This document shows positions 1-42,943 of a stretch of 42,943 nt of DNA, piece after piece. Position numbers and translations under genes: made by a program. The notes below the pieces were generated by a model. It was not told where the DNA came from and searched no databases. It saw only the letters and a program-made list of their open reading frames with translations. Origin of the DNA: Paracoccaceae bacterium (GTDB lineage: Bacteria; Pseudomonadota; Alphaproteobacteria; Rhodobacterales; Rhodobacteraceae); contig JAIXPH010000005.1 in the NCBI GenBank assembly GCA_027486345.1, positions 1-42,943 on the forward strand. The letters are read 5' to 3'. Positions within the stretch are counted from its first letter, which is position 1. Each line of letters begins with the position of its first letter.

Positions 1-2
1 AG

Positions 3-128
3 CTGAACAGCGACCCGCTCGTCTCGTCCGTCCCCCGCATCTTTGCCCCCTACGTTACCGTGCCGAGGGTGAATCATGTTCCTCAAACCGGGCCAAGGGC
101 CGACTTCTTCAGCAGCCTGTTAGGGTGA
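3..128 (+). other. Possible 3' end of a gene, perhaps a transposase
   Basis: One frame is open from the left edge to a TGA at 126-128, and the last residues read ADFFSSLLG. C-termini of this kind, encoded by DNA reading TTCTTCAGCAGCCTG, are familiar to me from the ends of insertion-sequence transposases, where the coding frame runs into the terminal inverted repeat. Only about 41 codons are visible and no catalytic residue is among them. It could equally be a chance open frame, so the call is weak. Confidence 0.25.
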
Positions 129-144
129 GGGGGCGTCCCAGAAC

Positions 145-190
145 AAATTCCTTCGAAGGAATTTGCAAAAAAATCTTCGACGATTTTTGC
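145..190 (-). terminator. Two hairpins downstream of the flavin monooxygenase gene
   Basis: On the minus strand, just after the stop codon of the monooxygenase, AAAAATC and GATTTTT form a stem with a six-base loop inside a T-rich run, which fits an intrinsic terminator. Immediately beyond it, 145-164 is a perfect 20-base palindrome, AAATTCCTTCGAAGGAATTT. The two hairpins together probably end transcription arriving from the right. Confidence 0.6.
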
Positions 191-1665
191 TATCTGATCC
201 GTGCATGCAGATCCTTTGCCACCCGCGCATAGGACCCCGGCTTCACCGGCATTTGCCATTCCATGAACCGCTGCATGCCGCCGATGGTCATGCCCATATC
301 GGCCAGCAATTCGTCGATCTGGTGCATCGAAAACGGGATGATGTTGGTGCCACGCGCGTGTTTGCCTTCGGTGCGGACCTCCATCCAGCGCAGGCGGCGG
401 TCGGTCGCCTCCAACTGTTCGCGCTCGGACGGCAGGGACAGAGCGCCGCCCAGATGCGCTGCGATCCAGAGCGCGCCCATTTCCGCCGACAACGGCGAAA
501 AGAAGGAAGAGTTATAGCCGTTGAAGGCCAGGTTCTTCACGCCCGTCGGCAGGATGCAGCGGTAAAGCCGGAAATTGCCGCGCGGGTCCATGATGCGGGC
601 TTGCAGATCTGAATCAAGGAAGGGCACCTCTTGCCGCCAACCTGTGCCACAGACCACGATATCGGCCGGGATTTTCTCGCCCGATTGCAGCAAGGCATAG
701 CGCCGTCCGCCCTCGACCAGCAATTGTGCAATCGCCGTGTCGCGCTTGATGGCGATGCGGCCTTTGGCCACCAGATCGAAGAAGCCGTCGGTCACCAGTG
801 ACACGGTAGAGCGTGCGATCCGTTCAAACGACCCGCGCGGCAGGGTGTTCAGCTTTTTCAGCCGCAATTGCCGGGTGATGACCGACTGCACCGACCCCAG
901 CATGGAGTTCCGCACCGGACGCCCCGCGCCATGCAGGAATTTTTCCACGCCTTTCAGGGTGATATAGGGAAACAGCGCCTCTCCCATCCGGGTCAGGAAC
1001 AGGTATTTGTAATTCAACACGCCGCCCAGTTTCTTGGGCATCTTCCAGATCAACTCGCGCGCGACCACGGTCACGGAGTTTGCCGCCGGTTCCAGCCCCA
1101 CCGCCACGTCGCAAGAGGATTTGCCGTAGCCAATCACCACCACATGCTTGCCCCGCGCATCCTCCAGCTTCAGGAATTCCGACGTATGGCAGATCGTGCC
1201 GCCTGCGGCCTTGAACGCCTCGGCCCCCGGAAAATCGGGGATTGCGGGGGCGGAGAAGATGCCGTTGCAGATGGTCAGGAAATCGAACTCCTCGGTCGCC
1301 TCTGGCTGCCCTTTGGGCGCATAGGTCACGCTCCAGCGCCCATCGGCGCCTTGGCTCGCGCGGGTGACGGGGGTGGACAAGCGGATCAGGGGTTTCAGGT
1401 TGAAATGGTCGGCGTAAGAATTCAGGTAAGCCTGCACCTGCTGACCGCTCGGCCATTCGGGATAGTGTTTCGGCATCGGGTAGTCAGACAGACAATAGGT
1501 GTCCTTGCCGTTCTGGGTCGAGACGCCGGGGTAAAGGCGTGTCGTGCTCCAGACCCCGCCAACGTCATGGACTTTTTCAAAGACGGTGACCTGATGGCCG
1601 AAGTCGCGCAGATGCCGCGCGGTGGTCAGACCGGCGAAACCGGCCCCGATGATGGCGATTTTCAT
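190..1665 (-). CDS. Flavin-containing monooxygenase
   Basis: The 491-residue product starts with an FAD-binding Rossmann motif, GAGFAGL (residues about 7-13). It has a second dinucleotide motif, VVVIGYGKSS, near residue 175 for NADPH. The sequence before it, GGTICHTSEF, resembles the FMO/Baeyer-Villiger fingerprint (Gly...His...Phe). Length is typical for class B flavoprotein monooxygenases, which insert one oxygen atom into a soft nucleophile or a ketone. AGGGA precedes the ATG by a normal distance. The gene follows an SDR gene by 42 bases on the same strand, so the pair probably oxidises an alcohol/ketone substrate in two steps under the divergent AraC regulator. The substrate cannot be named from sequence. 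Confidence 0.85.
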   Translation of the reverse strand: MKIAIIGAGFAGLTTARHLRDFGHQVTVFEKVHDVGGVWSTTRLYPGVSTQNGKDTYCLSDYPMPKHYPEWPSGQQVQAYLNSYADHFNLKPLIRLSTPVTRASQGADGRWSVTYAPKGQPEATEEFDFLTICNGIFSAPAIPDFPGAEAFKAAGGTICHTSEFLKLEDARGKHVVVIGYGKSSCDVAVGLEPAANSVTVVARELIWKMPKKLGGVLNYKYLFLTRMGEALFPYITLKGVEKFLHGAGRPVRNSMLGSVQSVITRQLRLKKLNTLPRGSFERIARSTVSLVTDGFFDLVAKGRIAIKRDTAIAQLLVEGGRRYALLQSGEKIPADIVVCGTGWRQEVPFLDSDLQARIMDPRGNFRLYRCILPTGVKNLAFNGYNSSFFSPLSAEMGALWIAAHLGGALSLPSEREQLEATDRRLRWMEVRTEGKHARGTNIIPFSMHQIDELLADMGMTIGGMQRFMEWQMPVKPGSYARVAKDLHARIR

Positions 1666-1707
1666 GTTCTGTTCCCTGTTGGTATCACGCCTGTTTCCGG
1701 CGATTGG

Positions 1708-2484
1708 TCACGACATCAAAAGCGGGATCGCGGGCACGGCCTGTTCCGGCCCCATCGCGGTATAGCCACCGTCCACGCAGATATCCGTGCCGGTGATGAA
1801 GGACGCTTCATCCGAACAGAGGAACAGCACGGTTGACGCCACCTCTTCGGGGTTGGCCACACGGCCCAGCAAGTGGAAGGGCGCGGCGACGGCATCGGTC
1901 TTGGCGCGGTTGCCGTGGGTCAGTTGGTCCATGATGTTGGACCATGTCCAACCGGGGCTGACGGCGTTGACGCGGATGCCCTTGGGGGCCAGGTCCATCG
2001 CCTGATTGCGCGTCAGTTGCAGAATCGCGGCTTTGCTGACCGGATAAAGCCACCGCCCCGTCTGTGCCACGCGTGAGGAGATGGAGCCGAAGTTGACGAT
2101 GGCCCCCTTGTTCCGGGCGAGTTCCTCTTCCGCCGCCTGCATCAGGATGACCGATCCCACGATGTTGACATTCAGGCTTTCCAGCCATTCGGCACGGGTC
2201 GAGGCTGCGCCATTGTCCAGATAGGAACAGGCGACGTTCACCAGAAAGTCGATCCGGCCAAAGCGGTCTTTCGTCGCCTGCACCAGTGCCGCGATCTGGG
2301 CATCGTCGCGCAGGTCGCAGGTCTGGAACGCCACGCCTTGGGCGAATCCATCCCCAGGCACGATGTCGGCGACCATCACCTTGCCCCCTGCCGCGACAAA
2401 GGCATCGACTACCGCGCGCCCGATCTTGGTGCAGCCGCCCGGCACGATGGCCACTTTCCCCGACAATCCGCGCATCCCTGACAC
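1708..2484 (-). CDS. Short-chain dehydrogenase/reductase (SDR)
   Basis: 258 residues with a classical SDR layout: an N-terminal nucleotide-binding loop, GGCTKIGRA (the usual TGxxxGIG is changed to PGGCTKIG), a catalytic Ser region NFGSISS, the YPVSK catalytic Tyr-Lys pair, and a C-terminal CVDGGY. These enzymes oxidise or reduce hydroxyl/carbonyl groups with NAD(P). It is the first gene of a two-gene leftward unit with the flavin monooxygenase and is divergent from the AraC regulator at 2645. The altered Thr in the glycine loop is unusual but the catalytic residues are intact. The substrate is unknown. Confidence 0.85.
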   Translation of the reverse strand: MSGMRGLSGKVAIVPGGCTKIGRAVVDAFVAAGGKVMVADIVPGDGFAQGVAFQTCDLRDDAQIAALVQATKDRFGRIDFLVNVACSYLDNGAASTRAEWLESLNVNIVGSVILMQAAEEELARNKGAIVNFGSISSRVAQTGRWLYPVSKAAILQLTRNQAMDLAPKGIRVNAVSPGWTWSNIMDQLTHGNRAKTDAVAAPFHLLGRVANPEEVASTVLFLCSDEASFITGTDICVDGGYTAMGPEQAVPAIPLLMS

Positions 2485-2644
2485 TCCCCGATTTGCTTTG
2501 AATTTGAAGGAATTGTGACGCCGTTCCGGGCCGGGGCTATCCGCCGCGCGCGGGCATTATCCGGAAAACGAAAAAAACGTGTGGCGGACAGGTCGGATTG
2601 CCGCAGGCCATGCTAGGGTGATCCAAGGAAACAAGGGTTTTCGG

Positions 2645-3622
2645 ATGGCGCAGCCCCTGCTCAAGGATCATTCCCTGTTCCGGTCCAGCGATCTGGACGA
2701 AGCGCGCGAGCGTGTGGCCGCCGTCTTTTGTCCGCATCGGCTGGAAACCTTGGGCGCGCGCAGCCTGTTTGACGCCTGCCACCACCATCTGCCGGGGCAG
2801 CGGCTGTCGCTGAATTACATCGAATACGGGGCCCGGACGCTGATTGCGCCGGGAGAGTTGGGCGGCTTCTACCTGCTGCAAATCCCGCTGGAGGGCGGGG
2901 CAGAGGTGACGAACGGGCGCGAGACCTATCTCTCTACCCCGACCCGCGCCGCGATCCTGAACCCGCATCTGCCGACACGGATGACGTGGGAGGAGGGGAC
3001 GCGGCAAGTTCTGGTGCAAATCTCGCGCCGGGCGATGCAGGATCATCTGGCGGGCATGCTGGGCGGGCCATCGGACCGGCCCTTGACCTTTGACGGCCCC
3101 TTGGACCTGTCCACCGGGCCGGGGGCGGCGCTGCGGCGGTTGGTGATGTGGCTGGTCGCCGAGGTGGACGCAGGCAACCCGCCCATCGGCCCCGGATTGA
3201 TGGCGCGGCAGATCGAAAGCACGGTGCTGTCAGGGCTGCTCGAGGCGCGGCACGACCATCAGCCACAGCTTGCCCGCCTGCGCTCTACCCCCCGCCCGCG
3301 CCATCTGCGGCTGGCCGAGGGGTTTATCGAGGCGCATCTGGACCAAGCGATCACCTTGGAGGATGTGGCCTCTGCCGCCGGAATCTCGCCGCGCGGGTTG
3401 CAGATGGCTTTTCGCGCGCATCGTGGGACCACGCCCTTGGCCTTCTGGCGCGAGGCGCGCTTGGCCCGCGCCCATTCCGATTTACTGGCCGCAGAGCCGG
3501 GGGCACGGGTGACGGACATCGCCCTGCGCTGGGGCTTCACGCATTTCGGGCGGTTTTCCGAGTTGTATCGCGCGCGCTATGGGCTGTGTCCCCGCGATAC
3601 GCTGCGGGCGGGTGGGGTTTAG
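2645..3622 (+). CDS. AraC/XylS-family transcriptional regulator
   Basis: About 325 residues. The N-terminal two thirds resembles the cupin-like AraC_binding_2 sensor found in aromatic-catabolic regulators (GGFYLLQIPLEGGAEV, then ILNPHLPTRM). The C-terminal 100 residues carry the double helix-turn-helix, including ITLEDVASAAGISPRGLQMAF and a second one around VTDIALRWGFTHFGRFSELY. I chose the ATG at 2645 over an upstream GTG at 2579 because family alignment begins near MAQPLL. It is divergent from the SDR-monooxygenase pair with a 160-base gap, so it probably controls that pair. A role in the neighbouring CoA-thioester pathway is less likely because that has its own MarR regulator. Confidence 0.85.
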   Translation: MAQPLLKDHSLFRSSDLDEARERVAAVFCPHRLETLGARSLFDACHHHLPGQRLSLNYIEYGARTLIAPGELGGFYLLQIPLEGGAEVTNGRETYLSTPTRAAILNPHLPTRMTWEEGTRQVLVQISRRAMQDHLAGMLGGPSDRPLTFDGPLDLSTGPGAALRRLVMWLVAEVDAGNPPIGPGLMARQIESTVLSGLLEARHDHQPQLARLRSTPRPRHLRLAEGFIEAHLDQAITLEDVASAAGISPRGLQMAFRAHRGTTPLAFWREARLARAHSDLLAAEPGARVTDIALRWGFTHFGRFSELYRARYGLCPRDTLRAGGV

Positions 3623-3641
3623 ATAATTCCTCGTGTTGGGT

Positions 3642-3678
3642 CGGGCGGGAATGGAAAAGCACTGCTTTTCCCCGCCCG
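3642..3678. terminator. GC-rich hairpin between convergent genes
   Basis: GGAAAAGC (3653-3660) pairs with GCTTTTCC (3664-3671) across a three-base loop. The stem is extended by CGGGCGG (3642-3648) with CCGCCCG (3672-3678). It lies in the 240-base gap between the convergent AraC and 3-hydroxyacyl-CoA dehydrogenase genes. Confidence 0.55.
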
Positions 3679-3780
3679 CAACGCCCAATGTTCCGCTCTC
3701 GTGTTCCACCACTCTCACATAGGCCAGCGCCAGCCCGGGCGGGTGAGAAGCACCCGCCGAGGGGCGGGCGGGTGCTGGCC

Positions 3781-3799
3781 GGGGGCCTTTGGGGCCCCC
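3781..3799. terminator. GC-only hairpin in the same intergenic gap
   Basis: GGGGGCC (3781-3787) and GGCCCCC (3793-3799) form a stem with a short loop. It is the second hairpin between the convergent genes and probably serves the leftward transcript. No T-run follows, so Rho-independent function is uncertain. Confidence 0.4.
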
Positions 3800-3862
3800 G
3801 TCCGGTTGCTGGGCTCACGGTGTCGCGTGACCTCGGCAATAGCCTCGGCCATTGAGAGGGGC

Positions 3863-4966
3863 TCATGCCAACATCGGCGCAGGGGCATATCGCCCCTTCA
3901 GATAGGCGGGAGCTTCAGCCTCCAGCGCTGCCAAAGTGTGCCGCACTGTCGCAACGCCATAGCCCGCCAATGCCTCGAACGGCCCGCGCGGGAAATTCAG
4001 GCCAAGGCGCATCGCGGTATCGATATCCTCCGCCGTCACACCGCCTTCGGCCAGCAGCCACGCGGCCTCGTTGATCAAGGTGGCCTCGATCCGCTGGGCG
4101 ATGACAACAGCATCGAACGGGGCGGCAGCCGGGGCGGTCACAAACCCGCGCCCGGTCTTGCGCCCCAGATCGCCTTTTGCCACCTGCGCCCGCAAGGCGG
4201 CAAAGACGTGATAGCGCGCATGGCCGCCCATCGCCGCTGCCAAGCCTTCGGTCGCGGCAAGGTTGATGTCCGCGCCGATCAGGTCAATCAGCGCAAAGGG
4301 GCCAAGGCGATAGCCCGCCGCCACCATCGCCGCGTCCACCTCTGCCGCCGAGCGACCTGCTTCCAGCAGCGCCAAGGCCTCGCCGTAGAAAGGCCGCGCA
4401 CAGCGGTTGACGATGAATCCGGGGCGATCAGGCGCGGCGACGACGGTCTTGCCCGCACCCACCGCAAGGCCGCGCGCAAAGGCCAGCGCCATGGCATCGG
4501 TGCCCGCATGGGGGATCACCTCCACCAGTTTCATCACCGGCGCGGGGTTGAAGAAGTGCAAGCCCAGCAAGCGGTTCGGTCGCGCCAGACCCTGCGCGAT
4601 GCTGGCCACCGACAGCGAGGAGGTGTTGGTCGCCAGCACTGCATCCGGGCCGAGCAGGGGTTCGAGCACCGAAAAGACCGCCTGTTTGGCGGCAAGACGC
4701 TCCACCACCGCCTCGATCACCAGATCGGCGGGGGCGAGGTCTTCGATGCGCTCCACGACATGCAGCCGCGACAGGATCGCGTCCCGCTCAGCCTCCGTCA
4801 AGGCGCCCTTGGCCACGCGCGGGTCCAGCGCCTGCGCCAGACGATCCCGTGCCGAGGACCGCGCCCCGGGCTGTGCATCCGTTGCGGTGACCGGATGCCC
4901 GACAGATGCGAAGACCCGCGCGATGCCCAGCCCCATCGCCCCCAGTCCGATCACCCCGATCCGCAT
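3863..4966 (-). CDS. 3-hydroxyacyl-CoA dehydrogenase
   Basis: 367 residues with the two-domain 3HCDH arrangement. There is an N-terminal NAD fold (GLGAMGLG, residues about 7-14), the ATNTSSLSV segment, the catalytic HFFNPAP motif near residue 137, and the C-terminal helical domain beginning near DRPGFIVNRCARPFY. It oxidises a 3-hydroxyacyl-CoA to the 3-oxoacyl-CoA with NAD. It is divergent from the bifunctional monooxygenase/reductase at 5103 and shares its promoter region and inverted repeat. This places it in the beta-oxidation-like lower part of that aromatic CoA pathway. It is close in type to PaaH, but pathway membership is inferred from context. Confidence 0.88.
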   Translation of the reverse strand: MRIGVIGLGAMGLGIARVFASVGHPVTATDAQPGARSSARDRLAQALDPRVAKGALTEAERDAILSRLHVVERIEDLAPADLVIEAVVERLAAKQAVFSVLEPLLGPDAVLATNTSSLSVASIAQGLARPNRLLGLHFFNPAPVMKLVEVIPHAGTDAMALAFARGLAVGAGKTVVAAPDRPGFIVNRCARPFYGEALALLEAGRSAAEVDAAMVAAGYRLGPFALIDLIGADINLAATEGLAAAMGGHARYHVFAALRAQVAKGDLGRKTGRGFVTAPAAAPFDAVVIAQRIEATLINEAAWLLAEGGVTAEDIDTAMRLGLNFPRGPFEALAGYGVATVRHTLAALEAEAPAYLKGRYAPAPMLA

Positions 4967-5010
4967 GTTGCGCCCCCTCTTGCTGCCCTGATCATCCCCG
5001 GCTGCGAAAA

Positions 5011-5042
5011 AATTTCAAGCCTGAAATTTTAAACTTGAAATT
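5011..5042. promoter_or_regulatory. Inverted repeat, likely MarR operator in divergent promoter
   Basis: AATTTCAAG (5011-5019) and CTTGAAATT (5034-5042) are perfect 9-base arms. An inner TTTCA-AGCC-TGAAA palindrome sits at 5013-5026. The block is AT-rich in a GC-rich setting and lies between two divergent genes of the same pathway. MarR-family proteins bind A/T-rich palindromes of this kind, and a MarR gene lies in the same operon (8122). The pairing of protein and site is inference. Confidence 0.6.
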
Positions 5043-5102
5043 GTTTTCGCCCGTGCCATCCTGAAGACCACGGCGCATTCCGCGCCAACAGGAATTCGGG
5101 CC

Positions 5103-7388
5103 ATGAAGATTCTCTGCCTCGGCGGCGGTCCTGCCGGTCTTTACTTCGGCATCTCGATGAAACTGCGCGACCCGTCGCATCAGGTGACGGTGCTGGAGCG
5201 TAACCGCGCCAATGATACCTTTGGCTGGGGCGTGGTGCTGTCGGACGATGCGCTGGGGCGGATGCAAAAGAACGACCCGGTCTCGACCCAGTCGATCCGC
5301 GACCACTTCGCCTATTGGGACGATATCGCCGTGGTGCATGACGGGGTGCGGACCGTCTCAGGCGGGCATGGGTTTGCGGGCATCGGGCGCAAACAGATGC
5401 TGATCCTGCTGCAAGCCCGCGCGCGGGAACTGGGCGTGAACCTGCAATTCGAGACCGAGTTCAAATCGGCCGAGGCGTACCGCGCCGACTATGACATCGT
5501 GGTGGCGACCGATGGCATCAACTCGGCCGTCCGCCGCGAATATGCCGAAAGTTTCCTGCCCGACATCGACATGCGCCTGTGCAAATTCGTCTGGCTGGGC
5601 ACGCATCAGAAATTCGACGACGCTTTCACCTTCATCTTTGAGAAGACCGAACACGGCTGGGTCTGGGCGCATGCTTATCAATTCGACGACAGCACCGCGA
5701 CCTTCATCGTCGAATGCGCGCAGGACACTTGGGACAAGTGGGGCTTTGCCGACATGTCCAAAGAGGACACGGTGGAAACCTGCCGCAAGATCTTTGAACG
5801 GCACTTGGGCGGGCATGAGCTGATCTCGAACGCCGCCCACCTGCGCGGATCGGCGGTCTGGATGAACTTCCCCCGCGTGATTTGTGGCAAGTGGTATCAT
5901 GAAAACGTGGTGCTGATGGGCGATGCCGCCGCGACGGGGCATTTTTCCATCGGATCGGGCACACGGCTGGCCTTGGACAGCGCGATTGCTTTGGCCGATT
6001 ACCTGCATTCGGAACCCACGCTAGAGGCCGCCTTCCAACGCTATCAGGACGAACGCCGGGTCGAGGTGCTGCGCCTGCAATCCGCCGCCCGCAACAGCCT
6101 TGAGTGGTTTGAGCAGGTGGAGCGCTACCTCGACCTGCCGCCCGAGCAATTCGCCTATTCCCTGCTGACCCGCAGCCAGCGGATCGGGCATGAAAACCTG
6201 CGCCTGCGCGATCCGGCTTGGCTGGGCCGGGCCGAGGATTGGTTTCAGGCACAGGCGGGCGGGCAAAAGGGCCGCAAGCCGATGTTCGCCCCCTTCCGCC
6301 TGCGCGACATGACGTTGAAGAACCGCGTCGTCGTCTCGCCCATGGCGCAATACAAGGCGGTGGATGGCTGCCCGACCGATTGGCATCTGGTGCACTACGG
6401 CGAACGCGCCAAGGGGGGTGCGGGGCTAGTCTATACGGAAATGACCTGCACCTCTGCCCAAGGCCGCATCACCCCCGGCTGTCCGGGGCTTTATGCGCCG
6501 GAACATGAGGCGGCTTGGAAACGAATCGTCGATTTCGTCCATGCCGACACCACCGCGAAGATTTGTTGCCAGATCGGCCATGCGGGGCGCAAAGCCAGCA
6601 CCCAAGTGGGATGGGAGGATAGCGACGCGCCCCTACCTGCGGGAAATTGGGAGATCATCGCGCCCTCGCCCCTGCCGTGGTCGCCCAAGAATGCCGTCCC
6701 GCGTGAGATGACGCGCGCGGATATGGAGGCCGTTACAGCGGAGTTTGTGGCGGCGACAGAAATGGCGCGACGCGCGGGGTTTGACATGATCGAACTTCAC
6801 GCGGCGCATGGCTATCTGCTGTCGTCCTTTATCAGCCCGGTTTCGAACCGCCGGACCGATGCATATGGCGGCAGTCTGGAAAACCGCATGCGCTGGCCGT
6901 TGGAGGTCCTGGACGCCATGCGCGCGGCTTGGGGGCAGGACAAACCGCTGGCCGTGCGGATCAGTGCGACCGATTGGGTGGGGGATGAGGGCGTGACCCC
7001 GGATGAGGCGGTCCAGATCGCCCGCCTTTTCGCGGCACATGGGGCCGATATCATCGATGTCTCGGCGGGTCAGACCTCCATCGACGCGCGCCCGATCTAT
7101 GGCCGGATGTTCCAGACCCCGTTCAGCGACCGCATCCGGAATGAGGCCGGGATTGCCACGATGGCAGTGGGCAATATCACCGAGACGGATCACGTGAATT
7201 CGATCCTGCTGGCGGGTCGGGCGGATCTTGTCTGCCTTGCGCGGCCACACCTCGCCGATCCCTACTGGACGCTGCACGCGGCTGTTGCCATGCAGGATCA
7301 GGCAACGGATTGGCCGCTGCCCTATCTGGCGGGGCGCGATCAGATGCGGCGCTTGGCGCAAAAGACGGCAGAGGTGATCCGGGCATGA
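5103..7388 (+). CDS. Bifunctional aryl-CoA monooxygenase/reductase (2-aminobenzoyl-CoA or salicylyl-CoA type)
   Basis: 761 residues with two fused flavoproteins. Residues 1 to about 390 form an FAD aromatic hydroxylase ([10 protein letters not shown] at the N-terminus; [20 protein letters not shown] near 275). Residues about 395-761 form an Old-Yellow-Enzyme-type FMN reductase ([20 protein letters not shown], then [19 protein letters not shown]). This fusion is known from Azoarcus 2-aminobenzoyl-CoA monooxygenase/reductase and from salicylyl-CoA 5-hydroxylase. The first domain hydroxylates the ring of the CoA thioester and the second reduces the dearomatised intermediate. The following genes supply beta-oxidation-like steps. 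A RidA-like gene in the operon favours a nitrogen-containing substrate, but salicylate cannot be excluded. Confidence 0.9.
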
Positions 7389-8125
7389 TTGCAGGGCGGC
7401 GGGTTCTGGTGACAGGCGGCGGATCGGGCGCGGGGGCGGACCTTGCGCTTGGCTTTGCCCGTGCCGGCGCGGCAGAGGTGGTGATCTGCGGCCGCCGTCT
7501 GGACGCGCTGAAGGCCACCGCCGCACGGGATCCCGCGATCCGGGCGCTGGCCTGTGACGTGACGGATGAGGCGTCGGTTCAGTCGCTGTTCGCGCAGGCG
7601 GGGCGGGTCGAGATTGTGATCGCCAATGCGGGGCAGGCGGATTCCGCGCCACTCGCCAAAACCTCACTGGCGCAATGGAATGCCATGCTGGCGGTGAACC
7701 TGACGGGGGTGTTTTTGACCTTCCGCGAGGGCCTCAGGCAGTTTGACGGCTGGGGGCGGCTGATTGCCGTGGCCTCCACCGCCGGGATCAAGGGTTATGC
7801 CAAGGTGGCACCCTATGCGGCGGCCAAGCATGGCGTGATGGGGTTGGTACGCTCTGTCGCGCTGGAGGTGGCGCGCGGGCCGGTGACGGTGAATGCGATT
7901 TGTCCGGGGTTTCTGGACACCGACATGACGGCCCAGTCGATCCGGGTGATTTCGGAAAAGACGGGGCGGACCCCCGACCAAGCTCGCGCCGCGCTGGAAA
8001 GCCTCAGCCCGCAGAACCGGCTTTACCGCCCCGATGAGGTGACCGCGGCGGCGCTGTATCTTTGCGGCGCGGGATCAGACGGGATCAACGGGCAGGCCAT
8101 CACCATCGCGGGGGGTGAGGTATGA
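7385..8125 (+). CDS. SDR oxidoreductase of the aryl-CoA pathway
   Basis: 246 residues from the ATG at 7385, which overlaps the stop of the preceding gene as ATGA; an earlier in-frame start would run into that gene. The glycine loop is [12 protein letters not shown], the catalytic Ser lies in VASTAGIKG, the YAAAK motif is intact, and the C-terminus ends AITIAGGEV. It probably oxidises or reduces a ring hydroxyl/keto group of the non-aromatic CoA intermediate made by the upstream enzyme. It is translationally coupled on both sides (ATGA again into marR at 8122), which ties it firmly to the pathway. Confidence 0.87.
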
Positions 8126-8559
8126 GTGACCCGCTTTCAAAACGTCGCCTCAAGATGTGGATACGCCTGCTGGGCGTCACCCGCGTGGCAGAAGCCGAAT
8201 TGCGCGAATTCCTGCGAGTCAAGCATGACACCACCCTGCCGCGCTTTGACGTGATGGCGGCGCTGTATCGGCGGCGCGAGGGCGTGACGATGACCGAACT
8301 GTCGCGGATGCTCTTGGTATCCAACGGCAATGCGACGACCGTGGTGGACCGGCTGGAAAAGGATGGCCTCGTGCGGCGCACACCATCGGACACCGACCGC
8401 CGCACCGTCTTTGTCGCGCTGACGCCCGAAGGGTTGGCGCAATTCGAAGGGCTGGCGGCGGACCATGAGGCCGAAGTCTCGCGCCGGTTCGCGGGTCTGT
8501 CCGAGGCTGATCTTGAGACGCTGACCGATATCCTCAAACGCATGGGAACCGGGACATGA
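8122..8559 (+). CDS. MarR-family transcriptional regulator
   Basis: 145 residues with the MarR winged helix-turn-helix: [22 protein letters not shown] is the recognition region and [20 protein letters not shown] is the wing. It sits inside the catabolic operon with 4-base overlaps at both ends. By analogy with CouR-type MarR proteins that release DNA on binding an aryl-CoA thioester, it probably represses the divergent 4966/5103 promoter through the inverted repeat at 5011-5042. The ligand is likely a pathway CoA ester (inference). Confidence 0.88.
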
Positions 8560-9368
8560 CCGAACTGGCCGGGCTGACGCCGCAGCATTTCTTGTGGGAG
8601 GTGAAGGACCGCATCGCAACGGTGCGGCTGAACCGCCCGGATCGGAAGAACCCGCTGACGTTCGAGTCCTACGCCGAACTCCGCGACACCTTCCGCGCGC
8701 TGGTCTATGCGACGGATGTGGATGTGGTGATCCTCGGCTCCAACGGTGGGAATTTCTGTTCCGGTGGGGATGTGCATGACATCATCGGCCCGCTGGTCGG
8801 GATGGAGATGAAGGAACTGCTGGCCTTTACCCGCATGACCGGCGATCTGGTCAAGGCGATGATCGGCTGCGGCAAGCCCATCATCGCAGCGGTGGATGGC
8901 ATTTGCGTGGGCGCAGGCGCGATTATGGCGATGGCCTCGGACCTGCGGCTGGCGACACCGGGGGCGAAATGCGCGTTCCTGTTCACCCGCGTCGGGCTGG
9001 CGGGCTGCGACATGGGGGCCTGCGCCATGCTGCCGCGCATCGTGGGGCAGGGACGCGCGGCGGAGCTTTTGTACACCGGGCGCGTGATGCGGGCAGAGGA
9101 GGGCGAACGCTGGGGCTTCTGGAACGCGTTGCATCCGGCAGAGGCGTTGGAAGAGGCGGCACTGATCTTGGCCCGGCAATTGGCGGCAGGCCCGACCTTC
9201 GCGCATGGCATCACCAAGACGCAGCTCAATCAGGAATGGAACATGGGTCTGGAACAGGCGATCGAGGCCGAAGCGCAGGCGCAGGCCATCTGCATGCAGA
9301 CCCGCGATTTCGAACGCGCCTATCACGCCTTTGTCGCCAAGGAGACGCCGGTGTTTCAGGGCGATTGA
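8556..9368 (+). CDS. Enoyl-CoA hydratase/isomerase family protein
   Basis: 270 residues with the crotonase fold. Oxyanion-hole segments are [11 protein letters not shown] (about 67-77) and [20 protein letters not shown] (about 112-131). The region normally holding the catalytic glutamates reads [20 protein letters not shown], where GCDMGAC differs from ordinary enoyl-CoA hydratase. The reaction may therefore be a hydration, isomerisation or ring cleavage on a cyclic CoA ester. It overlaps the MarR gene by ATGA and is followed by an 81-base gap with a hairpin. Confidence 0.87.
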
Positions 9369-9391
9369 CCGCGCATCCTTCGCCCAACGCC

Positions 9392-9448
9392 GGGGGGCCG
9401 TCTGCCCCCCGAACCCCCCGAGGATATTTGAAAAAAGAAGAAGCCCAA
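9392..9448. other. Hairpin plus GAGGATATTTG spacer inside the operon
   Basis: GGGGGGC (9392-9398) pairs with GCCCCCC (9404-9410). After a short C-run comes GAGGATATTTGAAAAAAG and a purine-rich tract. I recognise this composite as a recurring intergenic pattern in Rhodobacteraceae, though I cannot search for copies. Placed between the hydratase and acyl-CoA dehydrogenase genes, it could act as an internal attenuator or a processing site. Confidence 0.4.
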
Positions 9449-9449
9449 G

Positions 9450-10586
9450 ATGACGGATCGCAGCTTTCTGGATTGGCCGTTTTTCGAGGATCGTCACCGG
9501 GTGCTGGCGGCCGACCTGGACGCGTGGTGTGCTGCGCATCTGCCCGTCGATCATGGCGATGTAGATGCGGCCTGCCGGGGGCTCGTGGGGATGCTGGGGG
9601 CGGGCGGGTGGCTGCGCCATTCCGGGGCCGGGGCGGGGGAGCGGCTGGATGTCCGCACGCTCTGTCTGATCCGCGAGACTTTGGCGCGGCATGATGGGCT
9701 GGCGGATTTCGCCTTTGCCATGCAGGGGTTGGGCATGGGGCCAATCAGCCTGTTTGGTTCGCACGCGCAGCAGGCATGGCTGGAGCGGACGCGGGCCGGG
9801 GCGGCGATTTCGGCCTTTGCCTTGACCGAGCCGGGATCAGGGTCAGACGTTGCCGCGACCACCACCACCGCCACGCGGGTGCAGGGTGGCTGGCTGATCG
9901 AGGGCGAGAAGACCTGGATTTCCAACGGCGGGATTGCCGATGTCTATGTGCTGTTCGCCCGCACGGGTGAGGCACCGGGGGCGCGGGGGCTGTCGGCATT
10001 CCTGATGCCCGCCGACACGCCGGGGTTGGAGGTGACCGCACGTCTGGAGGTGATCGCGCCGCATCCGCTGGCGACCTTGCGGATGCAAGGCATGGTGCTG
10101 CCCGAGGATGCCTTGATCGGCACGGCGGGCGAGGGGTTCAAGCTGGCGATGGCGGTCTTGGATGTGTTCCGCTCCACCGTCGGCGCGGCGGCCTTGGGCT
10201 TTGCGCGGCGGGCGCTGGACGAGGCGCTCTCGCGGGTGAAGGCGCGGCGCATTCAGGGGCAGGCGCTGGCGGAGTTGCAGATGGTGCAGGGCCATCTGGC
10301 CGATATGGCGCTGAAGATCGACTCGGCGGCCTTGCTGGTCTATCGCGCGGCCTGGACCAAGGACAATGGCGCGGCGCGGGTCACGCGCGAGGCGGCGATG
10401 GCGAAACTCTACGCCACCGAGGCCGCGCAAGAGGTGATCGACATGGCGGTGCAACTGCATGGCGGCGACGGGGTGCGGCATGGGTCGGTGGTCGAAAGCC
10501 TTTACCGCGAAATCCGGGCGCTGCGCATCTATGAGGGCGCATCAGACGTGCAGCGCGTGGTGATCGCGCGGAGCATTCTGGCATGA
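9450..10586 (+). CDS. Acyl-CoA dehydrogenase
   Basis: 378 residues, normal family length. The FAD-binding segments are [13 protein letters not shown] and [10 protein letters not shown]. The C-terminal signature is [20 protein letters not shown] followed by [11 protein letters not shown], whose Glu near residue 362 is in the catalytic-base position. It makes an alpha,beta double bond in a CoA ester and passes electrons to ETF. It probably acts in the ring-opening or chain-shortening part of the aryl-CoA pathway. It overlaps the thioesterase gene at its 3' end (ATGA). Confidence 0.88.
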
Positions 10587-10990
10587 CTTATACCCGCCAC
10601 ATCCGCATCGAGTTCAACCACTGTGACCCGGCGGGGATCGTCTTTTATCCGCGCTATTTCGAGATGACGAATTCCGTCTGCGAAAACTTCTTCCGCGAGG
10701 TGGTGGGCTATTCCTATCACGCCATGATGGATGACGGCATTGGCGTGCCGACCGCGCGGATCGAGACGGATTTCAAAGCGCCCTCCCGGCTGGGCGATGT
10801 GCTGGATTGGGCGCTGGTGGTGGAACGGTTGGGCGGGTCCTCGGTGACCTTCCGGCTGGACGCCACCTGTGACGGGGCCGCGCGGGTGACGGTGCGCCTG
10901 ACCCTTGTCTGGCTGGGCCCGGATCATCGCCCCAGCCGCTGGCCCGACCGCATCCGCGCCACCCTTGCCGCGCATCAGGAGCAATCATGA
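10583..10990 (+). CDS. 4-hydroxybenzoyl-CoA-thioesterase-like hotdog protein
   Basis: 135 residues. The signature [17 protein letters not shown] (about 13-29) contains the Asp used by 4HBT/YbgC-type acyl-CoA thioesterases. It hydrolyses a CoA thioester to free acid and CoA. In this operon it may release a pathway product or rescue CoA from a dead-end aryl-CoA. It is coupled to both neighbours by 4-base overlaps. Confidence 0.87.
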
Positions 10991-11394
10991 CCGACAGCCC
11001 GCATCAATTCCTGCATCCGTCGCATTGGAAACCTGCCATCGGCTATTCCAACGGGGTCGCGGCCTCAGGCCGGATGGTGTTTACCGGCGGGATCATCGGC
11101 TGGAACGCGGATCAAGTCTTTGAGACGGATGATTTTGTCGGCCAAGTGGAACAGGCGTTGAAAAGCATCGTCGAGGTGCTGGCCTGTGCAGGTGCGCGTC
11201 CCGAACATCTGGTGCGGCTGACGTGGTATGTCACCGACAAGCGCGAATATCTTGCCAACCTGAAAGATCTGGGCCGCGCCTACAAGGCGACCATCGGGCG
11301 GCATTATCCGGCGATGGCCCTGGTGCAGGTGGTGGGTCTGGTCGAGGATCGCGCCAAGGTCGAGATCGAGGCGACGGCGGTGATCCCGGCCTGA
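10987..11394 (+). CDS. RidA/YjgF-family protein
   Basis: 135 residues with the RidA fold signature (VFTGGIIGWNAD; QALKSIVEVLACAGARPEHLVRLTWYV; KVEIEATAVI). RidA hydrolyses reactive enamine/imine intermediates, and such proteins are reported in aerobic 2-aminobenzoate clusters. The Arg that in true RidA binds the substrate carboxylate (motif PARS) appears replaced by Met here (YPAMALVQ, about residue 109). It is therefore probably a different Rid subgroup with another ligand. It is the last gene of the rightward operon, and its stop is only four bases from the convergent gene's stop. Confidence 0.82.
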   Translation: MTDSPHQFLHPSHWKPAIGYSNGVAASGRMVFTGGIIGWNADQVFETDDFVGQVEQALKSIVEVLACAGARPEHLVRLTWYVTDKREYLANLKDLGRAYKATIGRHYPAMALVQVVGLVEDRAKVEIEATAVIPA

Positions 11395-11398
11395 TCGT

Positions 11399-11983
11399 TC
11401 ACGCATCGCCGTGGCGCGTGCCGCTGGCATCTTGCCACCAGCAAAGCCAGCGATCCTCGGCCCGGTCCCCCTGCGCGGGGAGGAGCGACCGATGGCAGGT
11501 GAGGCCAGCAATCTGGATCGTGCCCGTCGCGCCATGGCCCAGACGGGCGGTCATCACCTTGTCGATCAGATAGGGCGTCACCTCCTCAGGGCGGGCGCTG
11601 GCCGGATCGGCGATGATGTCCGCCAGACGCTGGCGCTTGACCTCTTCGGCTTGCAAGATCGTGGCAACCTCGGCCCGGAAGGTGGGTTCGGTGGCAATGT
11701 AAGCCTCCAGCGCCGGAAGCGATTTCTGCGGCGGTTTCTTCAGCTTGAGCTGGCCAGAGGTGTAAAGCGCCTTCAACACCCGCGCCCCGATGGGGGAGGT
11801 CAGTTGCACATGCGCGTCGTGGAAGGCCAGTTCCCGATCCTCTGCCGTCAGGCGAAAGGTGGCAGGCCGACCCTCCAGCACGGCGCGACGCAGCAGGGCC
11901 AGCGCAGGCGTGCGGTGGACATTGGGGATCAGGTCAATGATCGCCAAGGCGGGTTTCATGCGCGTCCGAATGTCCCACAGCAT
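11399..11983 (-). CDS. Conserved-looking protein of unknown function
   Basis: 194 residues, not recognised. The sequence is soluble, alpha/beta in feel, with a Lys-rich stretch (LKLKKPPQKSLPALEAY) near residue 80 and a C-terminal part containing CHRSLL and a Trp-rich RWLCWWQDASG. No signal peptide or membrane segment is visible. It lies 43 bases downstream of the gene at 12027-12491 on the same strand, so the two probably form one unit. No catalytic motif is evident, and I assign no function. Confidence 0.6.
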   Translation of the reverse strand: MLWDIRTRMKPALAIIDLIPNVHRTPALALLRRAVLEGRPATFRLTAEDRELAFHDAHVQLTSPIGARVLKALYTSGQLKLKKPPQKSLPALEAYIATEPTFRAEVATILQAEEVKRQRLADIIADPASARPEEVTPYLIDKVMTARLGHGATGTIQIAGLTCHRSLLPAQGDRAEDRWLCWWQDASGTRHGDA

Positions 11984-12026
11984 CTGTCAGTCCCTTTCTT
12001 CTTGCCGCAGACGCGGCTGGCCACCC

Positions 12027-12491
12027 TCAGGCGGCTGCGATGCCAAATCCATCGGGCATTCGGCCCAAGGGGGCATCGGGCAGACCCTCGGCCTGCAACA
12101 GGTCCTGCAACATGCCGGTGGCATTGGGTCCGGCATCGCGCACCTGCTGCCAGATTTCGCGCACGGGCGGCAGAAGGCGCGGCTCCGTCACGGCGCGGGC
12201 GGTGTGCAGCCAGATCGTCAAACCATCGCTGAGGTCATAGTCACGCGCCTTGCGCAGGGCCGCGATACGGGTCTGGGTGGCGTTGAGGAAACGCGTCACC
12301 GTTGCGGGCGGCCAGGTCATCAGCGCATAAAGGTCCTTGCCCTCGGCCAGATGTCGGGCCGCCCAGTACTGTGCATGGGCGGCGTGACTGTCCAGCACAT
12401 GCGGCTTGACCTGCGACAACCGCTCTGACAGCGCCTGCGCCTCTGTCACGAGGGCGGCGGTGGCTTTTTCCTGTTTCCAGTCGTTGAACAT
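12027..12491 (-). CDS. Alpha-helical protein of unknown function
   Basis: 154 residues, predicted largely helical by eye (MFNDWKQEKATAALVTEAQ at the start, then FLNATQTRIAALRKARDYD and LTIWLHTARAVTEPRLLPP). I have an impression of similar uncharacterised proteins in Rhodobacterales but cannot name a family. There is no signal peptide, membrane helix or metal motif. It is upstream of the 11983 gene and separated by 140 bases from the hydrolase gene further upstream, so it is probably not part of the biosynthetic operon. Confidence 0.6.
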   Translation of the reverse strand: MFNDWKQEKATAALVTEAQALSERLSQVKPHVLDSHAAHAQYWAARHLAEGKDLYALMTWPPATVTRFLNATQTRIAALRKARDYDLSDGLTIWLHTARAVTEPRLLPPVREIWQQVRDAGPNATGMLQDLLQAEGLPDAPLGRMPDGFGIAAA

Positions 12492-12631
12492 CTGCGCCTC
12501 CGACCTGTGCTGTGCCGGAATTGGGCGGAAAGGGAAACCGAAATCCCACGCCGCTGCACCAAAGCGCGGCAGTGGCGGCGCGACAGGACTACTTTGCGCC
12601 TACACAGAAACGACGGATAATTATTGTTATG

Positions 12632-13549
12632 TCATTCCCGGGCAGAACGCTGGGTCTGCGGTGGGTTTTGCGCGTTCCAGAGGGTCAAGGCGTCACGCAG
12701 CCCGTCCATGCTGGCGTCAAACGCCAGATCCAGCAGGGCGGGCAATTGCCCCATCCTCTGGAGCGCCCAAAGGACACCGTGGTCCACGCGGTCGGCCAAG
12801 GGGATCAGATGGCTGTTGGCGGCAACCGCGGCGCACCGGGCCGCCGCCGAGTCATGCGCGTTCAGGGCGGCATAGATCAGCGCGGCCTCGGTCCCTGTCC
12901 TCCGGTCACAGGCGCACAGCGGATCAAAGGCGGGCGGTGCGGCCTGACCGCGCATCAGGCCGAGCGTGTCGTCGATCTGCCGTCCGCCAAAGGACAGGCC
13001 GCGCCGCAATCCGGACTGCTTGGCAAAGCGCAGGGCCGGAAAACCGCCACCGCTGGTTCCAAGCGAAATCGCATCGCCGTAAGCCCCGATCACCGGCGCC
13101 GCCACGGCCACCAGATCAGACAGGGCCAGCGTGCCATCCCAGATCCCGCTGCGGAAGTGGTTGCGTTGGGGATCGTAAAGGATCAGCAAATCCGTGTCCT
13201 TCGGCATCGACTGCATGAAGATCGGCAGCGGCATCATCAGCCGCATCGCCACGCCGGTGAAAGCAATCAAGAGACGCCGCCGCCGGGTTCCCGGCGCGGA
13301 GTAAAGCCGCGCGAAGCGGGTTTCCGTTTCGCACTGCAACGTGGACAACTCGGGTGCGTGGCGCAGGACCTCCATGGAAAAGGATTTGTCCAGCACCTCG
13401 GCAAAGGCGGTCTCTCCGGCGTGCCGATGGCGTTCAACCGCCGCCATGAATTCGCGCGGGGTCGAAAATGTCTCCAGGTTGATCAGTTTCTTCTGCGCGA
13501 GGGTGGCTTTGGACAGCTCTCGACCGAGGGGCGTGGCGATGGGGGGCAT
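12632..13549 (-). CDS. Alpha/beta-hydrolase-like protein
   Basis: 305 residues. A nucleophile elbow, SLGTSGGGFPALRFA, follows a strand near residue 160, and candidate Asp (CACDRRTG) and His (RVDHGVLWAL) lie in the expected order near the C-terminus. This supports a Ser-His-Asp hydrolase or acyltransferase. The first 90 residues, including LAQKKLINLETFSTPREF, do not match a standard hydrolase and may be a separate N-terminal extension. It lies 114 bases downstream of the amidohydrolase on the same strand. It could be a tailoring or release enzyme of the carrier-protein pathway, but membership is inferred. Confidence 0.65.
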   Translation of the reverse strand: MPPIATPLGRELSKATLAQKKLINLETFSTPREFMAAVERHRHAGETAFAEVLDKSFSMEVLRHAPELSTLQCETETRFARLYSAPGTRRRRLLIAFTGVAMRLMMPLPIFMQSMPKDTDLLILYDPQRNHFRSGIWDGTLALSDLVAVAAPVIGAYGDAISLGTSGGGFPALRFAKQSGLRRGLSFGGRQIDDTLGLMRGQAAPPAFDPLCACDRRTGTEAALIYAALNAHDSAAARCAAVAANSHLIPLADRVDHGVLWALQRMGQLPALLDLAFDASMDGLRDALTLWNAQNPPQTQRSARE

Positions 13550-13614
13550 GGGTCTCAGGCTTTCCGTAACGCAGATGAGGTCGAGGTCACCTTTCAGCCG
13601 CAGGATGGGCTGTT

Positions 13615-13654
13615 GCCCGCACGGCCCGGCCCGGAAAGCCGGGACCGCGCGGGC
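13615..13654. terminator. Long GC-rich hairpin after the amidohydrolase gene
   Basis: GCCCGC (13615-13620) pairs with GCGGGC (13649-13654), and the interior CGGCCCGG/CCGGG blocks extend the stem. It lies between the amidohydrolase stop and the hydrolase start on the leftward strand. No T-run follows, so it may only attenuate. Confidence 0.4.
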
Positions 13655-13663
13655 AAGGGTCGA

Positions 13664-14779
13664 TCAATGCGCCGCGATCCGGGCGAGGGTCTTGGCGATT
13701 TCCTGATCATTCTTTTTGAGATGATCCGCGATGAAGGCCAGATCGGCCGCGCCGAGGGACTTGCCGGACAGCAGCCGCCCCAGAATCTCGGGTTGATAGA
13801 AACGCAGGGCCGCGGACAGGACCAGCGCCTCTTCCTTGAGATTGGCACTGGTGCTGGGGGAACAGATGTCCGTGACATTGTCGGACCCCATCCGGATCTG
13901 CACGCCCCGCGCCAGAAGCTCCAGCACGCGCGGGATGCAGTTCGAGGTCGGAGAGGTCAGCGGCCGCAGCATCCGCATCGCCAAGGCCGCCGAAGGGCAG
14001 GTGATCACGCCGATTTTCAGCTCTGCCATCGCATCGGCCAGACGCAGGAAGCGGTCTTCGTCATAGGTGGTTGGCGACACGACATGCACGGCCCAAACCA
14101 TGGGCTCACCGGTCGGAGAGGTGGGGGCCCCATAGCGGCGCACCGCTTCGACCAATTGCTCCGTCCCGCTTTCCGAGCTTTCGAACCGCTGGTCGGTATG
14201 CACATGCAGCATCATCCCGAGAGTCTGGGACAGTTCCAGCATGCGGCGGCAATGTTCCATGAAGCCGATGTGGCTCGGGTAATGGTGGGTGTCGTCCGCT
14301 TCGGGCAGACAGCCGATGAAATCCGCCTGCTTCGCCCCTTCGACAAAGATCTCCCAGCGTTCGGGTTCCGCATCGTCAAAACCGAAGGGCGTATAGGCGG
14401 CAAGGCGCAGATCAATCCGGTCGCGCCATTTGGCCTTCAGGTCGCGCATCCATGCCATGCCGTTCAGGCCGACCCGATCCGCCGTGACATCCACCATCGT
14501 ATCGGCGCGGACGGTGTTGACATCGACCATGTCCTGCAAGGTCTGTTCGACCCGTCCGACATAATCGTCCCGATCAAAGGCCGGTCCGGCATGGATATCG
14601 GCGATCATGGAATGCTTCCGGCTGAGCGAGATGTGGAAATCCTCGGTCACCCGATGTTCGACGCCGGCGAAATAGCGGTCATCGAAGGTGCCTGCCCGAT
14701 CCAGATGCAAATGCGCGTTGAACATGCCCCCTTCGCGCTCGACGGTTTCGTTCAAACGTTTGTGCCAAATGCCGGTCAT
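13664..14779 (-). CDS. Amidohydrolase-superfamily protein, cytosine-deaminase-like
   Basis: 371 residues. Metal-binding landmarks follow the cytosine deaminase/AtzC plan: HLHLD (residues 23-27), HVHTDQ (His about 194), AVHVVS and MGSDNVTD. In Escherichia coli cytosine deaminase the second block reads HCDE, with Glu as the proton shuttle; here the residue is Gln. The following aspartate block is GSDN instead of GHDD. The fold and metal site look kept but catalysis may differ from simple deamination. The ATG overlaps the stop of the condensation-protein gene as ATGA, so it is coupled to the assembly-line operon and likely modifies its substrate or product. Confidence 0.8.
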   Translation of the reverse strand: MTGIWHKRLNETVEREGGMFNAHLHLDRAGTFDDRYFAGVEHRVTEDFHISLSRKHSMIADIHAGPAFDRDDYVGRVEQTLQDMVDVNTVRADTMVDVTADRVGLNGMAWMRDLKAKWRDRIDLRLAAYTPFGFDDAEPERWEIFVEGAKQADFIGCLPEADDTHHYPSHIGFMEHCRRMLELSQTLGMMLHVHTDQRFESSESGTEQLVEAVRRYGAPTSPTGEPMVWAVHVVSPTTYDEDRFLRLADAMAELKIGVITCPSAALAMRMLRPLTSPTSNCIPRVLELLARGVQIRMGSDNVTDICSPSTSANLKEEALVLSAALRFYQPEILGRLLSGKSLGAADLAFIADHLKKNDQEIAKTLARIAAH

Positions 14780-17541
14780 TTTGATCCTGCCTGCGTGCGA
14801 TTGGAAGGGATGTTCAGGGTGGACAGGGCTGGCGTCGCGTCCCGCGCTCTGCGGATCATCGCAGAGAACTCATGGACATGCGGTTCGACAAAGAACTGTC
14901 CGTGTTTGCCGCCGACCAGTTCGATCGAAAAGCGGCCCGTGTAATAGGTGGCGAATTCCGCATGCGGATTGAGACTGCCCTTGAAGGGATTGCGGTCGCT
15001 TTCCCGTCCGAAGCTGAGCAGCACATCGCCGTCATACCGCTCTGGCACCATTTTCTCGTGCAGCACCAGAAGCGCGATCTCGCGGCCCGCCAGACGCAGA
15101 TGCTGCGCCAATTGAAAGGCGATCACGGCCGCCTGACAGTTGCCGCCGATGAACATCGGGCCGTCGCCATGAAGTTCGGCAATCTCTGCGGCATACATCG
15201 CGGCCAGCTTGCGGATGTTGTCGGGCGATTTGACCATGACCTTGTGGCCCGAACGCAGGCCATAGACCGGTTGATCCGCCCCCAGATGCAGGGCGATCTG
15301 GTCCAGTTCGGTTTCGTTCTGCAAGCACCAGAACAAGGGCACGCGGGGGCCATCCGTCTGACGTCCGACGATGATGGAGTCGGGCCGATGCCGCACACCC
15401 TGCCAGATGCCGGTGTAGCGCCGCAGCGCATCGACGATGTCGGGCGCCAGCCCCCCCGTCTGCGCCGCATCATCGCTGGGCGGGGCCTCTTCTGCCGCCG
15501 TAGCCACCTGCGCCAGATGCCGGATGGTCCGGGCCTGCACGAGGGCCGAGGGCGGCAGGCGCCGCCCGGTCAGGGCGGTGACATCGGCCCACATCCGCAC
15601 CGCAAGCAGGGAATGGCCGCCAAGGTCCCGAAAATCCTCGTCCCGGCCGATCGGGCGGTCCAAGAGCAACAGCGACTGCCATATCTTGGCGATGGCCCGC
15701 TCCATCTCGGTGCAGGGCAGGTCTTCGAGCGCGGGGGGATCGTCCTGCGCCGCCATATCCTGAAGGGCGCGCCTGTCCACCTGCCCTGCCCCATCCCGGG
15801 GCAGCACGGGGCGGCTTTTCAGACGGATCGGCGGCAGCGCCGCGCCAAGCCGGGCCCGCACCGTCTGCATCAGATCGGGCAGACCGGCGCGGTGATCCTC
15901 GTTCAGCGTCAGGCAGGCGAAGATGCCGCCCACATCGGGGGTCGCAACCGCTGCGGCCTCGTTGACCGACGGGTCCTCGGCCAAAGCCTCGGCGACCCGG
16001 GCGGCGGTCACGGCAGGCGCAATCACCGCATCGACCGGCATCGACCACCCTGCACCGGCAACCGCCACAAGCGCCCTGTCCAGCGCCTGACCAAGCCAGC
16101 GGGCCGAGGCCGCGTCCAGCGTTCCTGCCGCCCAATCCATCCGCAGGGAGATGTCGGATTTATCCGCCTCGAACTGGAGGGACAGATCGAAATCATTGGC
16201 CGGGCGTTCCAGCGCAACGGGGGTCGCCGCATAGCCTTGCACGGCGCGGGGGGCTGCACGTTCCTGCCAACCCACCATCAAGCGATTGGTCGGGCAGCGC
16301 CGCAGCGAAGGCTGGCCGAAAAGAGCGGACCCCGGCAGGAACCGGTGATCATTCGCCCCCAACAGGGTCTGCGCGACCTGACCCGCAACGTCGGCCACCG
16401 TGTCGGCGCCGCGGATGTCGACAGGCAGCGGCAGGACGCGGCTCAGGTAGCCCAGCGTCGTCGCCGCCTCGATCCGGTCACGGTTGAGGACGGGGGTGCA
16501 GAGCAGGATCTTGTCCTGCGCCGTCAGCGACCGCAGGGCCAGACAGGCCGCCGCGATGGCGAGGGCCCCGACGGGCAGACGCGCCTCGTGCGCCCGCGCC
16601 CGCATCGCGGCACCAAGGTCGGGCGACAGGGTCAGGCGGTGCCATCCGCTCTCGCTCTCCTCCGCGCTGTCAGGGCGCGAGGGTAGAGCCGTCGCGGGCC
16701 ATGGTGCGTCAAGGCGCTGCTGCCACCATGCCTGCGCGGCCTTGCCATGCGCGCCGGTCACGCAGTCGCGTTCGTGCTGCGCGAAAGCACCGATCTGCCA
16801 TCCCCGGATCTGGCGCGACACTTCGGCACCGGCAGCAAGCTCCCGGTCGATCTGGGTCAGTTCGGACAGGAAGGCATCGCGGGAGAACCCGTCAAGGATC
16901 AGGTGGTGAAAGACCCAAGCCACAAGCGCGCGGCCATTGGCAAAGGTCAGCACCATCGCACGCCACAAGGGGCCGTCCTCAAGATCAAAGGGACGGGCCA
17001 GAAAGTCACGCAACGCCGCGGTCGCCGCAGGGGGCAGGTCATCCGCCGTGCCGTCAAAGGCGGGCAGATCGATGACCGCATCCCATCCCAACCGTGCCCC
17101 GCGCGGACGCAGGCGCAGGGTGCCGACATCTGCGGGGAAGCATTGGCGCAGGGCATCGTGCCGATCCTGCATCACGTTTTGCGCGTCCAGCAGGCGGAAC
17201 ACATCCACCGGCCCGTCAACCAGCAGCGCAAAGGGCACGTGATAGCGCGCATCCGCCACATGGGCGCGGGCCATCGGCAAAAGCGCCTCTTGCGCCAAGG
17301 TCAGCACCGGATCATCCGGCACCGCCGCCGCCTGTGCCGCAGGGGCAGCAGGCGCGGAAAGGACGGCGATCAGGTCCTCCCGCCGCGCCTTGATCCGGGC
17401 GCGCAGGTCATCGGTCAGGACCGACCCTTCGACATTGACGAACAGCCGCCCGTCCTGTGTCCAGAGCTTGACGCCCGCGCGGATCAGATCATCCAGCAGC
17501 GCCAGCGTTTCGGACTGTGTTTCGGCCTGTGTCACGGTCAT
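14776..17541 (-). CDS. Non-ribosomal peptide synthetase: docking-condensation-(relic A)-carrier-thioesterase
   Basis: 921 residues from the ATG at 17541, which overlaps the upstream stop as ATGA. Domains in order: a TubC-type docking domain (about 10-60, LLDDLIRAGVKLWTQDGRLF); a condensation domain (about 85-500) with RHDALR and the catalytic HHLILDG at about 212-218; a fragment resembling only the C-terminal subdomain of an adenylation domain (about 525-600), whose A10-like motif reads GQVDRRAL with Gln where the catalytic Lys belongs; a carrier domain with LGGHSL (Ser about 644); and a thioesterase with GGNCQAA (Cys about 802) and GKHGQFF (His about 880). There is no adenylation core, so its carrier must be charged in trans or the acceptor is free. 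Confidence 0.88.
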   Translation of the reverse strand: MTVTQAETQSETLALLDDLIRAGVKLWTQDGRLFVNVEGSVLTDDLRARIKARREDLIAVLSAPAAPAAQAAAVPDDPVLTLAQEALLPMARAHVADARYHVPFALLVDGPVDVFRLLDAQNVMQDRHDALRQCFPADVGTLRLRPRGARLGWDAVIDLPAFDGTADDLPPAATAALRDFLARPFDLEDGPLWRAMVLTFANGRALVAWVFHHLILDGFSRDAFLSELTQIDRELAAGAEVSRQIRGWQIGAFAQHERDCVTGAHGKAAQAWWQQRLDAPWPATALPSRPDSAEESESGWHRLTLSPDLGAAMRARAHEARLPVGALAIAAACLALRSLTAQDKILLCTPVLNRDRIEAATTLGYLSRVLPLPVDIRGADTVADVAGQVAQTLLGANDHRFLPGSALFGQPSLRRCPTNRLMVGWQERAAPRAVQGYAATPVALERPANDFDLSLQFEADKSDISLRMDWAAGTLDAASARWLGQALDRALVAVAGAGWSMPVDAVIAPAVTAARVAEALAEDPSVNEAAAVATPDVGGIFACLTLNEDHRAGLPDLMQTVRARLGAALPPIRLKSRPVLPRDGAGQVDRRALQDMAAQDDPPALEDLPCTEMERAIAKIWQSLLLLDRPIGRDEDFRDLGGHSLLAVRMWADVTALTGRRLPPSALVQARTIRHLAQVATAAEEAPPSDDAAQTGGLAPDIVDALRRYTGIWQGVRHRPDSIIVGRQTDGPRVPLFWCLQNETELDQIALHLGADQPVYGLRSGHKVMVKSPDNIRKLAAMYAAEIAELHGDGPMFIGGNCQAAVIAFQLAQHLRLAGREIALLVLHEKMVPERYDGDVLLSFGRESDRNPFKGSLNPHAEFATYYTGRFSIELVGGKHGQFFVEPHVHEFSAMIRRARDATPALSTLNIPSNRTQAGSK

Positions 17542-20357
17542 ATCTCTACTGTCACCCTGCCCTGCGCCGTCGCGATGGTTTCGCCATGGCCAAGCATCGC
17601 CGCCCGTTGCAGCGTCGCCACGCAAAGGAAATCGCGGTCATAGTGGTCCAGCCATTTCTGGGCGGCACCGGCTTCGATCCCGGAGTGGCGGTGGAACTTC
17701 GGGTCACCGATCATCCGCGATTGCGGGTGCAGGCCATCGGTCATGCGGACAGACACCTGCCCCTGCGGCTCCAGCATGACCGGATCAAACTCCAGCCCCA
17801 GCATCCGGCAAACCGGGGCCAAGGTCTCGGCCGGGCGCTGGACCAGATCCTCGTAGCGCAGATGGACATGGCGTGACGGATCGACCGTGGCCAGAAACGC
17901 CGCGATGGTCGTCTCGATCTGCCCCCACAGCAGTTCGGCCAGATGATGCGCCGCGAAGGGCGAGGGGTCAGTCACCGCCGGACCGGCCAGCCGTGGCCAC
18001 CACAGCTGATCCAGCCGCGCTTCCTCGAACGACCGGATCATCCCATAGGGATGGCGCGTCAGGTGAATGTAGAGCGGCCGATCAAAGCACGCCTCGGCCT
18101 TGGCCAAGGTCCGGGGATGCACCGCGTAAAACGGCGTCTTGTCCACCAGCAAACGGGGTGCCACCGCCTGTTGCAGCCGCGCATAAACCTCTCGGACATC
18201 AAGGTTTTGCGCCTGCCAGACGGCAACCTCCGCCGCCGCATCGGCGGCCGATACCCCAAAGGCCGCCATCACGGCGCGGGGCAAGCCTTCAAGCTGTGAC
18301 GCATGCGGACCACGGAACCACGCCTGCCGGTCTGCCATGTCCTGATGGGACAGAAGATACAGTTCCGGCGGCGCGAACAGCCCCGGATGCCCGGCCAGCA
18401 TCGCCCGCAGCAGCGTCGAGCCAGAGCGCGGCGCACTCAGCAGGAACACCGCCGGTCCATTGGTTGGGGTTACTGGACCCGCGCCCGTCCGGTCTGGCCG
18501 CGCCAGACTGCGCGCGAAGCGGTCTTGCTCTGCCGCTGTCAACGGCTGGCGGTCCCGGATGCCCTGCTGGACCTGACGGCCAAGAATGACCGCCGCCAGT
18601 TCGGGATAGCTTGCCCGCAGGAAGGACTCATACCGCGCGGGTGTGGGTGCTTCGTACAGGGACGAGACGTAAAGGATCGCGTCGCCCATCGCCTCTTGCA
18701 TCCGCGCCACGGCATGGGCGGCCTGCAAGGAGGTGCCGCCAAGCGCAAAGAAATCATCCTCCGCCGACAGGGATGGCAGGTCCAGCGTGGCCGCCCAGAT
18801 CTCGGAGATCCATGCCACGATCTTGCTCTTGGGGGCCGGGGCCACAGCGACGGGGCTAGCCTGCGCCACCTGTTTTGCCAAGGCCGACCGCAAGAGTTTC
18901 CCACCGGCAGAGCGCGGCAGGCGCGGCAGGACATGCACGGCAGAGGGCAGTTTGCCCTCGCCGAGGGCCTGCCGGACCGTCTGTCTGGCGACATGCGCGG
19001 CATCGGCCGGGGCACCCTGGCCCAGCACAAGCGCCACCGCGATGCTTTCGCCAAGCGACGGATGCGGCAAGCCAAAGGCCGCGACCTCTGCCACCCAATC
19101 CAGCGCGCTCAGCACGGCTTCGATCTCGGCCGGGGCGATCATTTCGCCGCCCCGGTTGATCAGATCCTTGATCCGTCCGGTCAGCCAAAGCTGGCCGTCG
19201 GCATCCAGATGGCCCAGATCCCCGGTGCGGAATCCAGTCTGGCCAAAGGCCGTCTCCGTCTCTGGCGCGGCGATATAGCCGGGCGAGACCTGTGCGCCCT
19301 GAACCACCACCTCGCCCGTGACACCGACCGGCAGGCTCTGCCCCGCGTCATCGCGAATGATGACGTCCAGAGCGACCGGACGGCCAACGCATCCGGGCGG
19401 CGACTCCGCCGTCTGGCTTGCGATGACCCCTGCCGTTTCGGTCATCCCGTAGATTTCCACGATGGGAACGCCGAACCCCTCTTGCGCACGGCGGCGGGTC
19501 GTCGCGGGCAAGGCCGCTGACACCGAACGCACCATCCGCAATCCGGGGGCATGTGTCGTCTTCGCGTCCGACAGCAGATCATCCATCATCGCCGGGGCAA
19601 GCTGCACCCATGTCGGGTGCAACTGCGATCCGGCCGCATAGGCCACGCGACTGTAGGCCCCGGCGATGATCACGCTGCCACCGGACATCAGCGGCGCGGC
19701 AATCAGGTCCCACAGGCCACCGATGTGAAACTGCGCCAACAGCGCCAGCGCCCGGTCAGACGGGCCGAGGTCATGGGCCGCGATCACCGCCTTGGCTGCG
19801 GCCACCAGATTTTCCCCCGTCAGGGGCACCAGTTTGGGCAGCGCCGTGGTGCCCGAGGTTTGCAGGATCAGCCTGCACTCCGACGGCACAGCCAGCGCAA
19901 CCGCCTTTTCAGCCAAGGGCGCGTCCTGCCGGGTGAATTTCACCGCGCCAATCGACGCCGATGCGTCCCATTCAGCCACGATCACCGGAACATGCGCGCC
20001 CTGCGCCACGTCCAAGGGCGCACAGGCCAGGCGCGGATCGGCCACCAGAACATCCACGCCCAATCGCGCCAGAGTGGCCGACAACTCTGCCGCCGTCATG
20101 GCCGGGTTCAGGGGAACCACGGTCCCAAACCGCATCAGGGCCAGCGCAATCAGCGCCGTTTCCGGCACCACCGGCATGAGAACCGCCATCACCCCCGTGC
20201 GACGGACCACCACGTGCCGCAGGTCCCGTTCGATCGCATCGATCGCGGCACAAAGATCGGCCCACAGCAGCGGCGCACGCCCCGGCGCGAGAATGGCAGG
20301 CGCGTCAGGACTGCGCAGAGACCATCCGCGCAGGCTGGTTTCAAAAGCCTCGATCAT
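17538..20357 (-). CDS. Adenylation-carrier-sulfotransferase assembly-line protein
   Basis: 939 residues. An adenylate-forming domain occupies 1 to about 500 (LILQTSGTTALPK near 160; FHIGGLWD near 207; IYGMTETAG; GDLGHLDADG; SAGGKLLR as the A10 region). The FHIGG segment resembles acyl/aryl acid ligases and lacks the Asp that holds the amino group in amino-acid A domains. A carrier domain with LGGTSLQ (Ser about 543) follows. A sulfotransferase domain fills about 630-920, with the PAPS 5'-phosphosulfate loop SAPRSGSTLL and the 3'-phosphate motif LTRHPYGMIRS near 765. The C-terminus ends RVTVEI, a plausible beta-strand docking tail for the next protein's TubC-type domain. It overlaps both neighbours by 4 bases. 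Confidence 0.88.
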   Translation of the reverse strand: MIEAFETSLRGWSLRSPDAPAILAPGRAPLLWADLCAAIDAIERDLRHVVVRRTGVMAVLMPVVPETALIALALMRFGTVVPLNPAMTAAELSATLARLGVDVLVADPRLACAPLDVAQGAHVPVIVAEWDASASIGAVKFTRQDAPLAEKAVALAVPSECRLILQTSGTTALPKLVPLTGENLVAAAKAVIAAHDLGPSDRALALLAQFHIGGLWDLIAAPLMSGGSVIIAGAYSRVAYAAGSQLHPTWVQLAPAMMDDLLSDAKTTHAPGLRMVRSVSAALPATTRRRAQEGFGVPIVEIYGMTETAGVIASQTAESPPGCVGRPVALDVIIRDDAGQSLPVGVTGEVVVQGAQVSPGYIAAPETETAFGQTGFRTGDLGHLDADGQLWLTGRIKDLINRGGEMIAPAEIEAVLSALDWVAEVAAFGLPHPSLGESIAVALVLGQGAPADAAHVARQTVRQALGEGKLPSAVHVLPRLPRSAGGKLLRSALAKQVAQASPVAVAPAPKSKIVAWISEIWAATLDLPSLSAEDDFFALGGTSLQAAHAVARMQEAMGDAILYVSSLYEAPTPARYESFLRASYPELAAVILGRQVQQGIRDRQPLTAAEQDRFARSLARPDRTGAGPVTPTNGPAVFLLSAPRSGSTLLRAMLAGHPGLFAPPELYLLSHQDMADRQAWFRGPHASQLEGLPRAVMAAFGVSAADAAAEVAVWQAQNLDVREVYARLQQAVAPRLLVDKTPFYAVHPRTLAKAEACFDRPLYIHLTRHPYGMIRSFEEARLDQLWWPRLAGPAVTDPSPFAAHHLAELLWGQIETTIAAFLATVDPSRHVHLRYEDLVQRPAETLAPVCRMLGLEFDPVMLEPQGQVSVRMTDGLHPQSRMIGDPKFHRHSGIEAGAAQKWLDHYDRDFLCVATLQRAAMLGHGETIATAQGRVTVEI

Positions 20358-21169
20358 CGCGGCGCGAAGACCCCGCTTTCCCGTGCCTTGATCTCGGCCA
20401 TGACTTCGGTCAGGCGGGCGGGAACCTTGGCATCCGGCTTGATCCGCAAGCTAAAATTGAAGGACCGGCGCGGCAGCGACGTGGCGGCCGACAGCGGCGA
20501 GACTCCATGCCACGCCGCCTGCGTCTTGACGAAATAGAACAAACGGTTCGGCAAGAACCGGCACTTGGCCAGGGTTTCAACCTGCGCATGGTTCAGGAAG
20601 AAATTGCTCCAGTTTCTGTTCTGCGCGGGATTTTTCGCCGAATACACCTCGGTTTCGCCGCCCCATTCGGCCTGCCATCCGTCCGGCGCGAAATAGTGGA
20701 CGAAGATGAGGATCTTGTCGGTGGAGTCGCTGTGCGGCGGCAGCAAGACATTGGCGTCCATGCTGGAAAACTCGCACTGCCAATAGAGGTCATCCACGGA
20801 CAGCGCATTGCGCAGCGCAAACAGTTCCTGATAGCCGGGCTCAGCGGTTTCCGCCGGTGTGAGCGATCTGGCCCAATCAAAAGCCTGCGCCATTGTATTG
20901 CGGTCGGACAAAGCGTCCAGAAACCCGATCCAGTCCTCCGGCATCTCTTCCAGATGCGTCGGCATCGGCGGCGTCGTGAACAGGACGCGTTTTTTGCCCC
21001 GCCCAAGCGTGTCGCTGTTCTTGTTCTGATCCGGCGAGACGAAGGACGCGCTCAGCCGGTCATAGAGGTCCGCAGGCAGGAACCCATCCACCCATCCATA
21101 CGGATAGGGCTCCGTGCTGACATATGCTTCCTTACGGGCCCAGGGCATCCGGTCGATTAAATTCGACAT
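20354..21169 (-). CDS. 2-oxoglutarate/Fe(II)-dependent oxygenase
   Basis: 271 residues resembling the prolyl-4-hydroxylase-like group. The iron ligands are probably the HSD motif in LLPPHSDSTD (about 145-147) and the His of AWHGVSPL (about 221). An Arg in RRSFNFSLR would bind 2-oxoglutarate. A WGGETEVY segment lies between them, as in that family. It would hydroxylate a C-H position of a free or carrier-bound substrate, which the downstream sulfotransferase domain could then sulfate (inference). GGAGA precedes the ATG by eight bases. It is the first gene of a four-gene run joined by ATGA overlaps. Confidence 0.85.
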   Translation of the reverse strand: MSNLIDRMPWARKEAYVSTEPYPYGWVDGFLPADLYDRLSASFVSPDQNKNSDTLGRGKKRVLFTTPPMPTHLEEMPEDWIGFLDALSDRNTMAQAFDWARSLTPAETAEPGYQELFALRNALSVDDLYWQCEFSSMDANVLLPPHSDSTDKILIFVHYFAPDGWQAEWGGETEVYSAKNPAQNRNWSNFFLNHAQVETLAKCRFLPNRLFYFVKTQAAWHGVSPLSAATSLPRRSFNFSLRIKPDAKVPARLTEVMAEIKARESGVFAPR

Positions 21170-21245
21170 TCATTTGTCTCCGCTGTTGCACTTGTGTCGG
21201 ATTAAACGACCGTTATTCGCCCTAAAACCACGCATTTACCGGCAG

Positions 21246-21274
21246 TTAATACTGCGCCGCACGCCCATCGGCAA
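21246..21274 (-). promoter_or_regulatory. Candidate promoter of the assembly-line operon
   Basis: On the minus strand TTGCCG (21269-21274) and TATTAA (21246-21251) are spaced by 17 bases, about 77 bases before the oxygenase ATG. A small inverted repeat, GCAGT-TAAT-ACTGC (21242-21255), covers the -10 box and could be an operator. The surrounding 207-base gap is visibly less GC-rich than the coding DNA. This is an eye-based match only. Confidence 0.35.
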
Positions 21275-21376
21275 GCAAGCCAAACTGTCCCTCCGCCACC
21301 CGATGGTCTGGGCGCGTGATCCGTCCGCTTGCCTTGAGGATCGAATTCGGCAAAGGCCGTCGATTTGGAAGACTCG

Positions 21377-22018
21377 TTACATCACAACCACTGCAAGACT
21401 CTTGCCATCAACCACACAATACCGCCCCAAAACGGATGCGCCTTTTTGGAAACAGGCAATGTCCCTGATAAAGACCGCTTCAAACTGGTCCCCGCTCCAG
21501 TCAATCCGCAGGCCATCAAATCCGAAGACTGTCCTGCTTTTACCATATTGCGCCTTGAAAGCCGCTTCCTTGGCCACAAAAATCGACTTTGCCAAAAGTT
21601 CGGCTTCCGCGGCGGACTCAAGACGGGCAATCTCTTCGGCACAAAGCACCAAGGGCCAAAGGGATCGGCCAAGCGGCGTTGCGGGTTCAATGTCGATCCC
21701 GATGCCCGACACCCGCGCAGAGGGAACCACGGCCGCAAGGCAAACATCCGCGCAGTGCGTAATGGAACCCATCACCCCCATCGGCCATTGCGGCGTCCGA
21801 TCCGCTGTCATCGGAATCGCACAAGGTGGCAGTCCCAGCTCGGCCAACGCCAAGCGCGCAGCCTGTCGGCCCGCCGAAAACTCATGCTGCCGCGCGGGGG
21901 TCACGCCCGCCAAGGTTTCCTCGGGCCATGGGTCATGATGAACCCGCGGGTCTGTCATGGCGCAACCGGCCCGTGCAGGAAGCAAGTCACGCAACGCTTG
22001 CAAGATTATTTCAGACAT
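21377..22018 (-). CDS. 4'-phosphopantetheinyl transferase (EntD/Sfp type)
   Basis: 213 residues. Diagnostic motifs are FSAGRQAARLAL, GSITHC, GIDIEP (Mg-binding Asp/Glu) and SIFVAKEAAFK. These transfer the phosphopantetheine arm from CoA to a Ser of carrier domains. Clients in the window are the two carrier domains at 14776-20357 and the free carrier protein at 27216. It lies 207 bases upstream of the oxygenase gene on the same strand and probably has its own promoter. The start at 22018 has only a weak ribosome site; an internal ATG at 21958 would remove 20 residues and cannot be excluded. GC content is lower than in the flanking genes. Confidence 0.88.
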   Translation of the reverse strand: MSEIILQALRDLLPARAGCAMTDPRVHHDPWPEETLAGVTPARQHEFSAGRQAARLALAELGLPPCAIPMTADRTPQWPMGVMGSITHCADVCLAAVVPSARVSGIGIDIEPATPLGRSLWPLVLCAEEIARLESAAEAELLAKSIFVAKEAAFKAQYGKSRTVFGFDGLRIDWSGDQFEAVFIRDIACFQKGASVLGRYCVVDGKSLAVVVM

Positions 22019-22365
22019 AGCGGGACCAATTCACACCCAATGCGGAAACGGCCTGTCTTAAAATGCTTCCGATATGGCGCGCCCTGCTTGATCCGCGTCA
22101 AAAAGCCAGCACTCCAGATCCTCCTGCCGCAAGCCGCCTTGCAGCACTCCACACGCAATCAGTGTATGCCCCGGCCCCGCGCATCGTCAATGCGGCGAGG
22201 CCCATCCCTATGGATGTATCGACCCCCTATTTCGATAGTCGCATTCGACTTCTCAGGCCTGCACTGATATGCGAAAACACGGGCCAATGTGCGGCGCGCA
22301 GACCGATGTCTTCTGTCTTTGGCTGCCTGATCACCCTGCCAATCGACTGACCCTGGAACATAAAC
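22019..22365. other. 347-base divergent intergenic region
   Basis: This stretch separates the leftward phosphopantetheinyl transferase gene from the rightward sulfotransferase-glycosyltransferase gene. It is less GC-rich than its neighbours and must hold promoters for one or both. I found no convincing gene, RNA gene or strong palindrome. A forward open frame at 22063-22350 has no family resemblance and no ribosome site. Confidence 0.5.
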
Positions 22366-24474
22366 ATGCCGATTTTTCGGGCGAACGGAAAGCTGATCTA
22401 TTTTGCCCATGTTCCAAAATGTGGGGGAACCGCAGTCGAAGTCTATTTGAAAGACCGGTTTGGTCCCCTCGCCTTTATGGATCAAACGTATTTCGGCCTG
22501 TCGCGGGATGCCAAGTGGAATGCGACATCGCCCCAGCATATTGATCAGCATTCTCTCAAACGCCTGTTTCCAAGTGATTTCTTCGATATCGTCTTTGCCG
22601 TGGTGCGCCACCCGGTCGAGCGTCTCATTTCCGAGTTCCATTTCCTGCGCGACAAGCTGCTGTCCATTCCGCAGGCCACCACGTTCACGGCATGGATTGA
22701 CACACTCCAAATGTCGGCGGCGCAAAACAGCTGGATGCACGACAACCACCTGCGCCCGATGAATGCGATCGTGCCGGACGGTGCCACCGTCTTCCGGCTG
22801 GAAGACGGCCTTGATCAGCTTGTCGGGTTTTTTGACGCAATCTCCGGATCGACATCGGGACCGCGCAACCTTCCGGTTGCGCTTGAACGGGACAGCGCGA
22901 TTCAGAAGGCGATCCCCACCCCGGACGACATCCATCTCATCGAAGCGCTGTATGCCGATGATTTTGACCGCTTTGGCTACCGGCGACAGACCACCGGCAC
23001 GCCGCACCGCCGGTCGGCCCCCCGTCCCGATCCGGCCCCCTCTGTGGCGGAGGCTGAGGCGGCCTTGCGCGACGGCATCCAGCATTTCGGGACCGGGCGG
23101 CTCGACCTGGCGGCAAAGGCCTTCCGGGTGGCGATTGACGGTCTTGGCGGCAATCCGGCACCGCGCGCGCTGTTTGCGAATGCGATCCTGCGTCAGGGCG
23201 AGGTCGGCATGGCGCTCTATCACGCCATGGTGGTGTTGCGGGATCACCCGGAGCACACAGACGCCCTTGTGGCCCTTGCCGGTGCTGCCTTGCGGATGGG
23301 CGATTTCGCCCTCTTGTCAAAGACGATTGCACAGCTGGACCGCCACCCGGCGCTTGCGGAGTTTGTTCGCCTGCTCAAGATCGCGGTCGCGACCGAGGAG
23401 GGCGATTTCGAGGCGGCCCTTTTCGATCTGGCGGATTGTCTGGAGAAATCGCCCGAAGACGCGATGGCGCTGGAGCTTTTCCATCTGGCGTTCCGCAAGT
23501 TCAGGGAGAACCCCGACAGGGCACGGTATCTGGATTTTCTGACCAGCCTGGGCTTGGACTTTCCGGACGGACCGCCCCTGACGGTTGCCCCGCAGGATGC
23601 GATTGTGCCGGGATCGGTCGATATCATCATTCCCGTGTACAACGCTCTGCCCGACCTGATCCGCTGCATCGGGTCCCTCCGAAAGTTTCCCTCCGCGGCG
23701 TTCCGGCGATTGATCCTTGTGGACGACTGTTCGGAAGCGGAAACGGCAGCATGGCTGCGCCAATACGCACAGGACCATGACGATGTGATCCTGACCCGCA
23801 ATGCGGAGAACCTCGGGTTCACAAGGACCGTCATGGCAGGTGTGGCCGAAAGTGAGGCCCCCTTCGCCGTGTTCCTGAATAGCGATACGGTCGTCACCGA
23901 GGGCTGGCTTGATGGGCTGCTCGTCACGATGGCCTCACGGCCAAATGCCGCCTTGGTGGGTCCGTTTTCCAATGACGGCTTTTACCAGACCATTCAGCCG
24001 GGCGCGGCTCCGGACGCGGCCAAACCCTTCAGCCGCCTGCTGAGCGATGCCGATCTGGCCGCAAACCGGGTGCGCGAGGTCAGCCGGAGATTGTCTCCGC
24101 CCATCCCGTTCCTGTCCGGGTTCTGCCTTTTGGTGCGGCGCGATGCGCTGGACCGTGTGGGCGGCCTCGACTGCGAAAACTTCCCCTTTGGATATTGGGA
24201 AGTGCAGGATGTCTGCCTGAAACTGATGGACCTGGGCTACCTGCCCCTGATCGCGGACTCGGTTTATGTCTATCACGCCAGCGGGGGCAGCATTTCCGAC
24301 CAGCGCCGCCTTGCGCTGGCGCGTGCGGGAAAGGCGGCGATCTGCGCCATCCACTCCGCGATCCGGGTCTATTGCGCGATCGAACTCTGCGCCAATGCGC
24401 CCGAGGTGCTCTGGCATCGCAAGGCCTGGGGTGAATTCGAGACGGCCGACTCGGCGCATTGGCAGGAAATCTAG
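22366..24474 (+). CDS. Sulfotransferase-(helical repeat)-glycosyltransferase 2 fusion
   Basis: 702 residues. Residues 1 to about 200 resemble a Sulfotransfer_2-type enzyme: the PAPS loop FAHVPKCGGTAVEVYL near residue 15 and the second motif VVRHPVERLISEF near 80. Residues about 215-390 are helical, TPR-like in spacing (LRDGIQHFGTGRLDLAAKAF). Residues about 420-650 are a GT-A family 2 glycosyltransferase (VDIIIPVYNALPDLIRCIGSL, LVDDCS, FLNSDTVVTEGWLDGLL, where NSD takes the DxD place). It could both glycosylate and sulfate one acceptor, either the assembly-line product or a surface glycan. It is transcribed away from the transferase gene and is 352 bases from the next operon, so a shared role is inferred from proximity. 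Confidence 0.8.
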   Translation: MPIFRANGKLIYFAHVPKCGGTAVEVYLKDRFGPLAFMDQTYFGLSRDAKWNATSPQHIDQHSLKRLFPSDFFDIVFAVVRHPVERLISEFHFLRDKLLSIPQATTFTAWIDTLQMSAAQNSWMHDNHLRPMNAIVPDGATVFRLEDGLDQLVGFFDAISGSTSGPRNLPVALERDSAIQKAIPTPDDIHLIEALYADDFDRFGYRRQTTGTPHRRSAPRPDPAPSVAEAEAALRDGIQHFGTGRLDLAAKAFRVAIDGLGGNPAPRALFANAILRQGEVGMALYHAMVVLRDHPEHTDALVALAGAALRMGDFALLSKTIAQLDRHPALAEFVRLLKIAVATEEGDFEAALFDLADCLEKSPEDAMALELFHLAFRKFRENPDRARYLDFLTSLGLDFPDGPPLTVAPQDAIVPGSVDIIIPVYNALPDLIRCIGSLRKFPSAAFRRLILVDDCSEAETAAWLRQYAQDHDDVILTRNAENLGFTRTVMAGVAESEAPFAVFLNSDTVVTEGWLDGLLVTMASRPNAALVGPFSNDGFYQTIQPGAAPDAAKPFSRLLSDADLAANRVREVSRRLSPPIPFLSGFCLLVRRDALDRVGGLDCENFPFGYWEVQDVCLKLMDLGYLPLIADSVYVYHASGGSISDQRRLALARAGKAAICAIHSAIRVYCAIELCANAPEVLWHRKAWGEFETADSAHWQEI

Positions 24475-24826
24475 CCTTGCCCGGCCGCCCTGCCGTGCCG
24501 CGACAGGCCAGACCGGCAGCAGCGGGGTCTTGTTGCGCGTGCCGTGCCCGGAACCCAGACCAAACGCGCCATCACATCCCAATAGGCATGCGCCCCTTCT
24601 CTGACGACAACTTGTCAAGGGGCAACCCGCTCACTATCCGCCTTGGGCATATCGGCTTTCGTGGGCCAAGATTGCAAGGCGTGGGTCGGATGGATCATCG
24701 GATGTCTTGTCGCGGCCCGGCGGCGTCGAGAGATCGGGCAGATCCAACCCTGCGGTGCACGTCATGGGACTCCCCCACAGGCTCTGCGCGCCGCGCCCGT
24801 TCCAACTGTCAAGGGACTGACTGAAC
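24475..24826. other. 352-base intergenic region before the transporter-carrier operon
   Basis: No gene is evident. TTGTCA (24612-24617) and TATCCG (24635-24640) are 17 bases apart and could be the promoter of the operon starting at 24827, but the match is modest. TGTCAAGGG occurs twice (near 24614 and 24807), the second copy close to the start codon, and could be a repeated operator element. No RNA gene was recognised. Confidence 0.35.
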
Positions 24827-26257
24827 ATGTTTCTGGATCGCCTTGTCTCTCTGTCCTCGCGGCAGGGGTTGGATGTCGCGGTGTCCGCGGCGGATCGTCG
24901 GGTGCTCTATCGCGACTTGCCCGCCTTGGTCATGGATGCGGCGGCGCGGCTTCACGCGGGGGGCGTCGGTCCGGGTCGGGTTGTCGCAATCACCGTCGCC
25001 GACGAGACCGAGCATCTGATCCTGGCGCTGGCCTTGCTGGCGCTGGGGGCGTGGCAGGTCAACACAGCATCCCATGAATCCGACGCGACCCGCGCGGATC
25101 TGGCGCTGCGGACCGGGGCCGATCTGCATCTGACCGACTGCCCGCACATCACCATCGCGGACCTGCCGCAGATTCGGTGGACCCCGGGCATGGCCCCCTC
25201 CGGCGCGCGGGCGGTCCTGCCCCAGGGCGGCGGTGGGGCGTTCTTCTCAACCTCGGGAACAACGGGACGGCAAAGCATCGTCAAGATGGACGAAGCCATG
25301 ATCGTGCGGCAGTCGCAGCGGAATTACATCCAGCCCTCGGACCGCTTCTTCAAGGCGGCATCGATGGAATTCGGCCATTCCAAGCGCAACCGGCTTTATG
25401 CCGTCTGGAGCGGGTCGCAAAACATGTTCCGCCCACCGCGCGACCCGGCAACGCTGTCCGCATGGTTGGCGGCCAGCGGTGCGACAATGGCCGATGTGTC
25501 CCGCGTCAATCTGACCGGGATGCTGTCGGATGGGGCCAGCACGCTGCCCGCCGACCTTGCCCTGCGCGCCGAGGGCTCTGCCATTCCGTCCGAACTGCGC
25601 CAGGCGATCATGGCGCAGGTGACGCAGAACTTTCACATTCGTTACGCCTCGACGGAAACAGGCCTGATCGCGGTCGCGGGTCCGCAAGACCATGTCATCA
25701 ACGGCGCCTTGGGCCATCCCCTGGACGACGTCGAGATCAGGATCGCCTCCGCCGAAGGTGCGCCTCTCCCGCGCGACGAGGTCGGCGAGATCTGGCTGCG
25801 CACGCCGGGGATCGTGCTGGGCTATTTTGACGATCCCGCGAAAACGGCACAACGCTTTCGCGACGGCTGGTTCCTGCCGGGCGACATGGGCAAGCTGGCG
25901 CCCGATGGTCAACTCGTGATGGTGGGGCGCAAGGACGACGTCATCAACCTGAGCGGGATCAAGATCTTCCCGGTCGAGGTGGAACGCGCCTTGGCGTCCC
26001 ATCCGGATGTGACAGCGGTGGCGGTGTTTCCCATTCCGTCTTCCGTTCACGGCCAGATCCCGGTGGCAGTGGTCGAACTTCGGCCAGAGGCCTTGGACCG
26101 TCAGGACGATATCCTTTTGTCCCTGATGCAAAGCGCACGGGCAGAGCTTGGCATCCGCGCGCCGCGCAAGGTGCTGGCCTGCGAGACGCTGCCGCGCAAT
26201 GCCATGGGCAAGATCGTGACACGCGAGCTTCTTCCTCTCTTTGAAAGACAGACATGA
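24827..26257 (+). CDS. Free-standing adenylate-forming enzyme (acyl-CoA/acyl-carrier ligase family)
   Basis: 476 residues, slightly short for the family. Core motifs: FFSTSGTTGRQSIVKM (A3), RYASTETGLI (A5), GWFLPGDMGKLAPDGQL (A7), VGRKDDVINLSGIKIFPVEVE (A8) and NAMGKIVTREL with the catalytic Lys intact (A10). It activates a carboxylic acid as the adenylate and passes it to a thiol. Its own operon contains a discrete carrier protein (27216), which is the likely acceptor in place of CoA. The stop overlaps the start of the TctC-like gene (ATGA), so synthesis is coupled to a solute-binding protein. It is not obviously the missing aryl-CoA ligase of the cluster at 5103, as it lies 13 kb away beyond an opposing operon. 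Confidence 0.83.
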   Translation: MFLDRLVSLSSRQGLDVAVSAADRRVLYRDLPALVMDAAARLHAGGVGPGRVVAITVADETEHLILALALLALGAWQVNTASHESDATRADLALRTGADLHLTDCPHITIADLPQIRWTPGMAPSGARAVLPQGGGGAFFSTSGTTGRQSIVKMDEAMIVRQSQRNYIQPSDRFFKAASMEFGHSKRNRLYAVWSGSQNMFRPPRDPATLSAWLAASGATMADVSRVNLTGMLSDGASTLPADLALRAEGSAIPSELRQAIMAQVTQNFHIRYASTETGLIAVAGPQDHVINGALGHPLDDVEIRIASAEGAPLPRDEVGEIWLRTPGIVLGYFDDPAKTAQRFRDGWFLPGDMGKLAPDGQLVMVGRKDDVINLSGIKIFPVEVERALASHPDVTAVAVFPIPSSVHGQIPVAVVELRPEALDRQDDILLSLMQSARAELGIRAPRKVLACETLPRNAMGKIVTRELLPLFERQT

Positions 26258-27219
26258 CCCAACGTTTTCGCCTCTGGCCGATGGCCGCACTCCTGTCGGT
26301 TTTCGCAAGCCAATCGCTGGCCCTTGCCCCCTGCAACGGTGCCGACGTCCGTATCATCAGCCCCCATGGCACCGGGATTTCCGACCTGATGGCGCGCGTC
26401 GTGGCCGAGCAACTTTCCGCACGCCTGGGCCAGACCTTCTATGTCGAGCCTGTCACCGGAGCGAGCGGGGCCGTCGGCGTCCGTGCTCTGGCCGAGGCCG
26501 CACCGGATGGCTGCACGCTGGGGATCGTCGGGCTTTCGACGCTCGTGGTCGCGCCGCATGTCGATGATGCCGTGGGCTATGATCCCTTGGCGGATTTCTC
26601 CAACATCGCCATGATCGGCGGCGGGCCCGCCGTTCTGGCGGTCAATGCCGGTTTGGGGATCACCACCTTTGACCAGTTGACCACGGCGATGACCTCGGGC
26701 GGGCTGGTGCCGACTTTGGCGACACCGGGCCGCACCACCATCACCGCCATCCTGCCAACCGCCGTCTTTGACCGGCTGGGCGTCAAGGCCGTGATCGTGC
26801 CGTTCAAGGACACCGCCGAAGCTGTGGTGGCCGCTGCTGACAAGAACGTTGACGCCGTCTCGCTCAGCTATTCGACCCTGCGCGAGCAGATCAAGGCTGG
26901 CGCGCTGATCCCGCTCTATGTCTCCAGCCCCGAGCGGCTTGCCGATCTTCCCGACGTGCCGACGCTGGCAGAACTGGGACAGGCCGATCTTGAGACGCTG
27001 ATCTGGTTCGGTCTTTCCGGCCCCGCCGGAATGGACCCCACCATGGTCGCAGAGCTGAGTGCTGCAACCACGGCCATCCTGTCGGATGCCAAGGCGTCGG
27101 AACCGCTGGTCAAGGCGGATGTCACGGTGCTGCCGCTGGATTCCGCGGGCATGACGGAAATGCTGGCGCGCCAGACCAAGGCCTATTCCGCTGCCATCGC
27201 GCAGATGACCTTTGAATGA
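26254..27219 (+). CDS. Tripartite tricarboxylate transporter solute-binding protein (TctC/Bug family)
   Basis: 321 residues. An N-terminal signal peptide is clear (Arg near the start, then AALLSVFASQSLALA). The mature part has the Bug-family pattern: SPHGTGISDLMARVVAEQL, then VTGASGAVGVRALAEAAPDG. Such periplasmic proteins bind small carboxylates and deliver them to the TctA/TctB membrane pair, which is present downstream. Two or three genes separate it from its partners: a carrier protein and a 16-codon frame lie between. The ligand is presumably the acid activated by the enzyme at 24827 (inference). Confidence 0.87.
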   Translation: MTQRFRLWPMAALLSVFASQSLALAPCNGADVRIISPHGTGISDLMARVVAEQLSARLGQTFYVEPVTGASGAVGVRALAEAAPDGCTLGIVGLSTLVVAPHVDDAVGYDPLADFSNIAMIGGGPAVLAVNAGLGITTFDQLTTAMTSGGLVPTLATPGRTTITAILPTAVFDRLGVKAVIVPFKDTAEAVVAAADKNVDAVSLSYSTLREQIKAGALIPLYVSSPERLADLPDVPTLAELGQADLETLIWFGLSGPAGMDPTMVAELSAATTAILSDAKASEPLVKADVTVLPLDSAGMTEMLARQTKAYSAAIAQMTFE

Positions 27220-27488
27220 CAGGTCTGGACGACAGCACACTGCGGCGGCACATCGCCGCCGCAGTTGAAGCCGCGCACCCGGTCACGGCGGCACGCGCCG
27301 CGCTGCTGGCGGCTTTTGTCCGAGCCGAAGGCGATTGCGCCTTGCATGCGCTGGACATGGACAGTCTTGCCCTGATGGAGTTCTGCATCGCGCTGGAACT
27401 GTCCATCGGTGTTGCCCTGACGCCAGAGGATGTTCAGGACGCCCAGAGCCTTGGCGGCGTTGTCGCCACCGTCTTGGCCCGGTCATGA
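27216..27488 (+). CDS. Discrete acyl/peptidyl carrier protein
   Basis: 90 residues. The phosphopantetheine site is DMDSLALMEF (Ser about 49), followed by helix CIALELSIGVALTPEDV and DAQSLGGVVATVLARS, which fits the four-helix carrier fold. The ATG overlaps the stop of the TctC-like gene. A carrier protein inside a TTT transporter operon is unexpected. It suggests that imported carboxylate is charged onto this protein by the ligase at 24827 and handed to the condensation protein or to another enzyme. The phosphopantetheinyl transferase at 21377 would activate it. Confidence 0.85.
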   Translation: MTGLDDSTLRRHIAAAVEAAHPVTAARAALLAAFVRAEGDCALHALDMDSLALMEFCIALELSIGVALTPEDVQDAQSLGGVVATVLARS

Positions 27489-27535
27489 CAGGCACCGCCA
27501 CCGACATGCGGATCGCGGCGAGGATCGCGCCGTGA
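27485..27535 (+). CDS. 16-codon linking reading frame, possible translational relay
   Basis: ATG at 27485 overlaps the carrier-protein stop (ATGA). The frame encodes MTGTATDMRIAARIAP and ends in TGA at 27533-27535, which overlaps the GTG start of the TctB-like gene (GTGA). It thus chains translation from the carrier gene to tctB. The peptide itself has no recognisable role. It may be only a relay, or the remnant of a frame change at the 5' end of tctB. Confidence 0.4.
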   Translation: MTGTATDMRIAARIAP

Positions 27536-27987
27536 CCGGGTCACGCATCGTTTCCGCAGTCCTGATGGCCGTCGGGCTGGCTGCCATGATGGCGGGGTTT
27601 CGCTCCGGCCTTGGCATGCCCTCCATGCCGGGGCCGGGGGCATGGACCCTTGCCGTGGGGCTTGGCCTATTTCTGTCCAGCCTTGCGTCGCTGAACCTGA
27701 CCAAGGGCGTCGCACCACCTCAGTCTCTTCGCGCAGGGGTTGTGCGGGTTCCGGCGGGTGTGCTGGCCTTTGCCCTGCTCTACCCCTTGGGCGGCCTGAT
27801 GTGTGCGGCCCTCGTCGCCGCTTGGATTGCGGCCGGTGCCTTTCCGGGGCCGGGGCGGCGCTGGGTTCTGCCCACCGTTGCCATCGCGACCCTGTGCCTC
27901 TGGGCCCTGCTCTCGTTCGAGTTGCACGTGCCGATCCGCCTGCTGCCCTTTGGCGGGAAACTGGGACTCGGGGGGATGCTGGGATGA
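27532..27987 (+). CDS. TctB-like small membrane subunit
   Basis: About 151 residues from a GTG at 27532 with GAGGA about eight bases before it. Four hydrophobic segments are visible: the N-terminal SAVLMAVGLAAMMAGF; AWTLAVGLGLFLSSLASL; VPAGVLAFALLYPLGGLMCAALVA, which is long; and VLPTVAIATLCLWALLSFELHV near the end. This matches the TctB subunit of tripartite tricarboxylate transporters, poorly conserved but identified by its place between TctC and TctA. It overlaps tctA by ATGA. No in-frame ATG gives a better start. Confidence 0.8.
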   Translation: MTGSRIVSAVLMAVGLAAMMAGFRSGLGMPSMPGPGAWTLAVGLGLFLSSLASLNLTKGVAPPQSLRAGVVRVPAGVLAFALLYPLGGLMCAALVAAWIAAGAFPGPGRRWVLPTVAIATLCLWALLSFELHVPIRLLPFGGKLGLGGMLG

Positions 27988-29459
27988 TGTCGGACATGAT
28001 GGCGGGGATGGCCACCGCGCTGGTGCCGTCCAATCTGCTCGCCTGTATCGTCGGGGTGACGCTGGGCAACCTGATCGGCGTCCTGCCCGGTCTGGGCCCG
28101 CTGGCGGCCATGTCGATCCTGTTGCCGCTGACCTATGGCATGGACCCGGGGGCCGCCCTGATGATGATGGGGGGCATCTGGTATGGCGCGGCCTATGGCG
28201 GTGCCATCACGGCCATTCTGATCAACATTCCCGGCACGGCCATGGCCTCGGTCACGGCGATTGACGGCTTTGCCATGACACAGGCCGGGCGTCCGGGGCC
28301 TGCGCTGCTGCTGGCGGCGCTCGGCTCCTTCTTTGGCGGCATCCTCGGGATTGTCGCCACGATGATCGCCGTGCCGGTGTTGTCGGTCCATATGCCCATC
28401 CTCAGCCCGGCGGAATCCGCCGCCTTGCTGATCGTCTGCCTGCTCGCCGGGGCGAGTGTCGGCGGCGCGGGCCTTGCGCGGGGCGCCATGATGGTCAGCC
28501 TCGGGGCCATGGCCGGGATCGTCGGCTCCGACCCCATGAGCGGGGATGCCCGCCTGACCTTTGGACTGGTGGCACTTGAGGATGGCATATCGCTGTCGGC
28601 GCTGGTCATCGGGCTGTTCGGCCTGTCAGAGATCATCCAGCGCGTCGGCAAGCCGCATGTGGTGCTGAAGAAAGCCCCCACCCGTCTGGCCGAGATGCGG
28701 CTGAACAAGGTCGAGCGAACCGCCCTTTGGGGCGCCAGCCTGCGCGGGGGCGGGATCGGCGCCGTGCTGGGGCTGTTGCCGGGTCTGGGGCCGACCCTTG
28801 CCAGTTATCTGGCCTATTCGGTCGAACAACGGCGCGGCACCAAGGGGCTGGGCCAAGGCGCGCCCGAAGGCATCGTTTCGCCAGAGGCGGCGAACAATGC
28901 CAGCGACCAGACCTCCTTCATTCCGACGCTCTTGCTGGGGGTGCCCGGCAGCGGCGCGATGGCCATCATCCTTGTGGTCCTGATGATCCACGGCCTCAAC
29001 CCCGGTCCGGCCTTTCTGGCGGACAACGGGCCGCTGTTCTGGTCCCTGATCGGCAGTTTCTGGGTCGGCAATGTGGTCCTGCTGATCCTGAACGTGCCGC
29101 TGATCCGCATCTGGACAACGCTGTTGCGGATTCCCCCGGCGGTGCTTTATCCCGCGACACTGGTGCTGATGTGCGTGGGCACCGTGGCGACCGGGCAGGT
29201 GTCAGACCTGTTCGTGCTGGCCGCCGCGGGCGTGGTCGCCGCCTTCCTGCAAGGCGCCGGGTTTCCTTTGCCGCCGGTGTTGCTGGGCTACATCCTCGGC
29301 CCGATCCTTGAAGGCCACCTGATCCGGGCCGCCCTGATCGCGCGCGGGGACCCGGCATGGCTTTTGGTCAATCCGGGGGCGCTGGCGATCCTGCTGGCAG
29401 GTCTGCTGCTCGCCTTGGTCTTTCGCAAACGCGGGCAAGGCCTGACCAAGGACGCCTAG
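27984..29459 (+). CDS. TctA-like large membrane subunit of the TTT transporter
   Basis: 491 residues, the usual TctA length, with about 11-12 membrane segments. The family signature near the N-terminus is GNLIGVLPGLGPLAAMSILL, followed by YGAAYGGAITAILINIPG. A second, internally repeated copy GAVLGLLPGLGPTLASYLAY lies near residue 260. TctA forms the sodium- or proton-coupled transport channel for carboxylates. I chose the ATG at 27984 because it overlaps the tctB stop and RBS-like GGGGGG lies upstream. It is the last gene of the ligase-TctC-carrier-TctB-TctA operon. Confidence 0.9.
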   Translation: MMSDMMAGMATALVPSNLLACIVGVTLGNLIGVLPGLGPLAAMSILLPLTYGMDPGAALMMMGGIWYGAAYGGAITAILINIPGTAMASVTAIDGFAMTQAGRPGPALLLAALGSFFGGILGIVATMIAVPVLSVHMPILSPAESAALLIVCLLAGASVGGAGLARGAMMVSLGAMAGIVGSDPMSGDARLTFGLVALEDGISLSALVIGLFGLSEIIQRVGKPHVVLKKAPTRLAEMRLNKVERTALWGASLRGGGIGAVLGLLPGLGPTLASYLAYSVEQRRGTKGLGQGAPEGIVSPEAANNASDQTSFIPTLLLGVPGSGAMAIILVVLMIHGLNPGPAFLADNGPLFWSLIGSFWVGNVVLLILNVPLIRIWTTLLRIPPAVLYPATLVLMCVGTVATGQVSDLFVLAAAGVVAAFLQGAGFPLPPVLLGYILGPILEGHLIRAALIARGDPAWLLVNPGALAILLAGLLLALVFRKRGQGLTKDA

Positions 29460-29599
29460 GCGCGGGACGATGCACCGGCGCCGCATTCTGCCCGTGACAT
29501 TCCCTTGTCGGTGCGGTCAATTCGGGCATCCCCAAAGGCTGGGTCCGCAGGCCCTGCGCCCGTGGCAGCCCTTGGGTCACAGAACGGAAAGGTCAGACC

Positions 29600-30298
29600 A
29601 TGACGAAGAAGGTATGCGTCATCACCGGCGCGGGGCGTGGCATCGGGGCGGCGGTGGCGCGGGAAATGGCCGCGCGCGGCTATGCCGTGGCGCTGATGTC
29701 GCCGTCCGAGAATTGCGAAACTCTGGCGGCAGAATTGGGCGGCGTTGCCCATCGCGGTGTGGCGCAAAGTGGGGATGACCTGAAAGGCATCGTCGATCTG
29801 GCGATGTCCAGTTATGGCCGGATTGATGCCGTGCTGAACCACACCGGCCATCCGCCGAAGGGGGATCTGCTGGAGATCACGGACGAAAACTGGGATCTGG
29901 CCAATGACATGATCATCAAGTCGGTGGTCCGCATGTCGCGCCTTGTGACCCCGATCATGGAGGCGCAGGGCGGTGGCTCCATCGTCAATGTCACCACCTA
30001 TGCGGCCTTTGAACCCTCGCTCTGGTTTCCCGCATCATGCGTTTATCGCGCAGGGGTATCGTCCTTTGCCAAGCTCTACGCCGATCGCTACGGTCCCAAG
30101 AACATCCGCATGAACTGCCTGATGCCCGGCTTTACCGACAGTCTGGATGTCGGCAAATTCGCCGACCTGCCCGCCCTGAAGCGCATCGCGCGGGTCGAGG
30201 AACAGGCCAAAGCGGCAGCCTTCCTGTTGACCGACGACTCCAGCTACATCACCGGACAAAGCCTGCGGGTGGATGGCGGGATCACGCGCAGCGTCTGA
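29600..30298 (+). CDS. Atypical SDR-family oxidoreductase
   Basis: 232 residues. The nucleotide loop TGAGRGIGAAVA and the C-terminal RVDGGITRSV are typical. The active site is not: the usual NxSS block reads NVTT, and the Tyr of CVYRAGVSSF is followed at the +4 position by Val instead of Lys. I recall SDR relatives with this YRAxxSSFxKLYADRY form, so it is probably a genuine subfamily. It lies 140 bases after tctA with AAAGG before its ATG and ends before a bidirectional terminator. It may belong to the biosynthetic or sugar region; neither is proved. Confidence 0.78.
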   Translation: MTKKVCVITGAGRGIGAAVAREMAARGYAVALMSPSENCETLAAELGGVAHRGVAQSGDDLKGIVDLAMSSYGRIDAVLNHTGHPPKGDLLEITDENWDLANDMIIKSVVRMSRLVTPIMEAQGGGSIVNVTTYAAFEPSLWFPASCVYRAGVSSFAKLYADRYGPKNIRMNCLMPGFTDSLDVGKFADLPALKRIARVEEQAKAAAFLLTDDSSYITGQSLRVDGGITRSV

Positions 30299-30305
30299 CC
30301 GAAAA

Positions 30306-30331
30306 GGGCCGGGGCGTCACCACCCCGGCCC
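30306..30331. terminator. Bidirectional terminator between SDR and sugar-binding protein genes
   Basis: GGGCCGGGG (30306-30314) and CCCCGGCCC (30323-30331) form a nine-base stem with an eight-base loop. On the minus strand the stem is followed by TTTTC, so it should end the ABC-importer transcript. On the plus strand it lies directly after the SDR stop. Confidence 0.7.
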
Positions 30332-30358
30332 ATCACTCTTTACCCCACTATATCGGGA

Positions 30359-31405
30359 TTACTTACCCCAGATCGCGGCATAGGCCTCGCGGTAGCCGTT
30401 GTTCGGGTCAAAAGCGTTGCCCTCGGTCCCGGCCAACCCTTCCTCGGTCACCAGCGCGGGCGCGGTGATGTAGCCAGAGCAGGCCTCGCCCTGAATGGCG
30501 CGGTTCAACTCGTCCACCAACTGCCAGCCTTGCAGATTCAGCGGTTCGGCCACGGTCACGGCCTGATACTGACCCGAACGGATGCGCTGGAACGCCGCCT
30601 CGGACCCATCACCCGCCGAGCCGTTCTTCGGTGCACCCTTGCCGTCAATCCCGGCCGCGGCCAGCGACGGCCCCATGAAGTCGAAATACAGGTCGTTGAT
30701 CGCCAGCGAATGCGTCCAGCTTGCGCCGTATTTCTGCAACAGCGTGGTGGTCAGCGGCCCCATGCGGGTGGAGGTTTCGGCGATGGGTGTATCGACATAT
30801 TCCAGCACCGTGCCGCCGCCAGCCTCAATCGCGGCTTTCATGCGGTCGGCCTTGTCGATGGCGATCTGATAGGTCGAGTCAGTGAAGATCACCACACCCG
30901 GCTTGCCGCCCGCATCATCCAGCGCCCATTTCGCCGCCACGTCAGACACCTGCATCGCATCGGTGGACACGTTGGCGAAAATGCCGCCCGGCGCGTCGCA
31001 GCCGATCTTCGGCCCGGAATGCCAGGACACCATCGGGATCTTGGCGGCGGTCACGCCTTCCAGCGCGGTTTGCTGTTCGGCGGCGTCAAAGCCGTTGATC
31101 ACGATACCATCGGGGTTCAGCGCCAGCGCCTGACCCACCGCGCCCGACCGGCTTTGCACCGATCCGGCGCCGTCCAGCACCTTGACCGTCCAGCCGATCT
31201 TGGCGGCGGCCTCTTCGATGCCGGTCGTCACGCCAAGGATACCGCCGTTCTTCAGGTCACCCGCAAGGACGACAATCGTCTTGCCCTCCGCCGCCTTGGG
31301 GCCAGAGGTCGGGCCGTCAAAGGCGTCTTGGGCAAAGGCGGGCAGGCCGACCGCCGCAAGGAAGGTTCCTGCGAGAAGGCTGTTCAAAAGGGTCCGTTTC
31401 AGCAT
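30359..31405 (-). CDS. Sugar ABC transporter periplasmic binding protein (RbsB-like)
   Basis: 348 residues from the ATG at 31405, chosen because GGGAGGA sits just before it; a GTG-type upstream start at 31420 adds only five residues. A signal peptide is clear (LKRTLLNSLLAGTFLAAVGLPAFAQ). The mature part has the type I periplasmic-binding fold (TIVVLAGDLKNGGILGVTTGIEEAAAKIGW; INGFDAAEQQTAL; GVVIFTDSTYQIAIDKADRM). It would capture a sugar or sugar acid for the importer encoded upstream. It is the last gene of the ATPase-permease-binding protein operon. Confidence 0.88.
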   Translation of the reverse strand: MLKRTLLNSLLAGTFLAAVGLPAFAQDAFDGPTSGPKAAEGKTIVVLAGDLKNGGILGVTTGIEEAAAKIGWTVKVLDGAGSVQSRSGAVGQALALNPDGIVINGFDAAEQQTALEGVTAAKIPMVSWHSGPKIGCDAPGGIFANVSTDAMQVSDVAAKWALDDAGGKPGVVIFTDSTYQIAIDKADRMKAAIEAGGGTVLEYVDTPIAETSTRMGPLTTTLLQKYGASWTHSLAINDLYFDFMGPSLAAAGIDGKGAPKNGSAGDGSEAAFQRIRSGQYQAVTVAEPLNLQGWQLVDELNRAIQGEACSGYITAPALVTEEGLAGTEGNAFDPNNGYREAYAAIWGK

Positions 31406-31430
31406 TGGTGATCCTCCCATAAACGCTGAC

Positions 31431-32453
31431 TTATTTAGATTTCGCGCCTTTCTTGCGTTGCGCGTATCCGGCGATGCCGATGGCGATCAGCAGCGTCGTG
31501 CCGTTAAACAGCGGCTCTACCCAGAAGCTGCCGCCGAATTGTTGGATGCCGGAGATGCCGACCGCCAGGATCATCACCCCGACAATCGTGCCCCAGACGT
31601 TGACCCGCCCCGGCTTGATCGTGGTCGATCCAAGAAAGGCGCCGACCAGCGCGGGCAGCAGGAATTCCAGCCCGACCGAGGCCTGCCCGATCCGCAGTTT
31701 TGACGCCAGCAGCACCCCCGCCAAGGCGGTCAGCGCACCGGATGACACGAAGGCCCCGATGACGAATTTCCGCGTCGGGATGCCGTTCAACTCTGCCGCG
31801 CGCTGGTTCGCGCCGATGGCATACAGATAGCGGCCAATGGGGGTGTATTCGAGGATGACCCAAAGCGTCACCGTGATCACCAGCACGTAATAGGCGGTGA
31901 TCGGCAGGCCGAACACAAAGGTGCCGTTCAGCGCATAAAACGCATCGGGCAAGGTCCCCACCATCTGCCGCCCGCCGGTGTGCCACAGCGCCAGCGCGTA
32001 CAGGATCGTCCCGGTCCCAAGCGTGGCGATGAAGCTGTCAATCCGCGCCACCTCAACCAGCAGCCCGTTCAGCGCGCCGGTTGCCACGCCCAGCACCAGC
32101 ACGACCACCACCGCCACAGGCCACGGCAGACCAAGCTGGGTTTGCAGACTGATCGCAAGGATATGCCACAGGACAATGCCATAGCCCACGGTCAGGTCGA
32201 TCCGCCCCGCCACCATCGGGATCATAGCCGCCAACGACAAAAGCGCGATGATCGCCTTGTCCGACAGGATCGACCGCAGGTTCAGCAGCGTGGGAAAGGT
32301 ATTGGGCAGCAGGACCGAGAACGTCAGGATCAGCCCCGCCATCAGGATCACCAGCCCATAGGTCGGGGCCAGACGCAGCGCCTTTTTCAGCGGCGACAGG
32401 CCCTTAAGCTCGTCCTTGGTGGGTTCGATGGCGTTGGAGTCAATTCCGGGCAT
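31431..32453 (-). CDS. Sugar ABC transporter permease (RbsC-like)
   Basis: 340 residues from ATG 32453, with GAGGA immediately upstream of it and the stop of the ATPase gene just before. About nine to ten hydrophobic segments and the BPD_transp_2 landmarks are present: AAMIPMVAGRIDLTVGYGIVL, DSFIATLGTGTILYALALWH, and RAAELNGIPTRKFVIGAFV, the EAA-like coupling loop. It forms the membrane channel of the ribose-type importer as a homodimer. The C-terminus is Lys-rich (AQRKKGAKSK). Confidence 0.9.
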   Translation of the reverse strand: MPGIDSNAIEPTKDELKGLSPLKKALRLAPTYGLVILMAGLILTFSVLLPNTFPTLLNLRSILSDKAIIALLSLAAMIPMVAGRIDLTVGYGIVLWHILAISLQTQLGLPWPVAVVVVLVLGVATGALNGLLVEVARIDSFIATLGTGTILYALALWHTGGRQMVGTLPDAFYALNGTFVFGLPITAYYVLVITVTLWVILEYTPIGRYLYAIGANQRAAELNGIPTRKFVIGAFVSSGALTALAGVLLASKLRIGQASVGLEFLLPALVGAFLGSTTIKPGRVNVWGTIVGVMILAVGISGIQQFGGSFWVEPLFNGTTLLIAIGIAGYAQRKKGAKSK

Positions 32454-32460
32454 GGTGTCC

Positions 32461-33954
32461 TCAGGCAACTTCACCGGCCGAAGCGGCCTGGATCAGGGAT
32501 TCGGTGGAAAGTTCGACGCCCGACAATTCGGCCACGGGCAGGCCGCGCGAAAAGACGATGGCGCGGTGGCAGATATTGGCGATTTCCTCAAAATCGGTGG
32601 AAACGACCAGCACGCCCATCCCGCTTGCAAGAGCTTGATACAGCAGGTGGTAAATCTCGGCCTTGGCGCCCACATCGACGCCCGCGGTGGGGTCTTCGGT
32701 GATCAGCAGGCGGCGACCTGAGTCGAGCCAGCGCCCCACGACGACCTTTTGCTGATTGCCGCCCGACAGCGCCTCGATCGCCAAGGTCGGGTCATTGGGC
32801 GACAGGCCCACCCGTTTGCCAATGGCGCGGGCCATGTCCTCTTCGCGGCTGGGTTTCAGCAGCGACAAAAGCCCCCGCCCCGTGGCCGACGGGTTGATGA
32901 ACGCATTCTCGCGGATCGCCATGCCGGGGGCGACGCTTTCGCCCACCCGGTCCCGCGCCACCAGACCGATGCCCGAGCGCATCGCCGTCTGGGCCGTCCG
33001 CAGGTCCGGCGTCACCCCGTCCAGCGTCACCGCCCCCGCATGGGGGATGACGCCAAAGAGCGCCCGCCCGATATCCTCATGCCCTGCCCCGCGCAGACCG
33101 GCGAGACCAAGGAGTTCCCCGCGCCGGATGTCAAAGCTGACGGGTCCGACGGCAGGCGTCGCCAGCCCCTGCACCCGCAGGATGGCCGGGCCGTCCTGCA
33201 CCGCGGGCCGCGCAATCTCGCGCGCTTTGCGGCCGACGATCAAGCTAACCAACTCTTCGGGCGTGGTGTGGTCAATGGGGCGCATCCCAACCATCTGCCC
33301 GTCGCGCAACACGGCGACGCGGTCAGCGATACGGAAAATCTCATCCAAGCGGTGGCTGACGTAAATCATCCCCACTCCGCGCGCTTTCAGCGGGCGCAGG
33401 GCGGTAAAGAGACGCTCCACCTCATCCGCCGGAAGGCTGGCAGTGGGTTCATCGAGCACGAGGTAATCGCAATCCGCAGCCAAGGCACGGGCGATGGCGA
33501 CCAAGGATTTCTGCGTGCGGGTCAGGTTTGACACGCGGGCCGTGGCGGAAAACTCAGCCTCCACCAGACGCAAGGCGGCATCGGCGGCGGCTTCCGTCGC
33601 GGGCCAGTCGATGCGGCGGCCTTTCTTCACATAACCAAGCGCGAGGGCGATATTCTCGGCCACGCTCATCCATTCGATCAGGCCGAGGTCCTGGTGAATG
33701 AAAGCGACCTTTTGGCCGCCCGATTTGCCCGCCTCATGCGCATAGGCGGTGCCATCGATGAACACGCCACCTTCGTCGGGACGATGGATGCCGCCCAGCA
33801 CCTTGATCAGGGTGGATTTGCCCGCGCCGTTTTCGCCCAAAAGGGCCACGATCTCGCCGCGCTCCACCTTCAGCGAGACACCTTTCAGCGCGCGAGTCCC
33901 GCCGAAGGACTTCACGATCCGGTCGAACAACAGGCCGTCCGCTGACGGTTGCAT
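32461..33954 (-). CDS. Sugar ABC transporter ATP-binding protein (RbsA-like, double NBD)
   Basis: 497 residues with two nucleotide-binding domains. The first has Walker A GENGAGKSTLIK near residue 37 and Walker B YLVLDEPTASLP; its signature is degenerate (NLTRTQKS). The second has a degenerate Walker A (GLRGAGHEDIG) as normal for this family, but a full LSGGNQQKVVVGRWL signature and LLITEDPTAGVD. It powers uptake with the permease and binding protein downstream. It is divergent from the LacI regulator, with palindromic operators between them. Confidence 0.92.
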   Translation of the reverse strand: MQPSADGLLFDRIVKSFGGTRALKGVSLKVERGEIVALLGENGAGKSTLIKVLGGIHRPDEGGVFIDGTAYAHEAGKSGGQKVAFIHQDLGLIEWMSVAENIALALGYVKKGRRIDWPATEAAADAALRLVEAEFSATARVSNLTRTQKSLVAIARALAADCDYLVLDEPTASLPADEVERLFTALRPLKARGVGMIYVSHRLDEIFRIADRVAVLRDGQMVGMRPIDHTTPEELVSLIVGRKAREIARPAVQDGPAILRVQGLATPAVGPVSFDIRRGELLGLAGLRGAGHEDIGRALFGVIPHAGAVTLDGVTPDLRTAQTAMRSGIGLVARDRVGESVAPGMAIRENAFINPSATGRGLLSLLKPSREEDMARAIGKRVGLSPNDPTLAIEALSGGNQQKVVVGRWLDSGRRLLITEDPTAGVDVGAKAEIYHLLYQALASGMGVLVVSTDFEEIANICHRAIVFSRGLPVAELSGVELSTESLIQAASAGEVA

Positions 33955-33996
33955 CGGAAATCCCCCCTTGCGTGACCGGCCTCCCCCTCCATATGT

Positions 33997-34006
33997 TTAC
34001 CGGTAA
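33997..34006. promoter_or_regulatory. Palindromic LacI-type operator upstream of the ABC operon
   Basis: TTACCGGTAA is a perfect 10-base palindrome in a GTTTACCGGTAACG context. It has the same plan as TTATCGATAA 54 bases away and as the Escherichia coli GntR/IdnR class TGTTA-N4-TAACA. It lies 42 bases before the ATPase start and is a likely binding site for the regulator at 34081. Confidence 0.6.
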
Positions 34007-34050
34007 CGTAGGCATCCTGTGCCCGCGCCCCGCCCGCTGTCAAGAAAAAA

Positions 34051-34062
34051 GTTATCGATAAC
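34051..34062. promoter_or_regulatory. Palindromic LacI-type operator upstream of lacI-type gene
   Basis: GTTATCGATAAC is a perfect 12-base palindrome, 18 bases before the LacI-family start at 34081. The same 12 bases recur at 38038-38049. It probably serves for autoregulation and, with the site at 33997, for control of the divergent ABC operon, possibly by looping. Confidence 0.7.
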
Positions 34063-34080
34063 ATAGACCGTGATCGCCCC

Positions 34081-35076
34081 ATGAAAGCCAACCTCGAAGA
34101 CATCGCCCGCGCGGCTGGAGTCTCAAAGATGACGGTCAGCCGAGTCTTGCGCGGCGGGTCGGGATTTTCCGACGATACGCGAACCCGCGTGATGCAAGTC
34201 GCGGAAAGGCTTGGCTATATTCCCAACCGTCTGGCGGCGGCCTTTGGGGCGGAACAGGCCAGCAGCTTGGTGGGCATGTGCGTGCCGCGTCTGACGTCGG
34301 GCCTGTTTGGCCATGTGCTGGACGGGGTGGACCGGGCACTGACGCGGTTGGGGTTTCAACTGATGATCGGGGCCAACAACCATGCCACGGATGAGGAAGA
34401 GGCATGGGTGCGCCAACTGGTCAGTTGGCGTCCGGCCGGTGTGATTCTGTCCGGCCGCACCCATAGCCCCGGCACGGTGGACCTGCTGCGCAAGACCGCC
34501 CTGCCGGTGGTGGAGATTTGGGATCTGACCACCAGCCCCATCGACATGGCCGTGGGCTTTTCGCACCACGATTGCGGCGCGGAAATGGGGTTGCACCTTA
34601 TCCGGCGCGGGCGGCGGCGGGCCGGGTTTGTCGGTGCCCTCGCCCGCGCTGATGTCATGGGTGCTGCACGGCTGGACGGCTTTCGCGCGGCCTTGGCGCA
34701 GGCAGGCCACCCCTTGACGGATGCCGAGGTGTTGCACGACGCCCCCGGATTTTACGCCGGCTACTACGGGATGGAGACGTTGCTTTCGCGCCGCGCCAAT
34801 CTCGACGCCGTCTATTTCCACAACGATGAGATGGCGATTGGCGGTCTGGCCTTTTGCCAGGCGCGGGGATTGCGCGTGCCCGAAGACATCGGCATCGCCG
34901 GTTGGGGCGGGATGGAGGCGGCCTCGATCCTGCCGCGCCGCCTAACGACGACGATGGTGCCCACCACCGCCATCGGCAAAGCAGCGGCCGAGGCGCTGGT
35001 CGCCCGCCTGACCGGCGCGATGGTGCCAGAAGTGACCGTGGTGCCCACCCGGTTGGTGCCGGGTGAGACGGTTTAG
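34081..35076 (+). CDS. LacI-family regulator of sugar-acid uptake and use
   Basis: 331 residues. The N-terminal helix-turn-helix is LEDIARAAGVSKMTVSRVLRG with the hinge helix near RLAAAFGAEQ. The rest is a periplasmic-binding-like sensor with LVGMCVPRLTSGLFGHVLDG and GIAGWGGMEAASILPRRLTT. It is divergent from the ABC operon and convergent with the SMP-30 gene, with a one-base gap. Both LacI proteins in the window share the MTVSR recognition helix of the GntR type, so they may bind related palindromes. The effector is probably gluconate, idonate or a keto-derivative (inference). Confidence 0.88.
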   Translation: MKANLEDIARAAGVSKMTVSRVLRGGSGFSDDTRTRVMQVAERLGYIPNRLAAAFGAEQASSLVGMCVPRLTSGLFGHVLDGVDRALTRLGFQLMIGANNHATDEEEAWVRQLVSWRPAGVILSGRTHSPGTVDLLRKTALPVVEIWDLTTSPIDMAVGFSHHDCGAEMGLHLIRRGRRRAGFVGALARADVMGAARLDGFRAALAQAGHPLTDAEVLHDAPGFYAGYYGMETLLSRRANLDAVYFHNDEMAIGGLAFCQARGLRVPEDIGIAGWGGMEAASILPRRLTTTMVPTTAIGKAAAEALVARLTGAMVPEVTVVPTRLVPGETV

Positions 35077-35077
35077 C

Positions 35078-35968
35078 TTATGGCCACTGCACGCCGCGCC
35101 GATTGAGGATCACCGAATAGACGCTGGTCGTCGCGGTGATGAACAGCCGATGCTTGGCCCGCCCGCCAAAACAGATGTTCGACACGATTTCAGGCACCAG
35201 AATCTTGCCCAACAGCCGCCCATCGGGCGCGATACAATGCACGCCATCGGCGGCCGAGGACCACAGGTTGCCATCGCTATCCACCCGGATACCATCCGCA
35301 CAACCGGGGCTGATGCTGTGGAAGATGCGCCCATTCACCGGACGCCCGCCCACCATGTCAAACACCTTGATATGCTGCGGATCGCCAGAGAACATCCGCC
35401 CCGTATCGGCGACATAAAGACGGCTTTCATCCGGGCTAAAGGCCAGACCATTGGGGCAGGCCATGTCGGTAATCACCGCCTCGACCGTCCCGTCCGGGGC
35501 GATGCGATAGACGGAACAGGGCAGTTCTTCAGGGGCCTTGAACCCTTCGTAATCGGTCATGATCCCGTAATGCGGATCGGTGAACCAGACCGCGCCATCA
35601 CTGGCCACGATCACATCATTGGGGCTGTTGAATCGCTTGCCCTGATAGCCATCGGCCAGAACGGTGATAGACCCGTCCCATTCCGTCCGCGTCACCCGCC
35701 GCCCGCCATGTTCGCAACTGACCAGCCGCCCCTGACGGTCGCGCGTGTGGCCGTTGGTGTAGTTTGCGGGGTTGCGAAAGGTGGTCAGGCCTTCCTCGCT
35801 CCACCGCATGATGCGGTTGTTGGGGATGTCGGAAAACAGCAGGCAGTTTTGATCGCCGAACCAGACCGGCCCCTCGGCCCAGTCTAACCCCGTGGCCAGC
35901 CGTTTGACCGGGGCATTGAACATCACATAGGTCGCAAAGACCGGGTCGTGGACTTCAAAGAATGACAT
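35078..35968 (-). CDS. SMP-30/gluconolactonase family protein
   Basis: 296 residues with the six-bladed propeller pattern. Metal-ligand positions look intact: the Glu of LDWAEGPVWF near residue 31, the Asn of FNSPNDVIVASDGAVWFTD near 117, and the Asp of CPNGLAFSPDESRLYVADTG near 170-180. Family members open sugar lactones such as gluconolactone with a divalent metal. In this cluster it would supply an open-chain aldonate to the dehydrogenases and kinase nearby. Confidence 0.87.
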   Translation of the reverse strand: MSFFEVHDPVFATYVMFNAPVKRLATGLDWAEGPVWFGDQNCLLFSDIPNNRIMRWSEEGLTTFRNPANYTNGHTRDRQGRLVSCEHGGRRVTRTEWDGSITVLADGYQGKRFNSPNDVIVASDGAVWFTDPHYGIMTDYEGFKAPEELPCSVYRIAPDGTVEAVITDMACPNGLAFSPDESRLYVADTGRMFSGDPQHIKVFDMVGGRPVNGRIFHSISPGCADGIRVDSDGNLWSSAADGVHCIAPDGRLLGKILVPEIVSNICFGGRAKHRLFITATTSVYSVILNRRGVQWP

Positions 35969-36012
35969 GGCTGGCCCCCTGTTTCAGGTCTTCATAGCAT
36001 TGACGGCAGGCG

Positions 36013-37044
36013 TCAGGAAAACACGATCTGCGCTTTCATGGCTTGGCTGCGGTCCGAGGCGAGGCGGAACGCGCTTTCCGCCTGATCCAAGGGCACCGTC
36101 TGAGTGATCAGCGGCTTCACGTCGATCAAGCCGCGTTGCATCAGCCCGACACCCACGGCGAATTCGGGGTGAAAGCGGAACGACCCGCGCAGCTCCAGCT
36201 CCTTGGCCGTAATCGCCATCATCGGCAGCGACATATCCCCACCAAGCCCCAGTTGCAGGATCACCCCGCGCGGGCGCAGGGCCGCGATGCCCCCGGCCAA
36301 GGCGGCGGCCACCCCGGTGCATTCGTAGAGCACATCGAAATGCCCCTTATCGGCGCTGTAGGCGGCCAGTGCATCCGGGTCTGTGCAGGTGCTGATGACC
36401 CGATCCGCCCCCACTTTGGCGGCCAAACCCAGCGTGAAATCCGACAAATCCGTTGCCACAATCTCTGCCGCCCCCGCCCTGCGTGCTGCGAGGATAGACA
36501 GCACGCCAATCGGCCCGCAGCCAGTGACCAGCACCCGTTTGCCCAGCATCCCCCCGGCCCGCGTGGTGGCGTGCAGCGTTACGGCCAGCGGTTCGGCCAT
36601 CGCGGCCTCCCCGGCGGTCAGCCCCGTCGCATCGACGCATTGGCTGGCATCGGCGACAAGGCTTTCCCTAAAGGCGCCTTGGATATGCGGGAAGGGCATC
36701 GCAGAGCCGTAAAACCGCATGTTCAGGCACTGGTTGGGCAGGCCCTCCAGACAGAACTTGCACCCGCCGCAGGGGCGCGACGGGGAGATGGCCACCAGTT
36801 GGCCGGGCGTAAACCCGGTGACGCCGGGGCCGAGGGTTTCGACATAGGCCGACACCTCATGCCCCAGAATCATCGGCTCACGCAGGCGCACGGCACCAAA
36901 GCCGCCGTGATTGTAGTAGTGCAAATCCGACCCGCAGACCCCGCCGGTGGCCAAGCGTAGGCCGATCTGGCCGGGGCCCGGAGCCTCCGTCGGCCGATCT
37001 TCAATCCGCAGGTCGCGGGCGGCATGGATGACGATGGCGCGCAT
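36013..37044 (-). CDS. idnD: Zinc-type L-idonate 5-dehydrogenase-like
   Basis: 343 residues, medium-chain dehydrogenase. The catalytic zinc region is GGVCGSDLHYYNHGG with GHEVSAYV; the structural zinc Cys set is PSRPCGGCKFCLEGLPNQC; the NAD loop is VTGCGPIGVLSILAARRAGA. The combination of CGSDLHYY and RPCGGCKFC is typical of L-idonate 5-dehydrogenases, which convert L-idonate to 5-ketogluconate. ATG at 37044 shares bases with the stop of the preceding gene (TGATG). An IdnO-like reductase at 38094 and a gluconokinase at 38852 complete the pathway, which supports the name. Confidence 0.82.
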   Translation of the reverse strand: MRAIVIHAARDLRIEDRPTEAPGPGQIGLRLATGGVCGSDLHYYNHGGFGAVRLREPMILGHEVSAYVETLGPGVTGFTPGQLVAISPSRPCGGCKFCLEGLPNQCLNMRFYGSAMPFPHIQGAFRESLVADASQCVDATGLTAGEAAMAEPLAVTLHATTRAGGMLGKRVLVTGCGPIGVLSILAARRAGAAEIVATDLSDFTLGLAAKVGADRVISTCTDPDALAAYSADKGHFDVLYECTGVAAALAGGIAALRPRGVILQLGLGGDMSLPMMAITAKELELRGSFRFHPEFAVGVGLMQRGLIDVKPLITQTVPLDQAESAFRLASDRSQAMKAQIVFS

Positions 37045-37991
37045 CACAGCACCGGCGTCGGCAGGGGCTGGCCTGCGAAATGCGCGCTCAGGTTGTCGCG
37101 CAACAGTTGCCCCATCGCCTTGCGAGTCTCAAAGGTGCCGCTGGCGTGGTGCGGTTGCAGCAGCACGTTGGGCAGCGCAAGGAAACGCGGGTTCAACTTC
37201 GGCTCCCCCTCAAACACATCCAGCGCGGCGGAGCCGAGCGTTTTCGTCTCTAACGCGGCCAATAGAGCCTCTTCGTCGATGTTCGCGGCGCGGGAGATGT
37301 TGATCAGCATCCCGTCCGGCCCCAGCGCCTCGATCACCGATGCGTTGACGATGTGGCGGGTTGCGGCATTGGCGGCCAGCGTCACGAACAGGAAATCCGA
37401 CCGCGCGGCCAAGGCGACCGGATCGGGGATATAGTCCCACCCCGCCCCTTCGGGTTTTGGCGCGCGGGCGGAATAGGCGATCTCCATGCCAAAGCCCGCC
37501 AGACGCTTGCCAACCTCAACCCCAATCCGCCCAAGGCCCAGAATCCCCGCTCGCCGACCCCAGACTTTGCGCTGCAAGGGATAGCCGCCCTTCGCCGCCC
37601 AAGACCCGTCGCGCACCCATTGATCCGCGCCCAGCATGCCGCGCGATTGCATCAGCATCATCGCCACGCCCAGATCGGCCACGTCCTTGGTCAGCACATC
37701 GGGCGTGTTCGTGACCCGGACGCCACGCGCCTTGCAGGCGGCGATGTCCACCGCGTCATAGCCCACGCCGTAGACGCCGATCACCTCCAGGTTGGGACAG
37801 GCGGCGATCATCGCGGCATTGGCCCCCAACTCCCCCCGCGTGGCGATGGCGCGGATTTTGGGGCCGTGTTCGGTCAGGAACGCCGCCTTATCCGCCGCCT
37901 CAAAATACCGATGCGCGTGAAAGGCGGCGTCGAGCGGGGTTTGGTCCCATTCGGGATAGGGGCCGACTTGCAGGATATGCGGTTTGTCCAT
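37044..37991 (-). CDS. D-2-hydroxyacid dehydrogenase (2-ketogluconate/hydroxypyruvate reductase type)
   Basis: 315 residues from ATG 37991, chosen because AAAGGGGAA precedes it and the family begins near here; a longer frame has no support. The NAD loop is GILGLGRIGVEVGKRL. Catalytic Arg (ISRAANIDEEAL), Glu (FEGEPKLNP) and His (LQPHHASGT) are present in order. With the ketogluconate genes around it, it probably reduces 2-ketogluconate to gluconate or a related keto acid. It is translationally joined to the idonate dehydrogenase gene and divergent from the SDR at 38094. Confidence 0.85.
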   Translation of the reverse strand: MDKPHILQVGPYPEWDQTPLDAAFHAHRYFEAADKAAFLTEHGPKIRAIATRGELGANAAMIAACPNLEVIGVYGVGYDAVDIAACKARGVRVTNTPDVLTKDVADLGVAMMLMQSRGMLGADQWVRDGSWAAKGGYPLQRKVWGRRAGILGLGRIGVEVGKRLAGFGMEIAYSARAPKPEGAGWDYIPDPVALAARSDFLFVTLAANAATRHIVNASVIEALGPDGMLINISRAANIDEEALLAALETKTLGSAALDVFEGEPKLNPRFLALPNVLLQPHHASGTFETRKAMGQLLRDNLSAHFAGQPLPTPVL

Positions 37992-38036
37992 GATCGTTCC
38001 CCTTTTCGGGTCTGGCGGTTCGGGCTTGACAGGTCT

Positions 38037-38050
38037 TGTTATCGATAACA
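38037..38050. promoter_or_regulatory. Palindromic GntR/IdnR-like operator in divergent promoter
   Basis: TGTTATCGATAACA is a perfect 14-base palindrome in the 102-base gap between two divergent units. Its core is identical to the site at 34051-34062. It fits the TGTTA-N4-TAACA consensus of gluconate/idonate repressors, which links the sugar-ABC and catabolic genes to one regulator. Confidence 0.72.
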
Positions 38051-38093
38051 TAAACGGGCCAGACCGGCTTTGTCGAGAGCCAAGTGAAGGGGA

Positions 38094-38855
38094 ATGACCG
38101 TGGGACTGACGCTGTTTGACCTGCACGGGAAACGCGCGCTGATCACCGGATCGTCGCAAGGGATCGGCTTTGCGCTGGCCCAAGGGCTGGCCGCAGCAGG
38201 GGCGCAAGTCGTGCTGAACGGGCGCGATTTGGCCAAGTTAGAGACGGCTGCCGCAGCGATCCCCGGCGCACAGACGCTGGCCTTTGACGCCACGGATCAC
38301 CACGCCGTCCGCGCGGCGGTGGACGGGTTCGAGGCGGCGGGTAACCCCATCGACATTCTGGTGAACAACGCCGGAATGCAGCACCGCGCGCCGTTGGAGG
38401 ATTTTCCGCCCGAGGCGTTTGAGCGTCTTTTGCAAACCAATATTGCGAGCGTGTTCCATGTCGGCCAAGCCGTGGCGCGTCACATGATTGCGCGGGGGCG
38501 GGGCAAGATCATCAACATCGCCTCAGTGCAAACCGCCCTCGCCCGCCCCTCCATCGCGCCCTATACGGCGACGAAGGGTGCGGTGGGGAACCTGACCAAG
38601 GGCATGGCCACCGATTGGGCCAAGCACGGGCTGAACTGCAATGCCATCGCACCGGGCTATTTCGACACGCCGTTGAATGCCGCATTGGTGGCGGACCCCG
38701 CGTTTTCGGCATGGCTGGAAAAGCGCACGCCTGCGGGGCGGTGGGGTCAGGTGCAGGAATTGCAGGGGGCGTGTATCTTTCTGGCGTCCGATGCGGCGAG
38801 CTTTGTGAACGGGCATATCCTCTACGTCGATGGCGGGATCACGGCCTCACTATGA
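38094..38855 (+). CDS. idnO: Gluconate 5-dehydrogenase-like SDR
   Basis: 253 residues. The cofactor loop is TGSSQGIGFALA, then LVNNAGMQHRAPLEDFP, and the catalytic Ser/Tyr/Lys sites are NIASVQTALARPSIAPYTATKGAV. The NAGMQHRAP and FxxLLQTNIASVF pattern is characteristic of gluconate 5-dehydrogenase (5-ketogluconate reductase, IdnO/Gno), which interconverts 5-ketogluconate and gluconate. It overlaps the gluconokinase gene by ATGA. Good contextual and motif support; exact substrate not proved. Confidence 0.85.
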   Translation: MTVGLTLFDLHGKRALITGSSQGIGFALAQGLAAAGAQVVLNGRDLAKLETAAAAIPGAQTLAFDATDHHAVRAAVDGFEAAGNPIDILVNNAGMQHRAPLEDFPPEAFERLLQTNIASVFHVGQAVARHMIARGRGKIINIASVQTALARPSIAPYTATKGAVGNLTKGMATDWAKHGLNCNAIAPGYFDTPLNAALVADPAFSAWLEKRTPAGRWGQVQELQGACIFLASDAASFVNGHILYVDGGITASL

Positions 38856-39346
38856 CCCGGCTTGTCATCATGGGCGTGTCGGGCTGCGGGAAATCCAGCG
38901 TCGGCGCAGGCTTGGCGGAACGGTTTGGCATCCCCTACCGCGACGGGGATGATCTGCATCCGGCGGCGAATGTCGACAAGATGCGCGCCGGGGTGCCGCT
39001 GACCGATGACGACCGCTGGCCATGGCTGGACCGGGTGGCCACGGTGTTGCGCGATGAGGCACCGGTGATCGTGGGCTGTTCGGCCCTGCGGCGGGTGTAT
39101 CGCGACCGTATCCGGCAAAGTGCAGGCGGGCCGGTGACATTCATCCATCTGGCGGGCGACCGCGTGGTGATTGCAGAACGCATGGCAGCGCGGACGGGGC
39201 ATTACATGCCGACGACCCTGCTCGACAGCCAATTCGCCACGCTGGAACCTCCGGGGCCGGATGAGGCGCTGACAGTGGATATCGACCAACCCCTGCCCGC
39301 AATCCTGACCACCATCCTAGACCATCTGACGGGGGAGACAGCATGA
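38852..39346 (+). CDS. gntK: Gluconokinase
   Basis: 164 residues, typical for the small P-loop gluconokinases. Walker A is GVSGCGKSSVG near residue 8. The substrate region DGDDLHPAANVDKMRAGVPL and DDDRWPWL is diagnostic, and CSALRRVYRDRIR fits the lid region. It phosphorylates D-gluconate to 6-phosphogluconate, for the Entner-Doudoroff or pentose phosphate route. ATG 38852 overlaps the upstream stop and the gene's own stop overlaps the next start. Confidence 0.92.
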   Translation: MTRLVIMGVSGCGKSSVGAGLAERFGIPYRDGDDLHPAANVDKMRAGVPLTDDDRWPWLDRVATVLRDEAPVIVGCSALRRVYRDRIRQSAGGPVTFIHLAGDRVVIAERMAARTGHYMPTTLLDSQFATLEPPGPDEALTVDIDQPLPAILTTILDHLTGETA

Positions 39347-40230
39347 CCGAAACCGTCGCATTGATCGGCGCTGGGGCGATGGGCGGGGCCATTGGCGCGC
39401 GTCTGGTGCAGACCGGCACGCCGCTTGTGGTCTTTGACCTTGATACCGAAAAGGTAGCGGCTTTGGTCGCCTTGGGTGCCACCGCTGCACCCTCGGCCGC
39501 GGCAGCGGCGGGTGAAGCCAAAGCGGTGATCCTGTCGCTGAACGCCCCCCGCATTGTGCGTGCGGCGGTCTTTGGTGCGGGTGGCGTGGCCGAAGGGGCG
39601 AAGCCCGGGACGTTGCTGATCGACATGTCGTCCATCGATCCGGAGGCGACGAAGACACTGGCGGCGGATGCTGCGGCCAAGGGCTTGCGTTGGGTGGACA
39701 GCCCACTGTCAGGCGGCATTCCCAAGGCGGCTTTAGGCGAACTCACCCTGATGCAGGGCGGCACCGCTGAAGATGTGCTTGAGGCGCAAGCCGTCTTGGC
39801 ACAGGTCGCCAGCAACCAAACCCGCATGGGTGGCCCCGGTGCCGGGCAGACGACCAAGCTGATCAACCAAGTGCTTTGCGGTCTGGGTTTCCTCGCCGTG
39901 GCCGAAGCGACGGCACTGGCCGAGGCGGCGGGGGTGGATGCCACCATGATCCCAAAGGCGCTGAAGGGGGGCCGGGCGGACAGTGCCCTGTTGCAGGAAT
40001 ACATGCCACGTTTCGCCGCGCGGGATTACCGCCGCACCGGGCGCATCGACAACATGGTGAAGGACCTGAACGGCGCGGCGGACCTTGCCCGCCTGACCCA
40101 CACGCCGATGCCCCTGACCGCGCTTTGTGCCGAGGTTCACCGCATGCTGACCGCCGCTGGTCTGGGCGGCGAGGATCAGACCGCCCTCATGGAATTCTTC
40201 AAAGGCCCGCGAAAGGAGCTTTTCGAATGA
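39343..40230 (+). CDS. 3-hydroxyisobutyrate/tartronate-semialdehyde-reductase-like dehydrogenase
   Basis: 295 residues of the beta-hydroxyacid dehydrogenase family. The NAD loop is GAGAMGGAIGARL, the second motif is DSPLSGGIPKAALGELTLMQGG, and the catalytic Lys sits in AGQTTKLINQVL near 170. Such enzymes act on 3-hydroxyisobutyrate, D-glycerate/tartronate semialdehyde, or related hydroxyacids. Its place between gluconokinase and a small ferredoxin-fold gene, with 4-base overlaps, suggests a sugar-acid substrate. The exact one cannot be read from sequence. Confidence 0.85.
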   Translation: MTETVALIGAGAMGGAIGARLVQTGTPLVVFDLDTEKVAALVALGATAAPSAAAAAGEAKAVILSLNAPRIVRAAVFGAGGVAEGAKPGTLLIDMSSIDPEATKTLAADAAAKGLRWVDSPLSGGIPKAALGELTLMQGGTAEDVLEAQAVLAQVASNQTRMGGPGAGQTTKLINQVLCGLGFLAVAEATALAEAAGVDATMIPKALKGGRADSALLQEYMPRFAARDYRRTGRIDNMVKDLNGAADLARLTHTPMPLTALCAEVHRMLTAAGLGGEDQTALMEFFKGPRKELFE

Positions 40231-40562
40231 TCACCCGCTTTGCCCTGTTTGACGGCACGGTCCACGCAGGCCAGACCAACGCCTTCCGCGCCGCTGTCTT
40301 GGCCGAGTTGCTGCCGCTGTGGCGGCAATTCCCCGGCGCGCTTGCCGTGCGGGTCAGCTTTGCCGAGGCCCGCGACGACGGTGCGCCGGAATATCCGCTG
40401 ATCCTCGCCGTCGATTACCCGGACCTTGCGGCGGTGGAAGCGGCCCTTGCCAGCCCCGTCCGGGCGCAATCGCGGGCGGTGACGGAGTCGGTGTTAGCGC
40501 GGTTTTTCACAGGCCGGGTGCATCACCATGTGACCACCGCACATCAGGTGACCCTGTCCTGA
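40227..40562 (+). CDS. Small alpha/beta-barrel (Dabb/EthD-like) protein
   Basis: 111 residues from ATG 40227 (stop overlap ATGA; AAAGGAG twelve bases upstream). The sequence looks like a dimeric ferredoxin-like fold: a first strand ITRFALFDG, a helix NAFRAAVLAELLPLWRQFPGA, then LAVRVSFAEA and YPLILAVDYPDLAAVEAAL. Such small proteins include EthD-type and stress-responsive barrel families, often fused to or beside sugar-acid or aromatic enzymes. No catalytic residue is certain, though the C-terminus has a His cluster (GRVHHHVT). Function unknown. Confidence 0.7.
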   Translation: MITRFALFDGTVHAGQTNAFRAAVLAELLPLWRQFPGALAVRVSFAEARDDGAPEYPLILAVDYPDLAAVEAALASPVRAQSRAVTESVLARFFTGRVHHHVTTAHQVTLS

Positions 40563-40585
40563 AGCAGGGCTGGATTTATGGGCGC

Positions 40586-40597
40586 GGTAACGATACC
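40586..40597. promoter_or_regulatory. Near-palindromic operator before the second LacI gene
   Basis: GGTAACGATACC is a 12-base palindrome with one mismatched pair, nine bases before the LacI-family ATG at 40606. It resembles the TTATCGATAA sites elsewhere in the sugar-acid region. Probably it is autoregulatory. Confidence 0.5.
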
Positions 40598-40605
40598 ACA
40601 GTGTC

Positions 40606-41622
40606 ATGACCCTGCCCCGCAAAGCCCCCACCATGGCCGATGTCGCCCGTCTTGCGGGGGTGTCGCCCATGACCGTCAGCCGGGCGTTCAAGCACGATGC
40701 CTCGGTCAGTGACGCCACGCGAGAGGCGATCCTGAAGGCGGCGGATGATCTGGGCTATGTGTTTGACTCGACGGCATCGAACCTGCGGTCACAGCGCACC
40801 AACTTTGTCGCCGTCACCATCCCGTCGATCAACAACGCCAACTTCGCCGATACCGTGCGCGGCCTGTCCGAAGGGCTGAAGGCGCGCGGCCTGCAGATCC
40901 TTCTGGGCACCACGGATTACGACATCTTCGAAGAAGAGCGTCTGATCGAACAGCTTCTGCGCCGCAGGCCAGAGGCGATTGTGGTCACCGGCGGCCAGCA
41001 TACCCCGCGCGCGCGGCGGATGCTGGAAAATGCCGGGATTCCGGTGATCGAGACATGGGATCTGCCCCCGTCCCCCATCGGCCATGTCGTGGGGTTCTCC
41101 AACGCCGCCGCCGTGCGGGCCATGGTGGATCACTTCGTGGCGCGCGGCCTGACCCGGATCGCCTTCATCGGCGGGGATGCGGATCGCGACACGCGCGGCA
41201 CGGATCGGCGGGCGGGTTTTATCGCCGCGATGCAGACGCATGGTCTGGACGCCACCCGCCTGATCGCCGCCGGGGTGCCGCCGATTTCCATGCGCGAAGG
41301 GGCGGATGCGATGGGCCGTCTGCTGGACACCCTGCCCGATACCGAGGCCGTGATCTGCGTGTCGGACCTGTCGGCCTTTGGCGCACTGACGGAATGCCAG
41401 CGGCGCGGGGTGGAGGTGCCGGGGCGCATCTCGATCGCGGGCTTTGGCGATTATGAGATCGGGGCGATTTCGGTGCCCACCCTGACCACGATCAACCCCT
41501 TCCCGCGGGAGATCGGCGCACAGACGGCGGCGCTGATCCTGAAGGTGCTGGACGGGGAACAGGCGGAACCCGCCACGCTGTCAATCCTGCCGCGCCTCTT
41601 GCCGCGCCAATCCAGCCGCTAG
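40606..41622 (+). CDS. LacI-family regulator, GntR-like
   Basis: 338 residues. The helix-turn-helix is MADVARLAGVSPMTVSRAFK, similar to gluconate-operon repressors, and the sensor region has FVAVTIPSINNANFADTVRGL and RISIAGFGDYEIGAISVPTL. It lies directly after the gluconate catabolic operon and probably senses gluconate or 6-phosphogluconate. Two LacI proteins with similar recognition helices in one locus suggests either redundancy or split control of uptake and catabolism, as for GntR and IdnR in Escherichia coli. Confidence 0.87.
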   Translation: MTLPRKAPTMADVARLAGVSPMTVSRAFKHDASVSDATREAILKAADDLGYVFDSTASNLRSQRTNFVAVTIPSINNANFADTVRGLSEGLKARGLQILLGTTDYDIFEEERLIEQLLRRRPEAIVVTGGQHTPRARRMLENAGIPVIETWDLPPSPIGHVVGFSNAAAVRAMVDHFVARGLTRIAFIGGDADRDTRGTDRRAGFIAAMQTHGLDATRLIAAGVPPISMREGADAMGRLLDTLPDTEAVICVSDLSAFGALTECQRRGVEVPGRISIAGFGDYEIGAISVPTLTTINPFPREIGAQTAALILKVLDGEQAEPATLSILPRLLPRQSSR

Positions 41623-41628
41623 CGATTT

Positions 41629-41669
41629 ATCCTTGCAATTCTTCCACGCCATGGCAGATTTGCAAGGAT
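41629..41669. promoter_or_regulatory. 41-base near-perfect inverted repeat over the start of the ATPase gene
   Basis: The left arm (41629-41648, beginning ATCCTTGCAA) and the reverse complement of the right arm (41650-41669) agree at 17 of 20 positions. The right arm ends TTGCAAGGAT, covering the ribosome site and the first two bases of the ATG at 41668. It could be an operator or an RNA hairpin that hides the start codon. Confidence 0.65.
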
Positions 41670-42846
41670 GTTTACCCGCGACGCCTTTTCCCAAGTTCTG
41701 AACGGTCTGGAAGAACAGGCCGCCGTCGTGCTGTTGGGTCCGCGCCAAGCGGGCAAGACCACGCTGGCGCAGGACATCGCGGAACAGCGCGCGTCGGTTT
41801 ATCTGGACCTTGAACGCCCCTCAGATCGGCAGGTTCTGGCGGAGCCTGACCTCTATCTGACCGAACAGGCGGGCAAATTGGTGATTCTGGATGAAGTCCA
41901 GACCATGCCGGACCTCTTCAACAGCCTGCGCGGCCAGATCGATGCGCGGCGGCGGGCGGGGCATCGGGTGGGGCAATTCCTGCTACTAGGGTCGGCGTCG
42001 AATGTGCTGCTGCACCAATCGGCGGAGTCGCTGGCGGGGCGGGTGCGGTACATCGAACTGCCGCCGTTACGGCTGGATGAGGTGGGGGCGGACCTGCTGA
42101 CCCCGCTCTGGCTGCGCGGCGGCTTTCCGGACAGCCTGCAAGCCGGATCAGACCGCATCAGCCTGCGCTGGCGCGAGGATTTCATCCGCACCTACCTGGA
42201 ACGCGACATCCCCGCCCTTGGCCCCCGCCTGCCTGCGGCGACCTTGCGGCGGTTCTGGACCATGCTCGCCCATGCCCAAGGCGGGATTCTGAACGCGGCG
42301 GCTTTGGCCGAAGGCTTGGGCGTGTCGGGCCAGACCGTGGGGCGGTATCTGGACCTGCTGGTCGATCTGATGCTAGTGCGCCGGTTGATGCCGTGGCACG
42401 CCAATATCGGCAAACGGCTGGTCAAATCGCCCAAGGTCTATGTCCGCGACTCAGGTCTGGTGCATGCCCTGCTGGGGCTGGACTCGCTGGAATCGCTGCT
42501 GGGTCATCCCGTTGTCGGCGGATCATGGGAGGGGTTTGCCCTGGAAAACCTGATCAGCGCCGCGCCACCGGGGACAGAGCCGTTCTTTTACCGCAGCGCG
42601 GGCGGGGCAGAGTTGGACCTTGTCCTGCGCCTGCCCGATGGCAAAGTCTGGGCGATTGAGGTCAAGCGCACCACCGCGCCGCGCGTGACGCGGGGCTTCC
42701 ATCAGGCGGCGGCGGATATCGCCGCTGATCACCGCCTGCTCGTCTATGCGGGCGCGCATGAGGTGCCGGGCAAGGAAGGGTTGCGCGCCCTGCCCTTGCC
42801 CGCCGCCATTGCCGCCCTGCGCGGGCTCACCCGATCCGTCCTGTGA
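41668..42846 (+). CDS. AAA_14/DUF4143 ATPase
   Basis: 392 residues. Walker A is [12 protein letters not shown] near residue 28, Walker B is [14 protein letters not shown] near 75, and the sensor-like segment is [13 protein letters not shown]. The C-terminal part, from about residue 170 ([18 protein letters not shown]), has a winged-helix region and then a DUF4143 restriction-nuclease-like fold with [14 protein letters not shown] and [10 protein letters not shown]. Such proteins are widespread, often mobile, and of unclear function; roles in DNA binding or defence have been suggested. The 3' end overlaps the convergent pstB gene by 20 bases. Confidence 0.88.
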
Positions 42847-42943
42847 TGTAGGATTCCGTGCGCGGGTCTTTTGGGTTGGTGAAGATGGTTCCGGTTTCGC
42901 CGTATTCGACCAGATGGCCGAGGTGGAAGAAGGCGGTGCGTTG
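42827..42943 (-). CDS. pstB: Phosphate ABC transporter ATP-binding protein PstB (C-terminus only)
   Basis: Only the last 38 codons are in the window, read leftward to a TGA at 42827-42829. The peptide includes [21 protein letters not shown] and ends ESYITGRIG, which is the well-known PstB C-terminus. The gene continues past the right edge. PstB powers high-affinity phosphate uptake. Its end overlaps the convergent ATPase gene by 20 bases. Confidence 0.9.

Follow-up and report, generated by a model that had tools for sequence, protein, structure and literature searches.

Tripartite tricarboxylate transporters (TTT) import carboxylates through the concerted work of TctC, TctB and TctA, and to our knowledge few of these importers have known substrates. 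The locus described here carries genes that match TctC and TctA strongly and TctB weakly (Pfam), in the same order as the tctCBA and bctCBA operons. It differs from them by a ligase gene ahead of tctC and a gene for an acyl carrier protein (ACP) placed between tctC and tctB. The accessible text of a review of the family describes tctCBA together with regulators (tctD, two-component genes) and places tctB after tctA in some cases; the legend of its Figure 2 marks an amidohydrolase gene, and the words 'acyl' and 'CoA' occur 0 times in that text (PMC5812351). TctC-type proteins of Variovorax were studied for the uptake of a polythioester precursor, 3,3'-thiodipropionate, and are in this respect alike, whereas a carrier protein or an assembly line is not mentioned in the accessible part of that report (PMC8102459).

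On the side of the assembly line, the closest described case is the syringomycin set SyrB1/SyrB2/SyrC/SyrE. According to the accessible parts of the sources, module 9 of SyrE is a terminal C-T-TE without an A domain, activation and carrier are found on other proteins, and the set further includes an iron/2OG enzyme together with a separate protein for transfer of the unit (PMC8949500, PMC3039948). All of this has a likely counterpart here, with m305 (see below) as a candidate for the transfer, and by analogy the proposed system looks like SyrB1/SyrB2/SyrC/SyrE trans-loading to which uptake has been added as a further step. In contrast to SyrB1, which is an A-T protein in the text available, ligase and carrier are separate genes here, with the transporter interleaved. 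Sulfazecin synthetase SulM, as far as its description was accessible, resembles our locus in that its terminal thioesterase has a Cys nucleophile and its cluster includes a sulfotransferase, but it has its own A domains in its modules and a thioesterase reading Gln-Cys-Asn instead of Asn-Cys-Gln, whereas in our locus the sulfotransferase is fused behind A-PCP, and ligase, ACP and importer are added (PMC11298585).

Layout of the operon and its transporter genes

The window, i.e. the whole analysed stretch of 42,943 nucleotides, carries the following genes and frames in this region:

24827..26257, + strand: AMP-forming (ANL) ligase, 476 aa; A4-region motif F182-x3-K186-R187-x-R189; Pfam AMP-binding 1.6e-27
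26254..27219, + strand: TctC-type periplasmic solute-binding protein, 321 aa; signal-peptide-like start; Pfam TctC 5e-39
27216..27488, + strand: stand-alone ACP, 90 aa; DSL motif at residues 49-51; PP-binding 1.3e-5
27485..27535, + strand: 16-codon open frame between ACP and tctB; probably meaningless
27532..27987, + strand: TctB small membrane subunit; GTG start, AGGA upstream; Pfam TctB 1.4e-4
27984..29459, + strand: TctA large membrane subunit, 491 aa; Pfam TctA 1e-119
29600..30298, + strand: SDR oxidoreductase, 140 bases after tctA; possibly the same operon

The gene order ligase, tctC, ACP, tctB, tctA, all on the + strand, had been read by the initial annotation and is confirmed by the sequence and by Pfam (frames scanned: 27535-27987 for tctB, 27981-29459 for tctA). 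Four-base overlaps had been claimed throughout; they are present at ligase/tctC, tctC/ACP and tctB/tctA (ATGA each) and absent at ACP/tctB, where a gap of 43 bases separates the ACP stop (27488) from the tctB GTG (27532). The 16-codon frame that was thought to carry this step does overlap both neighbors, yet it needs no role, because open stretches of 16 codons exist at 79% of the operon positions on the + strand and the tctB GTG has an AGGA upstream; we therefore dropped it as a coupling peptide. Scans for promoters and terminators scored no more hits than did shuffled sequence. A strong stem at 30306-30331 is located between the SDR gene and a convergent ABC-transporter operon.

TctC is a TTT binding protein by its match to PF03401 (5e-39), its solved relatives include BugD, Bug27 and a terephthalate-binding protein (best 8.3e-28), and its N-terminus reads as hydrophobic, a putative export signal. 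TctA, the large TTT subunit, matches PF01970 across the whole profile (1e-119), and its best relatives show 44-45% identity. For TctB the match to PF07331 (E 1.4e-4, 22.5 bits) lies under the curated Pfam cut-off of 29.1. Although tctC is split off from tctBA, together they would still make up one complete TTT set. Plasmid searches with TctC and with the ligase returned only general-family relatives of <40% identity, and zero matches with the ACP protein.

The ligase and its carrier protein

In alignment columns the ligase has S143-G147, Y273, T276, E277, D353, R368 and K462, which we take to be the P-loop SGTTG, the A5 motif Y-x-x-TE, the Asp and Arg of later motifs and the catalytic Lys. The A4 column that holds Asp in amino-acid A domains is occupied by G in the window ligase and by L or N in its relatives (alignment by eye). 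As this Asp binds the alpha-amino group in NRPS amino-acid A domains, the ligase substrate is probably not an alpha-amino acid. All 7 members of the ligase family, defined as the window ligase plus the six best matches carrying K186-[KR]-x-R189, have the motif K186-[KR]187-x-R189. K186 together with R189 occurs in 0 of 44 other ANL proteins, drawn from the loci examined together with the remaining A domain of the window (400-720 aa, E <1e-15; one gene counted twice). Since R replaces K186 in 17 of these 44, the basic residues argue only weakly for an acidic substrate, and the motif was dropped as proof of a dicarboxylate.

The ACP scores 25.8 bits against PF00550 (cut-off 20.8) and contains the carrier-protein motif, with D49, S50 and L51 invariant across five aligned sequences. 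That ligase and ACP belong together is supported by the conservation of the pair in all six other genomes with the closest ligases, five of which represent one genus (G157, G382, G285, G505, G503) and one another family (G300). In the five of one genus, the ACP and ligase genes overlap by 1-4 bases; in G300 they are divergent, and a TauD-type dioxygenase frame (2.4e-30) stands between them. In five of the six genomes m305 adjoins the ACP; in the sixth, G157, the ACP gene overlaps with the frame of a different hydrolase (PF03959, 2.3e-4). All three window proteins, ligase, ACP and m305, have their nearest counterparts among the six in G300 (37, 35 and 29% identity; others at most 35, 31 and 22%). 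No TctA or TctC match was found in the 14.5-20 kb read around each of the six pairs.

A close ACP of this kind was looked for in 32 loci and stretches, and among the 22 genomes with ligase matches at E 1e-50 or better in a search of 385 genomes it was present only in the window's own, G157, G382, G285 and G300. Neither ACP nor m305 is found beside the ligase matches of G812 (profile E 1.7e-93) and G871 (6.0e-90). The matches in G812 (two), G871, G888, G949, G897 and G909 were set aside as other ANL proteins, with no tct genes in the stretches read. One match each in G812 and G871 is the start of a protein of ~1100 aa, that of G812 resembling a ligase-ATP-grasp fusion by eye; in G909 a gene that matches carrier proteins comes after the ligase, and G314 has a weaker ligase match with a small carrier-like frame nearby (L052).

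The NRPS operon on the opposite strand and the m305 family

The adjacent assembly line of the initial annotation proved to be an NRPS operon, located on the - strand. It and its neighbors comprise:

22366..24474, + strand: sulfotransferase-TPR-glycosyltransferase 2 fusion (Pfam); N-terminal part with relatives next to A-PCP-m305 genes of two genomes in the genus
21377..22018, - strand: Sfp-type phosphopantetheinyl transferase (Pfam)
20354..21169, - strand: 2OG-Fe(II) oxygenase-like gene (PF13640, 7.8e-7)
17538..20357, - strand: NRPS-like adenylation - PCP - sulfotransferase protein (Pfam)
14776..17625, - strand: NRPS protein, TubC_N docking - condensation - (A-domain C-terminal remnant) - PCP - thioesterase (Pfam)
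13664..14779, - strand: m371, cytosine-deaminase/amidohydrolase-like; 46-47% relatives in the genus
12632..13549, - strand: m305, alpha/beta-hydrolase-like (GTSGGG); homologous to the gene that comes third in the ligase-ACP modules of other genomes

Besides the transferase gene at 21377-22018, one further PF01648 match exists in the genome. The left end of the window is taken up by a catabolic operon of the salicylyl-CoA 5-hydroxylase type.

The condensation-PCP-thioesterase protein has no PF00501 match and retains only an AMP-binding_C remnant by Pfam; lacking an adenylation core, it must, to judge from its domains, receive its unit by loading in trans. Its thioesterase shows Cys at the nucleophile place (GGNCQAA, read from the translation). 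The A-PCP-sulfotransferase architecture was found in none of 121 relatives (E 1e-70), the listed matches covering A or A-PCP only. Homologues of m371 (46-47%) are present at three loci of the window's genus (L157, L158, L159), two of which also carry a sulfotransferase homologous to the start of 22366-24474. Proteins of the window's genus from L157 and L158 are A-PCP-m305 fusions, and in G008 (L159) a thioesterase holds the place of m305 in these fusions. With m305, m371 and the sulfotransferase linked in other genomes, both strands look like one cluster, with the TTT importer built into its ligase-carrier module.

The m305 profile was built from four sequences, the window's included; BLAST matches are independent of it. 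A search of 385 genomes yielded 13 places, 4 being training sequences, and all other 9 were examined. A carrier-protein gene lies at or close to m305 in 4 of the 9 (L148, L151 and L154 by Pfam, L155 weakly with E 7.7e-5) and none shows at 5 (L149, L150, L152, L156 and L153, which stops at a contig end). The window's m305 has no Pfam match even at E 10, no Pfam model reaches its cut-off in the scanned family members, and one relative only (L148) shows a weak Esterase match (0.0036, under cut-off). Against the PDB the profile gave non-significant matches to BioH-type esterases (0.49 and 0.62) and flavivirus methyltransferases (0.61). Judged by its neighbors and fusions, m305 is a candidate carrier-protein-directed acyltransferase or hydrolase, and both arrangements, the ligase-ACP-m305 module as well as the fusions of A-PCP with m305, suggest a hydrolase family linked to carrier proteins. 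We take SyrC to be of hydrolase fold.

Possible roles of the interleaved transporter

The five-gene order itself was seen only in this genome; what recurs, in six others, is the ligase-ACP pair. The initial annotation had named an order confined to this genome as grounds for refuting its reading, and on this point the outcome goes against the five-gene order but not against the pair. The ligase searches covered overlapping sets of 195, 385, 10, 398 and 295 genomes, with at most the best 4 to 8 candidates scored per genome (all candidates in the set of 10). The loci examined were those of the best ligase matches, leaving out G376, G130 and second matches without a locus; among the matches listed, no TTT genes accompany this ligase family outside the window's genome. 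Both a ligase and a carrier protein were found at 0 of 49 background TctA loci, some of them cut by contig ends. Of these, 44 were chosen mostly from the upper part of the homologue list (two from the window's own genome), and the other 5 are all the loci that a TctA scan of GTDB contigs gave (best 44%); within 6 kb none of the five has a ligase or an ACP. A carrier near TctA at L112 was rejected as a comparable case, as it looks by eye like an ordinary fatty-acid AcpP. In agreement with the initial annotation, the literature yielded no described TTT with an interleaved ligase and carrier protein. The link of the transporter to ligase and ACP rests on one genome.

The explanation we favor, with a probability that we put at about even, is a TTT importer inserted into a carrier-protein loading module which feeds the neighboring NRPS-type cluster. 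The alternative that we rate next is that ligase and ACP serve the NRPS while the TTT imports an unrelated carboxylate, a chance insertion kept via the shared message. The occurrence of the combination in no second genome (ligase searches, among the matches listed) and the module relatives without a TTT-type transporter beside them would fit such an insertion; it is nevertheless unlikely in our view, given that tctC separates the ligase from the ACP and overlaps each of them by four bases, that tctBA follows close behind, and that the split genes would form one complete set.

We also doubt that TTT and ligase constitute a CoA-ligase operon for uptake and degradation of an aromatic or dicarboxylic acid, with the ACP incidental. 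Ligases of the same superfamily do occur within 6 kb of TctA at 2 of the 49 background loci and near TTT genes in L065, and the window has its catabolic operon of the salicylyl-CoA 5-hydroxylase type, but the latter is some 13 kb off, past the NRPS genes, the ACP sits between tctC and tctB, and the ligase is co-conserved with the ACP in six other genomes where tct matches are not nearby. The initial annotation had also considered that the carrier protein regulates transport, an acyl-ACP sensing the activated substrate and modulating TctAB. One point speaks for it, the ACP position between tctC and tctB; it is weakened by the six ligase-ACP pairs without tct matches in the stretches read, no examined feature of the ACP suggests a membrane role, and we consider it very improbable. 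That the TTT retrieves the cluster's released product or a breakdown piece for reactivation by ligase and ACP seems hardly probable to us, even with the hydrolase-like cluster genes m305 and m371 as enzymes that could free a carboxylate.

For an importer inserted into a loading module, TctC, TctB and TctA would import one carboxylate, perhaps with an extra negative charge. The ligase would form the acyl-AMP and load the phosphopantetheine of the adjacent ACP, as the conserved pair suggests, and the carrier-bound unit may undergo oxidation by the 2OG oxygenase and/or the SDR. It would then be passed to the A-less condensation-PCP-thioesterase protein, or be released, with m305 acting as acyltransferase or hydrolase. 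Alternatively, the ligase could load the A-less PCP directly, bypassing the ACP. We propose only tentatively that TTT, ligase and ACP form one translationally coupled unit, the first transporter dedicated to carrier-protein loading, in which a carboxylate from the environment would be captured as acyl-ACP as it enters and then supplied in trans to the A-less NRPS module via m305, a new family of carrier-protein hydrolases or acyltransferases. The TctC ligand, the ligase substrate and the ACP-bound compound should then coincide, which would offer a direct route to the substrate of all three, and if the proposal is true, a natural product line would be fed from outside by a dedicated importer.

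The transporter operon

The gene order put forward in the initial annotation is seen in the window, where the operon is followed by a short-chain dehydrogenase-type (SDR) gene:

24827-26257 (+), ligase
26254-27219 (+), tctC
27216-27488 (+), acyl carrier protein (ACP)
27532-27987 (+), tctB
27984-29459 (+), tctA
SDR gene, starting 140 bases past tctA

The four-base overlaps described for all junctions are present as ATGA at ligase/tctC, tctC/ACP and tctB/tctA; between the ACP stop and the GTG of tctB there is instead a 43-base gap. A short frame at this junction was rejected as meaningful, as 79% of positions are open for that long and tctB has its own AGGA. All five genes show the codon-position G+C of real genes (third position 0.73-0.86, second 0.49-0.57). 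A strong GC stem with a T run on the minus side (30306-30331) lies between the SDR gene and a convergent sugar-type ABC transporter operon. At the left end of the window, 5103-11394 (+) is an operon of the salicylyl-CoA 5-hydroxylase/oxidoreductase type for aromatic acid breakdown, containing SDR, enoyl-CoA hydratase and acyl-CoA dehydrogenase genes and, by eye, MarR-, thioesterase- and RidA-like frames.

Pfam gave strong family matches for TctC and TctA and a weak one, under the curated cut-off, for TctB; BugD, Bug27 and a terephthalate-binding protein are among the solved relatives of TctC. As the nearest TctA proteins among 195 related genomes share 44-45% identity, and the two further TctA copies of the same genome 39-40%, the tripartite tricarboxylate transporter (TTT) set of this operon is not a recent duplicate. 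Of 49 TctA loci taken as background, two have a gene of the ligase superfamily within 6 kb and one has a carrier protein (an ordinary fatty-acid one by eye); none has both.

The ligase-carrier module and its hydrolase

Searching 195 relatives with the ligase protein yielded one clearly closer relative among the matches listed (35%, genome G157), which likewise adjoins a carrier protein gene. A two-sequence ligase profile added G382, G285 and G300, the last from another family, among 385 genomes of the class, and a search of the family of G157, where five of ten genomes match, added G505 and G503. Neither a search of 398 genomes from the phylum nor one of 295 from the family of the window found more ligase copies with an ACP of this kind; the best other matches, in G812 (1.7e-93) and G871 (6.0e-90), have neither such an ACP nor m305, an alpha/beta-hydrolase-like gene (12632-13549, minus strand, in the window), alongside. 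The ACP is present in all six genomes and m305 adjoins it in five, the sixth having a different hydrolase frame in that place, whereas tctA, tctB and tctC gave no match at E 1e-3 in any of the six stretches (14.5-20 kb); the older unit is therefore probably ligase-ACP-hydrolase. In the window, tctC would have come in between ligase and ACP and tctBA behind the ACP, with m305 in an operon on the opposite strand. Ligase, ACP and m305 of the window are all nearest to the G300 copies, as expected if the three belong together. In G300 a TauD-type dioxygenase frame sits between ACP and ligase, and in the window a 2OG-type oxygenase lies inside the nonribosomal peptide synthetase (NRPS) operon. In G812, of the same family, the stretch L078:7258-14711 has, as read by eye throughout, a ligase-ATP-grasp fusion beside another ATP-grasp protein and an enzyme of the thiamine-diphosphate type, and resembles a small cluster of its own for a peptide or amide.

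No Pfam family matched m305 of the window. The best PDB matches of its profile were BioH-type esterases at non-significant E values (0.49, 0.62), mixed with flavivirus methyltransferases, and a relative at locus L148 has a weak Esterase match (0.0036). A GTSGGG motif is aligned throughout the set, with GTSxGG in most close members. Thirteen places matched m305 in 385 genomes, four being profile training sequences; in four of the other nine (L148, L151, L154, weakly L155) a carrier-protein gene lies at or close to m305, supported by Pfam at the first three, and in five it is absent. The NRPS search, not the m305 search, turned up two adenylation-PCP-m305 (A-PCP-m305) fusions from the window's own genus (L157:6261-8960, L158:6209-9124), in which the m305 part would be a release or transfer domain without Pfam match. 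In genome G008 this place in the A-PCP protein is occupied by a thioesterase (GGNCKGA). On the strength of the carrier-protein neighbours, the fusions and this thioesterase, m305 may be read as acting on carrier-bound acyl groups, by transfer or by hydrolysis.

The assembly line and the substrate of the ligase

The minus-strand operon comprises the following genes:

Sfp-type transferase
2OG oxygenase
17538-20357 (-), A-PCP-sulfotransferase
14776-17625 (-), TubC-docking-condensation-PCP-thioesterase
13664-14779 (-), m371, cytosine-deaminase/amidohydrolase-like
m305

The condensation protein lacks an adenylation core and retains just a C-terminal A-domain remnant (545-610, 17 bits), so its PCP needs loading in trans by some enzyme. 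HHLILDG, the condensation motif, and the serines of both PCP domains (in GGTS and GGHS) are present. The ligase would be a candidate for loading this PCP, directly or via the ACP. The arrangement resembles syringomycin synthesis, where the unit loaded by SyrB1 and modified by SyrB2 is taken by SyrC to the final module of SyrE, which lacks an A domain (PMC8949500, PMC3039948). The terminal thioesterase (GGNCQAA) carries Cys in the usual Ser place, as does the A-PCP-thioesterase of G008 at L159; the cited passage of PMC11298585 describes four-membered rings closed by the Cys thioesterases of SulM and ObiF. In 17538-20357 the sulfotransferase domain is fused after the A-PCP pair, and the homologues listed from 121 relatives align over the A or A-PCP part only.

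At the position where A domains for amino acids carry Asp, the ligase has another residue. K186, K or R at 187, and R189 occur in all seven members of its family, and K186 and R189 together in none of 44 other ANL proteins compared (one gene counted twice). Single basic residues are common there, with R at 186 in 17/44, or 16/43 without the double-counted gene. Our guess is that both the basic residues and a TTT importer would suit an acid bearing two negative groups.

Links between the two operons

Homologues of m371 (46-47%) lie near A-PCP-hydrolase/thioesterase genes of genomes G014, G003 and G008; G014 and G003 also have a nearby sulfotransferase with homology to the N-terminal part of 22366-24474 (+). 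The latter gene directly precedes the five-gene operon in the window, and m371 belongs to the minus-strand operon; these homologies tie both operons together independently of the m305 argument. The three 17-kb loci of G014, G003 and G008 contain neither a tct match nor a separate ACP. The protein of 22366-24474 combines a sulfotransferase-like domain, TPR and a family 2 glycosyltransferase.

In the open-access literature, with subscription journals mostly outside, no paper joining tripartite tricarboxylate transporter, acyl carrier protein and ligase was found. Transport-coupled precursor supply, as initially proposed, is the best reading, with a single genome behind its transporter part. A stronger and more general result is that ligase, carrier and hydrolase form a conserved module, together with the position this module has in the cluster.
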